From the IMG/VR virus record IMGVR_UViG_3300050821_016564, positions 1-47,215 of that record: a stretch of DNA of 47,215 nt. The stretch is one strand, 5' to 3'. Positions within the stretch are counted from its first letter, which is position 1. Each line of letters starts with the position of its first letter. Shown one piece after another: positions 1 to 47,215 of the stretch. Both the position numbers and the translations under genes were made by a program. The stretch comes from a virus. The notes below the pieces were generated by a model. That model made no database searches, had not been told where the DNA came from, and saw only the letters and a list, made by a program, of their open reading frames with translations.

Positions 1-28
1 AGGCGCGACCGCAACCGATAGCCCGGGG
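1..28. repeat. Terminal direct repeat, left copy (circular closure)
   Basis: The first 28 bases are identical to 47188-47215. A reading frame passes through the overlap without interruption, so the two ends are the same locus. Either the molecule is circular or the phage population is circularly permuted and the assembler closed it. A true short terminal repeat is less likely because a gene spans it. Confidence 0.95.
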
Positions 29-556
29 GTTGGCTTCGACCTGGTCTCGCCGCCGAACGAGAACGGCCCAAATCAGCATTGCAAAGTTCAGGCGACACCG
101 GCGACGCCATACATCTGGACTGTCGGGATGCTGATAGAGCCCGGCAATACGCTGACGAACTTTTACCTCTCCGCCCTCTTTCGCGAATCCGCGACGGGCA
201 AGCTCATAACGATGGCCTTTAGCGCCGGAGCGCTCGTCAACAACAAGCACCCCGATCCGATGAGCGGCCCGGACGCGGCGTACAGCACGATCCCATGGCA
301 GGCGGGAAGCTCCGCGATGTTCGCGCCCGTGTGGCTCCGCTTTGTGGACGATGGCACGAGCCTGTCTTGGTATTTCTCGAACTCGGGCCGGAACTTCACG
401 GGAATCGAAATCGACGCGGGCACTGGGCTTGTCGTGACCCACCCGAAGGCGGACTACTTCACCGTCGGCCCTAATCAAGTGGGGGTGTCCGTAAATTCGA
501 TTGAGTCGGGGGGCGCGCCCGTCGCGATGCATGTCTTTAGCTGGGGATTCTCGTGA
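2..556 (+). CDS. Fibre-region protein, 3' part (gene begins at 46955)
   Basis: This is the C-terminal part of a gene that begins at 46955 and crosses the join. The frame is open from base 2, and the joined product is 262 aa. It follows the tail fibre gene directly with an ATGA overlap and precedes the lysis genes, a position typical of distal tail or receptor-contact proteins. The sequence is rich in Gly, Ser, Trp and aromatic residues with alternating polar/hydrophobic stretches, suggesting beta structure (a lectin-like sandwich is possible). No signal peptide or membrane segment is visible. I recognise no named family, so the fibre role rests on position and composition. Confidence 0.8.
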   Translation, partial: GATATDSPGVGFDLVSPPNENGPNQHCKVQATPATPYIWTVGMLIEPGNTLTNFYLSALFRESATGKLITMAFSAGALVNNKHPDPMSGPDAAYSTIPWQAGSSAMFAPVWLRFVDDGTSLSWYFSNSGRNFTGIEIDAGTGLVVTHPKADYFTVGPNQVGVSVNSIESGGAPVAMHVFSWGFS

Positions 557-1164
557 GCGGGACGGCGTCCGATTTGCCCCCGGCTATCGTTCCCGATCCG
601 GCACTCCGCGACGCGCTCAATAGCTGGAAGAGAATCGTCGAAGCCGCGGTTGAGAAGTTCGAGGCCAATGGCCGTGAGCTCCGCAGTGAGGTCCAAGACC
701 TTCGCACGCAAGTACAGCTGCAAGAGCGAATCTGCTCGGACGCCCTCAAGGCCTCCCAAGAGACGATGGGGTATTGCCGTCGGATCGCAGACGAAAGCCT
801 GCACTGGGTGCAGCAACAGGCAATCCAAAGCTCCGTGCCGGACATCATTCCTCCAATGCGCTCGCGCGCCATGAGCGTCACGGACTGGAAGGGGGCGCTC
901 GAGGAAGTCGTCGAAGCCGCGAGCATGAAGACCAAATCGATCCCGAGCGATCGAGTGCGCGAGGTCTTGAAGAAGGTGATGGGGGAAGAACAGCTCGCCA
1001 CGTTCAAGGAAGAAAAAAGCGACAAGCAAAAATCGGCCAGGGCGCTCCGTCAGACGATCGTGGCTGGCGTCGTGAGCCTAGTCGTCGGCCTTATCCTCGC
1101 ATTCACGGCGGGGCACTTTGAAGGGCGCGCCGGGGCGCCGCAGCCGGCCGCGTCCGCTCGCTAA
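553..1164 (+). CDS. C-terminally anchored coiled-coil protein of the lysis region
   Basis: The GTG start overlaps the previous stop (GTGA), so it is translationally coupled to the fibre-region gene. The product is 203 aa. Residues about 20-75 are charged and helical, probably coiled coil. A single membrane segment lies near residues 168-187, followed by a short tail. The layout is a long soluble N-terminus with a C-terminal anchor. Position before the peptidase and glycosidase genes suggests a lysis or envelope-contact role (spanin- or holin-accessory-like). I do not recognise the family, and a virion-associated protein remains possible. Confidence 0.75.
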   Translation: MSGTASDLPPAIVPDPALRDALNSWKRIVEAAVEKFEANGRELRSEVQDLRTQVQLQERICSDALKASQETMGYCRRIADESLHWVQQQAIQSSVPDIIPPMRSRAMSVTDWKGALEEVVEAASMKTKSIPSDRVREVLKKVMGEEQLATFKEEKSDKQKSARALRQTIVAGVVSLVVGLILAFTAGHFEGRAGAPQPAASAR

Positions 1165-1192
1165 GATTTGGGTCGCGCGCACCTGGCGCGCC

Positions 1193-1762
1193 ATGCTCGC
1201 CGCCATGAGCACGAGCAAAGTTCCTCACTGGGTGATGATCGCTGCCGCCATCGCGGCCATGAGCATCGCCGCCGTCATGAGCGCCCAGCAAAAGGGGGAC
1301 ATCGCACTTCCCGTTGATCTCGTCGCCGTGCTGGCGGTCCTCAACGCGATCCTCGGCCGCTTCACCGAAAGCTATGCGACGGCGAAAGAGGCGACGAAGC
1401 TTCGTGCCGAGAGCACGCCCCCGCCGCGAGGGTTCGTCGAACTGCGTGCGCTCCTCTTCGTTCTAGGCGTGGGCGGCATCGTAGTCGGCGGCATTGGCGC
1501 GAACTGCACGCCCGCGCAAGGCATACAAGTCGCGGTGCAAGTCGCGGTTGACGTCTGCCAAGAGGCTCCGCAATTTCTGCCACCCGGCAAGGTGAGCGCC
1601 TTCGTCGCGCTCGTGTGTGAGTACATCGACCCGGCGACGGGAGCCGCGAAGCAAGGCGGCCAAACGGTCTTTATCTCGGCGGTGACGTGGAATGCAATGA
1701 AGGCGGACTATCAGAAAGCGCACGGGCATTTGCCCGGCGGAATGAGCCCGGTGACCCCATGA
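1193..1762 (+). CDS. Two-segment membrane protein, holin candidate
   Basis: The product is about 189 aa from ATG 1193; ATG 1205 and a TTG at 1118 inside the previous gene are alternatives, and none has a clear Shine-Dalgarno. Two hydrophobic segments are visible: one near the N-terminus (start 'VMIAAAIAAM') and one in the middle ('LLFVLGVGGIVVGG'), followed by an exported-looking domain with several Cys. Two membrane spans directly upstream of two or three cell-wall-active enzymes fit a holin. The family is not recognised, and the large C-terminal domain is unusual for a holin. Confidence 0.65.
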   Translation: MLAAMSTSKVPHWVMIAAAIAAMSIAAVMSAQQKGDIALPVDLVAVLAVLNAILGRFTESYATAKEATKLRAESTPPPRGFVELRALLFVLGVGGIVVGGIGANCTPAQGIQVAVQVAVDVCQEAPQFLPPGKVSAFVALVCEYIDPATGAAKQGGQTVFISAVTWNAMKADYQKAHGHLPGGMSPVTP

Positions 1763-2649
1763 GATTCGGACGAAAAAGGCCAGTCGCGCGCGCTCCCCGC
1801 TTGCGGCTCTCGAACTATCTTCTTGCTCACGCGCTTCCCCCCGGGCCTCCGGCATGCGATTGGAGCCCCTCGGCCGAAGCCTCTCTTTCGAACATCCTCG
1901 GCAACGACACCCTCGGCGATTGTGTAGTCGCCGGCGGCTACCACGTCGTGGGCGTTGAGACGGGCAATGCGGGGAAGCTCTTCGTCCCCACCCTGGCTCA
2001 GGTCATCGCCGACTACAGCGCAATCGGAGGCTACGTTCCGGGCGAACCCGACACCGATCAGGGGTGCGACGAAGAGACCGCGATCAACTACTGGACGCAT
2101 CACGGCTTTGCGAACGGGACGAAGCTTCTCGGCGCGGTGGCGATCGATCCCTCGAGCGCCGCCGAGATCGAGGCCGCGTGCTTTCTCTTCGAAAACCTCG
2201 TCTTTTGCGCAGAGCTTCGGGATGCGTGGGTCAATCCCATGCCGCGGTCGTCCGGCTTCGTGTGGCCGGCGGCGGGCAATCCGGATCCCGACAACGGCCA
2301 TTGCTTCGTGGCGAGTGGCTACGGGCCCGGCGGCGTGACCATTGCGACGTGGGGAATGCTCGGGACGATCACGGTCCAGGCGATCGCGGAGTACTGCTCG
2401 AAGAGCGCGAACGGATCGCTCTACGTGTACCTGACGCCCGATCAATTGATGAAGGGTGTCTCGAAGGCGCCGAACGGCGTGGACTGGGCGCAGCTCGTCG
2501 CGGACTTCGACGCCATCGGAGGAACGGCCCCTTTGCCGGTGATTCCCCCCCCGACGCCGGCGCCTCCCGCTCCTTCTCCCGTCGCGGCGAGTCTTGCCGA
2601 CGCGCAGAAATGGGCGTCTGCGGGGCTCGCTGCGTCCTGGCCCAAATGA
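1759..2649 (+). CDS. Papain-like (C39/NlpC-type) cysteine peptidase, lysis region
   Basis: ATG 1759 overlaps the previous stop (ATGA); the product is 296 aa. The motif N-D-x-L-G-D-C places a candidate nucleophile at Cys55. A candidate catalytic His181 sits in 'DNGHCFV', followed by a hydrophobic strand and 'TWG'. That C...H order and spacing fit a papain-fold peptidase. The C-terminus (about 255-280) is a Pro/Ala linker ending in a short amphipathic tail. No signal peptide is seen, so export would depend on the holin candidate upstream. Location between membrane proteins and a glycosidase-like gene suggests peptidoglycan cross-bridge cleavage. A virion or head role is not excluded. Confidence 0.7.
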   Translation: MRFGRKRPVARAPRLRLSNYLLAHALPPGPPACDWSPSAEASLSNILGNDTLGDCVVAGGYHVVGVETGNAGKLFVPTLAQVIADYSAIGGYVPGEPDTDQGCDEETAINYWTHHGFANGTKLLGAVAIDPSSAAEIEAACFLFENLVFCAELRDAWVNPMPRSSGFVWPAAGNPDPDNGHCFVASGYGPGGVTIATWGMLGTITVQAIAEYCSKSANGSLYVYLTPDQLMKGVSKAPNGVDWAQLVADFDAIGGTAPLPVIPPPTPAPPAPSPVAASLADAQKWASAGLAASWPK

Positions 2650-3257
2650 TCGTTGCCCCGATTCCCGTCGGGGCGCGGCTCGTCGATTGCGTCACGATTT
2701 TGACGCCCGCGACTGCGCTTGCCCTCAAAGCCCAGGGCGTGGATGGGGTCATTCGCTATTACGAGACACTCGGCCCGGCCGAGGTCGACGCGATCATGGC
2801 GGCGAATCTCGGCCTTTGCCCCGTGGGCTATTCCCGGCGCCCCGGATGGGTGCCAAAGCCCGGTGACGGGGTGGCCGATGCCACGGGCATGCTTGCCAAG
2901 CTCACGGCCTTGGCACTCCCCTTGGGGGGCCTTCACCAATGGTGCGATCTCGAAGGCTGCGCGGGCTCGCTCGACCAGGCGAGCGCCTTTCTCGAGGAGC
3001 ACTCGAAGACGATCGTGCTTGCGGGAGGGCGCGGCGGTGTTTATGTGGGCGCGGAGCAACCGCTCGGCGCCAAGGCGCTTTACGACGTCGTCCACGTCAC
3101 CGCCTATTGGCGGTCGCAGTCGGCCGATATCCCCGAACCTCGTTGCGGATGGGTGATGGTGCAGCTTTACCCGACGACCACATGCGGCGGCGTTTCCGTC
3201 GACTTCGATTTCGCACAGCAGGACTACGAGGGCCGGCGCGCGAGCTGGCTTAGGTGA
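2646..3257 (+). CDS. Rv2525c/DUF1906-like glycoside-hydrolase-fold protein, endolysin candidate
   Basis: ATG 2646 overlaps the previous stop (ATGA); 203 aa. The N-terminus carries a D-C motif after a strand ('RLVDCVTIL'), then 'GVIRYYETLG' and an E-V-D-A-I-M-A-A-N-L helix. This resembles the TIM-barrel-like start of Rv2525c/DUF1906 and GH25-type phage lysins. Later parts include 'GGVYVGAEQPL' and an 'AYWRS...GW.MVQLYPT' strand region. Together with the peptidase upstream and the transglycosylase-like gene downstream it makes a three-enzyme wall-degrading set. Catalytic acids cannot be assigned by eye. Confidence 0.7.
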   Translation: MIVAPIPVGARLVDCVTILTPATALALKAQGVDGVIRYYETLGPAEVDAIMAANLGLCPVGYSRRPGWVPKPGDGVADATGMLAKLTALALPLGGLHQWCDLEGCAGSLDQASAFLEEHSKTIVLAGGRGGVYVGAEQPLGAKALYDVVHVTAYWRSQSADIPEPRCGWVMVQLYPTTTCGGVSVDFDFAQQDYEGRRASWLR

Positions 3258-3739
3258 CCGCAGTGACGTTGACCGCGCAACTGAAGGCCCTTGTGCTGGG
3301 CGTGTGGATGGCGATCCATCCGGGCCCGCTGCCTGCCGATGCGGAGATCATCGCCGATGCCCTCGTCGGTGCGTCGCTCCAGCGCGCGGACGAAGCTCCG
3401 GCCCTTGGGTCGCCGGCTCTCGATCTCGTCGCAGAGGCGGTCTGGGTGGAGCACGAGAGCGGCATTCAGAGGGAGCCGCACCCGGAGAGCTGGGACGCGC
3501 GCGCCCGCGTCTCGTGCGGGCCGCTCCAAGAGCCGTGTGACTTCGTTCGGACGCACTCCTTGCGAGACCAGGCGAGCCGCTGGCTGCAGCTCCTACGGTG
3601 GGGAAAAAGTGTGTGCCCGGAGTCGCCCGCGGCCCCGCTAAGCTCGGGCTCCTGCGCGCGATGCCGACGCCTCGCGGACGGTCGGATCGGTAAATCGCGG
3701 GAACTTCTCGTCGCGTGGCTCAACCCGGGCGAGGAGTAG
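3254..3739 (+). CDS. Lysozyme/lytic-transglycosylase-like protein
   Basis: GTG 3254 overlaps the previous stop (GTGA); 161 aa. A hydrophobic segment near residues 8-20 could be a weak anchor. The core has 'VWVEHESGIQ' followed about 20 residues later by 'CGPLQ'. This resembles the catalytic Glu-Ser-Gly and the G-x-(M/L)-Q block of SLT-type transglycosylases. Four Cys in the second half may form disulfides, consistent with periplasmic action. It is the last gene of the late + transcript before the convergent lipoprotein gene. The assignment rests on two short motifs plus context. Confidence 0.55.
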   Translation: MTAVTLTAQLKALVLGVWMAIHPGPLPADAEIIADALVGASLQRADEAPALGSPALDLVAEAVWVEHESGIQREPHPESWDARARVSCGPLQEPCDFVRTHSLRDQASRWLQLLRWGKSVCPESPAAPLSSGSCARCRRLADGRIGKSRELLVAWLNPGEE

Positions 3740-3741
3740 CT

Positions 3742-4224
3742 CTACTCGCAGCGTCCGGCAACGAGCGGATCGTCGTGCGTGGGGACGCATCGCAATCGCG
3801 CCGCGCAGCCCTCGTTGACGGGATGAGGCGACAGCTCGCCGCACGGTTGGGCCGCCGCGAGGCCGTAGACGCATCCCTGAAAGCCGGTAGTCACGTAGCA
3901 ACCGGGGGCGGCGCACGCAGCGGAGCTCGTCGCGCAATGAAGCCCCTGTTCGCACTGCGACTCGAGAGAACACCCGGGCGGCAGCACGCCCGCTTCGCAG
4001 ACGGCCACGTGCTCGCTGGGGCCGTACCCCGCCACCAGCGCGCACCCTTCCGGAAGAGCGTCGAAGTCGACGGCGGCATCCCCCCACGGGTCGACAGGAG
4101 GAGCGGCGCCGGCGTCGCCGGCCGCTACGGCGTTCGGCTCGCCGGCCTCGAATGACGGCCCCGCGCCCCCGCATGCCACGTTCACCAGCATCACCATCAC
4201 AAGTAGTACGTATGTCCTAGTCAT
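3742..4224 (-). CDS. Cys-rich exported lipoprotein (probable moron)
   Basis: The product is 160 aa. A hydrophobic signal (residues about 5-15) ends in 'NVACGG', a lipobox-like site with an atypical Asn at -3. An Ala/Asp/Pro linker follows, then a domain with about twelve Cys, probably disulfide-bonded. Such 'ACGG' plus D/A-linker proteins are common in myxobacteria. The gene runs against the late genes, ends 2 bp from the lysis cassette, and has its own strong Shine-Dalgarno (AAGGAGGGG, 4232-4240). This suggests expression in the lysogen: surface change or superinfection exclusion. Function is inferred from architecture only. Confidence 0.8.
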   Translation of the reverse strand: MTRTYVLLVMVMLVNVACGGAGPSFEAGEPNAVAAGDAGAAPPVDPWGDAAVDFDALPEGCALVAGYGPSEHVAVCEAGVLPPGCSLESQCEQGLHCATSSAACAAPGCYVTTGFQGCVYGLAAAQPCGELSPHPVNEGCAARLRCVPTHDDPLVAGRCE

Positions 4225-4338
4225 CGTCGTGCCCCTCCTTTACTTTGACGGCAGCGAGGGCCGGAAGCTTGAGCCTTACGACGTCCTTCGCGTCGATTCG
4301 TGTCACCAACTACTACATGAACAAGGAGGCTTTTTTCG

Positions 4339-4698
4339 ATGGATCGCAATCGCGAGATTCTGGGACTTGCGCAGCGTCTTCGCCAAATAGGCCGGGCCAA
4401 TATCGGGCGCGTGCTCGGGACCGTTGTGACCACGGCGGGTCGCTACAAGTTGTGGGTCGACCTTCTAGAGCGGAGCTACTTCCTTAGGGCCGAGGTCAAC
4501 GCCTTGTCGAAGCTCCTGCTTGACAAGGGGGTTTGCACGCAAGAGGAGCTGCAAGCCGCGTTCGCGGGTGAGTACAAACATCTTCTCGCCTCTATGTCCG
4601 AAGAATGGCCCGAGCTCACCTTCGAAGAGACGGGCTTTACGGTCATCGACCCGCAGGCGTTCTCGGCTCGCCTCAAGCGCGAGGACTGGCCACGATGA
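4339..4698 (+). CDS. Unrecognised 119-aa helical protein
   Basis: ATG 4339 follows a strong AAGGAGG (4324-4330). The sequence is mostly helical and charged, without Cys clusters or membrane segments. It heads a two-gene unit with the next gene (ATGA overlap), divergent from the lipoprotein. A copy of the 8-bp operator arm ACTACTAC lies upstream at 4309-4316. No family is recognised. Confidence 0.75.
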   Translation: MDRNREILGLAQRLRQIGRANIGRVLGTVVTTAGRYKLWVDLLERSYFLRAEVNALSKLLLDKGVCTQEELQAAFAGEYKHLLASMSEEWPELTFEETGFTVIDPQAFSARLKREDWPR

Positions 4699-5108
4699 CC
4701 GTTCACGTCTTCGACATGGGCATGGCGAAGTGCGCTTTTGGGTACGATGATCCTCCCAGTCGCTGGCCGGAGGGCCACAGGTGGGTTCGCATCCAGGATC
4801 AGAAACGAGCCACGTGCCCCGACTGCCTACGAGTGCTCGACGGCAGATGGCATCCCGTCTTGCGCTGGCAAGAGCTCAGCGTGGCGAACGTCACGATTAC
4901 GTTAGAGCCGAGGCCGGGCTACTGCGACCGTGGGCGCTGGCTCGCCAAGATTTCCGCATACGGATACGAGCCCGTGCATCTTGACGAAGCGGACGGGTGG
5001 CCCCGGTACTACTTCGACGAAGGCCGCGCGAAGGCCGAGATCCAAGAGTGGCTGCGCGCGAGGGGAATCACCGTTTCGGATTGGGAGGCGAAGGCTTCCG
5101 AGGTCTGA
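4695..5108 (+). CDS. Unrecognised 137-aa protein with one CxxC
   Basis: ATG 4695 overlaps the previous stop. One 'CPDC' motif near residues 41-44 and scattered His/Cys could bind metal. The rest alternates strands and helices and is rich in Trp and Tyr, ending in a helix ('WLRARGI'). Its last 41 bp overlap the 3' end of the convergent gene 5068-5286. Family unknown. Confidence 0.75.
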   Translation: MTVHVFDMGMAKCAFGYDDPPSRWPEGHRWVRIQDQKRATCPDCLRVLDGRWHPVLRWQELSVANVTITLEPRPGYCDRGRWLAKISAYGYEPVHLDEADGWPRYYFDEGRAKAEIQEWLRARGITVSDWEAKASEV

Positions 5109-5286
5109 GGCTCGCCGCTTCGAGCTCCTTCACCCGATCCATGGCACAGTCGGCGACGGCGAGCGCGGACGAAAGCTCGCGCTGCAGTCGTCGCACGAGA
5201 CGGTTTGCGCTGTACCAGTCCTTGCGCGTCTCGATGAGAAGAGACACGAGCGTGTCCTTGTCGAGTTTCTCGAGTTCATGACTCAC
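5068..5286 (-). CDS. Small helical protein, last gene of recombination operon
   Basis: 72 aa. GTG 5286 is chosen because it overlaps the upstream stop (GTGA). One long charged helix is likely, with a Pro/Lys-rich C-terminus. It is the distal gene of the minus-strand early operon and overlaps the convergent + gene by 41 bp. Function unknown. Confidence 0.7.
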   Translation of the reverse strand: MSHELEKLDKDTLVSLLIETRKDWYSANRLVRRLQRELSSALAVADCAMDRVKELEAASLRPRKPSPPNPKR

Positions 5287-5714
5287 GCTCCACCCGTACC
5301 CAAGAGCGGCGGCATCTTCGCGCCTCTTTCGTATGCCGCTGCGATTTTCGGGGCCGCCCATTCCGCAAACGTTTCGTTCGTTCCCGGCACGACGATGTGC
5401 GCAAGGAACTCTTCTTCGAAGCTCACAATCTCGCTCGCGACGGCCTCGAGCTTTGCCTTGATGACTAGGGCGAGGCAGCGCCAGCGGCGGCGCCGCTCGG
5501 CTTCGAGCTTGTCGAGGCTGCGATACATCTTGGTCTCTGGCATCGGAAGCTCAAAGCGAACGCGGCGCTCCCTGGCCTCAAACATGATCGTTGCGTGGCC
5601 TGTATGCGCCTGCCACCCTGACGCGAAAGACGTCGCGCCATACCGCGAGAGAAGCCTCTCGATTTCTGCTTTGCTTCGATCGATCGGGACCACCGTCCCC
5701 TTTGCGAAGGCCAC
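5283..5714 (-). CDS. Conserved-looking phage protein of recombination operon
   Basis: 143 aa. GTG 5714 is chosen over longer starts because GGAGGG lies 6 bases upstream and the preceding gene stops 2 bp before. The N-terminus ('DRSKAEIERLL..YGA') and a strand block with 'RRVRFELPMP' resemble a protein often seen beside phage annealing proteins and exonucleases. The middle is basic and helical. It probably supports recombination, but the biochemical role is unknown. Confidence 0.75.
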   Translation of the reverse strand: MAFAKGTVVPIDRSKAEIERLLSRYGATSFASGWQAHTGHATIMFEARERRVRFELPMPETKMYRSLDKLEAERRRRWRCLALVIKAKLEAVASEIVSFEEEFLAHIVVPGTNETFAEWAAPKIAAAYERGAKMPPLLGTGGA

Positions 5715-5716
5715 AG

Positions 5717-6763
5717 CTATCCCTCCTCTCCGGGTTCGCGCGGCGGCCGACACGTCGCGTGTCTCACGCCGACAACGCCGTCGGCATCGCTCGTCTCCAC
5801 GCCATCGCTCGTGACCGGCTTCTTGCAGATCAAGCACGCTTCGGCCGGTGGCGGAGTCTTGGCAGAAGCCGCGAGGGGGCCTTCGAGCGGCCCACGCTCG
5901 CGCTGCGCGCGCTGGCGCTCTTGCTTCGAAGCCGGTTCTTGCTTCGAATCTTGCACCGGCATTGCCTTGATTTGGGCCTCGAGAGACGACACGCGGATCG
6001 CGGGGAAAGCCTCGTCGGCCGACGTCTCGCCGTTGGCGATGTTCGTGGAAAGCCCGATGAGCACTTCGAGGTCCTCGAGCAGCACGTCTTGCGCGCTCGG
6101 CTTGCCGAGCCGGGCGAGAATGCGATCGGGGTGGATGCCCATTCTCTGGATCCTCGCGAAGAGTTCTTCCCGACGCGTCGCGAGCGTTTGCGTGTCGCCC
6201 ACGGCGACCTTGCGAATGCGCTGGAAGATAGGATCGATGTACGCGCGCGGGATCACGCGAAAGATCGAATTGCGTAGGGCGATTGACGTCGCGGCGTTGC
6301 CTGTCGTCACGATCATGTCGTCGGAGTAGCGCTTGCCGCTCCTGCCGATGATGCGGCGACGTACGTCGATCGTGATCCGGATATTCTTCTCAAGGTCCCA
6401 GGTGACCCCTTGGGAGACCACTTCGCGCTCTTCGACGTCGATGACGCGAGCCCCCGCGTGGGAGTTTCGATAGGCCGACAGCGCAATTTCGGCGAGGCGG
6501 ACGGAGGGCCCGGTGACGGTTTTTCCGTCGCGAGGGACGGCGTAGATACACGACTCCGCGACCGCGACCGTCACGGTTGCGAGCGATAAGCACTCGCTCA
6601 TGAAGGTCTTGATGCTTCGGGGGTAACGTCGCGCGGCGTCGAGCTGCGCCTCTACTTCCGAACGATTGAGGATGGCGACCGCGCTAATGGTCTCGCGCGA
6701 GATGTCCGTCTCGATCGACAGCTTTGCAATCGCGTCGGTTGCTTCGTCTTGCTCGGGTTGCAT
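5717..6763 (-). CDS. Putative single-strand annealing protein (RecT-like role) with C-terminal zinc motif
   Basis: 348 aa, directly downstream of the exonuclease gene with a 6-bp gap. The core (residues about 40-200) has 'GPSVRLAEIAL', conserved-looking basic strands and 'TGNAATSIALRNSIFRVIP'. This resembles a phage recombination protein found paired with PD-(D/E)xK exonucleases. After a Gln/Pro-rich linker the C-terminus carries C-x2-C ... H-x2-C ('CLICKK', 'RHATC'), probably a zinc ribbon. Annealing activity is inferred from the exonuclease pairing; I do not see a classical RecT, Beta or ERF signature. Confidence 0.65.
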   Translation of the reverse strand: MQPEQDEATDAIAKLSIETDISRETISAVAILNRSEVEAQLDAARRYPRSIKTFMSECLSLATVTVAVAESCIYAVPRDGKTVTGPSVRLAEIALSAYRNSHAGARVIDVEEREVVSQGVTWDLEKNIRITIDVRRRIIGRSGKRYSDDMIVTTGNAATSIALRNSIFRVIPRAYIDPIFQRIRKVAVGDTQTLATRREELFARIQRMGIHPDRILARLGKPSAQDVLLEDLEVLIGLSTNIANGETSADEAFPAIRVSSLEAQIKAMPVQDSKQEPASKQERQRAQRERGPLEGPLAASAKTPPPAEACLICKKPVTSDGVETSDADGVVGVRHATCRPPREPGEEG

Positions 6764-6769
6764 GGGGCA

Positions 6770-7606
6770 CTACCTCTCGAGGCGCCAGGGGCGCAGGTGC
6801 AGCGTTTGGATCCTTGCCGGAAGGCCCGGCCATTCGTTCTTTGCGAGGCAATCGGCAAGAAGTCGCAGGTTCGCGCGGTTGGCCTCGTCCGCTTCCTCGA
6901 TCGATTTCGGATCAATCTCGTACACCGCCACGAGATGGGGATACGCCTTCTCGCAGGCGATGAAAGGGAAGCTCTCGATCGGCTCGTCCACAAGCCCCCA
7001 GCCGCGCCGGTAGAAGGCCTCTTGCTTGTCGTAGCCGTACACTTCGCACGAGCGGCGGAAAGCAGCCCCGCGCGCGTCGTCGCATGATTTCAGGTCCGCC
7101 AGCGCGCGAAGAGAGGGCGCCCAGCGATCGCCGCGCGCCTTGCACTGGAGGTCCGTTTCCGGATCACGCCACCGACACGTGATTTCGTTGTGCCCCGCGG
7201 CGCGGATGATCGGCCCCGCCATCTCGTCGCGATAGAGCGCGGCGCGCATTCCTGCAATTCGCGTTGCGTCCTCAGGCGAGAGAACGAGCTTGCCCCGGTT
7301 CTCTTTCCGCCAGGCGTCGCGCTCCGCCTTTGGTCCTTTGAATCGGCAGTCCCCGAAGTCGGGCATGACGACGTAATCGCGGACGAACGCGTCCTCTTCG
7401 AAGACGGCGCAATGCAGCGCTTTGCCGAAAAAGAGCGCTTCGGTATCCCGATCCGGAATCTGTCCCTCGACCCACGCTCGGTATACGCGCGGCGCGCGCT
7501 CCACCTGCAAGAGCGCGCTATTGCTCGCGAGTCCCAAAATGCGGACGTGGTAGTCGCTCGCGGGGACGTCCGGATAGAGACCGGGCCCGAGCTCGAGGAC
7601 GTTCAC
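6770..7606 (-). CDS. RecE-like PD-(D/E)xK exonuclease
   Basis: 278 aa. GTG 7606 is chosen because of a GTGA overlap with the upstream stop. The N-terminal half has 'ASNSALLQVERAP' and 'FFGKALHCAVFE', as in exonuclease VIII-type nucleases. The catalytic region shows 'ARGDRW', then 'ALADLKSCDDA' (D...D-x-K), then the Q motif 'YDKQEAFYRRG'. It should resect 5' ends of linear dsDNA to load the partner annealing protein. Early position fits concatemer formation and repair. Confidence in the fold is high; RecE versus a Cas4/YqaJ-type relative cannot be settled by eye. Confidence 0.85.
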   Translation of the reverse strand: MNVLELGPGLYPDVPASDYHVRILGLASNSALLQVERAPRVYRAWVEGQIPDRDTEALFFGKALHCAVFEEDAFVRDYVVMPDFGDCRFKGPKAERDAWRKENRGKLVLSPEDATRIAGMRAALYRDEMAGPIIRAAGHNEITCRWRDPETDLQCKARGDRWAPSLRALADLKSCDDARGAAFRRSCEVYGYDKQEAFYRRGWGLVDEPIESFPFIACEKAYPHLVAVYEIDPKSIEEADEANRANLRLLADCLAKNEWPGLPARIQTLHLRPWRLER

Positions 7607-7878
7607 GGCACCGCATTGCGCGCGCGCGCCGCGCTCTTGGCAATGCGGTGAAGCGATTCCTCGATCCATTGGATCGTTGCCCACTTGCCGCGCGGAAACC
7701 ACTCCGGGCGATCGTCCAATTCCCGCAGGATGAGGACGACCCACGCCATGCGTTCGGGCGTCTCGAGGCCAAAGAACTTGCCGAGTCCGATCTGATTTAG
7801 ACCGTCTATGAGAGCGTCCGACATGCCCACCGAAAACTCATGGTCGGGGCTCACTTCTACTTCTTGGGGAGCGGTCAT
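7603..7878 (-). CDS. Unrecognised 91-aa protein
   Basis: ATG start, with 4-bp overlaps at both ends in the early minus operon. Acidic N-terminus, then a helical middle containing 'MAWVVLILREL' (amphipathic, not clearly transmembrane). Immediately upstream of the exonuclease, so co-translated with it. Function unknown. Confidence 0.75.
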   Translation of the reverse strand: MTAPQEVEVSPDHEFSVGMSDALIDGLNQIGLGKFFGLETPERMAWVVLILRELDDRPEWFPRGKWATIQWIEESLHRIAKSAARARNAVP

Positions 7879-8093
7879 CGTCTTCCTTGCAGGTTCAGCT
7901 CAGGTTGCGTTGCGGGCAGCTGGGCGATCACGGCTCGCACGGCCTTCATTCGCGCAATCTCGTCTTCGGCCTTGGTCGCTCGCAGGCGCCCATTCGCGAC
8001 CCACGAAGGGTAGTTCGTTTCGCGCATGCGGATCTCGCGATCGAGACACGTGAGCAGCGTCTCTCGGGTGTGAGGCTTGGGGATTTCGATCAT
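7875..8093 (-). CDS. Small unrecognised protein
   Basis: 72 aa from ATG 8093, which has GGAGCT 6 bases upstream and a 4-bp overlap with the previous gene. Basic and helical. No motif recognised. Confidence 0.7.
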   Translation of the reverse strand: MIEIPKPHTRETLLTCLDREIRMRETNYPSWVANGRLRATKAEDEIARMKAVRAVIAQLPATQPELNLQGRR

Positions 8094-8344
8094 GGCCGGA
8101 GCTCCGCGCGGACTACTTCGTGTTGGAAGGCGACGCCCATGGCGACAAGCGCCGTACGCAGGTCGGCTTCGGAGAGGTCGACGCGCTCGGTTCTGCCGTG
8201 GCACTCGACGATCCAAGTCATCCGCTGCATGAAGTCATCGTAACGCTCGACGAGGCGCTCGACCCGAGTGTGGCAGACCGCACACAAGGGCAAGACGCCG
8301 ACCGCGCCGAGGGATTTGCGCGTCACGATCCGCTCGGAGCTCAT
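8090..8344 (-). CDS. Small CxxC protein of early operon
   Basis: 84 aa from ATG 8344 (ATGA overlap upstream). 'CAVCH' with a further Cys-His about 25 residues later suggests a zinc knuckle, possibly nucleic-acid or protein binding. Similar short Cys/His proteins recur in phage early operons. Function unknown. Confidence 0.7.
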   Translation of the reverse strand: MSSERIVTRKSLGAVGVLPLCAVCHTRVERLVERYDDFMQRMTWIVECHGRTERVDLSEADLRTALVAMGVAFQHEVVRAELRP

Positions 8345-8580
8345 GACGCGGCCAAAAGGGAAAGCGCGCGGTGCACGAGAGCGGCCGTGCGCGCCCGGCG
8401 CACCGAGTCGAGATCCGCGAGAAAGGCTTCGCTCTGGAACTCGCCTACCGCGTGAAAGAGATCCGGCTCGAGTTCGCGAATGCCGCGCGGGCCCTTCTTG
8501 TGCGCTTGGACGATGGCCTCCTCGAGAGCATCGAGCGCGGAGTCTACGAAGAGTTCGTTGTGCGTTTCTACGTTTCCCAT
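8341..8580 (-). CDS. First gene of early minus operon, unknown helical protein
   Basis: 79 aa, acidic and all-helical in appearance, no Cys. It is the promoter-proximal gene of the unit 8580-5068, about 13 bases from the predicted transcription start at the OL promoter. The position resembles that of small early regulators or host-takeover proteins, but nothing in the sequence proves this. Confidence 0.7.
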   Translation of the reverse strand: MGNVETHNELFVDSALDALEEAIVQAHKKGPRGIRELEPDLFHAVGEFQSEAFLADLDSVRRARTAALVHRALSLLAAS

Positions 8581-8599
8581 TGGTGGTCACCCCTGCCTC

Positions 8600-8628
8600 T
8601 TGATTACTACTACGGTAGTAGTCGTCAA
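8600..8628 (-). promoter_or_regulatory. Early leftward promoter with operator OL
   Basis: On the minus strand a -35 TTGACG (8623-8628) is followed by exactly 17 bases, then a weak -10 (AATCAA, or TAATCA with 16 spacing). The 17-base spacer (8606-8622) is a perfect palindrome, ACTACTAC-G-GTAGTAGT. A repressor bound there would cover the promoter. The site near 9640 is 14/15 identical over its core. It drives the recombination operon. Confidence 0.75.
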
Positions 8629-8669
8629 GCGAGAAGGAGTGACGGGCCGAAAGCCCCGGGGAAAACGCG

Positions 8670-8945
8670 CTAGTTGTCGTCGTGCGGATCGGCGCGGCGC
8701 TGGGACGCGGCGGCGGCCGACGACCAGATCGGCAAAAGGCCCGGCTCGATCTGGTCGAGAAGCTTCTCCCACTCTTCGGGGGAACGGTGCGGGGGCGCGT
8801 CGGGCATTTGCCGCGCGATATCGACCGTCATATCGGTCCAGCGCTTCGGGTGTTTCCGCAGCACACGCCCCAAATTCCCGGCGCATTTCGCAAGTCTCAC
8901 CACGCCGAGAACCTCCCGGCCAACGCCGAACGCAGAATGGCTCAT
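8670..8945 (-). CDS. Unrecognised 91-aa protein between OL and repressor
   Basis: ATG 8945 is preferred because GAGGGG lies about 10 bases upstream; ATG 8954 would be too close. Basic helical N-terminal half, acidic/Pro C-terminal half ('SPEEWEKLLDQIEPG'). It lies downstream of the repressor gene on the same strand, with a 155-bp gap that holds no clear gene. It could be co-expressed with the repressor in the lysogen. Function unknown. Confidence 0.65.
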   Translation of the reverse strand: MSHSAFGVGREVLGVVRLAKCAGNLGRVLRKHPKRWTDMTVDIARQMPDAPPHRSPEEWEKLLDQIEPGLLPIWSSAAAASQRRADPHDDN

Positions 8946-9100
8946 CGCGCCCATACCCCTCTTGGCCCGCCTAAGTTGGAATGACTTTGCGCGTTCACTC
9001 GAACAGGGCCCGCGCCGTGAAAGACGGGGCGCGCGCCCGCGAGGAAGACGACCGAACGCTAGTCAAGTTTGGCTGTTCGTCGCAAGAGTGTGCGACAGCG

Positions 9101-9562
9101 CTAACGCTTTTTTCTGCGCGCGCCCCTTACCATCTCGTCCAAGGTGTGTTCCGTCGTATCAAGAATTGCGATCCACTCGGCCCGCGTGGGGGGATCGGGG
9201 ATCCGCTTGGCCATGTGAATCGCTGCGACAATCGTAGCGGGCTGCCACTTGCTGGGCCGCGCGAAGAGTAGCCCCTCGAGCTCCGGGGGCGCTCCGTGGA
9301 GGAAGTACTCGAGGGGCACTTGGGCGTGCTCGGCGATCGAGCGCATGGTCTCGAGGCCTAGGCTCCGCTCGTTGAAGAGCTTATTTCCCGTGCCTTGCAG
9401 AAGACCGACGGCGCGCGACGCGGCGGACTTGTTTCCTCCTTCCTTTTCGACGAGGCGATCCATGTAGCGGAGCGCGCGCGCTACCTGCTCTTCGGAGAAG
9501 GTCTTGTTCGATTTCCCCACGTTTGCAGGGGGTAGCGTCGAATCGGTCGTGTGATTTGCCAT
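9101..9562 (-). CDS. Short XRE/CI-type repressor candidate
   Basis: 153 aa from ATG 9562; a TTG at 9592 would add ten residues. Residues about 25-75 form a helix-turn-helix: 'GNKSAASRAVG' then 'LGLETMRSIAEHAQVP'. The C-terminal part is helical and may dimerise. It faces the Cro-like gene across operator OR, the classic lysis/lysogeny layout. It is short, without a visible Ser-Lys LexA/S24 peptidase domain, so induction by RecA-stimulated self-cleavage is not expected. Repressor status is inferred from fold and position. Confidence 0.7.
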   Translation of the reverse strand: MANHTTDSTLPPANVGKSNKTFSEEQVARALRYMDRLVEKEGGNKSAASRAVGLLQGTGNKLFNERSLGLETMRSIAEHAQVPLEYFLHGAPPELEGLLFARPSKWQPATIVAAIHMAKRIPDPPTRAEWIAILDTTEHTLDEMVRGARRKKR

Positions 9563-9619
9563 GGCGTGGAGGGGCTCCGTCCTCTTTTTCAATGATCGCG
9601 CCTAGTTACGCCAATCCGC

Positions 9620-9647
9620 TTGACGACGACGTTACTACGGTTGTAGT
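9620..9647 (+). promoter_or_regulatory. Early rightward promoter with operator OR
   Basis: A -35 TTGACG (9620-9625), 16-base spacing and a -10 TGTAGT (9642-9647) are overlapped by the dyad ACTAC-GGTT-GTAGT (9634-9647). The arms extend to 8 bp with one mismatch. Predicted start of transcription is 2-4 bases before the ATG at 9657, so the message would be nearly leaderless. Confidence 0.7.
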
Positions 9648-9656
9648 GACCAAAGC

Positions 9657-9920
9657 ATGGCAGCGCAGCTAGGCAAGTGGGGAACCCTTCGGGGCGCGAC
9701 GATGCTGCGCGCCTACTTCGAGAAAGACGGCAGCCCGACGCAAAGGCAAATCGCTTCGCGTCTCGGTGTGACCGAGGGCACGGTCTACTGGTGGAAGTTT
9801 GGGGTCCGACGGCCAAGCGATTCGTGCCGCCGGGCCCTCCTGCGTATTGCGAACATCCCGACGCAAGCTTGGCTAACCGCCAAGGAGCGGACGCGCGAGA
9901 AGAGGCTGAAGGCAGCGTAG
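9657..9920 (+). CDS. Cro-like helix-turn-helix protein
   Basis: 87 aa. HTH at about residues 27-50: 'PTQRQIASRLGVTEGTVYWW'. The tail 'RRALLRIANIPTQAWL' resembles the N-terminal module of the phage's own small terminase ('ARAALWEHCEIPLAAW', 28408 gene). It diverges from the repressor gene, and no Shine-Dalgarno lies before the ATG. The likely role is early anti-repressor (Cro function) at OR/OL. A general early regulator is the alternative. Confidence 0.75.
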   Translation: MAAQLGKWGTLRGATMLRAYFEKDGSPTQRQIASRLGVTEGTVYWWKFGVRRPSDSCRRALLRIANIPTQAWLTAKERTREKRLKAA

Positions 9921-9951
9921 CCATCGGAGCGGGGGTCACGAACTAACTACG

Positions 9952-9965
9952 ACTCTTGTAGCAGA
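9952..9965 (+). promoter_or_regulatory. Shared ACTCTTGTAG motif (copy 1)
   Basis: The element ACTCTTGTAGCAGAA recurs with one change at 26187-26201. Both copies lie just upstream of + genes (9985 and 26201). It contains a GTAG operator half. It may be a phage-specific promoter -10 region or a regulator site. No consensus -35 is visible. Confidence 0.4.
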
Positions 9966-9984
9966 AAGGTGGACGGCGTGAAAG

Positions 9985-11034
9985 ATGGCGCTCGCGGGCT
10001 TCTTCGACCCTTGGCCCTTGAGCGCTCGCTACGGGTCACACGGCTCGGAGGCGGGCGAGCCCCGCAGAAGGCTTCCTCTTCTTGTCTCCTCGGACGAGGA
10101 CGATCCGCTTCCCCCGCGCCCGCGGACGCGCGCGGACTGCATCGACGGCCCCCGCCCCTGCCCGTGGGTGGGGTGCCAATATGCCCTCTACCTAGACGTC
10201 TTGCCGCGCGATCTCCCCAAGGGCCCGCGGCTCAAAATCAACTTCCCCGAACTCGAGCCCGGCGAGATGCGCGACTCGTGCGCTCTCGACGTGGCCGAGG
10301 AAGGACAGCACACGGCGGCGCAAATCGGATCGTTTCTGCATTTGACCGAAGAGCGCATACGGCAAATCGAAATCGTGGCGGAGCTTCGTTTGGCTCCGCT
10401 CTTGGCCCATCTACACGACGAAGAGGCGACCATGGCGACGAAGAAAAAGAAGAAGGCCGGACGTAGCAACGGACGATTTCGTCAGGCCGTTGCGGCCTCG
10501 ACGCAGTACTTCCCGAAGACGACCAAGGGGGAAGTGCGCAAGGACGCCGTCGTCCGCGAACGCCGCAAAGAGAAGTGCCCGGTCAAGATTCCGGTCGAGG
10601 ACATTGAGAAGAAGTCGCAAGCGCTCGCCAAGGTCATTCAAGACCATGCGTCTCTTCTCGAGGAGAAGCGCGCGGCGAATGCCGAATTCAACGACAAGGT
10701 GAAGTACTTCAAGGAGCGAATGACCGAGCTCGCGGAGTCGGTCACTTCGCACACCGAAGTGCGGGACGTCGAGTGCATCGTATTTCTTCTCGAGAGGACG
10801 GGCGAGATGGTCACCATTCGCCAGGACACCGGCGAGCAGGTGGGCGACGCGCGCCCCGCCACCGCGGACGACCGGCAGGACTCCTTGCCTCTTGGCGAGC
10901 CGAGCGCCGAGAAGAACGCCGAAGCGAACGGCGCGGACGAGGGAGACGAGGAGGATGACGACGTCGAGACCTACGGGGATCTAGCCGACGACGACGACGA
11001 GGCCGAGGACGCCCGGCCGGGAGACGGGGGATGA
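9985..11034 (+). CDS. Sigma-region-4-like regulator with long acidic C-terminus
   Basis: 349 aa, with AAAGGTGG 12 bases upstream of the ATG. Residues about 55-140 read 'CPWVGCQYALYLDV', 'NFPELEPGEM.DSCALDVAEEGQHT' and 'IGSFLHLTEERIRQIEI'. This is a sigma-70 region-4-like helix-turn-helix preceded by a C...C block, of a type frequent in Myxococcota. Residue 150 is an internal Met with GAAGAGG upstream. After it come a Lys-rich stretch, a coiled coil (about 190-250) and a very acidic tail. It may recruit RNA polymerase or modify promoter choice. The second half could also be made as a separate protein. Confidence 0.75.
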   Translation: MALAGFFDPWPLSARYGSHGSEAGEPRRRLPLLVSSDEDDPLPPRPRTRADCIDGPRPCPWVGCQYALYLDVLPRDLPKGPRLKINFPELEPGEMRDSCALDVAEEGQHTAAQIGSFLHLTEERIRQIEIVAELRLAPLLAHLHDEEATMATKKKKKAGRSNGRFRQAVAASTQYFPKTTKGEVRKDAVVRERRKEKCPVKIPVEDIEKKSQALAKVIQDHASLLEEKRAANAEFNDKVKYFKERMTELAESVTSHTEVRDVECIVFLLERTGEMVTIRQDTGEQVGDARPATADDRQDSLPLGEPSAEKNAEANGADEGDEEDDDVETYGDLADDDDEAEDARPGDGG

Positions 11035-11429
11035 TGATGACCGCCATCGCCATGGCCCCCTACCCGGCGGCCAACGACGTGGGACCGACCGTGAAGCGAG
11101 CGAAGTTGAAGCCACCGGGCCCGAAGCCTGTCACCCTTACAAGTGTAGAAGCCGCGGAGCTCCTCAACGTATCGACGTCGACCTTCCGCGACGTCATCCG
11201 CCCGGACCTTCCCGTCGTCTATATCGGTCGCTCGGTTCGCTTCAACGAAAAGGATGTTTTGCAATGGCTCGAAGATCACACGGCGGTTCCTGGGAATGCT
11301 TCCTCCCGAAGGGGCGCACCATCTACGTCGTCCGCTTCCGCACGCCTTCAGGCCGCGTCACTCGCTCCACGGGCGAAAGCGATTCTCGAAAAGCTGCGCA
11401 AGAAGCCGCGCGCATCTACGCCGACGTAA
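11031..11429 (+). CDS. Excisionase-like MerR/HTH_17 DNA-binding protein
   Basis: 132 aa; ATGA overlap with the previous gene. Residues about 33-85 form a winged HTH of the excisionase/MerR type: 'LTSVEAAELLNVSTSTF', then 'VYIGRSVRFNEKDVLQWLE'. The remaining C-terminal part is Ser/Ala-rich and is read inside the integrase gene (166-bp overlap, other frame). Directly before the integrase it probably acts as recombination directionality factor, bending DNA at attP. A transcription-control role is also possible. Confidence 0.75.
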   Translation: MMMTAIAMAPYPAANDVGPTVKRAKLKPPGPKPVTLTSVEAAELLNVSTSTFRDVIRPDLPVVYIGRSVRFNEKDVLQWLEDHTAVPGNASSRRGAPSTSSASARLQAASLAPRAKAILEKLRKKPRASTPT

Positions 11430-12352
11430 TCTCCGGCCGCGTCGCCACGCGCGCGGCGGTGTCGGCGGATCTCGAGAAGGCCTTCGCGGGGTGGCTGGCT
11501 GAGTACGAAATGACCCACGCTGCGGGCACGACGGAGACCGTGACGGACTACGTGCGCGCGGACTTGCTTCCGTTCTTTCAGACCTTCGACCGGTTCACCG
11601 CCCCGTCGTACAGCGAATACATTCGCAAGCGCATCAAGGAGGTGACGCGCTCGACGCTCCGCAAGGAGCTGTCCGCCTTGCGGATGTTCTGCGCGTGGTG
11701 CGTCGAGCAAGGGGTCTCGGGCTTGCCCCCGATCCCGAGCCTGCCCAAGGCGGGTCACCCTGGGACGCGCGCCCCAAACGCGCGCCGACGTACGGGCAAC
11801 GCGCTCACGCCGGCCGAGATTGCGGAGCTTCTCCTCGCGATGCCCGAGCGCTCGCGGCGCACGGGAGATTTCGTCCGGCCGTTCTTTCAGATCCTTTGGG
11901 AGACGGGCCTGCGACCCTACTCGACCGTGGCGAAGCTCGAGGCGCCGCTTCACTACCGGCGCGGGCAAGACACGCTCTTCATCTCGCGCGAGATCGACAA
12001 GTCACGCTACGAGCGGCGCATCCCCCTGACGGACGCCGCGCGCGAGGCGCTCGATCGAGTGTGTCCGGAGTCGGGCCCGCTCTTTCCGGGCAACCCCGAC
12101 AACATGCGCGATGCGCTCCTGTCGGCGCTCCGCGCGACCGGCATCGACAAGCCGTTCAGCATCTACGACATCCGCCACTCTCGCATTAGTCATCTCGCCA
12201 ATAGCGGGGCGGCGCTTGCAGGCGTCGCGTTCCTCGTCGGGCACAAGCACGTTTCGACGACGGCTCTCTACGTGCACGCCTCGATGGCGGCGGCGGAGTC
12301 CGCGCTCGAAGCCGTCCGCAAGCCTGCGCCTAAGAGGGCTCGTCGTGCGTAG
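11264..12352 (+). CDS. int: Tyrosine-family phage integrase
   Basis: 362 aa. ATG 11264 has AAAAGGA 9 bases upstream, inside the excisionase-like gene. The N-terminal arm/core-binding region covers roughly residues 1-165. The catalytic domain shows 'WETGLRP' (first Arg), a Lys in 'DKSRY', box II 'YDIRHSRISHL' with Tyr in place of the usual first His, 'VGHKHVSTTALYVHA' with His and the Tyr nucleophile, then a basic tail. It should integrate the phage at the tRNA-Leu attachment site 1.6 kb downstream. Only the six-gene array separates int and attP. Confidence 0.93.
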   Translation: MARRSHGGSWECFLPKGRTIYVVRFRTPSGRVTRSTGESDSRKAAQEAARIYADVISGRVATRAAVSADLEKAFAGWLAEYEMTHAAGTTETVTDYVRADLLPFFQTFDRFTAPSYSEYIRKRIKEVTRSTLRKELSALRMFCAWCVEQGVSGLPPIPSLPKAGHPGTRAPNARRRTGNALTPAEIAELLLAMPERSRRTGDFVRPFFQILWETGLRPYSTVAKLEAPLHYRRGQDTLFISREIDKSRYERRIPLTDAAREALDRVCPESGPLFPGNPDNMRDALLSALRATGIDKPFSIYDIRHSRISHLANSGAALAGVAFLVGHKHVSTTALYVHASMAAAESALEAVRKPAPKRARRA

Positions 12353-12569
12353 AAGTCTCGCGTACCGGCAGGGCCTTGGCCTCGCTCTCGAGTTCGTCCG
12401 CAAGTTGTCGGAGAGACGCGACCGCCCTCGCCAACGTCGAGGGCGACGTGTGCACGGCGCAATGGTCATCGACCATGATGATGACGTACTCGTTGGCGTC
12501 GAAGTCGCGCCGGAGCTCCTTCGCGAGGGCGTCCAAGACGTTGTTACGCGGGCAGTCGTGGCCGTTCAC
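12330..12569 (-). CDS. Array paralog 1 (most diverged)
   Basis: 79 aa, GTG start abutting the previous stop. Pattern: helix, strand 'YVIIMVDD', short second strand ending 'HTS', helix 'LARAVASLRQLADELE'. It shares the helix-strand-strand-helix plan of the five genes upstream, ending in the LAD.LE motif. Its last 23 bp overlap the 3' end of int, tail to tail. Distal end of the array transcript. Function unknown. Confidence 0.75.
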   Translation of the reverse strand: MNGHDCPRNNVLDALAKELRRDFDANEYVIIMVDDHCAVHTSPSTLARAVASLRQLADELESEAKALPVRETSTHDEPS

Positions 12570-12797
12570 TTAGCTCACCCGGTCCTTGCCTGCGCGAAGC
12601 TGGGTCTCGAGCCGGTCGGCAAGTTTGCGAAGCAGAGCGGGCAAGTGGGACGAGCGGTTTGGATCCACGGTAGCGATCGCGTGCCCGGTGCCTTCGTCGG
12701 TGCCTTCCACGAAGAGGCAGACGGTCGAACCGTTGGTAGCGGCAAGGATGGCTGCCGCGAGGCCGTTGTATCGCTTTTGCGTGCTGTCGCTGCTCAT
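12570..12797 (-). CDS. Array paralog 2
   Basis: 75 aa, ATG start with AGGGGA just upstream and an 18-bp gap to the previous gene (the others have 0-3). Same plan: helix, 'TVCLFVEG', Gly-rich turn, 'AIATVD', helix 'LPALLRKLADRLE'. Closest by eye to paralog 3, with which it shares the G.G turn, the 'AT.D' strand and the LP.(L/V)LR.LAD end. Confidence 0.8.
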   Translation of the reverse strand: MSSDSTQKRYNGLAAAILAATNGSTVCLFVEGTDEGTGHAIATVDPNRSSHLPALLRKLADRLETQLRAGKDRVS

Positions 12798-12815
12798 GGC
12801 TCCCCTCGTTCTTTC

Positions 12816-13040
12816 CTACCCTCGGCCCATCTTGCCAAGGGCTTCGTTGTCCCGTTCGATTTCATCCGCGAGCTCACGCAGGACTCTCGGCAGATCGGAG
12901 AGGTAGCGCCGGTCGGTCGTGGCGAGACTGCTGCCGTCGCCTCTCGATCCTCCTCCTACAATCGTGAGGACGAGATCCGCGTGAAGCCCCTCGAGAAGCA
13001 TCGTCGTAATCGTGTCGTAGACGCCGGGTCCGATCGCCAT
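12816..13040 (-). CDS. Array paralog 3
   Basis: 74 aa. Helix, strand 'LVLTIVGGG', turn 'RGDG', strand 'SLATTD', helix 'LPRVLRELADEIE'. Short proteins with this 'V..GG..G.G.S.AT.D....LP.(V/L)LRE.AD.IE' pattern occur singly in other phages, as I recall; here it sits in a run of six. The junction to the gene before it is TAG, 3 bases, ATG, with an AAGGGGG ribosome site inside the preceding stop-proximal codons. Confidence 0.8.
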   Translation of the reverse strand: MAIGPGVYDTITTMLLEGLHADLVLTIVGGGSRGDGSSLATTDRRYLSDLPRVLRELADEIERDNEALGKMGRG

Positions 13041-13043
13041 CGC

Positions 13044-13304
13044 CTAGTCCCCCTTGGGCTCCGCGGCCCGTTTCTTTTTCGCGATGTACTCGGCTTCGAT
13101 TTCGCGTCCGGCGTCGCGCAATATTTCTGCGATGGCCAAAGGGCTGTCGAGCGGCGCGTTCGCGTTCACGGTCAGAAATGTTTGCCCGTCGGGGTTCACG
13201 GTGAGGATGACCACAAGCGTTTGCTTGTGGTCGTCCACGATGCGCTGAGCGGTTCGGACGGTGTCGCGGCCGATGGGCGCCGATTCGGGATCGGTCTCGG
13301 GCAT
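13044..13304 (-). CDS. Array paralog 4
   Basis: 86 aa. Longer acidic N-terminus, helix 'RTAQRIVDD', strand 'LVVILTVNPDG', strand 'TFLTVN', helix 'AIAEILRDAGREIE', Lys-rich end. The last codons (P-K-G-D) encode AAGGGGG, the Shine-Dalgarno for paralog 3. Confidence 0.8.
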   Translation of the reverse strand: MPETDPESAPIGRDTVRTAQRIVDDHKQTLVVILTVNPDGQTFLTVNANAPLDSPLAIAEILRDAGREIEAEYIAKKKRAAEPKGD

Positions 13305-13307
13305 GGC

Positions 13308-13562
13308 CTACGCTTCCTCCTTGGAGGCATCCAGGGTGAAGGCCACGGCGGGACATCTCTCGTCCTCGAGCGCTTCAATCGCGTGGCGAAGAAGGGCGGC
13401 GAGGTTCTCCCGCGTGGCAAAGAGCTTTTGGCCCGCGGTGGAGATGGTCACCTGCCCCTCTGCGTCTACGAGGACGAGCACGGAGATTACCGCTTCGTCT
13501 GCCACGCAGATCGCGCCGAGCGCCTTGCCGAGGAGTTCTTGTCTCTCGTCGAGTTTCGCCAT
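13308..13562 (-). CDS. Array paralog 5
   Basis: 84 aa. Helix 'LGKALGAICV', strand 'ISVLVLVDAEG', strand 'VTISTAG', helix 'LAALLRHAIEALE', then a short variable tail. The C-terminal 'SKEEA' codons encode AAGGAGG used by paralog 4 (TAG, GCC, ATG follow). Very similar in layout to paralog 6. Confidence 0.8.
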   Translation of the reverse strand: MAKLDERQELLGKALGAICVADEAVISVLVLVDAEGQVTISTAGQKLFATRENLAALLRHAIEALEDERCPAVAFTLDASKEEA

Positions 13563-13565
13563 GGC

Positions 13566-13820
13566 CTAGCTCTTCTCCTTGGGGGCAACGCAGACCCCGA
13601 CCGTTCCGTCAGGTCTCGTGGTCTTCACTTCGTGAGCGGCGCAGTCGAGCATGGCGCCGATGGCTTCGGGAAAGTTGTAGTTCGGCAGGCCCGCGGTGAA
13701 GACCGAGACCTCCCCCTCCTTGCTGGCCAAGACGAGGACGGCGACGGCGGCATCTTGCCCCATCAAGATCGTCGACAGGATTTTGATGACCGTCTCGCTA
13801 CGCTCGTCGTCTTTTCCCAT
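13566..13820 (-). CDS. Array paralog 6 (promoter-proximal)
   Basis: 84 aa. Helix 'VIKILSTILM', strand 'VAVLVLASKEG', strand 'VSVFTAG', helix 'IGAMLDCAAHEV', tail 'APKEKS' whose codons encode AAGGAG for the next gene. It heads the array and starts about 110 bp from attP, transcribed away from it. No signal peptide, membrane segment, catalytic motif or metal site is visible in any paralog, so a binding or scaffold role is more likely than enzymatic. Confidence 0.8.
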   Translation of the reverse strand: MGKDDERSETVIKILSTILMGQDAAVAVLVLASKEGEVSVFTAGLPNYNFPEAIGAMLDCAAHEVKTTRPDGTVGVCVAPKEKS

Positions 13821-13892
13821 GGCTCCGCTCTACCCCTTTGCCGTCCGTTCGTCCGCCTGGTGTCCCCGGGTTTCTCGCGGCGCCCCCCTAGC

Positions 13893-13912
13893 GGGATACG
13901 CTCTGGGATACG
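13893..13912 (+). repeat. Candidate integrase arm sites, left
   Basis: GGGATACG occurs at 13893-13900 and 13905-13912, a direct pair spaced 12 bp. Similar copies lie on the other side of the attP core at 14069 and 14078. This is the arrangement expected for arm-type integrase sites. Confidence 0.5.
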
Positions 13913-13928
13913 CAGGGGGTTTTCGGGG

Positions 13929-13983
13929 TGCGAACGGCGGGAATTGAACCCGCAAGCCGAGTTATCGGCGCCAGAACCTGAAG
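13929..13983 (-). other. attP: attP core: 3' half of a tRNA-Leu(CAG)
   Basis: On the minus strand 55 bases match the 3' half of a class II tRNA. They comprise an anticodon loop reading TTCAGGT (CAG), 3' anticodon stem TCTGG, a long variable arm with stem GCCGA/TCGGC, T-arm GCGGG-TTCAATT-CCCGC, acceptor 3' strand CGTTCGC and A73. The bases upstream do not complete the anticodon stem, so no functional tRNA exists here. This is the signature of a phage that integrates into the anticodon loop and restores the host tRNA-Leu. Confidence 0.87.
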
Positions 13984-14002
13984 ATGGCTCACGCCTGCAC
14001 GG

Positions 14003-14085
14003 TTCTCGGTATTTCTCGGTAAAAGCTGCGATTCTGGTAGCGCCAGAAGGCGCGAAACGGCGCGGCGCGGGATACGCGGGACACG
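14003..14085 (+). repeat. attP right arm: repeats and hairpin
   Basis: TTCTCGGTA is repeated at 14003-14011 and 14013-14021 (10-bp step, candidate excisionase or accessory sites). A GCGCC-AGAA-GGCGC hairpin follows at 14040-14053. GGGATACG at 14069-14076 and GGGACACG at 14078-14085 match the left-arm motif. No gene is seen in 13821-14143. Confidence 0.45.
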
Positions 14086-14143
14086 CAAAACGCGAGCGTG
14101 ACCATGGGTCGGCGCTCACGAAAACAGACCCGCCGGTGTGCCT

Positions 14144-14359
14144 ATGACCGCGCCCGTACTCGAATGGCGACGCGCTCCGCGCCAGCACGTAGCCCATCTG
14201 TGGCGTGACGGGATCCAGGTCTGTTGGCACCCCAATTCGGGAGGGACCATCGTCGAGTATTTCCCCGTTCCGCTCACCTCCTTTGGAGAGCCGTACGGCC
14301 ATACCTGCGCGTACTGCCGAAAGCACTTTCGACGCGCGAAGAAAGAGCAGGCCGCATGA
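14144..14359 (+). CDS. Small Cys/His protein at start of replication operon
   Basis: 71 aa from ATG 14144 (a GTG two codons earlier is possible). 'HTCAYCRKHF' near the C-terminus plus upstream Cys/His may bind zinc. 4-bp overlap with the replication gene. First gene to the right of attP. Function unknown. Confidence 0.65.
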   Translation: MTAPVLEWRRAPRQHVAHLWRDGIQVCWHPNSGGTIVEYFPVPLTSFGEPYGHTCAYCRKHFRRAKKEQAA

Positions 14360-15087
14360 CACTCGAAGATGAGCGCCTCGCTCTTGCACAAGCCGCCCTC
14401 GAACTTGTCGACAGGATCCTCGACTTCGCCGGCGTGCCGCTGTCTCCGTCGCCCGTTCGCAAGGAGCCCCTCTCGAACGCAGAGAAGTGCCGACGGAGGA
14501 GAGAGGCTAAGCGACACCAAAGCGACACCGCGGACGGTGTCGCGACACCGAAAGCGACACCGAGCGACACCGGGCGGGGGGTAGGGGGGACTCTCTCTCT
14601 TATCTCGGATTTTTCAGAGAAAAAGAGAGAGTCTGAGGTCTTCGCGCGCGAGCCGAGCGACACCGGCGCGACACCGAAAGCGACACCGGCGACACCAGAA
14701 ACGACACCGCTCGGTGTCGCGCCCGATGGCGAACGCTACGTGCGTCTGACCGATGCAATCACGCCAGAGCTCACCGCGGCTGCGCAGCTTGCGACCGTGC
14801 AAGATATCGCGGCGGCGTGGGCGAAGTTCACCGGACACCACGCCGACAAATGGATCCACGTCGCGGGCCAGTGGCAAGTGTGGTGCGTCCGGGAGGCGAA
14901 GAGAGAGCGCGTAGAGCGCGAGAAGCTACGCGCGATTGGCATAGTCAAAGCTCCCGGCGCGATCGATTACGAGGCGCAAGCGCGGGCGAATGCACGAGCG
15001 AGGAAGCAGGCAGCCGAGCGGCCGAAGGAGCCCCCGCTCACGCCGGAAGTTATGGCGCAAACGCTCCGGGAGATCGGACTCAAGTGA
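14356..15087 (+). CDS. Putative replication initiator carrying the origin
   Basis: 243 aa from ATG 14356 (ATGA overlap). The N-terminal helix is followed by a basic patch 'EKCRRRREAKRH'. Residues about 52-125 are a low-complexity S/T/A/P/D region produced by DNA repeats. The C-terminal half (about 130-210) has a helical block 'IAAAWAKFTGHH...W..VAGQWQVWC', like the C-terminal part of phage initiators that meet helicase loaders, then a basic tail. An origin embedded mid-gene is the lambda O arrangement. The initiator role is inferred from origin placement and operon position; no helicase or primase motif is present. Confidence 0.65.
   Translation: MTLEDERLALAQAALELVDRILDFAGVPLSPSPVRKEPLSNAEKCRRRREAKRHQSDTADGVATPKATPSDTGRGVGGTLSLISDFSEKKRESEVFAREPSDTGATPKATPATPETTPLGVAPDGERYVRLTDAITPELTAAAQLATVQDIAAAWAKFTGHHADKWIHVAGQWQVWCVREAKRERVEREKLRAIGIVKAPGAIDYEAQARANARARKQAAERPKEPPLTPEVMAQTLREIGLK
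14511..14720 (+). other. ori: Iteron-type replication origin inside the initiator gene
   Basis: GCGACACC occurs nine times directly (14511, 14522, 14542, 14554, 14564, 14657, 14668, 14680, 14689), once with one change (14701) and twice inverted (14536, 14713). Most neighbours are 9-12 bp apart, one helical turn. Between the two clusters lies a segment of CT runs, AT-richer bases and GA runs (14590-14633) with inverted repeat GACTCTCTC/GAGAGAGTC, a likely unwinding element. The iteron is read in different codon frames in different copies (S-D-T, A-T-P, R-H-Q), so the DNA motif, not the peptide, is conserved. Confidence 0.8.
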
Positions 15088-15344
15088 GCTGCAAGATCCT
15101 CACACCGGAAGGCACGACGGCGACGATGATCCTCTGCTCGCGTGGACGGGGCAGGAGGCAGCAATGCGACACGAGCGGGTGTCGAGGCACGGCGGTCGCG
15201 TTGTGCGACTTCCCGGTCACCGTCTACGGTCGCGCGACAACGTGTAGCCGTCGCATGTGCAAGGCGTGCCGCCACGCGCAGGGTGGCGATCGCGACTTCT
15301 GCCCGCCTCATGATCGGTTGCAGAAAGCGAAGGCGACGCCATGA
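15084..15344 (+). CDS. Multi-Cys zinc-binding phage protein
   Basis: 86 aa, GTGA overlap. Eight or more Cys in pairs: 'QQCDTSGC', 'LCDFPV', 'TCSRRMCKAC', 'FCPPH'. This C..C/C..C..H pattern matches a common uncharacterised phage zinc protein seen beside RusA-like genes. It probably folds around two zinc ions. Role in replication or recombination unknown. Confidence 0.75.
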   Translation: MSCKILTPEGTTATMILCSRGRGRRQQCDTSGCRGTAVALCDFPVTVYGRATTCSRRMCKACRHAQGGDRDFCPPHDRLQKAKATP

Positions 15345-15766
15345 GCTCGCAGCTTCCCCTCGCGGTCACGCTGACGACCCGCCCGTCGGTCTTCTTCGTG
15401 ATCCCCGTGCAGACGAAGAACCCCAGCAATCAAGCGCGCGGAAATTCGCAACGCGCGGCGATGGCGGCGGTGGCTGCCGATGCGAAGCGGCGCAAGATTT
15501 CTTGCCATCACACCCGAGAGGCCATCCGTCGTGCCGGCCTTACGAGAGCGGACCTCGTGCCGGCCGTGGTGACCTTGACACGCGTTTCCTTCGGAAAGCT
15601 CGACGGTCACGACGGCCTACCGCCAGCGCTAAAGCGTGTGGTCGATGGGATCGCCGAAGCTCTCGGCATCGACGACGGGGGGCCCTTCGTCCGGTGGCAG
15701 TACGCGCAGCGTCGCGGGGCGAAGTCGTACTACGCGGTCGAAGTCACGATCGAGCGGATGCGATGA
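15341..15766 (+). CDS. RusA-like Holliday-junction resolvase
   Basis: 141 aa, ATGA overlap. The C-terminal half has 'RVSFGKLDGHDGLPPALKRVVDGIAEALGIDDG', then 'VRWQYAQRR' and a V-x-V-x-I strand. This is the order of RusA-family resolvases (L-D-x-D-N-L, A-x-K, D-G-I, L-G-x-D-D). The first motif reads LDGHDGL instead of LDxDNL, so one canonical Asp/Asn pair is changed. It should resolve branched replication intermediates before packaging. Confidence 0.75.
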   Translation: MSSQLPLAVTLTTRPSVFFVIPVQTKNPSNQARGNSQRAAMAAVAADAKRRKISCHHTREAIRRAGLTRADLVPAVVTLTRVSFGKLDGHDGLPPALKRVVDGIAEALGIDDGGPFVRWQYAQRRGAKSYYAVEVTIERMR

Positions 15767-16039
15767 GCGTCCTTCTTCCCGCCTCCACCGCGCTCCTTCG
15801 CGGCGTGCGCAAAGAGGGTCACGTTCTTCTCGAATGGGATTCGAGCGGCGCTCTTCGATGAGCTCCATACGGTCGGTGACCTTCGCGTGCTGCCGACGAG
15901 CGCGGGCGGCTTCATCGTCTTCCGTGACGGCATGCCCAACAACGAAGGCACGCTAGCCACGGGGTTTCGCACCGAGGACGAAGCGCATGCGGCGCTTGTT
16001 CAGATCGCAGCAAAAACAAGAAAGAAAGGTAAGCCATGA
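15763..16039 (+). CDS. Small phage protein split by an apparent +1 frameshift
   Basis: ATG 15763 (ATGA overlap) opens 32 codons that end at TGA 15859-15861. The adjacent +1 frame has no upstream ATG, GTG or TTG. It nevertheless reads a convincing protein, 'FDELHTVGDLRVLPTSAGG', 'FIVFRDG', 'FRTEDEAHAALVQIAA', and stops at 16037-16039, overlapping the next ATG. Joining the frames near CTT-CGA (about 15853) gives a protein of about 90 aa. The cause may be programmed +1 shifting, an assembly indel or decay. Function unknown. Confidence 0.5.
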
Positions 16040-16215
16040 CCCCCGAGAGCTACTCGCCGGGACAAGTTGCGCACGGTCATCTTGACGAAGTCTTTGCGTC
16101 CAGAACGCAGAAGCGCCGATACGACGGCGCGAGGGCCGAAGCTAACGCGTCTCAATACGCACTCGCCGATAGCAAGTGGCGCTGGAACCCCAAGGGCGCG
16201 CGGTCGGCGTCATGA
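16036..16215 (+). CDS. Small unrecognised protein
   Basis: 59 aa. ATG 16036 has AAGAAAGG 8-10 bases upstream and overlaps the preceding stop. Basic, with 'RTQKRRYDGARAEA' and a Trp-rich end. ATGA overlap with the next gene. No family. Confidence 0.6.
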   Translation: MTPESYSPGQVAHGHLDEVFASRTQKRRYDGARAEANASQYALADSKWRWNPKGARSAS

Positions 16216-16343
16216 CAAGGCGATGCCGACACGGCAACGTCACTTGCCTTCGCTGCATTGAGTGGAGCTGGGTGAAGGGATTCATGTGGCGATGCAACTG
16301 GCCCGACGCGATCTCTATTTTCTATCCGAAAGCAAAAGCGTGA
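16212..16343 (+). CDS. Very small Cys protein
   Basis: 43 aa, ATGA overlap. 'RCRHG..TCLRC' followed by a Trp-rich segment suggests a single zinc knuckle. Supported by coupling and composition only. Confidence 0.5.
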   Translation: MTRRCRHGNVTCLRCIEWSWVKGFMWRCNWPDAISIFYPKAKA

Positions 16344-16373
16344 GTGCGGCTCTGAGCGCTCCGCTCTGGGCTC

Positions 16374-16616
16374 GTGGGCTGCGAGCTCGTGCTCTGCAGA
16401 AGATGCAGCACGAGAACCGTGCGGCGCGCGCGCCTTGCGCTCGTCGTCATCCTTCGACAGGCAGGCCGGCCGGTGTCGCTCATCACGATCCATCGGTGGT
16501 CGCGCGAGATGCAGGGGCAAGCCTACCTCTGGGCCCGCGCCTTCCTCGAAGGTCGCGAAGACGTTCCCCCGCCGCCGTTCGTCGCCGACCCAATGCCGCG
16601 CATGGTGCGACCGTGA
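16374..16616 (+). CDS. Small protein with N-terminal CxxC and helix
   Basis: 80 aa from GTG 16374, the only start in frame. 'CELVLCRRC' at the N-terminus, a basic helix, and 'SREMQGQAYLWARAFLEG' in the second half. GTGA overlap with the membrane protein gene downstream. Function unknown. Confidence 0.6.
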   Translation: MGCELVLCRRCSTRTVRRARLALVVILRQAGRPVSLITIHRWSREMQGQAYLWARAFLEGREDVPPPPFVADPMPRMVRP

Positions 16617-16765
16617 ATCCTTCTTCGTCACCGAAACGGAGCTCGATTCTTTCCACGGTTGGAGCGGCGATCGGCGTCGTGATGATTCTTCTTGCTGCCG
16701 CAGACGGCATCTTGCTTCTCGTCTGTCTCTTCCGGCGCCTACTCATTGACGTGCTGGCGCCGTGA
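16613..16765 (+). CDS. 50-aa single-span membrane protein
   Basis: GTGA overlaps at both ends. A Ser/Lys N-terminus is followed by about 25 hydrophobic residues ('AAIGVVMILLAAADGILLLV') and a basic end, so it is a likely inner-membrane peptide. It lies in the replication operon, not the lysis block. Host-membrane or exclusion functions are possible. Confidence 0.6.
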   Translation: MNPSSSPKRSSILSTVGAAIGVVMILLAAADGILLLVCLFRRLLIDVLAP

Positions 16766-16917
16766 CTGTCACCGAAGACGAATGGTCTATCGCCTGCGCG
16801 AGGACCGTATCGGCCATGGCGTACACCGACCGTCTGCGTTTCTTCCTCCCCCGTCGTTCGTGGCGCGCGCTCCAAGTGTGGCGCGTCCAAGCAAGGAAGG
16901 CCTTCCACGATGAATGA
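16762..16917 (+). CDS. 51-aa basic protein
   Basis: GTG 16762 overlaps the previous stop; the 3' end overlaps the next ATG by 8 bp. C-terminal half basic with Trp/Arg ('RSWRALQVWRVQARK'), possibly nucleic-acid or membrane-surface binding. No family. Confidence 0.5.
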   Translation: MTVTEDEWSIACARTVSAMAYTDRLRFFLPRRSWRALQVWRVQARKAFHDE

Positions 16918-17521
16918 CCTCGATGAGATCTACACGCGCGAGTGGTACCGTTTTGACTTCGAAGGCCTACAGCCGGAGTTCGATCTTGTAGGCGATGCCA
17001 TCGCGCGAGCATTCCCTGGCGTCGAGTATTCGGTCGATGCGGGTTGCGGTCCGGGCATGCTGGTACGCCGCCTCGCGCACCGGGGGCTTATGACGTGGGG
17101 CTTCGAGGGATCGACGCATGCTCTCGACTACGCAAGAGAGTTCGCTCCCGAGACCAATTGGTCGGCGCTCATCGCGCACGCCGACTTGCGTAGCCTTTCC
17201 ACCCTGAATCATTTTCACAATGAGCACCGACGCCCGGAGCTCGTGATCTGCACCGAGGTCCTCGAGCACGTTGAAGTCCAACATGCCGAGCGCGTCGTAC
17301 AGCTTCTCTGTTCGCCGATGGCCCCGGTTGTCGTGACCGCTGCCCCCCCTGGCCAGGACGGCCATCATCACGTGAACTGCCAACCGCCCGCGTATTGGAT
17401 CTCGCTCTTTGAAGCGCAAGGAGCCTTCTACGACGGCGATCTAACGAATGAGATGGCGCGCCGATGGTCTGGGCTCAAGCGCCTTTCGCACATGGTCCGC
17501 AACGTCATGGTGTTCCGATGA
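16910..17521 (+). CDS. Class I SAM-dependent methyltransferase
   Basis: 203 aa. Rossmann motif I 'VDAGCGPGMLV' near residue 43, an acidic end of strand two ('FEGS'), and 'VICTEVLEHVE' near residue 115, as in small-molecule and lipid/sugar methyltransferases. A late 'HHHVNCQPPAYW' segment resembles the C-terminal part of glycan-cassette methyltransferases. No DNA-methylase motif (NPPY/DPPY) is seen. It opens a cassette with a second methyltransferase, three GT-like genes and an epimerase, so sugar O-methylation or a cap on a glycan is the favoured role. Confidence 0.85.
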   Translation: MNDLDEIYTREWYRFDFEGLQPEFDLVGDAIARAFPGVEYSVDAGCGPGMLVRRLAHRGLMTWGFEGSTHALDYAREFAPETNWSALIAHADLRSLSTLNHFHNEHRRPELVICTEVLEHVEVQHAERVVQLLCSPMAPVVVTAAPPGQDGHHHVNCQPPAYWISLFEAQGAFYDGDLTNEMARRWSGLKRLSHMVRNVMVFR

Positions 17522-18075
17522 GCTGGGAGCAGGTCCCCGGCTGGCACGACTGGGGGTGGCTGCTCGATGAGGTCGTGCGCACTGCGCCGAAGGAAGCGAT
17601 CCTCGTAGAGATCGGCGTTGCGTTCGGCAAGTCGCTCGCGCATCTCATCGTTCTCGCGGCGGCGCGGCCCGATCTGCGCATCTTCGGCGTCGATCCGTGG
17701 CTTCCCCAAGACTGGGTAGAGCGCGACTGCGGGCCGTACATGACGGCGCCTGGTGGGTTTTTCGGGAACTTTCTTGATCAAATCCGGACGCATTGCCCCG
17801 AAGTCCTCGAGCGGGCGAACGTCCTACGTGCGACGTCCGAACGCGCGGCGCGCATGTTTTCGCACGAGGAGTGCCACTTCGTATACCTCGATGGCGACCA
17901 CTCCGAAGAGGCCGTGAGGGCCGATATAGCCGCGTGGCTTCCGAAGATTGCGCCGGGAGGAATGATCGCCGGGCACGACTTCGGGGGAGACCATACCGGC
18001 GTCGAGCCCGCGGTGCGCGCGGCCTTCGGGACGAGGTTCGTAACTCGCGGTTCAACCTGGATGGTGCGGCCGTGA
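17518..18075 (+). CDS. Second SAM-dependent methyltransferase (TylF/MT24-like)
   Basis: 185 aa, ATGA overlap. 'LVEIGVAFGKSLAHL' (motif I with an acidic residue and G-x-G-like loop), 'IFGVDPW', then 'CHFVYLDGDHSEEAV' and 'PGGMIAGHDF'. The D-G-D-H block is typical of the metal-dependent sugar O-methyltransferase class 24 group. Its position straight after another methyltransferase suggests two steps on one glycan. Confidence 0.85.
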   Translation: MSWEQVPGWHDWGWLLDEVVRTAPKEAILVEIGVAFGKSLAHLIVLAAARPDLRIFGVDPWLPQDWVERDCGPYMTAPGGFFGNFLDQIRTHCPEVLERANVLRATSERAARMFSHEECHFVYLDGDHSEEAVRADIAAWLPKIAPGGMIAGHDFGGDHTGVEPAVRAAFGTRFVTRGSTWMVRP

Positions 18076-18200
18076 GGTGGATTGACGATCACTGGCTGGA
18101 CCTCGCCTTCGCTTGTTTCATCGTCGTGCAGGTGTGCGGGCTCCTAAGCCAGATCCTGCATGCCTGTTTCCCTTCACTCCAAGGAGCTCCCCCCCCATGA
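18072..18200 (+). CDS. 42-aa single-span membrane protein
   Basis: GTGA overlap at the start and ATGA at the end. One hydrophobic helix ('LAFACFIVVQVCGLLSQIL') with three Cys, then a Pro-rich end. It sits between the methyltransferase and a glycosyltransferase and may anchor the cassette enzymes at the membrane. Function unknown. Confidence 0.55.
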   Translation: MRWIDDHWLDLAFACFIVVQVCGLLSQILHACFPSLQGAPPP

Positions 18201-18997
18201 CGTTCTCTCTCTCGATTTCGCATACTCCGTGGCGGCCTGACCGCGTGGTCGCTCTTCGCGAGATGATGATGGTGCTCACGCCGTTGGCGCACGGCATCCC
18301 GTTCTTCCTGAACGACGTTGACTATCGCGGCAAGGATTGGCAGCAAGCGAAAGTGACATGGGCGCTCGACCAATGGCGATGGCATCTCTCCACGTCCGCG
18401 ACGCATCACGTGCTCATGACGGACGACTTGGCGATCGCGCCGGGCTTTTGGATGGCCCTCGACGCGATGGTGACCGCATGCCCGAACGGAGCGATCGGTC
18501 TTCTATCGAATCACCCCGCGGGACCTCGGCTCGTGGCGGAGGGCTATCGCTGGTACCGCTGCGGATGTTGGATCGTCGGGCCTGCCTACGTCGTTCCACG
18601 TGAAACGCTCGATGGCTTCGTGAAGTGGTACGAGGCGCTTCCCGACGGCCCGCACAATCAAGAAGGCACGAAGGCGTACCGCAACGACGACTCAAGCTTG
18701 AACGAATTTCTGTCGCAGACGCGTCGGAACTCGTATCACCCCCTTCCCACGATCGTGGAACATCGTGGCGATCTACCGAGCACCGTCGGCCACGGAGACA
18801 AGTACTCACGTGAGCGCCTGAGCTGGCGGCAGGTGCAGAAGACCTACGACGACCCCGCCGAACCTAAGGGCTTTGCTTGGAAGGCAATGGCGGTGGCCTT
18901 CGATCTTGTGGCGATGGCGAGGCCGAACTATTGGCGCGAGAAAGGTGGCCCCGAAGAGGCACCGTTGCTTAGCGTTGGCAATCCGGAGGACGCATGA
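18197..18997 (+). CDS. Glycosyltransferase-like protein 1
   Basis: 266 aa from ATG 18197. An N-terminal strand is followed by 'HVLMTDDLAIAPGFWMAL', where T-D-D takes the place of a DxD metal/nucleotide-sugar site. Later come 'GAIGLLSNHPAG', 'CGCWIVGPAYVVPRE', 'NDDSSLNEFL' and 'PLPTIVEH'. The order matches GT25-like phage glycosyltransferases and the paralog at 20060 ('LQDDCLVPPNFW', 'PIPTIVKH'). It likely transfers a sugar onto a surface or virion glycan. Donor and acceptor unknown. Confidence 0.75.
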   Translation: MTFSLSISHTPWRPDRVVALREMMMVLTPLAHGIPFFLNDVDYRGKDWQQAKVTWALDQWRWHLSTSATHHVLMTDDLAIAPGFWMALDAMVTACPNGAIGLLSNHPAGPRLVAEGYRWYRCGCWIVGPAYVVPRETLDGFVKWYEALPDGPHNQEGTKAYRNDDSSLNEFLSQTRRNSYHPLPTIVEHRGDLPSTVGHGDKYSRERLSWRQVQKTYDDPAEPKGFAWKAMAVAFDLVAMARPNYWREKGGPEEAPLLSVGNPEDA

Positions 18998-19170
18998 ACA
19001 AGCTCAATGACGATCGCGACCGAGCGGAGTGGTTGCAATGTCTCCAGGCCGCTGCCGTATTGGAAGGTCGCATCCCTTCGCAGGAAGGGCTCGTCACTGG
19101 ACAAGACGTCGAGCTCGCGTGCACGACTACGGATTGGCTCTTTGAGGAGTTTCGAAGGCGGTGCGCGTGA
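18994..19170 (+). CDS. 58-aa unrecognised protein in glycan cassette
   Basis: ATG 18994 overlaps the previous stop. Acidic, helical, two Cys, a single domain without motifs. Coupled to the epimerase gene downstream. Confidence 0.6.
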   Translation: MNKLNDDRDRAEWLQCLQAAAVLEGRIPSQEGLVTGQDVELACTTTDWLFEEFRRRCA

Positions 19171-20063
19171 TGCGGGTGGCAGTAACCGGCGGCGCCGGCT
19201 TCGTGGGTAGCGCCATCGTCCGCTCGCTTCTCGCGGCTGGCCATCACGTCCTCGTCGTCGACGATCTCTCGACCGGCAAGGTTGGAAACATCGAAGGGCT
19301 CGCGTGCGACTTTCACCACGTGGACGCCGGAAGCGCGCTGTATTCGAGCTGCGAAGCTGTCGTCCACGCCGCGGCCTATCCCGACGTCTCGCAGAACTGG
19401 AAGCATCCACGTGAGAGAGCGCGTCAGTGGCAGAGCAATGCGGAGCTCACCCGCCGTGTCCTCGAGCGCGAGATTCCGCTTGGCTGCCGCTTCGTGCTGC
19501 TCTCCACCTGTTCGGTCTACGGCGGCGGCCGTGTCGACGAGAGCGCCATCCCACGGGCGACCTCGCCTTACGCCGCCTCGAAGATCGCGGCCGAAGCTCT
19601 CGTCTCCGCATATACCGAGGCGGGGCGAATCGACGGCGTGACGCTACGCCTCGTGAACGTCGTGGGCCCACGCTATGGCCACGGGCACATCGCGGACTTC
19701 GTGCGAATGGCGCGCGAGGGGCATGTGCACGCCCTGGACGACGGGCGCAAAGCGAAGAGCTTCGTGCACGCGGACGACGTCGCCGCCTGCGTCCGCGACT
19801 GCATCGAGTCCCCCCAGTGCGGCCCGACTGGCCGTATCGGCAACGTGTCAAGCGCCGTGTGTTGGAGCTGGCGCGACACTGTCGGCGTCATGCGTTCGAT
19901 GCGCCCCGATCTAGCCTTTGAGCTCACGCACGAGCAGAGGCGTTCGGGGTGGATTGGCGACCCTGACGAACTGGTCGTCAGCTCGCATGTCTTCGATGAG
20001 CAGTCGACAAGCGTTGCGGTCGGTGTTGGGCAAGCGCTCGAGTCTCTCGGGTGGATGAAGTGA
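19170..20063 (+). CDS. NAD-dependent epimerase/dehydratase (extended SDR)
   Basis: 297 aa from ATG 19170 (GTG 19161 or 19167 also in frame). N-terminal 'VAVTGGAGFVGSAIV' is the T-G-x-x-G-x-x-G NAD site, with 'VVDDLSTGK' at strand two. The catalytic Ser region is 'LLSTCSVYGGG' and the Y-x-x-x-K motif is 'YAASK'. 'RLVNVVGPRYG' and 'FVHADDVA' are typical of UDP-sugar 4-epimerases and relatives. It probably makes the nucleotide sugar used by neighbouring transferases. Exact substrate not readable. Confidence 0.9.
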   Translation: MRVAVTGGAGFVGSAIVRSLLAAGHHVLVVDDLSTGKVGNIEGLACDFHHVDAGSALYSSCEAVVHAAAYPDVSQNWKHPRERARQWQSNAELTRRVLEREIPLGCRFVLLSTCSVYGGGRVDESAIPRATSPYAASKIAAEALVSAYTEAGRIDGVTLRLVNVVGPRYGHGHIADFVRMAREGHVHALDDGRKAKSFVHADDVAACVRDCIESPQCGPTGRIGNVSSAVCWSWRDTVGVMRSMRPDLAFELTHEQRRSGWIGDPDELVVSSHVFDEQSTSVAVGVGQALESLGWMK

Positions 20064-20743
20064 TCACGATCGCCCTGGCGGTGCCTCATGCCGCCTGGAT
20101 TCCCGAGCGTGTAGCGAGCATGACGCGGCTCCGATGGCAGCTCGGGATCGGCGAGAACGTCGATGAGCTGCCGGAGGGCTTGGCTCACTACCGAGCCTTC
20201 ACGGAGCGCGAGGCGAATCACGAGTGGAGCGAGAGGCTGTGGACCTGGCTCGCCACTGGCGACCAGACGCATTGCCTACAGCTCCAAGACGACTGCCTTG
20301 TTCCCCCGAATTTCTGGGCCGCGCTGAGCGCGCTCCTCGCCGCGTTCCCTCGCCAGGTCATTTGCTTCCAGTCGGTGCATGTCGCGGCCCGAGCTCTGGC
20401 GGAAGAAGGAGAGCGTGGGTACACGACGAGCGAGCACTTGATTGGCGTCGCTTATTGCCTCCCGCGCGAGCTCCTCGTCGAGTTCCTCGGGTGGCGGCGA
20501 ACGAAGCTCAAGCCAGGGGCTATCGAGGCCATCTCGGAGGATACGCTCATGGCTGCGTGGTGCCTTGCGACCGGTCACCGCGTCTTCCACCCGATCCCAA
20601 CGATCGTCAAGCACGACGTCTCCAAGGCGAGTACGTACGGCAACGACGACCACGAGGCGCGCGTCTCGCCTGTGCCATGGGATGTCGAGGGCGCTCCGTG
20701 GACGCTCACCGACTTGGAGCGCGAGGAGTTTTGGCGCCAATGA
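20060..20743 (+). CDS. Glycosyltransferase-like protein 2 (paralog of 18197 gene)
   Basis: 227 aa. GTG 20060 gives the usual 4-bp overlap; GTG 20051 adds three residues. Strand 'ITIALAVPH', 'LQLQDDCLVPPNFWAAL' (D-D-C site), 'GVAYCLPRELL', 'EDTLMAAWC', 'PIPTIVKHDVSKAST'. It shares order and motifs with glycosyltransferase-like protein 1, so the two probably arose by duplication within this lineage and diverged in specificity. Confidence 0.75.
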   Translation: MITIALAVPHAAWIPERVASMTRLRWQLGIGENVDELPEGLAHYRAFTEREANHEWSERLWTWLATGDQTHCLQLQDDCLVPPNFWAALSALLAAFPRQVICFQSVHVAARALAEEGERGYTTSEHLIGVAYCLPRELLVEFLGWRRTKLKPGAIEAISEDTLMAAWCLATGHRVFHPIPTIVKHDVSKASTYGNDDHEARVSPVPWDVEGAPWTLTDLEREEFWRQ

Positions 20744-21660
20744 CCATACGTCACCTCGGCCTAGGATATCGCGGCGGCAACGTCGCTGCCGTCTGCCGGC
20801 AATGGGTCGAAGGCTTCGGTGATGCGGAGTTCCGTCGCGCCATGGCCGACAACGGAACGCGCGAACTTCGCCGTCTCTCGTATTCGCAGCGAGGTCGAGC
20901 GGACTACGAGACGAGGGCGCGGATCCTCGTATGCACCCCGACCCATGGCGGAGTGCATCCTCACCACGCAAAGAGCCTGCTCGAACTCTACATGCGCTTG
21001 GAGGTTGAGGCCGTCCACGGCTTTGAGCTTCTCGCCTCATGGCAGTGGGCGGGAGACATCGTGCGCATCCGCTCTCGTTTCCTCCGGGCGGCGCTTGAGA
21101 CCGACTGCACGCACGTCTTCTTTTTGGACTCGGACGTCGCATGCCGTTCCGATGTTGTCGTCGGGATGGTGAAGACGGGGCACCCGATCGTCTGCGTCCC
21201 ATACCCCAAGCGTGAGGGGCTCAATTGGAAAGCGCTTGCGATTCCTGGCGCGGAGATCCCGCTCAAGGCGCGCGCCTATCGCTATTCGCTCGGCATGAAG
21301 CAAGGCGCTCTCGTTGTCGACGAGCACAACTGCGCGCCCATTGAATGGGGCCCGCTGGGCTGCACGCTCATCGCGCGTTCGGCCATCGAAAGAATGGTCG
21401 AGTACTACCGTGCGCCAGAACACGGCTTGCGATTCCTCGATCGCGTCGCGGGCGTGGACCATCCGACCGTGGCTCTCTTTCAGCTTCTCATCCGTGACGG
21501 CCTCTTGCTGAGTGAAGACCGGAGCTTCTTCCAACGCGCGGCCGATATCGACATTCCGATCCACGTCTATTTCGGCGAGGGCTCGCCCGCCGACCACTAT
21601 GGCGACTACGCGTACGAGGGGCACCTTGGCGCATTTGGGTTGAAGCGCCTGCCTGCGTAG
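20740..21660 (+). CDS. GT-A-like glycosyltransferase 3
   Basis: 306 aa, ATGA overlap. 'ILVCTPTHGGVHPHHAKSLLEL' is a GT-A nucleotide-binding start, and 'THVFFLDSDVACR' carries the D-S-D metal site. 'PIVCVPYPKREGLNW', 'EWGPLGCTLIARSA' and 'EDRSFFQRAADID' complete a pattern seen in phage and bacterial glycosyltransferases with LDSD. Different family from the two others. Last gene of the cassette, 9 bp before a lipoprotein-signal gene. Confidence 0.8.
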   Translation: MTIRHLGLGYRGGNVAAVCRQWVEGFGDAEFRRAMADNGTRELRRLSYSQRGRADYETRARILVCTPTHGGVHPHHAKSLLELYMRLEVEAVHGFELLASWQWAGDIVRIRSRFLRAALETDCTHVFFLDSDVACRSDVVVGMVKTGHPIVCVPYPKREGLNWKALAIPGAEIPLKARAYRYSLGMKQGALVVDEHNCAPIEWGPLGCTLIARSAIERMVEYYRAPEHGLRFLDRVAGVDHPTVALFQLLIRDGLLLSEDRSFFQRAADIDIPIHVYFGEGSPADHYGDYAYEGHLGAFGLKRLPA

Positions 21661-21669
21661 CGTCGGGGG

Positions 21670-22164
21670 ATGTATCGAAGCCTCTTTCTGCTTCTCCTCG
21701 CGCTAGTCGCCTGCAAGGGGCAGCCCGCTCAGGTCTACCAGCCGCCTACGTCCTCGATCGTCGACCTCGCTTCGGAGGACGGCGGGACGCTGCGCGCAAA
21801 GATCACGTACGGCGCTGGCCGCTCGAACTGGAACGACTATGAGGACCTCGGCACCGACGCTTCGGGTGTGGTCAAAGCGACGCCGGGCGTTGTCGGCGGC
21901 CTGTACGCCCTCAACAACAACACCGCCACCCGGTATGTACAGCTCTTCGACTCCTCGAGCGCGCCAACAAACGGGGCAACGCCAAAGTTGCAATGGGCCA
22001 TTCCCGCGGGCGGCGGCGGCGAAATCATTGTGGGGTCGGACTTCTTTAGCGACGAGGGCGTGGCATTCAATAGCGCGGGCATCGCGTGGGGCATTTCGAC
22101 GACGAAGGGGACGTTCACCGCGGCAACACCTGGCGACCATGACTTCATGGCGGTGTGGCGATGA
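21670..22164 (+). CDS. Lipoprotein-signal protein with virion-like domain
   Basis: 164 aa. A hydrophobic signal ends in L-V-A-C-K (Cys15), a canonical lipobox. The mature part contains 'GGLYALNNNTATRYVQLFDSS', 'KLQWAIPAGGGGEIIV', 'FFSDEGVAFNSAGIAWG' and 'PGDHDFMAVWR'. This beta-rich arrangement is common in phage decoration and fibre-associated proteins. Having an export signal on such a domain is unusual; it may be displayed on the host envelope, or be a lipid-anchored receptor mask. Role inferred. Confidence 0.75.
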   Translation: MYRSLFLLLLALVACKGQPAQVYQPPTSSIVDLASEDGGTLRAKITYGAGRSNWNDYEDLGTDASGVVKATPGVVGGLYALNNNTATRYVQLFDSSSAPTNGATPKLQWAIPAGGGGEIIVGSDFFSDEGVAFNSAGIAWGISTTKGTFTAATPGDHDFMAVWR

Positions 22165-23705
22165 GTCGCCGGTGGCTCTCGCTAGCCGGCATCCTCGCCA
22201 TCTCGGGCTTGACGCTCGGATCAGCGATCTACGCGCCTCCCCCCACGGGGCTTCCGCCTACCGGGCCATGCGGCGGTGACCTCTCCGGAACCGAGCCGAA
22301 TTGCCTTGTGGCCAAGGTGTCGGGCTCCACGCCAATCGCCATCACGCCAAACGAATTGCAGTGGGTCACTGGCGCCACGGCTCCAAAGCTTGATCAAGCG
22401 TCGGAGTCCTCGGCGACGAAAGGCGCGGACTTCGAGATCGACCCTCAACAGTCGACGCATGCGACAGATCAGGGCGGCGGAAACGCGCTCCTTCGGTTTC
22501 AAGTACCAACAGGGGCAGGCGTTGAGTCCGGCCTAAATCTCGCTCGTGGCGCCACGACGATCGAGCATTTTGGATTCGTGCCGGGCGGGACCTACTCAGG
22601 CGCGTGGCTTGGGTCGCAAGCAAGCGCGCCCACTGCCGCAAACGTCTCGCTCTTTGGAGATACGGGCCTAGACACCATCGTCAATGCAACGGGAAACGTC
22701 TATTTCACGATCGGCGGACTTGCTGGCTCGATTGTTGGGCTTGTCGGTAGCAACTACTTCATTCCCAATACCACCAACGCTGTCACACTGGGTCAGGCCG
22801 CAAATCAGTGGTCGGACGTCGACTCTGTACTATTCAATGGGCGACTAGGTATTACTTCGAGTGGTGTGCAGTGGATAAGCTCCGCGACGGCGAGCCTCTC
22901 GCAAGCGGGCCAAACGAGCGACATCGCGACGAACGCGCTCTCGATTACGAGCCAAGCCGGTTTTTCCGGCGCCCTAACAACCCACAAGATCGGCGGTGAC
23001 ATTGTTATCATGTCGCCAGCGGCGTCCAATTCCGGGACGGTCACTGGCAAGGTCACCCTTGGCGCCGGCGGGACAAACTACGTATCGGTGGCGCCGCTCC
23101 AACTGACCCAAGGGAGCACCCAGGGATGTTTGTATTTTGCCAGCGCGATCGCGTCCCCGGGTTCGAATTACTCCTTCTGCTCGGACGGTTCCACGGTCAG
23201 CAATCTCAATGTGGCAACCGGCGGCTTCATCGGGTTCAAGGTAAATAATTCCTTGGTGGTCGACGTCACTTCGACACGACTGCAGCCTGCGGGAGATAAC
23301 ACGGTGGCCCTCGGCGTGGCCGGACAAGCCTTCTCCGATCTGGAGGTGTATACCGCGTCCTTCTCCGGCGCGATCAGTGGGGGCAATAACCTCCCGGTCC
23401 AGCTCAAAGCGACGAGCGGCGCCCTGTCGGTCGCGAGTCCGATCACGCTCTCAAACGCGCAGATCATGACGCCGCTGATCCAGCTTACCGGCGTCGCCGC
23501 GGCCAATACGATCACGGTGCCGAATACGGTTGGAGGGGGCTGGTGTTTCGACTTCACCGGCGTGACCATGGGCGCGAGTAGCGTGAAAGTCACGACCGGC
23601 TCAGGAACGACGGCGACCATCGTTGCCGCGGCCCTCGTCGGGGGCCTCGCATCGATTTGCTGTCACGTATATGCATCGAATTTCGTCTCGTGCGGGGGAG
23701 GATGA
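22161..23705 (+). CDS. Exported fibre-like repeat protein
   Basis: 514 aa, ATGA overlap. An N-terminal signal-like segment ('LSLAGILAISGLTLGSAIYA') precedes a Pro/Gly region with two Cys. The body is Gly/Ser/Thr/Asn-rich beta sequence with recurrent 'TLGQAANQWSDV' and 'ALGVAGQAFSDLEVY' units, as in tail-fibre or spike shafts. The end is 'GGWCFDFTG...GGLASICCHVYASNF', with clustered Cys. It may be a secreted adhesin-like or surface-modifying fibre. A virion side fibre whose N-terminus only mimics a signal is the alternative. Confidence 0.7.
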   Translation: MSRRWLSLAGILAISGLTLGSAIYAPPPTGLPPTGPCGGDLSGTEPNCLVAKVSGSTPIAITPNELQWVTGATAPKLDQASESSATKGADFEIDPQQSTHATDQGGGNALLRFQVPTGAGVESGLNLARGATTIEHFGFVPGGTYSGAWLGSQASAPTAANVSLFGDTGLDTIVNATGNVYFTIGGLAGSIVGLVGSNYFIPNTTNAVTLGQAANQWSDVDSVLFNGRLGITSSGVQWISSATASLSQAGQTSDIATNALSITSQAGFSGALTTHKIGGDIVIMSPAASNSGTVTGKVTLGAGGTNYVSVAPLQLTQGSTQGCLYFASAIASPGSNYSFCSDGSTVSNLNVATGGFIGFKVNNSLVVDVTSTRLQPAGDNTVALGVAGQAFSDLEVYTASFSGAISGGNNLPVQLKATSGALSVASPITLSNAQIMTPLIQLTGVAAANTITVPNTVGGGWCFDFTGVTMGASSVKVTTGSGTTATIVAAALVGGLASICCHVYASNFVSCGGG

Positions 23706-23950
23706 CCATGCCCGGAACACCAATCACGCCAATCTCGAAGACGGTCACCCAATTTGCCATCACCGGAGTAACAGTCGATACCAACGCTCTCACCATGACG
23801 ATTTTCGTCTCGCGACAGGACGCGGGAGGCAATCAATACGACACGCAAACTGTCATCGTTAGCGCTGCCCAGTTCGACGCCGCGTGGACGGGGCACATTG
23901 CGGGGACGATCGTTGCGCTCGCCGCTGCATCGCCCAAAGTCACAACGTGA
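23702..23950 (+). CDS. Small beta-rich protein
   Basis: 82 aa from ATG 23702 with GGGGGAGG just upstream and ATGA overlap. 'TPISKTVTQFAITGVTVDT', 'MTIFVSRQDAGG' and 'AAQFDAAW' suggest a small beta domain with one helix. It may be a chaperone or structural partner of the fibre-like protein. Family unknown. Confidence 0.65.
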   Translation: MTMPGTPITPISKTVTQFAITGVTVDTNALTMTIFVSRQDAGGNQYDTQTVIVSAAQFDAAWTGHIAGTIVALAAASPKVTT

Positions 23951-24276
23951 GCCTCCTGCAGCTCGTCGACGGCCTCGATCTCGGCACGACTCGGCATTAC
24001 AAGCCCGGCCAGGGCGAGCGTTATCCAGTTAGCGCCTACCTCGATGGCGTGCTCGACGACACCACGACGCCCGTTCTGACCGTCCACGGGCCAGACGGCG
24101 CGACGTCCACACCTGCCGTGGTGCACGACTCCCAGGGGCAGTACCACGCGGACTACGCGTTACCGGCGGCGGCGACGGATGGCGTCTGGATCGCGCGGTG
24201 GAGCGCTACGGGTGGCACCCCAAGCGCCGACGCCTGTATCGAACGGCGCTTCATCGTTGATGCCCTCGACTTCTGA
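23947..24276 (+). CDS. Small Ig-like beta-sandwich protein
   Basis: 109 aa from GTG 23947 (GTGA overlap). Repeated strand-turn patterns ('RYPVSAYLDGVL', 'PVLTVHGPDG', 'GQYHADYALP', 'GVWIARWSATGG') resemble an Ig-like or head-fibre domain. Last gene of the 16.9-24.3 kb block. The 3' end overlaps a possible convergent gene. Confidence 0.65.
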   Translation: MSLLQLVDGLDLGTTRHYKPGQGERYPVSAYLDGVLDDTTTPVLTVHGPDGATSTPAVVHDSQGQYHADYALPAAATDGVWIARWSATGGTPSADACIERRFIVDALDF

Positions 24277-24372
24277 GTCGTCGATAAGCAGGCCGATCAA
24301 AAGGTCTGCCATCCACATGGCGCCGTCGTACGCAAGAAGAAGGCACGCGCGCGCGACGTCGCAAGGCGTCAC
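24160..24372 (-). CDS. Possible small protein, convergent overlap
   Basis: 70 aa from GTG 24372 (GTGA overlap with the gene upstream; ATG 24375 also in frame). The N-terminal 40 residues look protein-like ('ARACLLLAYDGAMWMADLLIGLLIDD'). The C-terminal 117 bp lie opposite the + gene 23947-24276, and that part may be incidental. Confidence 0.35.
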   Translation of the reverse strand: MTPCDVARACLLLAYDGAMWMADLLIGLLIDDSEVEGINDEAPFDTGVGAWGATRSAPPRDPDAIRRRRR

Positions 24373-24581
24373 CATAGCTGCAGTCCAAACGCAGCCGCCA
24401 TGCAGCGCCGGTGTAGCGCGAGATTGCTCACGCCGCCGGGCGAGAAGTATTCGACGATGAGCCCTTGGTCTCCGTCCGCAATGCGCCCGTCGCACTGCAT
24501 GCAGTGCAAACTTGTTGGCGTCGCCGCATGGCGTTCCGCATCGCAGATAGGTGCGCCCCACGACTCTCCGAACCACCTCAT
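24369..24581 (-). CDS. Zinc-ribbon phage protein, 'WFGESWGAP' family
   Basis: 70 aa from ATG 24581. 'RWFGESWGAPIC', 'CMQCDGRIADGDQG' and 'LALHRRCMAAAFG' form a C..C...H..C site. As I recall the same order occurs in many unrelated phages as an uncharacterised protein. It is the gene after tRNA-Cys in the minus cluster. Function unknown. Confidence 0.7.
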   Translation of the reverse strand: MRWFGESWGAPICDAERHAATPTSLHCMQCDGRIADGDQGLIVEYFSPGGVSNLALHRRCMAAAFGLQLW

Positions 24582-24610
24582 AGAGATTTCTTCTTTCTCT
24601 TTTCTCTTCG

Positions 24611-24683
24611 AGGCGCGGACGGGATTCGAACCCGCCTTGTGCCGGTTTTGCAAACCGGTGCCTAACCGCTTGGCTACCGCGCC
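24611..24683 (-). tRNA. trnC: tRNA-Cys (GCA)
   Basis: 73 nt. Acceptor GGCGCGG pairs with CCGCGCC, D-arm GCC...GGC, anticodon stem CCGGT/ACCGG with loop TTGCAAA (anticodon GCA), six-base variable loop, T-arm GCGGG-TTCGAAT-CCCGT, discriminator T. CCA is not encoded. It lies among minus-strand protein genes and overlaps the stop region of the gene upstream by 10 bp, so it must be processed from a shared transcript. It may support the many Cys-rich small phage proteins. Confidence 0.93.
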
Positions 24684-24916
24684 CTCGGTCGAGTCGGCGC
24701 CAGCCCGGGCCGCGCCGATGACGAATTGGGAACGACGATGCGCGAAGGTTCGGGAATGCGAGGAAGACTCTTCGCGTAATCCGCATCCTCGCCTTTCCAC
24801 CCGAGCTGCCGGACCGTCTTCGTTGCGATGAGGAGGATCCTGCCGTCGGGGCCAGGCATAGCGAGCGCCTGGAATCCCCCGTGGTACGCGAAAAGTGTGT
24901 CGGGGCCGGGTTGCAT
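24674..24916 (-). CDS. Unrecognised 80-aa protein ending in the tRNA gene
   Basis: ATG 24916. The N-terminal half has strands ('FQALAMPGPDGRILLIATKTV'); the end is Pro/Ser/Arg-rich and terminates within the tRNA-Cys acceptor stem. No family. Confidence 0.6.
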   Translation of the reverse strand: MQPGPDTLFAYHGGFQALAMPGPDGRILLIATKTVRQLGWKGEDADYAKSLPRIPEPSRIVVPNSSSARPGLAPTRPRAR

Positions 24917-24925
24917 GCCGCGAGA

Positions 24926-25105
24926 CTACTCCGGATAGTCGCGGCGTCGTACTTCGCTCTCGACGAAGAGCTGAACTCCGGTCGCGACACCAGCAAGGAA
25001 TATGACTGCGCAATATCGCTGGTCGGGAGTCTCCGCTTTCTTGACGGCGGAAACGGCTTGGCCGAGTCGGTCTAGAACTTCCAAGAGAATCTCGGCGTCT
25101 GTCAC
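24926..25105 (-). CDS. 59-aa protein with hydrophobic segment
   Basis: GTG 25105 is chosen for its GTGA overlap; a TTG at 25120 is less likely. An acidic/Leu helix, then 'AVIFLAGVATGVQLFV', a possible membrane-associated helix. Coupled to the gene upstream. Function unknown. Confidence 0.6.
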   Translation of the reverse strand: MTDAEILLEVLDRLGQAVSAVKKAETPDQRYCAVIFLAGVATGVQLFVESEVRRRDYPE

Positions 25106-25551
25106 CCCCGACGCTCCCAAAGCTGACGGGCAAGGGCCTCCACCTCATTGCGCACATATTCGACGTCGCGGTACACCAGGCCGCGATCGGAACGCATATA
25201 CATTGGCGTCATTCCAGGAACGCAATCTAGGTAATGAGCGCAATCGAACCCAAGCCACCAAACGTCGTCCGGTTCGCCTGGGCTCGGAACATGGCATACG
25301 GGTCCCTGGCAAGCATCCCCGTACGTCAAGCCGCCATGAACCTCGATGCTCGGGACATCCTCGTAGCCGATTCCGTGGCAAGGGTGACCCGGAGGCAATC
25401 CCGCGTACCCGCAGAGTGCCCCAAGCTGGCCCCGAACGATGAGTCCCGGGTAGCCGACGCCTGTCCGCCACTCAAGGCGGTCCGGTTCTTCGTCCCAGGG
25501 GCCGGGCGCCCAATTTAGCCGATTGATCACATGCTCGACGGGCCCGCTCAT
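25102..25551 (-). CDS. Conserved phage protein with HGGLTY / GFDCAH motifs
   Basis: 149 aa. 'LGALCGYAGLPPGHPCHG', 'VHGGLTYGDAC', 'DDVWWLGFDCAHYLD' and 'RDVEYVRNEVEALA' form a pattern I recognise from many phages of diverse hosts, uncharacterised. Conserved His, Asp and Cys suggest a metal site or enzyme. The C-terminal helix is typical. Function unknown. Confidence 0.75.
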   Translation of the reverse strand: MSGPVEHVINRLNWAPGPWDEEPDRLEWRTGVGYPGLIVRGQLGALCGYAGLPPGHPCHGIGYEDVPSIEVHGGLTYGDACQGPVCHVPSPGEPDDVWWLGFDCAHYLDCVPGMTPMYMRSDRGLVYRDVEYVRNEVEALARQLWERRG

Positions 25552-26114
25552 GGGAATAACGATAGCGTGCTTCCGAGGCTCTTCGCCCGGTCGTCTTGCA
25601 AGAGGGAGATCGCTTCGCGATAGCCGAGCTCCCGTGCCGCGCCGAGCAGAAGCAGGGCGAGGCGCTCTCTTGATGGCTCGGGAGCGCTGCCGTTATGGGC
25701 CGCGCCGTTCGATCGCTCGCTCGCGGGCGGCATCGCCATCACGGGAGCGCCATTCGGCAGCGGCTTGCCCTTGTTTCTCTTGGCTCGTCGCAATTTCGAG
25801 CGGACTCCCCAGACGACGCCACGGGCGATTGTGAGGCCCTCCTTCTTCGCGAGCTCGATCACTGTATCGACGGGCATAGAGGCCGGCTTTGAAAGCACGA
25901 ACTCCTTTTTCGTCATGCCGGCGACGACAGGCTTCGCCGGCTTGCTCTGCTTCTTGTTGGCGCGGACTTTCATTGCGTAGCGCTCGCTGTGCACGTCACG
26001 AGAATTGATCGCGAGTCCTGCTTCTTTGCCTTGAGCGACCACTTCCTCAACAGAAAGAAGCGTCGGCTTCGAGCGGACAAATTCCGCCTTCGACATCATG
26101 GGTGCGTCGGTCAT
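25548..26114 (-). CDS. Duplicated 'K.EFV.SKP' domain protein (myxobacterial type)
   Basis: 188 aa from ATG 26114. Two copies of one domain: 'SKAEFVRSKPTLLSVEEVV..GKEAGL' (about residues 8-52) and 'TKKEFVLSKPASMPVDTVI..AKKEGL' (about 67-112), each followed by 'VHSERYAMKVRA' or 'VWGVRSKLRRAKR'. As I recall, proteins with this unit are abundant in myxobacteria. The basic repeat ends suggest DNA binding. The C-terminal helix 'LALLLLGAARELGYREA' may oligomerise. A strong inverted repeat lies just upstream (26128-26152). Confidence 0.7.
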   Translation of the reverse strand: MTDAPMMSKAEFVRSKPTLLSVEEVVAQGKEAGLAINSRDVHSERYAMKVRANKKQSKPAKPVVAGMTKKEFVLSKPASMPVDTVIELAKKEGLTIARGVVWGVRSKLRRAKRNKGKPLPNGAPVMAMPPASERSNGAAHNGSAPEPSRERLALLLLGAARELGYREAISLLQDDRAKSLGSTLSLFP

Positions 26115-26127
26115 TGGTCCGTGTTCT

Positions 26128-26152
26128 CCCCGCGTTCGTCTTGAACGCGGGG
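26128..26152. promoter_or_regulatory. 10-bp perfect inverted repeat between divergent genes
   Basis: CCCCGCGTTC (26128-26137) and GAACGCGGGG (26143-26152) are exact complements around the five bases GTCTT. It sits 13 bp from the start of the minus gene 26114, within its leader or promoter. It could be an operator for that gene's product or an RNA hairpin. There is no T-run, so a terminator is unlikely. Confidence 0.6.
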
Positions 26153-26186
26153 CGTAGGATGTGACCAATCTTGGCCTGACGTCAAT

Positions 26187-26201
26187 ACTCTTGTAGTAGA
26201 A
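26187..26201 (+). promoter_or_regulatory. Shared ACTCTTGTAG motif (copy 2)
   Basis: ACTCTTGTAGTAGAA differs by one base from the copy at 9952-9966. It ends at the first possible start of the + gene 26201. If TGTAGT acts as a -10, transcription would begin just before ATG 26210, making that mRNA nearly leaderless. Confidence 0.4.
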
Positions 26202-26884
26202 TGAGCCGCATGCCCACGGAAGACCCCAAGGACGCCTCGCATTTCACCCTCGAACTCGTCCGCGACGAGGAGCGCATCGAACTGCCCGAGACGGGCTTCT
26301 ATGTCCGCGCCAGGACTCCAAACGGTCACGGCGCGGTAGACATTGCGCACCTGACGCGCGAGTCGCTGTATGGGTGGCTCGTCACGGGGGGCAACATGCG
26401 GATGCTTCGGATCACGATGGCACTTCTAGGCCACACGACGGACGGCTTTCCGGCCATCCTCAAGACAGGTGATGCGCTCAATGACGATGACTTGCCGGCC
26501 TACGTGCACGATTGCGTGAAGTGCGTCTTTCTTGGGAGCTTCGCTCCTGAGGGGGAACGCTTGCATGACCTCTACTTCTGCGCGCGCGGAAGCCTTGCAG
26601 CGTGCCCGCGCACGCCTCTTGTGTCGATGAAATCCACTGCCGAAGCCATAGCAGAGGTCTTCCTCGAGAAAGTCCCGGCTGCCAATGAGCCGGAGAGAAG
26701 GCGCATCGCGCTTTTCGTCGCGAACATGCTCGGGCATCGCATTGCCAAGCTTGAGGAAAGCCCCGACGGTTGGCGAGGCAGCTGTGCTGTCTGCGGGAGG
26801 GGCGTGCTAGTGCCGACGCAGGAATCTACAGTTGTTGGAGAAGCATTGGAGGAATTTTCCAAAAGGCAGCAACGCTCAGGATGA
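26201..26884 (+). CDS. Phage protein with 'LTRESLYGWL' region and zinc motif
   Basis: 227 aa from ATG 26201; ATG 26210 is equally possible. 'HLTRESLYGWLVTGG...ITMALLGH' resembles a small helical domain common in phage early proteins. 'CVKCVFLG' and 'LHDLYFCARG' form a second block, and a C-terminal 'CAVCGRGV' is a zinc-ribbon half. First gene of a + operon leading to the late leader. Function unknown. Confidence 0.65.
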   Translation: MSRMPTEDPKDASHFTLELVRDEERIELPETGFYVRARTPNGHGAVDIAHLTRESLYGWLVTGGNMRMLRITMALLGHTTDGFPAILKTGDALNDDDLPAYVHDCVKCVFLGSFAPEGERLHDLYFCARGSLAACPRTPLVSMKSTAEAIAEVFLEKVPAANEPERRRIALFVANMLGHRIAKLEESPDGWRGSCAVCGRGVLVPTQESTVVGEALEEFSKRQQRSG

Positions 26885-27279
26885 ACGGGCGCTTCGAGGG
26901 CGAGAATGGGAATCGCTTCGCCGCCGCGTGCGAGACGCGCATGGTGGAATACGACTCCGGCAATCCCGCCGATGCGCTCGCGTGGCTCGCCGATCTCGCA
27001 AGGCGAAAGCCCGAGCTCACACGGCGCACCGCCTTCGAGGTCATAGGGACGATCCACTGGCTTGAGAGGCGCAAGCACCTGGCGAGCGACGACCACAATG
27101 GCGTGGTGTGGACCGCCCGCATCGGCAATGCCTTGGTAGGCCTGCGCTTCGACCTGGAGAAAAGTGATGTGCGGCGAGAGCTCTTTCGCCAGCTGCCCCA
27201 AGCCGCAATCGTCTCGCTCCCGAACGATGTCTACGAGCAGGTCGTTAGCGACATTTTGCACTCGCCGAAGGGCAACTGA
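26881..27279 (+). CDS. Unrecognised 132-aa protein
   Basis: ATG 26881 overlaps the previous stop. Mostly helical with 'ALAWLADLARRKPEL' and a middle strand pair 'GVVWTARIGNALVGLRFDL'. No motifs of known families. Confidence 0.7.
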   Translation: MNGRFEGENGNRFAAACETRMVEYDSGNPADALAWLADLARRKPELTRRTAFEVIGTIHWLERRKHLASDDHNGVVWTARIGNALVGLRFDLEKSDVRRELFRQLPQAAIVSLPNDVYEQVVSDILHSPKGN

Positions 27280-27281
27280 GC

Positions 27282-27548
27282 GTGTCGACCTTTTGGCTGT
27301 CCTTCTGCGACGCGGATCGCCCCGAAGGTTCGCAATTCCTTGGCGCATGCTTCGTCCAAGGCGAACACATTGGCGAGGCAATCCGCAACGCGTGGAAGCT
27401 TGGATGCAATCCGGGGGGCGAAGTCGCGTTTCATCCGGTGCCCTCCGTTTGTGAAGAACTAATCCGACCTGAGTGGCGCGACCGACTCTTGAGCCGCGCC
27501 GAATGCGAAGACATAGACCGCGCGCTCGACGCGGCATTGGGGAGCTGA
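27282..27548 (+). CDS. Conserved small phage protein ('TFWLSFCDADRPEG')
   Basis: 88 aa from GTG 27282. 'TFWLSFCDADRPEGSQFLG', 'AW.LG.NPGGEVAFH' and a helical end match a short protein widely shared among phages, as I recall, without known role. Part of the + operon 26201-28167. Confidence 0.7.
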   Translation: MSTFWLSFCDADRPEGSQFLGACFVQGEHIGEAIRNAWKLGCNPGGEVAFHPVPSVCEELIRPEWRDRLLSRAECEDIDRALDAALGS

Positions 27549-27549
27549 C

Positions 27550-27942
27550 ATGGAATTTAGGGATGGGCGGTACTGCCTCGCAGTCTTTTTCATCTACGGC
27601 AAAGAGCATCGGGACTGGATGGCATCAATATGGCGGGACGAGGAGGGGCCGTGGTGCATCGAGTATCGCTTCCGCTATTACGCCGAAGACGATGGGAAGC
27701 GAGACTCGTTCGATGGGAGAGACCGCAAGAGCTGGTACGACCTCAAGGTGCCGCGTGAAGAGCCGGAAGCGGAGCTCATTCGCAAGATAACGCTCGTCGC
27801 CGAGGAGCTCGTGCGAGGCGGCTACAACGATCGATACGACCTTGTGATGATTCGAAGCGACCGAGGTGTTGACGGTATCAAGGCCATCGCTGCGCGCCCG
27901 TGGGCTCATGTGAAAGAGCTCGTTCACAAGGGAAACGCGTGA
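27550..27942 (+). CDS. Unrecognised 130-aa protein
   Basis: ATG 27550, one base after the previous stop. Aromatic-rich N-terminal beta region ('CLAVFFIYG', 'WCIEYRFRYYAEDDG'), then charged helices. Resembles short phage proteins with 'YRFRYY' strands that I cannot name. Confidence 0.7.
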   Translation: MEFRDGRYCLAVFFIYGKEHRDWMASIWRDEEGPWCIEYRFRYYAEDDGKRDSFDGRDRKSWYDLKVPREEPEAELIRKITLVAEELVRGGYNDRYDLVMIRSDRGVDGIKAIAARPWAHVKELVHKGNA

Positions 27943-27966
27943 GCGTAGCGGTGGTATGATGCCGTC

Positions 27967-28167
27967 ATGGCGCAGCCCTCACCGACGTTATCGTTGCCAC
28001 GCGAGCAAGCAGACGCCGCGACGCTCCGGCGCCTGGCTGTCGCCCACTCGGTCGACCCACGATCGATCATGCGGGAGCTCCGGGCCCCGGGCTCCGTACG
28101 TGGGATGGCCGGGCATCGTGCGCGCGCGGCGGTCGCTGATCTGCTCACCGGCGGTGATGCGCGATAA
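27967..28167 (+). CDS. Small HTH protein before late leader
   Basis: 66 aa. 'TLRRLAVAHSVDPRSIMREL' forms a helix-turn-helix-like unit followed by 'VRGMAGHRARAAVADLL'. It lies 43 bp upstream of the predicted late promoter -35, the place of late regulators in many phages. It is too small for a Q-type antiterminator; possibly a transcriptional regulator. Confidence 0.65.
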   Translation: MAQPSPTLSLPREQADAATLRRLAVAHSVDPRSIMRELRAPGSVRGMAGHRARAAVADLLTGGDAR

Positions 28168-28209
28168 GCCGCGGCTGGCTCTCACGGCTGCGTGTTTGCA
28201 CGAATTGGG

Positions 28210-28239
28210 TTGACGCGTCACGGGGCATGGGCTTGCAAT
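28210..28239 (+). promoter_or_regulatory. Predicted late promoter
   Basis: -35 TTGACG (28210-28215), 18-base spacing, -10 TGCAAT (28234-28239); TTGCAA with 17-base spacing is the alternative. Start of transcription near 28246. It has the same -35 as the two early promoters but no GTAG operator. Confidence 0.5.
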
Positions 28240-28245
28240 CTCGCT

Positions 28246-28323
28246 AGGGGGCGGTTGTCGATGGCGTGCGGTGCCCTGCGGGCTATTGGCTCCGCCCCCC
28301 CTCAAACAGTGCAGGGGGCTTTT
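28246..28323 (+). terminator. Structured late leader with terminator
   Basis: GGGGGCGG (28247-28254) can pair perfectly with CCGCCCCC (28292-28299), enclosing a GCCC-TGC-GGGC hairpin (28273-28283). Alternatively GCCCCC (28294-28299) pairs with GGGGGC (28314-28319), followed by TTTT. The two folds share bases 28294-28299 and exclude each other, as in attenuators or antitermination leaders. 28324-28407 shows no further gene. Confidence 0.55.
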
Positions 28324-28407
28324 CAGTCCTTCGGGAGACGTTTCTAACTCACGCGATCCCCCGGGCGGTTTTGGGTTGAGCGGCGCGCGGCCGTAGCCTG
28401 AGCGGCG

Positions 28408-28992
28408 GTGGACTCCGAAGGAATGCGGCTACTTGCCGCGCTTTGCAGTGACGGGCGCGGCCGAGCGGTCTCCCGGAAGACAGGGATCAGCCAAGCAACG
28501 CTGCGCGGTCTGCTTACCGGCTCGGTGCCCAAGGAGAGAGCGCGAGCGGCGCTCTGGGAGCACTGCGAGATTCCCCTTGCCGCGTGGGACGCGCCCCTGG
28601 CGCCAGGTGACGGCGTCGTGACCGCTCACTTTCGCGGGATGCCCCCTCCTGCGATGGCGGCCCCAAAAGAGGAAGCCGTCGCCGCTGACGACGAAGCCGA
28701 CCTCTCCGCGCTCGGGCAGATTCGAGAGACGCTGAGCGAGCTCCGCAAGGACCGCGACCGTGTGAGGCTCGACCCGAACGCCACCCCCCGCGACCGGGCC
28801 GCCATCGCCAACGCTCTTGCGTCGGCCACACGGCTCCTTGCCAAGGTCGACGGCGCGGGCTCTCTCACCATGTCGCAGATTCTTCGCTCGGAACATTGGG
28901 TCAAGCTTCGGGATGGCGTTCTCGGCGTGCTGTCCGCCCATCCGGCGGCGCTGTCCGACGTGAGCGACTTCCTCCGAAGCATGGCCGAATGA
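28408..28992 (+). CDS. terS: Terminase small subunit
   Basis: 194 aa from GTG 28408. N-terminal HTH: 'GRAVSRKTGISQATLRGLLTG', then 'ARAALWEHCEIPLAAW'. A linker rich in Pro/Ala/Asp precedes a helical oligomerisation region ('LGQIRETLSELRKDRDRV', 'RAAIANALASATRLLAKV') and a C-terminal segment likely to contact TerL. It recognises phage DNA to start packaging. Directly upstream of and overlapping the large subunit gene. Confidence 0.8.
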   Translation: MDSEGMRLLAALCSDGRGRAVSRKTGISQATLRGLLTGSVPKERARAALWEHCEIPLAAWDAPLAPGDGVVTAHFRGMPPPAMAAPKEEAVAADDEADLSALGQIRETLSELRKDRDRVRLDPNATPRDRAAIANALASATRLLAKVDGAGSLTMSQILRSEHWVKLRDGVLGVLSAHPAALSDVSDFLRSMAE

Positions 28993-30587
28993 AGCACCGC
29001 CTCACTCGCGCTCGCACCCTCTATGCGGACATGTACTCCGCGGCGACGCGCGTTCTCGCCGCGGTGCTCGCTGGGCAATACCCGCTGACGCAATACCAGA
29101 CGGACCCCGTTCGGTACGTGCGCGAGAGATTGCGCGTCAAGGTGATGATGCCTCACCAGGCGGCGATCCTTGTGGCGCTAGCGCGTGGGGTGGCCGGCCT
29201 GGCGCATCCGAGGGTTGCAGTGCGGAGTGGTCAAAAGAGCGGGAAAACAGCCGTGGCGGTATGGGCGGCCCTATGGTTCTACGAGTGCTTCCCCGGCGCC
29301 CAAGTGCTCATGAGCGCTGCGATCGAAGCGCAGACACGCAACGTCCTCTGGAAGGAGCTCGGCGACACCCTTCGGCGGGCGCGTCTCGGCGGCGGCCACA
29401 TTGACGGCGACCTGTCCCGCTCGCCCGCGACGGGGCTTCTCAGCTCGGACGGTTCGAGGTCGATCAAGGGCGTAAGCGGTCGAGATATCGAGGCGCTAGC
29501 CGGCGTGTCCGGGCGCCAGTTGATGATCATCGACGAAGCCTCTCACTTGCCCGAGAGCAAGGCCCAGGTCTTCGCCGGAAATCAAATGGGGGGCGGCGGG
29601 GCGCAGTTCATGATCTCGAACCCTACGGCGAACTCGGGCCCCTTCTACGACGCCTTCCACGTGATGTCCCAATGGTGGCAGACGTTCCACGTCGACTGCG
29701 AAGCTGTCGCCGACTGGCAAGTCGCCAATGACGTCCGGATTCCCTTCACCACCTCGCGCGAGAAGATCGAAGAGGCGCGCGCCATGTACGGCGAGGATTC
29801 GCCGTTTTGGTCGTGGCGAATCAAGGGGAACTTCCTCCGCAACGAGACGGGCCGGGCCATGCCCATGGTACGCATCGAAGCGGCGATCGCTCGGTGGGCG
29901 GAAGCGGAAGCGGATGGGGAGCTCACGATCGGGTGGGACATCGCCGGTGACGGGATCGACGCCGATGAAAACGCGTGGGCGATCCGACGGGGGCGCAAGT
30001 GCATTGCGGTCTATCGCCGGCGCGCTCTTTCGGAAGAGGCGGCGCTCGCCGAGACGTACGGACTTCTGCAGATGTATCGCCGGGATGGTGAGGTCCCTCG
30101 CGTCATGGTGGACGCGGAAGGCCCGATCGGCAGCGCGTACTACGGGCGCCTCCGGGGCGAGGCCGAGCATCGCCAGCAACACTCGCCGGGCTCGCTCTTC
30201 GAGGTCTACGGCATACGCGCCTCCTCGCGGTTCGTGCGCGACAAGACGAAGTTTGATCGCGTGCGCGATGAGCTGATTTGGACGCTCTCGCAATGGCTCA
30301 TTGATGGGGCGATCCCCAACGATTCGAAGCTTCAATCCGAGCTGTACGAACCCAAGTGGGAGCCGAACTCCAACAACAAGCTTGTTGCCACGCCGAAACA
30401 CCTAATCCGCGAGAAGCTCGGTCGCTCGCCGGACTCGCTCGATGCGCTCGCTCTTTCGGTCCGTGGCCCCACGATCATTCTCGAAGAAGCCAGCGCGCCA
30501 CCCCAGCAAACGGCGATCGACGTCTATCAAATGCCCGCCGAGCAAGCCTTCGACCCTTACGCGTCGATCGATTGGGCCAGGGGCTAG
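28989..30587 (+). CDS. terL: Terminase large subunit
   Basis: 532 aa from ATG 28989 (ATGA overlap). ATPase: Walker A 'SGQKSGKTAVA' near residue 78, Walker B 'QLMIIDEASHL' near 177. Nuclease (RNase H fold): 'TIGWDIAGDGIDADENAW' near 315, a second acidic site 'VMVDAEGPIG', and a late 'SPDSLDALALS'. Translocates DNA into proheads and cuts it. The stop shares the palindrome CTAG with the stop of the convergent membrane gene. Confidence 0.95.
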   Translation: MKHRLTRARTLYADMYSAATRVLAAVLAGQYPLTQYQTDPVRYVRERLRVKVMMPHQAAILVALARGVAGLAHPRVAVRSGQKSGKTAVAVWAALWFYECFPGAQVLMSAAIEAQTRNVLWKELGDTLRRARLGGGHIDGDLSRSPATGLLSSDGSRSIKGVSGRDIEALAGVSGRQLMIIDEASHLPESKAQVFAGNQMGGGGAQFMISNPTANSGPFYDAFHVMSQWWQTFHVDCEAVADWQVANDVRIPFTTSREKIEEARAMYGEDSPFWSWRIKGNFLRNETGRAMPMVRIEAAIARWAEAEADGELTIGWDIAGDGIDADENAWAIRRGRKCIAVYRRRALSEEAALAETYGLLQMYRRDGEVPRVMVDAEGPIGSAYYGRLRGEAEHRQQHSPGSLFEVYGIRASSRFVRDKTKFDRVRDELIWTLSQWLIDGAIPNDSKLQSELYEPKWEPNSNNKLVATPKHLIREKLGRSPDSLDALALSVRGPTIILEEASAPPQQTAIDVYQMPAEQAFDPYASIDWARG

Positions 30588-30748
30588 ATATGCACCGTGT
30601 GTCCGGCGAAGAGATACACGAGCCAGAAGAGGCCGCAGAAGAAGGCGAGCCGTCCGATTTCGGACACCTTGCCGTTTGCGCTCAACGCGTAAACAAGAGC
30701 GCCAAGCATGGCCACGACGAACGGTACGAGAGCTTCGGCGACATTCAT
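30584..30748 (-). CDS. 54-aa two-span membrane protein
   Basis: ATG 30748. Two hydrophobic helices: 'ALVPFVVAMLGALVYAL' and 'RLAFFCGLFWLVYLFAG', joined by a short polar loop. As I recall, similar small proteins sit next to terminase or portal genes of many temperate phages. Last gene of a three-gene minus-strand unit. Holin-like or unknown membrane function. Confidence 0.7.
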   Translation of the reverse strand: MNVAEALVPFVVAMLGALVYALSANGKVSEIGRLAFFCGLFWLVYLFAGHTVHI

Positions 30749-30758
30749 GCGGGGCAGC

Positions 30759-30923
30759 CTACCGCAGACGGAAAGGTGGATACTCCTTCTCGTAGATGCG
30801 GGCCATGCGCTTTTCGAAACGAAACAAGAACGCGGGGTCAAGGCGAGCGCCGCGCTGGTCTGGGAATGCGAGAAGGCGTCGTAACTCTTTCGCGAGAGTC
30901 CTCGCTAGTTGCCGCTCGATCAC
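30759..30923 (-). CDS. 54-aa basic helical protein
   Basis: GTG 30923 overlaps the upstream stop (GTGA). Strongly basic helix ('LAKELRRLLAF') and an aromatic/basic end ('FRFEKRMARIYEKEYP'). Clear coupling and composition support a real gene. Function unknown. Confidence 0.65.
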   Translation of the reverse strand: MIERQLARTLAKELRRLLAFPDQRGARLDPAFLFRFEKRMARIYEKEYPPFRLR

Positions 30924-31099
30924 TGCTCGACCTCGTCCGGAAGTTTGATGCCCAGTTTGCGCGCGGCTTCGACAACCGCCTCACGGCTATTGGCTCCGCC
31001 GTCGCCCTTGAGCACCGCGGCGACTGTCCTCGAATCGCGATGCGCCTCGGCTGCGATTCGTAAAATCTCCGCATTCTTGAGGCGAGGGCGCTGCAACAT
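30920..31099 (-). CDS. Small HTH regulator
   Basis: 59 aa from ATG 31099; GTG 31117 is the alternative. 'AEILRIAAEAHRDSRTVAAVLKG' is a helix-turn-helix of the LacI-like/short-regulator type, followed by 'AVVEAARKLGI'. It heads the minus unit between terminase and portal and may control its own operon. Confidence 0.65.
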   Translation of the reverse strand: MLQRPRLKNAEILRIAAEAHRDSRTVAAVLKGDGGANSREAVVEAARKLGIKLPDEVEQ

Positions 31100-31178
31100 T
31101 GAGCAAGTCTGCCGCACGCTTGGGAAAAGGTCTAGGCGCGCTCGCGAGTAAGAGGAGTTCTCTCGTATTGCGTAGCGT

Positions 31179-32510
31179 GTGGCGTTCTCGGACCTCGTCG
31201 CGGCTTTGCTTGGCGTCTCCGCCTATGCGCCGCGTAAAGGCTATGGCCCAGAGATAGACGATCGGTCCGTAGAGCGGATACGCGAGACACTCGGCGGCAA
31301 CCTCGCACTACAGCCGACAACGCAAATCCGCTGGTACCTGGCGGAGCTCGAGTCCGCGCAGTTCCAGGCCGACGCGGGGGACATGATGCCCGCCGCTCAG
31401 CTCTGGCGAGCCATGCGCCGCGACGGCGTGATTACCGGGTTGATGGGGACGCTCACGTCAGGGCTCGTCCGCCTTCCGAAGAAGTTCTACGGCTCGGCCG
31501 AGACCGTATCGGCGCTGAAAGCGCGCAACGGCTCGAGGTCGGTATTCGACGACATGTGCCCGCCGAGCGAGCTCGCACTCTTGGCGGCCGACGGCAAGGC
31601 CCTCGGTGTCGCCGTCGCCGAACTCGTGCCCGTCGCTGGGCGTGACTTCCCCGTGCTCGTGCGCCTCGAGCCCGAGTTCTTGCGATATCGGTGGATCGAA
31701 AATCGTTGGTACTACAACAGTGTCGCGGGGCTCTTGCCGATCGAGCCGGGCGACGGTCGGTGGGTATTGCACACCCCGGGCGGGCGCATTGCTCCTTGGC
31801 TCGCTGGGCTTTGGCCAGCTCTCGGTCGGAGCTTCATCAACAAGGAACACGCGCTCCTTCATCGCTCGAACTACTCAGCGAAGCTCGCGAACCCCGCCCG
31901 CGTTGCCTACGCGCCGCAAGGGGCCGACGAGAAGGAGCGCGATCGCTTTTTCAAGCGCCTCATGGCTTGGGGCATCAATACCGTCTTCGCGCTCCCTCCG
32001 GGATGGGAGGTCAAGCTTCTCGAGTCGAAGGGCGAAGGCACGAAGATCTTCCAAGAGGAGATCGACACCTGCGACCGCGAGATCGCCATCTCGATCGCCG
32101 GTCAGGTGGTCACCGTGGATGGGGGCGCCGGCTTCCAGAACTCGGACATCCACCGCACGATCCGATCGGACATCGTCAAGGACGTGGCCGACCAACTTGC
32201 CTACACGGTAAATACTCAAGTTGTCCCGCCCTATGTGGGCAAGCGGTGGGGCTCGTCGGCCATCGCCGAGGCCGCGTGCCTCGAATGGGATATTTCGCGT
32301 CCCAAAGACCTCAAGGCCGAGGCGGAGTCACTCGGTAGCGCGGCGGAAGCCATCGACAGCCTGCGAGATGTTCTCGCGAAGTACGGGAGGGAGCTCGACG
32401 TCGACGAGCTCACTACGCGGTTTGCGATCCCAATCAAGAATGACATCGACGGCGACGGTGTGCCCGATGCGTCCGGCGAGGCCTCACCGGAGGGCGCGGT
32501 GCTCCAATGA
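31179..32510 (+). CDS. Portal protein, Mu gp29-like (DUF935)
   Basis: 443 aa from GTG 31179. 'QLWRAMRRDGVITGLMGTLTSGLVRLP', 'ALGVAVAELVPV', 'RLEPEFLRYRW', 'WVLHTPGG' and a C-terminal helical region with 'DLKAEAESLG' follow the DUF935 order. It forms the dodecameric DNA channel at one capsid vertex. Unlike Mu, no gp30 (F-like minor head) gene follows; the protease comes next with a 4-bp overlap. Confidence 0.9.
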   Translation: MAFSDLVAALLGVSAYAPRKGYGPEIDDRSVERIRETLGGNLALQPTTQIRWYLAELESAQFQADAGDMMPAAQLWRAMRRDGVITGLMGTLTSGLVRLPKKFYGSAETVSALKARNGSRSVFDDMCPPSELALLAADGKALGVAVAELVPVAGRDFPVLVRLEPEFLRYRWIENRWYYNSVAGLLPIEPGDGRWVLHTPGGRIAPWLAGLWPALGRSFINKEHALLHRSNYSAKLANPARVAYAPQGADEKERDRFFKRLMAWGINTVFALPPGWEVKLLESKGEGTKIFQEEIDTCDREIAISIAGQVVTVDGGAGFQNSDIHRTIRSDIVKDVADQLAYTVNTQVVPPYVGKRWGSSAIAEAACLEWDISRPKDLKAEAESLGSAAEAIDSLRDVLAKYGRELDVDELTTRFAIPIKNDIDGDGVPDASGEASPEGAVLQ

Positions 32511-33778
32511 CGCTCGTTCGCGTTCATTCGACGGCGCTGCTCGCTGGCAATGATGGCGTCGAGCGCGCGCCGTCCGGCGAACCGATTGCCTTTCGAATCT
32601 GGAAGGCAGGCGCCAATCCGACCGACAAGGGCGTCCACATTCTCACAGAGAACGCGGCGCAGCGTCTCTTGGCCGAACAGGCCATTCGGGGAAACCTCTA
32701 CTCGATCGATATCGATCATCTTTCGCTGAACGAAAAGGCGCCGCCCGAAAGCCACAAGGCGGCGGGGTTCTTTTCGATTGAGGGCCGACCCTCGGCCGAA
32801 GGCACGGAGATTTGGGCCACGACGGTCCAATGGGTCGACTGGGTACGCGCGGGGCTGCAAAAGAGCCCGCCAGAGTGGCGTTACCACTCGCCCGCCTACG
32901 ACACGAAAAAGAGCACCGGCGAAATCATGTCGCTGCTCAATATCGCTCTCACCAATAACCCGGCCACGTGGTCCGTCACGCAATTAGCCATTCGGGAGAA
33001 AGCAATCATGAATTACTCGGCAATCGCCGCGGCGCTCTTTGGCGACGACGACGACGCAAAGAAAGAGGCTCGCTCCGCGATCGCCAAGATGAGCGAGTCC
33101 GAAACGAAGGCGTGGAAGGCAGTTCAAAAGGCGGCCTTCGACATGGGCGACGACAAGAAGGACGAGCCCAAGAAGGAAGAGGCGAAGGCGTCTGAGGGCG
33201 ACGACAAGAAGGACGAGCCCAAGAAAGAGGAGACCACCAAAGCGGCCGAGGACGCGCCTGACGAAGAGGCGGCGAAGGCCGCTATCGCGGCGACACGCGA
33301 GCTCGCTCAGACGGTGGCAGCCCAAGGCAAGGAAATCGAGACCTTCAAGAAGGAGCGAGAGGCCAGCGAGCGCGCCTCCGTCCTTGCGACGCGCAGCGAC
33401 CTCCCCAAGGAGCTCGTCGCGACCCTTTCGAAGATGCCACTCGCGATGATGCGCGAGACCATCGCGAGCATACCCGCGGCCGTCGTGGATCCGGCCGCAG
33501 CCGACAAGGTCACCGCAACGCGTGGCGCTCATGGTGACGCGAGCGCGTACGGCTCGCAGCGCACGGCCCGCTTGCCCCCCAAAGAGCACGAGGAGCTTCG
33601 CGAGCGGATGACTGGCGAAGGGCGAGCTCGAACGATCGGGTGGGACCCCGAACACAAGAGCGACCTCGTGTTCCCTCAGATCGACAAGTTCGAGGCGCGT
33701 CGGATTCTCGCCGCGCGCGCCGCGACTGGACGTGACGGCCCGGCCGTGAACCCGGCGACGAAAGGTGGTGCTCGATGA
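32507..33778 (+). CDS. Prohead protease/scaffold, Mu gpI-like
   Basis: 423 aa. The N-terminal ~165 residues are the protease part: 'FRIWKAGANPTDKGVHILTENAAQ', 'YSIDIDHLSLNEKAPPESHKAAGFF', 'WVDWVRAGLQKSPPEWRYHSPAY' and 'LLNIALTNNPATW', the order of Mu gpI-type peptidases. Asp/His in 'DIDHLS' and the Ser in 'HSPAY' are catalytic candidates. The rest is a charged helical scaffold with a twice-repeated 'GDDKKDEPKKEE' block. Self-removal during capsid maturation is expected. Confidence 0.85.
   Translation: MTLVRVHSTALLAGNDGVERAPSGEPIAFRIWKAGANPTDKGVHILTENAAQRLLAEQAIRGNLYSIDIDHLSLNEKAPPESHKAAGFFSIEGRPSAEGTEIWATTVQWVDWVRAGLQKSPPEWRYHSPAYDTKKSTGEIMSLLNIALTNNPATWSVTQLAIREKAIMNYSAIAAALFGDDDDAKKEARSAIAKMSESETKAWKAVQKAAFDMGDDKKDEPKKEEAKASEGDDKKDEPKKEETTKAAEDAPDEEAAKAAIAATRELAQTVAAQGKEIETFKKEREASERASVLATRSDLPKELVATLSKMPLAMMRETIASIPAAVVDPAAADKVTATRGAHGDASAYGSQRTARLPPKEHEELRERMTGEGRARTIGWDPEHKSDLVFPQIDKFEARRILAARAATGRDGPAVNPATKGGAR
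33008..33778 (+). CDS. Nested scaffold protein (Mu gpZ-like internal start)
   Basis: ATG 33008 lies in the protease frame with GGGAGAAAG 7-8 bases upstream and opens a 256-aa product, exactly where the protease domain ends. Mu makes scaffold gpZ from an internal start of gene I in the same way. Charged, low-complexity, coiled-coil-prone sequence supports a scaffold. Internal initiation is inferred. Confidence 0.6.
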   Translation: MNYSAIAAALFGDDDDAKKEARSAIAKMSESETKAWKAVQKAAFDMGDDKKDEPKKEEAKASEGDDKKDEPKKEETTKAAEDAPDEEAAKAAIAATRELAQTVAAQGKEIETFKKEREASERASVLATRSDLPKELVATLSKMPLAMMRETIASIPAAVVDPAAADKVTATRGAHGDASAYGSQRTARLPPKEHEELRERMTGEGRARTIGWDPEHKSDLVFPQIDKFEARRILAARAATGRDGPAVNPATKGGAR

Positions 33779-34212
33779 CTGCTCTCGCAGCGGAATTGAT
33801 GGTGACGTTCGAAAAGTGGACGCGTCACCAATTGCCCTTGTCGGCCGCGAAGAAGGCATACAAGGGAGGCCTCGCGATGGGGCGCCCGAGCACGGCCTCC
33901 GTCGTTCCGGCGACCACCGGCGCGGGCGCCGCGGGCGCCAATGACATCGTTCTGGGCATCTTCGCCGAGACGATCGACAACACCGCAAACACCGCGACGA
34001 CGGCTCTCGTCAACGTCGACTTTTTGAACGAGCGCACGATCCTATGGCGCGCGAACGACGGATCCATCACGTCCGCCAACCTCTTTAGCAAGTGCTACGC
34101 GGTCGACGATCAGACGGTATCCGCAACGAGCACCAATCGCGCGGAAGCAGGGACCATTCTCGCGGTCGACACCATTCTCGGCGTCGGCTTTGCCACCATC
34201 GGCTTGCCGTAA
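33775..34212 (+). CDS. Head decoration/stabilisation protein candidate
   Basis: 145 aa, ATGA overlap. 'AKKAYKGGLAMGRPST', 'DIVLGIFAETIDNT', 'VNVDFLNERTILWRAN' and 'VGFATIGLP' resemble DUF2190-like capsid stabilisers that sit between scaffold and capsid genes. Beta-rich, no Cys clusters. Confidence 0.7.
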   Translation: MTALAAELMVTFEKWTRHQLPLSAAKKAYKGGLAMGRPSTASVVPATTGAGAAGANDIVLGIFAETIDNTANTATTALVNVDFLNERTILWRANDGSITSANLFSKCYAVDDQTVSATSTNRAEAGTILAVDTILGVGFATIGLP

Positions 34213-34214
34213 TC

Positions 34215-34228
34215 GCGGGCGGCCCCGC
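34215..34228 (+). other. Small hairpin upstream of capsid gene
   Basis: GCGGG-CGGC-CCCGC lies in the 37-bp gap before the capsid gene, followed by AAAGGAAAAA as ribosome site. It may protect or separate the highly expressed capsid message. No T-run. Confidence 0.3.
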
Positions 34229-34249
34229 ACAAGAAAGGAAAAAGCAGTC

Positions 34250-35347
34250 ATGCCCGCATTGACCCCGACGTTCCTCTTCGATTTCGAATCGGAGATGCAA
34301 CGCATTACGGAAAACGAGTTCGCGCGGATGAGCGCGTCCGAAAATCTTTGGTGGCGCGAAGTCGCGCGCGTTCGTCCCACTGGCAAGAAACGCGAAATCC
34401 TCGCCTGGCTGCTCTCCACCGCGCAGATCCGCGACCAAGGCTTGGGTGGCAATATCAACTTCGACGATATGGCTGCGACGTTCCAGGAATACGACGTCCG
34501 CAACGCGGGCGAGGCCCTGAAGCTCGTTCGAGACCAGGTCGAGGACAACGACGGCAACGGCTTCGATTTCGCCGCCGAGTGGTCCTCGCAAATGGGCTCG
34601 CAAATGGCCTATTGGCCGCAGAAGAAGATCGCGAGCCTCATCATCAACGGTGCGCTGTCGACGTCGCTCGCCTACGACGGCGTGCAGTTCTTCGCCGACA
34701 ACCTCGTGAATAGCGGCAATGGCCATCCGGTCAATCAATTCCGGACGGCGGCGGGGAAGTACTACAACTGGTTTCACGGCGCGGCGAACGGCATCTATCC
34801 GGGCGCTCTGCCGATCGACGAGTCGGTCACCGTAGACATCGCACTCAAGAACTTGCAGATTGCGATGGCGTACATCGCGGCGATCAAGATGCCGAATGGC
34901 GTCGACCCGCGGTTCTTGAAGCCGCGCCGCATCCTGCATGCGCCCCGCCTTACGGCTCGCGCACAGCAGCTCACCAATGCGCGTTACATCGCGCAAGCGG
35001 CGGGCGCAAGCGGCGGCGGCGGAGCCGATATCGAGGCAATCATCACGAATTGGGGTTTCACCCAACCTCTCGAGGCGCAAGAGTTCGCGGGCGTCACGCT
35101 CGGCGACGGCGCCTCGAGCGATCTGACCTGGTATCTCATCTGCGAGCAAATCAGCTCGACGCAGCTCGGCGGATTGGTCTACGTCGACCGCGAGCCCTTC
35201 CGGATCACCTACTACACGGGCCAGGGGGGCGGGACCGGCGTCGATGCGGTGCTCGATCGCGCTCGCGAGCTCGAGTGGCACACGCAAGGAAGAAACGTGG
35301 CGGGCTACGGCCACCCGTACGTCCTTTTCCGCTTCGATCCCACCTGA
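34250..35347 (+). CDS. Major capsid protein, Mu gpT-like
   Basis: 365 aa from ATG 34250. 'FLFDFESEMQRITENEFARM', 'REILAWLLSTAQIRDQG', 'FDFAAEWSSQMGSQMAYWPQKKIASLI', 'DGVQFFADN' and 'RFLKPRRILHAPRLTARAQQLT' follow the gpT order (HK97 fold). The C-terminus has 'LVYVDREPFRITYYTGQGG'. Forms the shell. Confidence 0.88.
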   Translation: MPALTPTFLFDFESEMQRITENEFARMSASENLWWREVARVRPTGKKREILAWLLSTAQIRDQGLGGNINFDDMAATFQEYDVRNAGEALKLVRDQVEDNDGNGFDFAAEWSSQMGSQMAYWPQKKIASLIINGALSTSLAYDGVQFFADNLVNSGNGHPVNQFRTAAGKYYNWFHGAANGIYPGALPIDESVTVDIALKNLQIAMAYIAAIKMPNGVDPRFLKPRRILHAPRLTARAQQLTNARYIAQAAGASGGGGADIEAIITNWGFTQPLEAQEFAGVTLGDGASSDLTWYLICEQISSTQLGGLVYVDREPFRITYYTGQGGGTGVDAVLDRARELEWHTQGRNVAGYGHPYVLFRFDPT

Positions 35348-35362
35348 GGAAGTCGCCGCGCG

Positions 35363-36139
35363 ATGTTCCCCTATCTCGATGTCCCCGGTTTCAAGCTGCG
35401 CAGCGAGTTCACGCTGCCAGAGGACATCGATTTGCTCGAATCCCGATATCCGGGGTTCATCGCGCAGCAGATTTCGGACTTCTCGAGCTACATCAACGCG
35501 CGCTGCCGAAAGCGGTACGGAAACGCTGGAAATCTCGGCAATAGCCTCCCTTTCGGCCAGCAGCCTCCCGCATTGCTCTCTTCGGGCACGAATCCCCCGG
35601 GCGTCGCTCTTATTGGGCGCCCGGTGCTCGGGAGCATGCTTATGCGACTGCAAATCCCGATTGGTGGCCCTGTCGGAGTGGCGCAGTTCCAGTGGTCTTC
35701 TGACGCGGGAAAGACCTTCTCCTCGAGCATTCCTACTGCGTACGTCGTCCCATTGGGAGCAACGGGCCTGAGCGCCACGTTTTCCGACGGAACGTACGGA
35801 ACGGACAACATCTACGGCGCTTCGGAGCCGGTTCCGTCGATTGTGCTGCGCTGGCTCATCTCAGGCGTTGCATACGCCGTTTGGAATCGCCGCGGACGCA
35901 ATCCGCAAGATCCCTTCGTGCAAGACCTCAAGGATCGCTATGCGGAGACGCTTGCCGATCTGAAGGAGGCGGCAGACTCGAAAGACGGCCTCTTCGACTT
36001 GCCGGTAAGCGAAGACCTCGACAGCGCCATCACGACGGCGGGGCCGCAGGTCTACACCGAGACCAGTCCCTACGCGTGGGCCGATCAAGAGCTCCGCACG
36101 GGGGTCCACGAAGACTCCCAAGGACGGGGGACTACGTGA
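35363..36139 (+). CDS. Head-tail connector, Mu gp36-like (DUF1320) with insertion
   Basis: 258 aa. N-terminal 'LESRYPGFIAQQISDFSSYINARCRKRYG' and C-terminal 'WNRRGRNPQDPFVQDLKDRYAETLADLK' are the helices of gp36-like adaptors. Between them (about residues 60-165) is an inserted beta-rich domain with 'FQWSSDAGKTFSS', absent from the Mu protein, which may decorate the neck. Located between capsid and completion genes. Confidence 0.8.
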   Translation: MFPYLDVPGFKLRSEFTLPEDIDLLESRYPGFIAQQISDFSSYINARCRKRYGNAGNLGNSLPFGQQPPALLSSGTNPPGVALIGRPVLGSMLMRLQIPIGGPVGVAQFQWSSDAGKTFSSSIPTAYVVPLGATGLSATFSDGTYGTDNIYGASEPVPSIVLRWLISGVAYAVWNRRGRNPQDPFVQDLKDRYAETLADLKEAADSKDGLFDLPVSEDLDSAITTAGPQVYTETSPYAWADQELRTGVHEDSQGRGTT

Positions 36140-36510
36140 GCTTCGAAGACATGACCGCATGCCTTCGCGAGCTCGCGGAGCTTCCTCGGCAATCGGCCCT
36201 GCTCGCGGCGCCGCTCGTTGAAGAGGCGCTCAAGAGGACCGCGGCCGCGGGCACGGATCCGCTGGGCAATCCGTGGATACCGAAGAAAGACGGGACGCCT
36301 CCCCTCACGAACGCTGCGGACGCAATCTCGGCCGCGGCGGTCGGGACCACGGTGCGCGCCACGCTCACCGGACCGACCGTCTTTCACCATTTCGGGGGCG
36401 GTCGAAACCCGCGGCGCCCCGTCCTGCCCGATCCCGGCACCATCCCGCCGGATGTTGCGGCAGCTCTCCACGCCGCCGCGTCGAAGGCCTTCGAAAAGGC
36501 GGTGGCCTAG
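36136..36510 (+). CDS. Virion morphogenesis/tail completion protein (Mu gpG / HK97 gp10-like)
   Basis: 124 aa, GTGA overlap. Helical N-terminus with 'VEEALKRTAAAGTDPLGNPWIPKKDG', then 'VRATLTGPTVFHHFGGGRNPRRPVLPD', typical of phage virion morphogenesis proteins (HHFGG..NPRRP). Joins the head to the tail. Confidence 0.8.
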   Translation: MSFEDMTACLRELAELPRQSALLAAPLVEEALKRTAAAGTDPLGNPWIPKKDGTPPLTNAADAISAAAVGTTVRATLTGPTVFHHFGGGRNPRRPVLPDPGTIPPDVAAALHAAASKAFEKAVA

Positions 36511-37107
36511 ATGCCTCGCGTTCGCTCTGGCCTCGGCGGCCTCGCGCGCGGAGTGCGCGCGTACTTCCTCGCAAACGATGTGACGGCGGAAGTCCGCCTC
36601 GGGTGGCATCCGCGCAACCGCCAAGACAACGCGGGGCCCGGGGGCGCCAATCGCGTGGTGCTCATTCCCGGCCTCGTCGATCCGACGTCGGGAGCTCCCA
36701 AGGTCTTGAAGGGCGGTCGTCTCGACCACGACGCCCCGATGAATTTTCACCTCGATGCGCAGATTCGCATGATGCCGCGCGCGTGGTGGCACGAGCTCGT
36801 GACCTGCTGCGTCTGGGCTGCGAACCCCGATCGTCCGACGGACGAAGAGGCCCAGATCGAATCCGTCGAGACGCTTCTCGAGCTCACGATTCAGGCGCTC
36901 ACCGAGGCCGTTGATCCGGTCACCGGGTATGCGGCCGGCTTCGCGAACCTCGACGAGCTCGGCGACGTGTCGTGGACGCTGCCCCCCGGGGAAAACGCCT
37001 TCGGACGCGAGCTCTCGTTCGTCTTCGAATTTCTCGTGCCGCTTTACGACGCGGCCGTCGGCCTCGCCTACCCGCAACCCGCAATCGGCCGCAACCCCGC
37101 GGCGTGA
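36511..37107 (+). CDS. Tail terminator, Mu gp37-like
   Basis: 198 aa, starts right after the previous stop. 'AQIRMMPRAWWHELVTCCVWA', 'VETLLELTIQALTEAV' and 'LSFVFEFLVPLYD' fit the tail-terminator fold at this genome position (before the sheath). Assignment by position and general pattern. Confidence 0.65.
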   Translation: MPRVRSGLGGLARGVRAYFLANDVTAEVRLGWHPRNRQDNAGPGGANRVVLIPGLVDPTSGAPKVLKGGRLDHDAPMNFHLDAQIRMMPRAWWHELVTCCVWAANPDRPTDEEAQIESVETLLELTIQALTEAVDPVTGYAAGFANLDELGDVSWTLPPGENAFGRELSFVFEFLVPLYDAAVGLAYPQPAIGRNPAA

Positions 37108-37115
37108 GGTTTTGA

Positions 37116-38642
37116 ATGTCTGTCCCCAGCATCACCATCAAGAAGGCGGATTTTCAAACGGGTACGGTCGCGCCGTCTCCCGTTGGAGTCCTTGCGATCA
37201 TCGCTCCCGCGGGCGCCGGCGCGTTCAATACGCCGATTAGCTATGCGAGCGATGCCCAAGCCATGGCGGACTTTTCGCCTGGCCCCCTCGTCGAGGATGC
37301 GAGCTACGTCCTCAATAACGGCGGCGGATCTCCCGTCGTCTTGTGCCGACCGACAACGGCTACGGCCGCGGCATACGGAACGATCGACGTCTCGAAGCTC
37401 ACGGGCTCGCTCGTGCCCACCGCGGGCTCTGGAGTCCCGAACGACCGCTACGACGTGATCATCACCTTCCCTATCGCTGGCACGGCAGGCGGTGCGGGGC
37501 TTACGTGGACGTATTCTCTCGACGGCGGCAACTCGACCAGCGGCCCGCAAGTCCTGCCGACGGGAGCGGGCCCAATCCTCATTGCGGTTCCGAACTTCCC
37601 AGCGGGCGGAAGCCCCGGCGTTTCCTTCTCGCTCACGGCCGGCACCGTGAACGCGGGCGACTACTTCCGCGTCATCACGTCTCCCGCCAAGATGACCGAC
37701 ACCGACCTTGCGACGTCGCTCGAGGCGATGCGCACGACGACGCTTCCTTGGGAGGGGGTGCTCATCGAAGAGGAAGCCGGAACGGCGACCACGGGCCTCG
37801 TCGACACCTGGCTCAGTGGCATTGAGAAGGTCGGCAAGTTCCGTTTCGCACTCTTGAACACGCGATTCAAGAATCAACTGCACCTCGGCAGCGGCACGGC
37901 CGAGACCGAGACCGCCTATGCGACGGCGATGACAACGCTCGCCTCGGCTTCGACGCCGACGATCCGTCTTTGCTTGGGGACGGACGGGGCGCTCGTACCC
38001 TCGACGCTCACCGGGCTTTTGCAGGCTCGCTATACGTCGCTCTTTCTCGCGGGGCGCGCGATGGCGATTCAGACCGGCGTCGATCCGGCCTTCATCGACC
38101 TCGGCCCGCTACCCGGCGCGCGCATCGTCGACAACAACAACGGCCCTCTCTTTCACAACGAAGAGCTTTCGCCCAATCTCGATCAGCTGCTTTTGACCGC
38201 GCTTCGTTCGGTCGCGAACGACTCCAAGGGCGCATTCATCAACAACGCGAACGTCTTTTCCACGGTTGGCAGCGACTACGTCTACCTCCAGCACATTCGC
38301 GTGATGAACCGCGCTTGTGAGATCGCGTTTGCGATCTTGCAGCGACAGCTCGGGCGCGGGATAGGCAAGAAGCGCCCGGATCCGGTGACCGGCGGCATCT
38401 ACATCAAGGAGTCTGACGCCCTGGTGATTGAGGGGCTGGTCAACGCCCAGGTGAAGAGCCAGCTGCAAGGCCAGGTAGAAGACGTGCAGTTCCAACTCGC
38501 GCGCAACGACGACCTGAGCTCAAACGCGGGCGCGACGCTCAACGGAACGCTCGAAGTCGAAGCGCTCGCCTACGTCAAGGCAATCAAGGTCGTCGCGGCG
38601 TTCGTGAAGGCCATTTCTGTTTCGTCCGCATTGGCGGCGTAA
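37116..38642 (+). CDS. Contractile tail sheath protein
   Basis: 508 aa. The N-terminus 'VPSITIKKADFQTG' leads into 'VLAIIAPAGAGAFNTP', typical of Mu gpL/FI-like sheaths. A variable domain with 'LTWTYSLDGGNS' and 'VSFSLTAGTVNAGDYFR' is followed by the conserved C-terminal half 'HNEELSPNLDQLLLTALRS', 'RVMNRACEIAFAILQRQLGRG' and 'ALVIEGLVNAQVKSQL'. Defines the phage as a myovirus. Confidence 0.92.
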   Translation: MSVPSITIKKADFQTGTVAPSPVGVLAIIAPAGAGAFNTPISYASDAQAMADFSPGPLVEDASYVLNNGGGSPVVLCRPTTATAAAYGTIDVSKLTGSLVPTAGSGVPNDRYDVIITFPIAGTAGGAGLTWTYSLDGGNSTSGPQVLPTGAGPILIAVPNFPAGGSPGVSFSLTAGTVNAGDYFRVITSPAKMTDTDLATSLEAMRTTTLPWEGVLIEEEAGTATTGLVDTWLSGIEKVGKFRFALLNTRFKNQLHLGSGTAETETAYATAMTTLASASTPTIRLCLGTDGALVPSTLTGLLQARYTSLFLAGRAMAIQTGVDPAFIDLGPLPGARIVDNNNGPLFHNEELSPNLDQLLLTALRSVANDSKGAFINNANVFSTVGSDYVYLQHIRVMNRACEIAFAILQRQLGRGIGKKRPDPVTGGIYIKESDALVIEGLVNAQVKSQLQGQVEDVQFQLARNDDLSSNAGATLNGTLEVEALAYVKAIKVVAAFVKAISVSSALAA

Positions 38643-38655
38643 AGGGAGGCAAATC

Positions 38656-39168
38656 GTGCCCGAAATTCTTCGCGTTGGCGGACTGCAATACAACTGGAAT
38701 TCCACGGTGTCTCGAATCGATGGCGCCATGTGGCAGGGCCTTACGAGCGTCGACTGGGGCGAAAAGCTCGATGTCGAAACGGTGTATTCCCAAACTCAGA
38801 ACGGCGTCCCCCTTGGCGATACGGGTGGCCAATATTCGATCGAGAGCTTCAACATCAAGATGCTTCGGGAGTACGCCGAGCAGCTCTTGGACTACCTCGC
38901 GAACGACGCTCCCGGCATCGGCGGCGAGCGCGGAGATTTCGGCACGTACGGTCAAACGAAGTTCCACTTCCAATTGACGGTTTCCGAGGACTCGCTCCCG
39001 AACGCGCGCCCGATCCATGTCGACGCCGTCCCCTGTCGGGTCATCAACGCGAAGCCGGCGCACGCCAAAGGCCCCGGCGCGCTCGAAATGGATCTGTCCC
39101 TTTGGTGCCAGCAAATCACGGTGAACGGGCGGACGATGTACGCCGCTTCGCCGTCCCTCCTGAGGTAA
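38656..39168 (+). CDS. Tail tube protein
   Basis: 170 aa from GTG 38656 with GGGAGG 6 bases upstream. 'GGLQYNWNSTVSRIDG', 'VDWGEKLDVETVYSQTQNGVPLG', 'GQYSIESFNIKML' and 'EMDLSLWCQQITVNGRTMY' match Mu gpM/FII-like tubes. Follows the sheath, as expected. Confidence 0.88.
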   Translation: MPEILRVGGLQYNWNSTVSRIDGAMWQGLTSVDWGEKLDVETVYSQTQNGVPLGDTGGQYSIESFNIKMLREYAEQLLDYLANDAPGIGGERGDFGTYGQTKFHFQLTVSEDSLPNARPIHVDAVPCRVINAKPAHAKGPGALEMDLSLWCQQITVNGRTMYAASPSLLR

Positions 39169-39174
39169 TCGCCC

Positions 39175-39585
39175 ATGACCCCGGAACGCAGAGCGGAAAT
39201 CCAGGCCGCGCGCCAGGCGCGCGAAGCCGAGGCCGAAGCACGCGAACAGGCGCACGCCGACTTGCTCGAGGAGCTCGACGACCAGTTCTCACGGAAGCTC
39301 GGCATTCGTGGCGTCGATTGGGCGCTGATCAACGCGGACAACGATTGCAACGCGGGACCGATCGTCTTGAAGCTCGGCGATATCACCCAATACAAGGCCT
39401 GGCAGGCCAAGCCGGGCCAAGCCGTCGAGGACATGTTTGCGTACGTGGCTCCGAACGTCGTTTTTCCGGAAAAGACAGTCTTCAACGAGATCGCCAATAG
39501 GCGTCCCGAGCTCTTGAAACGCGCCGTGGTGGCGCAAAATCGCTTGTTTGGAGACTCGGAAGCGAACTTCCGGGGAAAAGTCTAA
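39175..39585 (+). CDS. Tail assembly chaperone, short form
   Basis: 136 aa. Charged helical N-terminus, then 'FSRKLGIRGVDWALINADND', 'ITQYKAWQAKP' and 'RPELLKRAVVAQNRLFG'. Lies between tube and tape measure, the place of gpG/gp41-type chaperones. The last codons contain the slippery site that yields the long form. Confidence 0.85.
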   Translation: MTPERRAEIQAARQAREAEAEAREQAHADLLEELDDQFSRKLGIRGVDWALINADNDCNAGPIVLKLGDITQYKAWQAKPGQAVEDMFAYVAPNVVFPEKTVFNEIANRRPELLKRAVVAQNRLFGDSEANFRGKV

Positions 39586-39746
39586 GGCGGTTCGAACGTG
39601 CCCAATGGTCCGCGGTGGAGGTCGCGGATGGCCTGCTCGCCCTGTTTCGTCCCGCCCACGAAGTACCGACAGAACGGCAAATGGTCGGAGCCCTCGAGCT
39701 CGCGCACGCCCTTCACTCGCTGCGACTTCATACCGGGATTGACTGA
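39175..39746 (+). CDS. Tail assembly chaperone, -1 frameshift long form
   Basis: The heptamer G-GGA-AAA (39573-39579) is a canonical X-XXY-YYZ slippery site three bases before the short-form stop region. After a -1 slip the ribosome reads 55 more codons: 'SLRRFERAQWSAVEVADGLL', then 'HEVPTERQMVGALELAHAL', ending at TGA 39744. The extension fills the otherwise empty gap before the tape measure. Product 190 aa, equivalent to gpGT. Confidence 0.85.
39573..39579 (+). promoter_or_regulatory. -1 ribosomal frameshift site GGGAAAA
   Basis: Zero-frame codons GGA AAA preceded by G. Slippage to GGG AAA keeps pairing at the first two codon positions. Same class as lambda GGGAAAG. Confidence 0.85.
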
Positions 39747-39751
39747 CAGCC

Positions 39752-41734
39752 ATGGCCGTAGATAAGACCGCCACCTTCGCGATCGATCTCCAGAGCAACG
39801 CCACGGCGGTTGCTACCAAGGAGAACGCTAGTCTTGAGGAGCTGCGCGCGGCGATCGAGGCGAGCAAAGAGTCTCTCAAGGGCATGTCCTCCTCCCTTCG
39901 CGCGCTCCGCGGTTCGAGCGACGAAGTCGCGAGCGCCAAGAAGCAGCTCACCGCGCAGATCGATGCGGAAAAGGGCGCCGTCAGCCAACTCAACCTCGCG
40001 ATCCTCAAGCAAGGCACGACGTATGACCAGCTGACGGCCAAGATGAAGGCCGCTGGGCTTGAGGCCACGAAGCAGAAGGCGGCCGATGAGGCGGCGAAGA
40101 AGGCCAGGGAAGAGGCGGATAAAAAACTTCGGGACAGCACGAAGGCAGTCACCGATGGGATCAAGGCCGGGGGCGGCCCTCTGGCCGAGCTGACGAGCAA
40201 GTTCGACGCCTTCAAGGGCGTCGTGTCCGGCGGCGCGGGAGAGATGGCGCTCGCGAGTCTGGCAGCCGCGGGCCTTGTGGCCGGCATCGCGGCAGTCGGA
40301 GTGGCCGCGGGCGTCGCCGCGGAGAAGCTCAGCGAGTTCGTCCTTCAGGGCGCGAATCAACTGCGGGCGATGAACCTCGTTCGCGAGGCCTCGAGCGGGA
40401 GCGCGGAGAACGCCGCGGCACTCGGCACGCAGGTGGACGACCTTTCGCACAAGGTTGCGACGAGCAAGGAACGCTTGAACGAGCTTGGGGCGAGCATCGT
40501 CAAGAACCTCTCGGGCGGAATGTCGAAGGCCTCAGGCCAAGCGATCGAGGACACGTTCTACGCTGTCGGCCAAGCGTCGGCGGCCATGGGAGACCAGGCA
40601 GGCTCCGCGATTCAACAAGTGATCGAGGACGGAAAGCGCCTCGGCCGCATCTCGCTCGCGCCCGACCAGCTTCGTTCGGCCGGCCTGCAGTTCGGCGAAG
40701 TCGCGCAGTCGCTCTCCAAGAATCTTGGTATCGGTCTCGATGAGGCGAAGTCGGCTCTCTACAACGGCCGGGTGAGTCTCGACGCGGGCGCCAAGGCGAT
40801 CCGAGACACCGTCGAGGCCCGCTTCGGAGACATCAACGCAAAGAAGCTTCTCGATCTCGACGTGCAAATGGCCAAGGTGAAAGAGCACCTCGTGGGGCTA
40901 ACGAGCGGCGTGGCGCTAGAGCCCATCTTGAAAGGGCTCGACAAGGTCCTCAGTCTATTCGACGACACGACGGTCGCGGGCGAAGGTCTCAAGGCCATCT
41001 TCACGACGCTCGGCGATGCCCTCGACGCCATTTCGCCGGACGTCTTCGACGCGCTCAAGGTGGGCATTGAGTACGCCGTGCTTGCGGGGCTCGATCTGGC
41101 GCTCGGCCTGAAGACCATCAACGAGGACCTGAAAGGGTTCGGTTTCGATCAAGGGCTCTGGGGCGCCTTCAAGACGTCAATCGAAGTCGTAGGAGAGGCA
41201 GCGACGTACGCCCTGGGCCCGCTCGGCTCATTTCTCGTGGCAGCCAAGGCCACGGCCGGCCTATTCGGCGCAGGCCAGGACGCGGCGGGCAGCCTGGGTG
41301 ATGGCCTTGCGGGGGGACTCAAGGGCCAACACCCGAAGGTGGAAAGCGCCGGCAAAGGGCTCGCCGACGCGCTCAAGCGAGCATTCACGCTGTCGCTTGG
41401 TATCCAAAGCCCCTCGACGGTGTTTGCCGAGTTCGGGCGCAATACCGGCGCCGGCTATGTCGAGGGGCTCGACGACAGCGCCCCTCAAGCGCAAGACGCC
41501 GCGGATCGCTTGGCGCCTTCTCGCCCCGCGGCGGCGGGCAGCGCCGGAGGAAGCGTTTCCGCTCCGATTTCGATTCAGCTGATTTTGAACCTACCCGAGA
41601 GCATGTCGAAAGAGAGCGCGACGAGCGTTGCCTCCGCCATGACCTCGCCGAGCATACTCGGCCAGCTGACGCGAGCACTTCGCGAGGCGCTTGTAACCCA
41701 AGGCATTCCGACGCAAGCGGTGCCCGCGCCATGA
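39752..41734 (+). CDS. Tail tape measure protein
   Basis: 660 aa. N-terminal long coiled coil (residues about 20-145, Ala/Lys/Glu rich), a hydrophobic Ala/Gly/Val stretch 'MALASLAAAGLVAGIAAVGVAAGVAAEKL' around 165-195 (here quoted in part), then helical repeats, 'SLGIQSPSTVFAEFGRNTG' and a Ser/Ala end. The 'GI.SPS.VF...G' motif is typical of tape measures. Length predicts a tail near 0.1 micrometre. Confidence 0.9.
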   Translation: MAVDKTATFAIDLQSNATAVATKENASLEELRAAIEASKESLKGMSSSLRALRGSSDEVASAKKQLTAQIDAEKGAVSQLNLAILKQGTTYDQLTAKMKAAGLEATKQKAADEAAKKAREEADKKLRDSTKAVTDGIKAGGGPLAELTSKFDAFKGVVSGGAGEMALASLAAAGLVAGIAAVGVAAGVAAEKLSEFVLQGANQLRAMNLVREASSGSAENAAALGTQVDDLSHKVATSKERLNELGASIVKNLSGGMSKASGQAIEDTFYAVGQASAAMGDQAGSAIQQVIEDGKRLGRISLAPDQLRSAGLQFGEVAQSLSKNLGIGLDEAKSALYNGRVSLDAGAKAIRDTVEARFGDINAKKLLDLDVQMAKVKEHLVGLTSGVALEPILKGLDKVLSLFDDTTVAGEGLKAIFTTLGDALDAISPDVFDALKVGIEYAVLAGLDLALGLKTINEDLKGFGFDQGLWGAFKTSIEVVGEAATYALGPLGSFLVAAKATAGLFGAGQDAAGSLGDGLAGGLKGQHPKVESAGKGLADALKRAFTLSLGIQSPSTVFAEFGRNTGAGYVEGLDDSAPQAQDAADRLAPSRPAAAGSAGGSVSAPISIQLILNLPESMSKESATSVASAMTSPSILGQLTRALREALVTQGIPTQAVPAP

Positions 41735-42264
41735 CTTTCCCGTCGACCGATTCCCTCATCCTGGGCGGCGACCGGCTGCCGGGCGTGTGGCACCTCTTGC
41801 CCGGGGCAAAGGAATTCGGTTGGCAAGAACAGAAGGGCACGGGGCTGACGGGCGCGACCCTTCGGCCGATCGGCGACCCGCTCGTCACGTGCGAATTTCT
41901 CGTGCAGTTCTTCCGGGAGTCGGACTGGGACGACTTCCAGCCGTTCCGCGCGAAGTACTTCCGAAAGCCCGTGGTCACGCAGGGCACCAAAAGCAATTAC
42001 GCCATTCCCATTCAGCATCCCGAGCTGCACGCAAACGGCATTGACGCCGTCGTTCTCGTGAAGGTCCCGTTCTTCACCAATACCGGCAAGGGAAATTGGG
42101 TTGGACATGTGCACTTCAAGCAATACCGCAAGCCGATCCCCGCACTGGAGTCTCCGCGCGCGAAGCTCCCGAGCGTCACGAAAAAGCCGCCCGTCGCCCA
42201 GACGGCATTGGAGCAAGAGATAGCGCAGAAGACTTCTCAGCTTCTCGGGGCTCGCGGACAATGA
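41731..42264 (+). CDS. Tail protein after tape measure (Mu gp43/baseplate hub region)
   Basis: 177 aa, ATGA overlap. 'FGWQEQKGTGLTGATLRPIGDP' and 'CEFLVQFFRESDWDDFQPFRAKYF' look like a phage tail hub or adaptor. Role inferred from order (tape measure, this, spike-like, wedge). Confidence 0.65.
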   Translation: MTFPSTDSLILGGDRLPGVWHLLPGAKEFGWQEQKGTGLTGATLRPIGDPLVTCEFLVQFFRESDWDDFQPFRAKYFRKPVVTQGTKSNYAIPIQHPELHANGIDAVVLVKVPFFTNTGKGNWVGHVHFKQYRKPIPALESPRAKLPSVTKKPPVAQTALEQEIAQKTSQLLGARGQ

Positions 42265-43478
42265 GCGGCGAGCTCGTTTTGCAGCCGGGCAACATCCGGG
42301 TTGTTACCGCGAGAGTGCTCCACCCGTATCGCGGGCTTTGGCTGCTCGACCTCGAGCTCGATCCGGACGTTCTGTCGAGCGCGCCTACCAGCGGCCCGGT
42401 GACGCTCACCATCAATTCGGACACGCCGATCACGCTCAAGGGAACGATCGATCCCCGCGGGTCGGGCGGATTCGTGGAGTTCTATCACCTGCGCGTCCTC
42501 GCTGGCGGTGCGGGGTGGGACCAAAGCGTCTTGCCTCGCGACTACCAGGCCGACGCGGGACTTACGACGCGTGACGTCTACACGACGACGGCTACCGAGG
42601 TCGGCGAAGTCGTCAACGTCCCGTCGCCATCGCCCGTGACGCACTTCGTCCGAACCGCGGGCCCCGCGAGCCGCGTGCTCGAGGGCGAACCCTCGTGGTA
42701 CGTCGACACGAGCGGCATCACGCAAGTCGCCGCCCGCTCCGCCGTGCCGCTCGACGGCGTGACGCAGCTTCTTCGGTGGGATCCGACCGAGCAAGTGGCG
42801 GAGCTGACGGGCGACACGCTCATCGTGCCGGGCACAGTGATTTCCGATCCGCGCATTCCGTCCGGACCGGTCACGGTGCGCGATGTCGAGCAGACCTTCG
42901 ACGCCTCCGGCTCGCACGCAATCGCATGGTGCGGGGTGCAACCTGTTTCCCAGCTAATGAACGATCTGCGCTCGGCCGTCGTCGAGCTCGCGGGGACGAA
43001 GTTTCTCGGCTCCTTTCTCTATCAGGTCGTCCGACAGAACGTGGACGGGCGGTTGCAGCTGCAGCCCGTCGATAAGGCACTCGGCCTTCCAGACGCCCTA
43101 CCCGTGGACGCTTGGTCGGGCTTGTCGGGAGCGTCCGCGAAATTGAAGCTGGGAAGCTATGTGGAGCTCGGGTTTTTCGCGGGCGATCCGCGCGCGCCCT
43201 TCGTTCGAAGCTATCAGCCGGGCGTCTTGCCGCTCGAAGAGACGCTCGACGCGACGACGGCCGTGCATCTCGGGCCGAGCGCGGCATCGATCGATCTCGC
43301 CGGCGGCGCGGATTCACTTGTTCTGGCGACGCCGTACCAGGCGCTACTCGTCGCCCTCCACGCGTTTGCGACCGGTCTCAATCCGACGACGCTCGCCGGG
43401 CAATCCGCCACGCTGGCTGCAGCGCTCACGGCGCCCCCCATCAACGCGCCAGCGACGCAGAGAACGAAGGCCACATGA
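42261..43478 (+). CDS. Baseplate hub/spike-like protein
   Basis: 405 aa, ATGA overlap. Beta-rich N-terminal region, 'GSGGFVEFYHLRVLAGG', 'HAIAWCGVQPVSQLMNDLRSAV' in the middle, and an OB-like strand set 'LKLGSYVELGFFAGDPRAPFV' that resembles gp45/gpV-type spikes. A C-terminal Ala/Thr helix completes it. Probably fuses hub and spike functions. Confidence 0.65.
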   Translation: MSGELVLQPGNIRVVTARVLHPYRGLWLLDLELDPDVLSSAPTSGPVTLTINSDTPITLKGTIDPRGSGGFVEFYHLRVLAGGAGWDQSVLPRDYQADAGLTTRDVYTTTATEVGEVVNVPSPSPVTHFVRTAGPASRVLEGEPSWYVDTSGITQVAARSAVPLDGVTQLLRWDPTEQVAELTGDTLIVPGTVISDPRIPSGPVTVRDVEQTFDASGSHAIAWCGVQPVSQLMNDLRSAVVELAGTKFLGSFLYQVVRQNVDGRLQLQPVDKALGLPDALPVDAWSGLSGASAKLKLGSYVELGFFAGDPRAPFVRSYQPGVLPLEETLDATTAVHLGPSAASIDLAGGADSLVLATPYQALLVALHAFATGLNPTTLAGQSATLAAALTAPPINAPATQRTKAT

Positions 43479-43861
43479 CCCAATCCTTGCCGAGCACCTA
43501 TCAGGAGGCCCGCTGGGCGGACGACATGGATCCGAACGGAGCCGAGACAGACTCCGATCTCGAGAGCCTCATTCAAGACGTTTTCCACATTCTGTCTGAA
43601 GTACTGGGCTCGAACCTCGCCGACCCTGACGACGGGGTCGGCCTTGGCGATTCCCTGTCGGGAACGAGTGATGCTCTCCTCGCAAAGGCCGCGCTCGTCG
43701 ATGCGCAGCTCGGCAACGTCACTCGGATCACCGGCTCGCAGACGACCATCGGGCAGCAAGCCGAGGGCTCGTGGCTCGTTACGGTGCAAGTGGTCGCGTC
43801 GGGTAGCGTCGTGCCCCTCAACTTCGTGATTGGCCCGAACGGCCTGACGGGGCCCCAATGA
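43475..43861 (+). CDS. Baseplate wedge protein (gp46/gp25-like)
   Basis: 128 aa, ATGA overlap. Acidic N-terminus, helical 'LESLIQDVFHILSEVLGSNL', then strands 'WLVTVQVVASGSVVPLNFVI'. Position directly before gpJ equals Mu gp46 or P2 W. Motifs are weak. Confidence 0.65.
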   Translation: MTQSLPSTYQEARWADDMDPNGAETDSDLESLIQDVFHILSEVLGSNLADPDDGVGLGDSLSGTSDALLAKAALVDAQLGNVTRITGSQTTIGQQAEGSWLVTVQVVASGSVVPLNFVIGPNGLTGPQ

Positions 43862-45048
43862 GCAACCCCTTTCCGAACCCGCCCGTAGATGTCGCGATTC
43901 TCATTCAGCCCTCGACGCCGGAGGCCGTGCGACAGGTCCTCATCGATTCGCTCGTCACGCTCAAGATCAGAGCGGATCTCTGGCCGACGCAAGGCTCCTT
44001 CTATGCCGTGCTGACGGTCGTCGCGAACGTGATTTCTGCCGGCATCAACGAGCGGACGCTTGCTACCAAAGGCGGATGGCTCGGCACTGCGCTCGGAGGT
44101 TGGCTCACCTGGCTTGCGCTGTACATGTACGGCGTCCTGCGGACGGCCGCGACGTTTGCGACGGGAACACTGACGCTCACGAATGCGCTCGGAGGCACCT
44201 TCTCCTTCGCTCCCTTCACGGCGACCTTTCAGAATTCGACGACGAAGGCCACGTTCACCAATACCGAGGCCATCTCTCTCGGCCCCGGGCCCAACACGAG
44301 CCAGACGTTCGGCATTCAGGCGACGGCGGTAGGAAGCGCAAGCAACAGTGCGCCCGGCACGATCGACACGCTCGTTACGACGATGCTCGGCGTCACGTGT
44401 TCGAACGCGGGCCCCGTCCTCGGCATCGACGAGCAAGACGATGTGAGTCTGCAGCTCGAGTGCTGGAACGCGATCGCCGCGAACAGCGCCTATGGCCCGC
44501 GTCAGTCCTTCGGATACGCGGTGCAAACCGCGGTCAACTCCGTTACGGGAAGCCCCGTCAACATCAATCGATACCGCCTGACGGTGGGCCTTGTCGGTGG
44601 CCCGGGAACCGCGCACACAGGCAATCTCACGGTGACTCTCGCGAGCCCGGCCGGCCCGGCCGACGCCAATGACGTGACGGGCGTCGCCGCGCGAATCGAG
44701 GCGATTGCCCGGCCTGAATGCGTCAACGTCGTCACGCAAAGCGCGACAATAGTCAACGATACGAGAATCCTCACGGTCTATGTGAGCGCGACGCCTGGGC
44801 TTCTCGCGTCGACCGTGCAGGCAGCGATCGAGAACGCGCTTGCGCAGTTCTTCAAGACCTACCCGATCGGTGGCCGCGTGGGCCCGTCGCTTTTTCGCGG
44901 CCTCTTTCTCTCGGCGCTCGAGGGCGTCTGTTACTCGGCATGGCCGGGAGTCTTCGAGGTCACTTCAAGTACGGGGGACCTTGCCATGACGACCTCACAA
45001 GTGGCCGTCGATGAAATCAGCGTCGTCGTGGTGCTTGTCCAGCCATGA
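43858..45048 (+). CDS. Baseplate assembly protein, gpJ-like
   Basis: 396 aa, ATGA overlap. 'LVTLKIRADLWPTQGSFYAVLTVVA' at the start, 'GVTCSNAGPVLGIDEQDDVSLQLECWN' in the middle, 'RIEAIARPECVNVVTQSATIVND' and 'IENALAQFFKTYPIGG' at the end follow the baseplate J (Mu gp47) layout. Joins wedge units to the hub. Confidence 0.8.
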   Translation: MSNPFPNPPVDVAILIQPSTPEAVRQVLIDSLVTLKIRADLWPTQGSFYAVLTVVANVISAGINERTLATKGGWLGTALGGWLTWLALYMYGVLRTAATFATGTLTLTNALGGTFSFAPFTATFQNSTTKATFTNTEAISLGPGPNTSQTFGIQATAVGSASNSAPGTIDTLVTTMLGVTCSNAGPVLGIDEQDDVSLQLECWNAIAANSAYGPRQSFGYAVQTAVNSVTGSPVNINRYRLTVGLVGGPGTAHTGNLTVTLASPAGPADANDVTGVAARIEAIARPECVNVVTQSATIVNDTRILTVYVSATPGLLASTVQAAIENALAQFFKTYPIGGRVGPSLFRGLFLSALEGVCYSAWPGVFEVTSSTGDLAMTTSQVAVDEISVVVVLVQP

Positions 45049-45926
45049 CCTCGCCGTCCCTCTTCATCCAGGTCTTGAGCGGATGGCGCAATGCCATCCT
45101 CAAGATGATCCCAAATTGGATGAGCAACCGGCCCGGCAAGAACGTCGGATATAGCTTCCTCTGGTCGCTCGTTCTTCCGGTCGACGTGGAGCTCGAAAAT
45201 ACGCTTCAAGGTGTGAACGATTGGGCGCCCGGCTCGCCCAACGCGAGCCCTACGGCCCTACCGTACATCGGCAATTCGCGCGCGATTTTGCAGGGGGAGG
45301 CCGAGGCCGACGATCACTATGCCGCGCGCCTCATCGCGTGGCGTCAGACCACGAAGGAAATGGGGCGCTCGGAACGTCTCGCGCTGGAGATCCAAGAGTA
45401 CTTGGGCAATACGCCTCTCGTGCGCGTGATCGAGCGCGTCTATTCGAGCTCCGGTGCGACCGTGGCCAACTACGTGACCGCGGCGACCGATGGCACGACG
45501 AGCATCGTGCAGGCCGCGTGGGACTGGGATTCGGTCGGCGGGTGGTCGGGGCCTTCGGAGGATGGCACCAATCCGGGGAGTGCCACGCGGACATGGTGGT
45601 CGGATATCTGGATCGTGGTCTATCCGTGCGAATGGCCTGTCACGGGGACCGAGCTTTCTGCGCTCGTGCCGATTTGGGGCAGCACGAGCGTAGGTATGGG
45701 GCACGCCGTTCCGGTCGTCGCGCGCGACGCCATCTTGCGCATCGTCGACCAATGGAAGGGCCTTCATGCTTACGTGCGCGCGATCCTCTGGAGTTACGAT
45801 GCGACGCTCTTTGATCCCGCGTCGCCGTCGGCATCGGGCGATCCCGATGGGACATGGGGACCGCTCTTCAATCGCACGGGTCAGGCTGACGGGCGCGTTC
45901 GTTACTGGGAGCCCAATCAATACTAG
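45045..45926 (+). CDS. Baseplate/tail protein, Mu gp48-like or P2 gpI-like
   Basis: 293 aa, ATGA overlap. 'ARLIAWRQTTKEMGRSERLALEIQEYLG' and a Trp-rich C-terminal half with 'WWSDIWIVVYPCEWP' and 'ILRIVDQWKGLHAYVRAILWSYD', as in tail proteins following gpJ that connect fibres to the baseplate. Confidence 0.75.
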   Translation: MTSPSLFIQVLSGWRNAILKMIPNWMSNRPGKNVGYSFLWSLVLPVDVELENTLQGVNDWAPGSPNASPTALPYIGNSRAILQGEAEADDHYAARLIAWRQTTKEMGRSERLALEIQEYLGNTPLVRVIERVYSSSGATVANYVTAATDGTTSIVQAAWDWDSVGGWSGPSEDGTNPGSATRTWWSDIWIVVYPCEWPVTGTELSALVPIWGSTSVGMGHAVPVVARDAILRIVDQWKGLHAYVRAILWSYDATLFDPASPSASGDPDGTWGPLFNRTGQADGRVRYWEPNQY

Positions 45927-45938
45927 GGGACACCGCCA

Positions 45939-46958
45939 ATGAGAAACTACGCAGGCAACCCGGCCAATAACCCCGCGAACATCCGACTTATTGAGGACTC
46001 GGATCCCCCGAATGCCGCGAACTTCACCGCGGGCATGCAAGACCTGGCGGACCGTACGGCGTGGACGGAGGCAAATGCCATTCTGGCGTCCGGGGGAATC
46101 ATCTCGGGCATTCTCGGCATTTCGGGCGAGCTCGTTCTCTCGGGAACCGCGGTGGCAATCTTTGGAGGAGGCACGAGCGCCATCTTCGAGAGCTCCGCTC
46201 TTCTCGAACTGCAAAGCGGCGCACTTCTCAAGGTCGATGGTGGGGCGAACATCGGGATCGAATCGGGAGGCCTCATTCAGGTCCTCGCCGGAGGTCAGAT
46301 CCAGCTTTTCGGCGCGCAAGGTCTGGTCGGGGGAAGCGCGAGCGCCATTCAGGGCGGCGTGGCCGGCTCGATCGAGTCCCTCGTTGCGGGAGCCTTTCGT
46401 CTGTCGGGGGGCGCCAACGACTGGCAGACGTTCAAGGTCGCGCGAACCCGCAACGTACAGCACTCGTTCAAGCTGCCGCCGAGCGGAACCGCGGCCGGCT
46501 GGGCCGCTACTCCGTTTGCGATCGTGGGGCCAGGGCCAGGCGCGCAAGTCCAAGTGCTTCTCCTCGAGAACCTTCACAACGGAGCGACACTCAGCGCGAT
46601 CAACATCTATTTCGTCGTGCCCGATCCTCATTCCGGAGGCGTGCCGGGGACGATGCCGACGTTCGAGGTCTTCCGCGTCCCGATGATCGGGGGGGCGCCT
46701 CCTACGCCGCAAAGCCTCATGACGGGAGGCGTCCCGTTTTCGTTCCCGACGCCTGCGAGCGGTTCGGCCTGGCATGCGAGCGGCAACTTGCAAAGCCAGT
46801 TCGTGGCGCTTGCGACGGCAGGCCTGAACGTGATCGACACTTCGCAGTACCGCTATTACATCCAACTCGTCGACGAGGACGGCGCCAACGCTGCGGGCAA
46901 TGATTGGTGGAATGCGCAGCTTGACTACGGGGCGATCGTCGACATGAGGTTCCAATGA
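45939..46958 (+). CDS. Tail fibre protein
   Basis: 339 aa. N-terminal attachment region ('NFTAGMQDLADRTAWTEANA'), a Gly/Ser/Ile shaft with 'GGGTSAIFESSALLELQSGALLKV' type repeats (beta-helix-like), and a C-terminal beta domain with 'VQVLLLENLHNGATLSAINIYF' and 'QYRYYIQLVDEDG'. Follows the gp48-like gene. Likely recognises the host surface. Confidence 0.75.
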   Translation: MRNYAGNPANNPANIRLIEDSDPPNAANFTAGMQDLADRTAWTEANAILASGGIISGILGISGELVLSGTAVAIFGGGTSAIFESSALLELQSGALLKVDGGANIGIESGGLIQVLAGGQIQLFGAQGLVGGSASAIQGGVAGSIESLVAGAFRLSGGANDWQTFKVARTRNVQHSFKLPPSGTAAGWAATPFAIVGPGPGAQVQVLLLENLHNGATLSAINIYFVVPDPHSGGVPGTMPTFEVFRVPMIGGAPPTPQSLMTGGVPFSFPTPASGSAWHASGNLQSQFVALATAGLNVIDTSQYRYYIQLVDEDGANAAGNDWWNAQLDYGAIVDMRFQ

Positions 46959-47215
46959 GCAATAACCTTCCCACCGCTCTCGAAACGTTCTTCCGGATTG
47001 TGCCCCTCAATGACGGGATCGCTCTGCCGCCGCGCAAGCTCGTCGACTTTCAGGGGGCGGCATCCGACGACCCGACTTTCCAATACGCCGGGGAGACGGT
47101 CGGACGGACGATCATCGGCGGCGGCGGCTTCTATGCGCCGAGCCTCGTGCCCCCTTCTGTCGCTGATCTGATTTGGGTAAATCAAGGAGGCGCGACCGCA
47201 ACCGATAGCCCGGGG
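46955..47215 (+). CDS. Fibre-region protein, 5' part (continues at base 2)
   Basis: ATG 46955 overlaps the fibre stop (ATGA). 'ALETFFRIVPLNDGIALPPR', then 'GETVGRTIIGGGGFYAPSLVPP'. The frame runs off the end and continues at base 2, the 28-bp overlap counted once, giving 262 aa in total. Confidence 0.85.
   Translation, partial: MSNNLPTALETFFRIVPLNDGIALPPRKLVDFQGAASDDPTFQYAGETVGRTIIGGGGFYAPSLVPPSVADLIWVNQGGATATDSPG
47188..47215. repeat. Terminal direct repeat, right copy
   Basis: Identical to bases 1-28; see the left copy. Removing one copy gives a circle of 47,187 bp. Confidence 0.95.

Follow-up and report, generated by a model that had tools for sequence, protein, structure and literature searches.

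Six small genes, falling into two paralogous groups, between the integrase gene and attP of a temperate myovirus

Polymorphic toxin loci carry tandem arrays of immunity genes, which are small, diverged and oriented in one direction. Accessory genes are also found beside the integrase gene int in prophages and satellites, at hotspots such as P4 psu-int and the Vibrio P2-like cI-int (PMC9122126), and in S. aureus prophages the Tha/Ith system consists of a defence gene and an overlapping antisense inhibitor that was once taken for xis (PMC11087260). The window, as we call the whole stretch of DNA analysed here (47,215 bases), covers positions 1-47,215 of IMG/VR record IMGVR_UViG_3300050821_016564. 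It is a temperate myovirus, as it carries terminase, portal, capsid, sheath, tape-measure and baseplate genes together with an integrase gene.

As at the P4 and Vibrio hotspots, the window has variable cargo by the integrase gene and a constant integration module. In contrast to those hotspots, its slot extends from the int 3' end to attP, the cargo is convergent with int, and this cargo consists of six ORFan genes in two paralogous groups, with no recognised defence system. Small genes next to integration functions with an antisense overlap are common to the array and to Tha/Ith; the array, however, lacks a HEPN or other recognised domain and is composed of paralogues rather than of an effector and its inhibitor. 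With the immunity arrays of polymorphic toxins it shares a one-direction run of small diverged genes, whereas it has neither an immunity-family match nor a recognised toxin gene alongside. The features of the locus are as follows.

11031-11429, plus strand: HTH_17 excisionase-like gene, overlapping the int start
11264-12352, plus strand: tyrosine integrase gene (int), 362 aa, phrog_1, convergent with the array
12330-12569, minus strand: array gene 1, 79 aa, starting with GTG and sharing 23 bp at its 3' end with the int 3' end
12570-12797, minus strand: array gene 2, 75 aa, ATG start; 32-34% identity to gene 3
12816-13040, minus strand: array gene 3, 74 aa, ATG start
13044-13304, minus strand: array gene 4, 86 aa, ATG start; relative of genes 5 and 6 at profile level
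13308-13562, minus strand: array gene 5, 84 aa, ATG start; 33% identity to gene 6
13566-13820, minus strand: array gene 6, first in the operon, 84 aa, ATG start
13821-13926, minus strand: leader, 106 bp, from the attP core to gene 6
13893-13901, minus strand: arm-type repeat GCGTATCCC, array side of the core
13905-13913, minus strand: arm-type repeat GCGTATCCC, array side of the core
13927-13982, minus strand: attP core; holds the 3' half of tRNA-Leu(CAG), anticodon loop through 3' end
14069-14077, minus strand: arm-type repeat GCGTATCCC, far side of the core
14078-14086, minus strand: arm-type repeat variant GCGTGTCCC, far side of the core

The initial annotation had described six minus-strand genes of 74-86 codons at 12330-13820, and we find them there, with open reading frames, coding composition and ribosome-binding sites. 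GC at codon positions 1/2/3 is about 0.6-0.7 / 0.4-0.5 / 0.72-0.85 in the array genes; the array's pattern (~0.66/0.43/0.79) matches that of the other genes of the phage and is a coding signature, so we take all six to be coding. The intergenic gaps are 3, 3, 3, 18 and 0 bases, and all six genes occupy one reading frame, which is the reason why a long open frame (12111-14147) exists on the plus strand. This frame stays open across the whole array, and one could read it as the real gene, of 678 aa, and the six minus-strand ORFs as an artefact. We consider that extremely improbable: its GC by codon position (0.79/0.45/0.66) is the mirror image of that of the minus-strand genes, it also covers int and attP, and the minus frames have ribosome-binding sites and paralogy. 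Judged by its composition, the 678-aa plus-strand ORF is an antisense shadow of the array genes.

Near-identical TAG-GCC-ATG junctions recur along the array (CCAAGGAG…TAGGCCATG at junctions 6/5 and 5/4, CCCAAGGGGGACTAGGCGATG at junction 4/3). At three junctions the ribosome-binding site sits in the last codons of the preceding gene, and the shared Pro/Ser-Lys-Glu/Gly C-terminal ends arise because the site is built from those codons. The location of ribosome-binding sites inside the ends of preceding genes suggests that the array genes are translationally coupled. TAG is the stop codon of five of the six array genes, compared to 8 of 33 other genes of the phage; since TAG also serves as a normal stop codon in the rest of the phage, recoding is not indicated.

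We have compared the six products in pairs by Smith-Waterman alignment against shuffled sequences. The z-scores are 16.8 for pair 5-6, 13.2 for 2-3, 6.4 for 1-3 and 5.7 for 1-2, and gene 4 scores 25.9 against the profile of genes 5 and 6, the best of 59 control ORFs reaching 16.6. These values support two paralogous groups, genes 1-3 on the one hand and genes 5 and 6 with gene 4 on the other, the membership of gene 4 being established at profile level. Profile comparison of genes 5 and 6 (with gene 4) with genes 1-3 yields P=0.05-0.07, and four control ORFs outscore genes 4-6 against the profile of genes 1-3. Of the earlier proposal that all six are paralogues, the two groups of three are therefore retained and the single family of six is not; what suggests a kinship between genes 1-3 and 4-6 is solely their common helix-strand-strand-helix plan.

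Identity within the groups is ~25-34%, with length and plan retained. In pairs 2-3, 1-3 and 4-5 codon position 2 is conserved and position 3 saturated. Selection on the protein would produce this pattern, which the protein-guided alignment itself favours. In pair 5-6 every codon position is conserved above expectation, and this pair is probably the youngest duplication. When 161 loci (1.3 Mb, a non-random sample) were scanned for runs of at least three adjacent small paralogues, the run of the window was the only one found.

An AlphaFold2 model of the gene 3 product, built on the six-row alignment (pLDDT 77, pTM 0.48), agrees with the helix-strand-strand-helix plan: it has a helix at 5-18, strands at 25-29 and 37-41, and helices at 44-48 and 50-72. 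The between-group profile comparison does not extend this plan to a single fold for the six. Foldseek with the gene 3 model returned no match below E=0.1 from the PDB and BFVD; the best PDB matches are PadR-family regulators at E=0.2 or more. The single-sequence model of the gene 5 product (pLDDT 51) is too poor for use.

No homologue of the array proteins was found in Pfam, NCBIfam, PHROGs, PADLOC or the PDB, tblastn with each of the six yielded nothing convincing among 50,697 phage records, and neither pattern scans of IMG/VR (with the 5/6 alignment, the 1/2/3 alignment and gene 5) nor a scan of genome contigs with the 5/6 alignment gave a homologue. The array profiles were further run against 361-379 genomes of the phylum of a metagenome-assembled genome (MAG) with a related portal; they gave chance-level matches inside long frames alone, and since the best 14-15 candidates per genome were scored, this does not prove absence. 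The same array was found in no relative in the collections searched, and with no homologue in them the earlier remark that such proteins occur singly in other phages is left unconfirmed. Among the six products no toxin or antitoxin family scored above cut-off in Pfam, NCBIfam and PADLOC, and no anti-phage defence protein catalogued in PADLOC was detected. Gene 1 has a weak match to phrog_13835; a search with that family returned no matches, controls included, and is uninformative. We attribute to chance a weak PDB profile match (E=0.05) with a fragment of an alanyl-tRNA synthetase.

A DNA scan of IMG/VR for LRxLADxxE finds that this helix recurs in many phage proteins, with the likeness ending at the helix. 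Small proteins that carry an LRxLADxIE helix, such as phage proteins encoded in L073, L111, L044 and L096, resemble the array products in size and helix motif and, to judge by their sequences, would share a beta hairpin as well, whereas their motif helix mostly precedes the hairpin, unlike the order in the array. With the likeness limited to the helix, homology is not shown. Circular permutation of the array plan relative to these proteins was considered and dropped because the order of the elements is not a rotation.

The initial annotation had also placed the array next to attP and at one end of the prophage. The attP location is confirmed, by a tRNA-Leu(CAG) 3' half flanked by integrase arm-type repeats; the array is located between int and attP and would therefore sit at one end of the prophage. 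The attP core has up to 84% identity to tRNA-Leu(CAG) genes from the phylum of the likely host, and its orientation was set by alignment to those genes. The GCGTATCCC repeats are probable integrase arm sites, because the same 12-bp-spaced GCGTATCCC pair is conserved beside the tRNA 3' end in L030, a relative from IMG/VR. The 3' end of the tRNA faces the array, and therefore the tRNA-Leu restored in a lysogen would lie upstream of gene 6, co-directional with it and 106 bp away; intact tRNAs are seen in the same place and direction in the integrated relatives L161, L168, L171 and L174. Compared to the window (13893-14086), the attP segment of L030 (2199-2390), that is, arms plus tRNA core, is inverted relative to int. 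The same inversion is found in L166, L167, L169, L170 and L176, so orientation is not fixed in this integrase family. On the other side of int, the HTH_17 gene runs in a different frame over 166 bases at the start of int, an overlap retained in L003 and L030.

We have examined the slot in 18 relatives of int. They come from IMG/VR (L003 and L030) and from the phylum to which the related-portal MAG, titled 'uncultured delta proteobacterium', belongs, where 12 of 379 genomes contributed. In 14 of the 18 the att tRNA lies at most ~170 bp from the int 3' end, leaving no room for the array, and the 1.5-kb run of the window is therefore cargo in the slot: the window has it, whereas relatives that share the integration module lack it at this position. 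No tRNA was found in L162 and L163. In L174 the cargo between tRNA-Leu(GAG) and int measures 1.2 kb and comprises DUF2283-like, DUF433 and DUF5615 genes (400-1423). In L182, a wider version of locus L173, DUF4258 and DUF2283 genes (4139-4829) are found between tRNA-Leu(GAG) and int; the DUF2283 proteins of L174 and L182 are 77% identical. In both, the cargo runs in the direction from tRNA to int, as in the window, is convergent with int and is co-directional with an intact tRNA-Leu(GAG). The integrase frame of L174 is short (285 aa) and may be a remnant, and in L182 tRNA-Leu(GAG) lies 5.6 kb from int and may not be the att site of that integrase.

Accessory genes had been expected at such a place, and the toxin-antitoxin-type genes in the slot of these two relatives bear this out. 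In Synechocystis, PIN and DUF433 proteins have been shown to form a toxin-antitoxin pair (PMC3834315), and DUF4258 appears as a toxin in survey lists (PMC4963859, PMC8790059). The DUF433-DUF5615 and DUF4258-DUF2283 pairs resemble the array in their slot, in their orientation to tRNA and int and in being small, tightly ordered genes; the array differs in having no toxin-antitoxin family match and in consisting of six genes in two groups, not a two-partner module. A possible GNAT toxin-antitoxin pair near int in L169 was left out of the count of slot cargo because a piece of tRNA separates it from int.

The reading we favour, with a probability of roughly 0.5, is that the array is accessory cargo for lysogeny, serving conflict or maintenance, located in the int-attP slot, translationally coupled, and diversified by duplication. 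Cargo for the lysogenic state is favoured by the position of the array and by what relatives carry there, and small binding proteins are favoured because five of the six products are acidic (pI 4.5-4.9) and no catalytic or DNA-binding domain was recognised among them. Upon integration the slot would become a prophage end immediately downstream of the restored tRNA-Leu(CAG) and co-oriented with it, and in the lysogen the array would be transcribed either from the tRNA promoter, by read-through, or from a promoter within the leader of 106 bp, where integrase arm sites could tie its expression to Int/Xis occupancy. A scan of the leader (13821-13926) gave no intrinsic terminator and no sigma-70-like promoter; throughout 11000-15500 no sigma-70-like site was found either. 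Expression through tRNA read-through is a prediction, and a case in M. tuberculosis counts against it, where read-through out of the tRNA operon was minimal at valU, the phiRv2 site (PMC3861185). The products would act by binding, whether in conflict between phages, in conflict of phage and host, or in maintaining the prophage, and duplication with divergence could have given them a wider range of partners, or hetero-oligomers. A more far-reaching version, which we regard as rather doubtful, is a new kind of conflict module: an expandable tandem array in which one family of small helix-strand-strand-helix proteins has gained several binding specificities through duplication, expressed in the lysogen and switched on by integration through the upstream tRNA.

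The same genes could instead form a hetero-oligomeric or regulatory module that serves the phage, for example in int/xis or lysogeny control, with a transcript antisense into int. Convergence with int and the 23-bp overlap of the last gene with the int 3' end would suit this role, as would the arm sites in the leader, a scan that reported no minus-strand terminator-like site past gene 1, and the precedent of Tha/Ith in S. aureus prophages (PMC11087260). However, the products are mostly acidic with no DNA-binding domain recognised, and the same integration module works in relatives that lack the array; we hold such a module to be unlikely. No more probable is an anti-defence operon, anti-CRISPR-like or anti-restriction, whose small acidic proteins would block host defences on infection. 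Small size, acidity, a tight operon and divergence are in keeping with that style, whereas the products match no known anti-defence family and none has the helix-turn-helix match of an Aca-type regulator, the sole HTH gene seen near the array being the xis-like gene on the opposite strand; moreover, a place next to attP fits lysogeny at least as well as early infection. Known anti-CRISPR operons combine unrelated genes, not paralogues, which also counts against this reading. The array might, lastly, be a recent or decaying local amplification with no selected function, in keeping with its ORFan genes, for which the searched collections gave no homologue. We find this quite improbable, for the six frames are intact and like other genes in codon-position GC, and the paralogues, diverged as far as they are within each group, have nevertheless kept length, plan and codon-position-2 identity.

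The int-attP slot appears to be a cargo site in the integrase family of the window phage. Because the restored tRNA points into it, the slot could give integration-dependent expression without a phage regulator. If so, scanning int-attP slots would be a cheap route to lysogen-expressed conflict and maintenance genes, and the array would be an unusual case of a phage retaining diverged copies of small proteins in one operon.

Several further observations concern the phage at large. A complete tRNA-Cys(GCA) gene lies inside the phage (24610-24683, minus strand). Homologues of a nucleotide-sugar epimerase and a glucosyltransferase are adjacent at 19161-20743, as plus-strand genes ahead of the terminase gene, and may work together in modifying DNA or a surface. 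The portal of the window recurs without change on an 8.5-kb contig of a different metagenome (L004, IMGVR_UViG_3300021181_000230), so a second sample contains the phage or a near twin. Beyond attP, GCGACACC occurs nine times at 14511-14696, within the gene at 14224-15087, whose true start is likely further in. The product of this gene has a stretch, LSNAEKCRRRREAKR, that we take to resemble an initiator, and by analogy with lambda O the GCGACACC copies may be origin iterons within a replication gene.

Follow-up and report, generated by a model that had tools for sequence, protein, structure and literature searches.

The window analysed here, a virus record of 47,215 nucleotides (IMGVR_UViG_3300050821_016564 of IMG/VR, positions 1 to 47,215), contains half of a tRNA gene flanked by short repeats, and the question is whether this region is the attP of an integrating phage. 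Terminase, portal and tail sheath genes were recognised in the window with PHROG. According to our in silico analysis, the region is very probably an attP, belonging to a contractile-tailed temperate phage whose integration into the anticodon loop of a tRNA-Leu(CAG) gene of the host regenerates this gene. The features concerned are the following, with the basis of each in brackets:

11264-12352, plus strand: tyrosine integrase of 362 aa (PF00589, PHROG 1, alignment)
12570-13820, minus strand: five tandem small ORFs of 74-86 aa, between int and attP (ORF calling, blastp)
13893-13913, plus strand: P' arm pair, GGGATACGC twice, starting at 13893 and 13905 (repeat search)
13982-13929, minus strand: tRNA-Leu(CAG) 3' half, forming the block of identity to the predicted attB (descriptor, ARAGORN, sequence)
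13976-13982, minus strand: predicted overlap/crossover, the anticodon loop TTCAGGT (sequence and comparison with the related contig L002)
14003-14040, plus strand: candidate Xis/accessory sites, TTCTCGGTA at 14003 and 14013 and the shorter TTCTGGTA at 14032 (position)
14069-14086, plus strand: P arm pair, GGGATACGC at 14069 and GGGACACGC at 14078 (repeat search)

The minus-strand letters of 13982-13929 read TTCAGGT TCTGG C GCCGA TAAC TCGGC TT GCGGG TTCAATT CCCGC CGTTCGC A. They form 54 nt from U32 to A73 (55 counting C31), in the order CAG anticodon loop (UUCAGGU), 3' strand of the anticodon stem, spacer, variable arm (5-bp stem, 4-nt loop), T arm (5-bp stem, canonical loop UUCAAUU), 3' acceptor strand (CGUUCGC) and discriminator A73. 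The first-pass annotation had described 55 bases of a class II tRNA from anticodon loop to discriminator, including the long variable arm, and this stretch was indeed found. A descriptor of class II 3' halves, requiring a loop, a T arm, a 7+1 acceptor and four or more base pairs in the variable-arm stem, returned it as the sole such half in the whole window, while 3 of 200 shuffled windows showed any such half anywhere. On the attP alone, ARAGORN made no tRNA call; with the half joined to a generic 5' half it returned tRNA-Leu(cag), which indicates that the 5' half is missing. The Rfam search of the attP gave no match at the curated threshold. The loop is flanked by CCATC and TCTGG, of which the outer CCA/TGG is symmetric. 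Since pairing of the host stem would require CCAGA where the phage has CCATC, identity with the host should start at the loop. A complete tRNA-Cys(GCA) gene is present at 24610-24683 on the minus strand.

The arm-like repeats and the 10-bp-step pair that had been reported around this half are also present. The arm repeats have the consensus GGGAYACGC and flank the core as one pair per side; all four copies point in the same direction, and the centres of the 9 bases lie at -82, -70, +94 and +103 from the loop centre (13979). Beyond these four copies, the exact consensus occurs only at 6938 in the 47 kb, and 15 copies are found in the window within one mismatch on both strands. The attP region holds 4 copies versus 0.06 expected per 194 bp. 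Among 1488 other window positions, 4 reached at least four copies in a 2+2 arrangement, and none of 1500 local shuffles did. Near the start of int, where Cluster J phages carry such copies, none was found within one mismatch.

In lambda-type systems, Xis or bending proteins bind between the core and the right arm. The two copies of TTCTCGGTA and the shorter third copy TTCTGGTA lie in this interval, and their position makes them candidate Xis/accessory sites. Exact 9-mer pairs at a step of 10 occur at only three places in the window, which is unusual and not decisive. No separate Xis gene was identified; g17 (9657-9920) encodes a weak HTH protein. Further on, at 14510-14720, many GCGACACC-type repeats accompany the start of ORF 14356-15087.

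The integrase matches PF00589 (E 6.8e-14) and the PHROG 1 integrase (1.5e-38). In a three-sequence alignment, R217, K246, R304, H327 and Y336 aligned as catalytic residues and were invariant, giving the set R-K-(H/Y)xxR-H-Y, with the usual His of HxxR replaced by Tyr. Arm-binding domains are expected to have a beta-beta-beta-alpha fold. The first 55 residues of the integrase were modelled in this way in a two-sequence model, with pLDDT around 80 for residues 11-50; confidence is fair for this N-terminal domain only and low for the model as a whole. Residues 1-62 folded alone reached a pLDDT of 58, and no Pfam arm domain was detected in the integrase. The best PDB match of the low-confidence whole model was lambda Int (1z1g, E 7.7e-4). 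These fold data would support an arm-binding integrase and are not decisive.

A single relative of this integrase, 41% identical, was found in IMG/VR, on contig L002 (IMGVR_UViG_3300010366_000023). Alignment and single-sequence scans added no further relatives. L002 also carries the 3' half of a tRNA-Leu(CAG), about 50 bp past the int stop (6116) and on the strand opposite to int. Its core reads TTCAGGT TCCTG TGGGACTAACTCCCGT AAGGG TTCAAAT CCCTT CTTTCGC A, a gene sequence different from that of the window. The arm repeats of L002, GGGGGGAGT at 6130, 6141 and 6314 (-80, -69 and +104), differ in sequence from those of the window and lie at nearly identical offsets. The first-pass annotation would have been contradicted by relatives of this integrase in other sites, and the one relative available points to the same isoacceptor. 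Judged from these sequences, the two integrases, diverged to 41% identity, keep their target isoacceptor and near-equal arm spacing. The two phages differ in that the attP of L002 directly follows int with zero small genes between them, whereas 1.6 kb separate int and attP in the window. A tRNA-Thr(TGT) was called in L002 at 6352-6421 (plus), just past the attP and about 140 bp from the core. In L005 (MW202476), whose integrase is 37% identical, no recognisable class II tRNA half was seen in the stretch examined, which neither supports nor refutes the reading.

The tRNA half could also be what is left of a phage-borne tRNA-Leu gene that decayed by losing its 5' half and has no role in integration. 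Fragments of prokaryotic tRNA genes are known, and this phage does carry a full tRNA-Cys elsewhere. We consider this explanation very improbable: the gene is broken exactly at its anticodon loop and the remaining stems are all perfect, arm pairs lie on the flanks, and L002 has by its int the 3' half of a different tRNA-Leu(CAG) gene, no less perfect. Just as improbable is a tRNA-dependent lysogeny, in which recombination is confined to a short core and the phage makes up for the destroyed host tRNA with one of its own of that isotype; such systems are known in actinobacteriophages, one of them with tRNA-Leu-CAA (PMC10865867). Their cores measure about 8-17 bp, whereas the block described here spans 54 nt and reaches the discriminator, and the window encodes only tRNA-Cys and no full tRNA-Leu that could act as replacement. 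In lambda-type systems, arm sites are found on attP and not on attB. That the half would be the attB of another element such as a satellite, with the phage's own attP elsewhere, would agree with the lack of an observed integrated copy, but is the least credible option, as arm sites, which mark attP, are present and L002 shows a site of this kind alongside its int.

The attP reading gains from a second contig. We scanned IMG/VR for the left arm pair of the window alone (GCGTATCCC-N(2-4)-GCGTATCCC) and retrieved a single contig, L009. Its pair, at 5998 and 6009, lies about 90 bp past the stop of ORF 7293-6106 (minus), which matches the PHROG 1 integrase (8.5e-19). A second arm pair, GCGTAACC at 6150 and 6161, overlaps the 3' end of this int, and midway between the pairs is a palindromic core, CACGTTGCGGGTCGCGCAGCGTG, with arms at -75, -64, +77 and +88 from its centre. 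Direct profile comparison revealed no significant similarity between the L009 integrase and that of the window. Together with the palindromic, non-tRNA core, this indicates that the same arms go with an integrase that has diverged and with another core. A collection of this size could contain 18 specified bases by chance, yet the position by an integrase and the second pair make this unlikely. L009 5998-6169 is in itself an attP-like phage site with the arm sequence of the window and a palindromic non-tRNA core.

Based on the L002 comparison and the arm-pair scan, the attP reading is well supported, and anticodon-loop integration with regeneration of the gene is likely. We propose that the N-terminal domain of the integrase probably binds the paired GGGAYACGC arm sites, while the core-binding and catalytic domains probably bind the anticodon stem-loop sequence. 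Strand exchange would take place within the approximately 7 bp of the anticodon loop of the host tRNA-Leu(CAG). The phage 3' half would then rebuild an intact tRNA gene at one junction, the one adjoining int and the five small genes, while the 3' half native to the host would be displaced to the opposite junction. In this scheme, DNA binding by the integrase, the point of crossover, the host and its actual attB are inferred, and attB, attL and attR are predictions. Against the attP reading stand the lack of a bacterial tRNA-Leu match and of an integrated copy, the 1.6 kb to int and a stem that is only partly symmetric. No integrated copy was seen, and no lysogen or provirus of this phage was found. 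The original proposal of integration at this site is supported by the anatomy, by the integrase, tRNA half and arms of L002 and by the arm-pair scan, except for its expectation that the host could be named.

That expectation was that a search for tRNA-Leu(CAG) genes with this 3' half, especially in Myxococcota, would name the host. Neither the exact 54-mer nor a relaxed tRNA pattern, unconstrained in the variable arm and in part of the T loop, had any match in 84,980 GTDB r220 species genomes (one genome per species), and both patterns require the anticodon stem, T stem and acceptor to be unchanged, which means that a host with even one difference there would be missed. Myxococcota are accordingly neither supported nor excluded as hosts. 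Both patterns also gave 0 matches in other IMG/VR contigs. The attP of a mycobacteriophage can carry five differences in 43 bp (PMC10865867). The host of the phage may belong to those not yet sampled, or drift may have altered the half. With identity to a host tRNA gene unmatched, the attP claim rests on structure and relatives. Comparison of the attP region with phages gave no match, and comparison of the tRNA half with plasmids and phages gave partial tRNA similarity only. TerL relatives were limited to distant phages of mixed hosts and an 8461-bp contig identical to the window. The latter comes from a different IMG metagenome (3300021181) and agrees with window 27466-35926 at 100% identity along its 8461 bp; the same phage was thus apparently assembled twice. 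Within ORF 32507-33778, which adjoins the portal gene, we noticed a 37-bp direct repeat (33145-33181 and 33196-33232) that is 95% identical and has a 51-nt step.

The five small ORFs between int and attP share their orientation with the tRNA half. Blastp showed two paralogous pairs among them (g20/g21, E 1e-6; g23/g24, E 5e-9), and none of the five has a Pfam family or a convincing PHROG match. After the predicted integration, the regenerated tRNA-Leu would be immediately upstream of them and in line with them, its 3' end about 110 bp away. A scan of 12300-14400 detected no sigma-70 promoter, a single promoter type that may not be that of the host, and no minus-strand terminator. Integration might switch on the five genes through the host promoter of the regenerated tRNA-Leu, a hypothesis that we hold to be rather unlikely. 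If true, lysogeny would be read out as expression of a small-gene cassette. Paralogous ORFs also occur elsewhere in the window, at 18197-18997 and 20051-20743, within a gene run at 16.9-21.7 kb whose genes resemble methyltransferase, epimerase and sugar-transfer types.

The attP reading marks the phage as temperate and provides a concrete attB prediction for tracing its host once genomes of the lineage appear. It also provides an att/int set with arm sites that are found again next to the divergent integrase of another phage. Since sites of this kind are well known, the finding has little general importance. As in phage lambda, whose Int is the best PDB fold match of our weak model, arm sites flank the core; the lambda attB lies outside tRNA genes, and its arm sequences and spacing differ from those of the window. 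Anticodon-centred sites account for 2083 of 3919 islands in Islander (PMC4383910). These islands share with the window the anticodon-centred crossover and a 3' tDNA fragment in the element, although they were mapped as integrated whereas only a free attP is seen here. Cluster J mycobacteriophages (Omega, BAKA) use the tRNA-Leu attB-11, with arm sites in two pairs and a 44-bp core that has its left end in the anticodon loop, and integration of an int-attP plasmid was shown by PCR (PMC3706429). They are siphoviruses of Mycobacterium, in contrast to the contractile-tailed phage described here, and differ from it in the anticodon (CAA versus CAG), the arm consensus (TGCATAC versus GGGATACGC) and the distance from int to attP (about 100 bp versus 1.6 kb). 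Cluster J and the window nevertheless share an attP located 3' of a tyrosine int, a core made of a tRNA-Leu 3' half from the anticodon loop, direct-repeat arm pairs on the flanks (P1/P2 and P3/P4 in Cluster J) and the rebuilding of the tRNA, which is predicted in the window.
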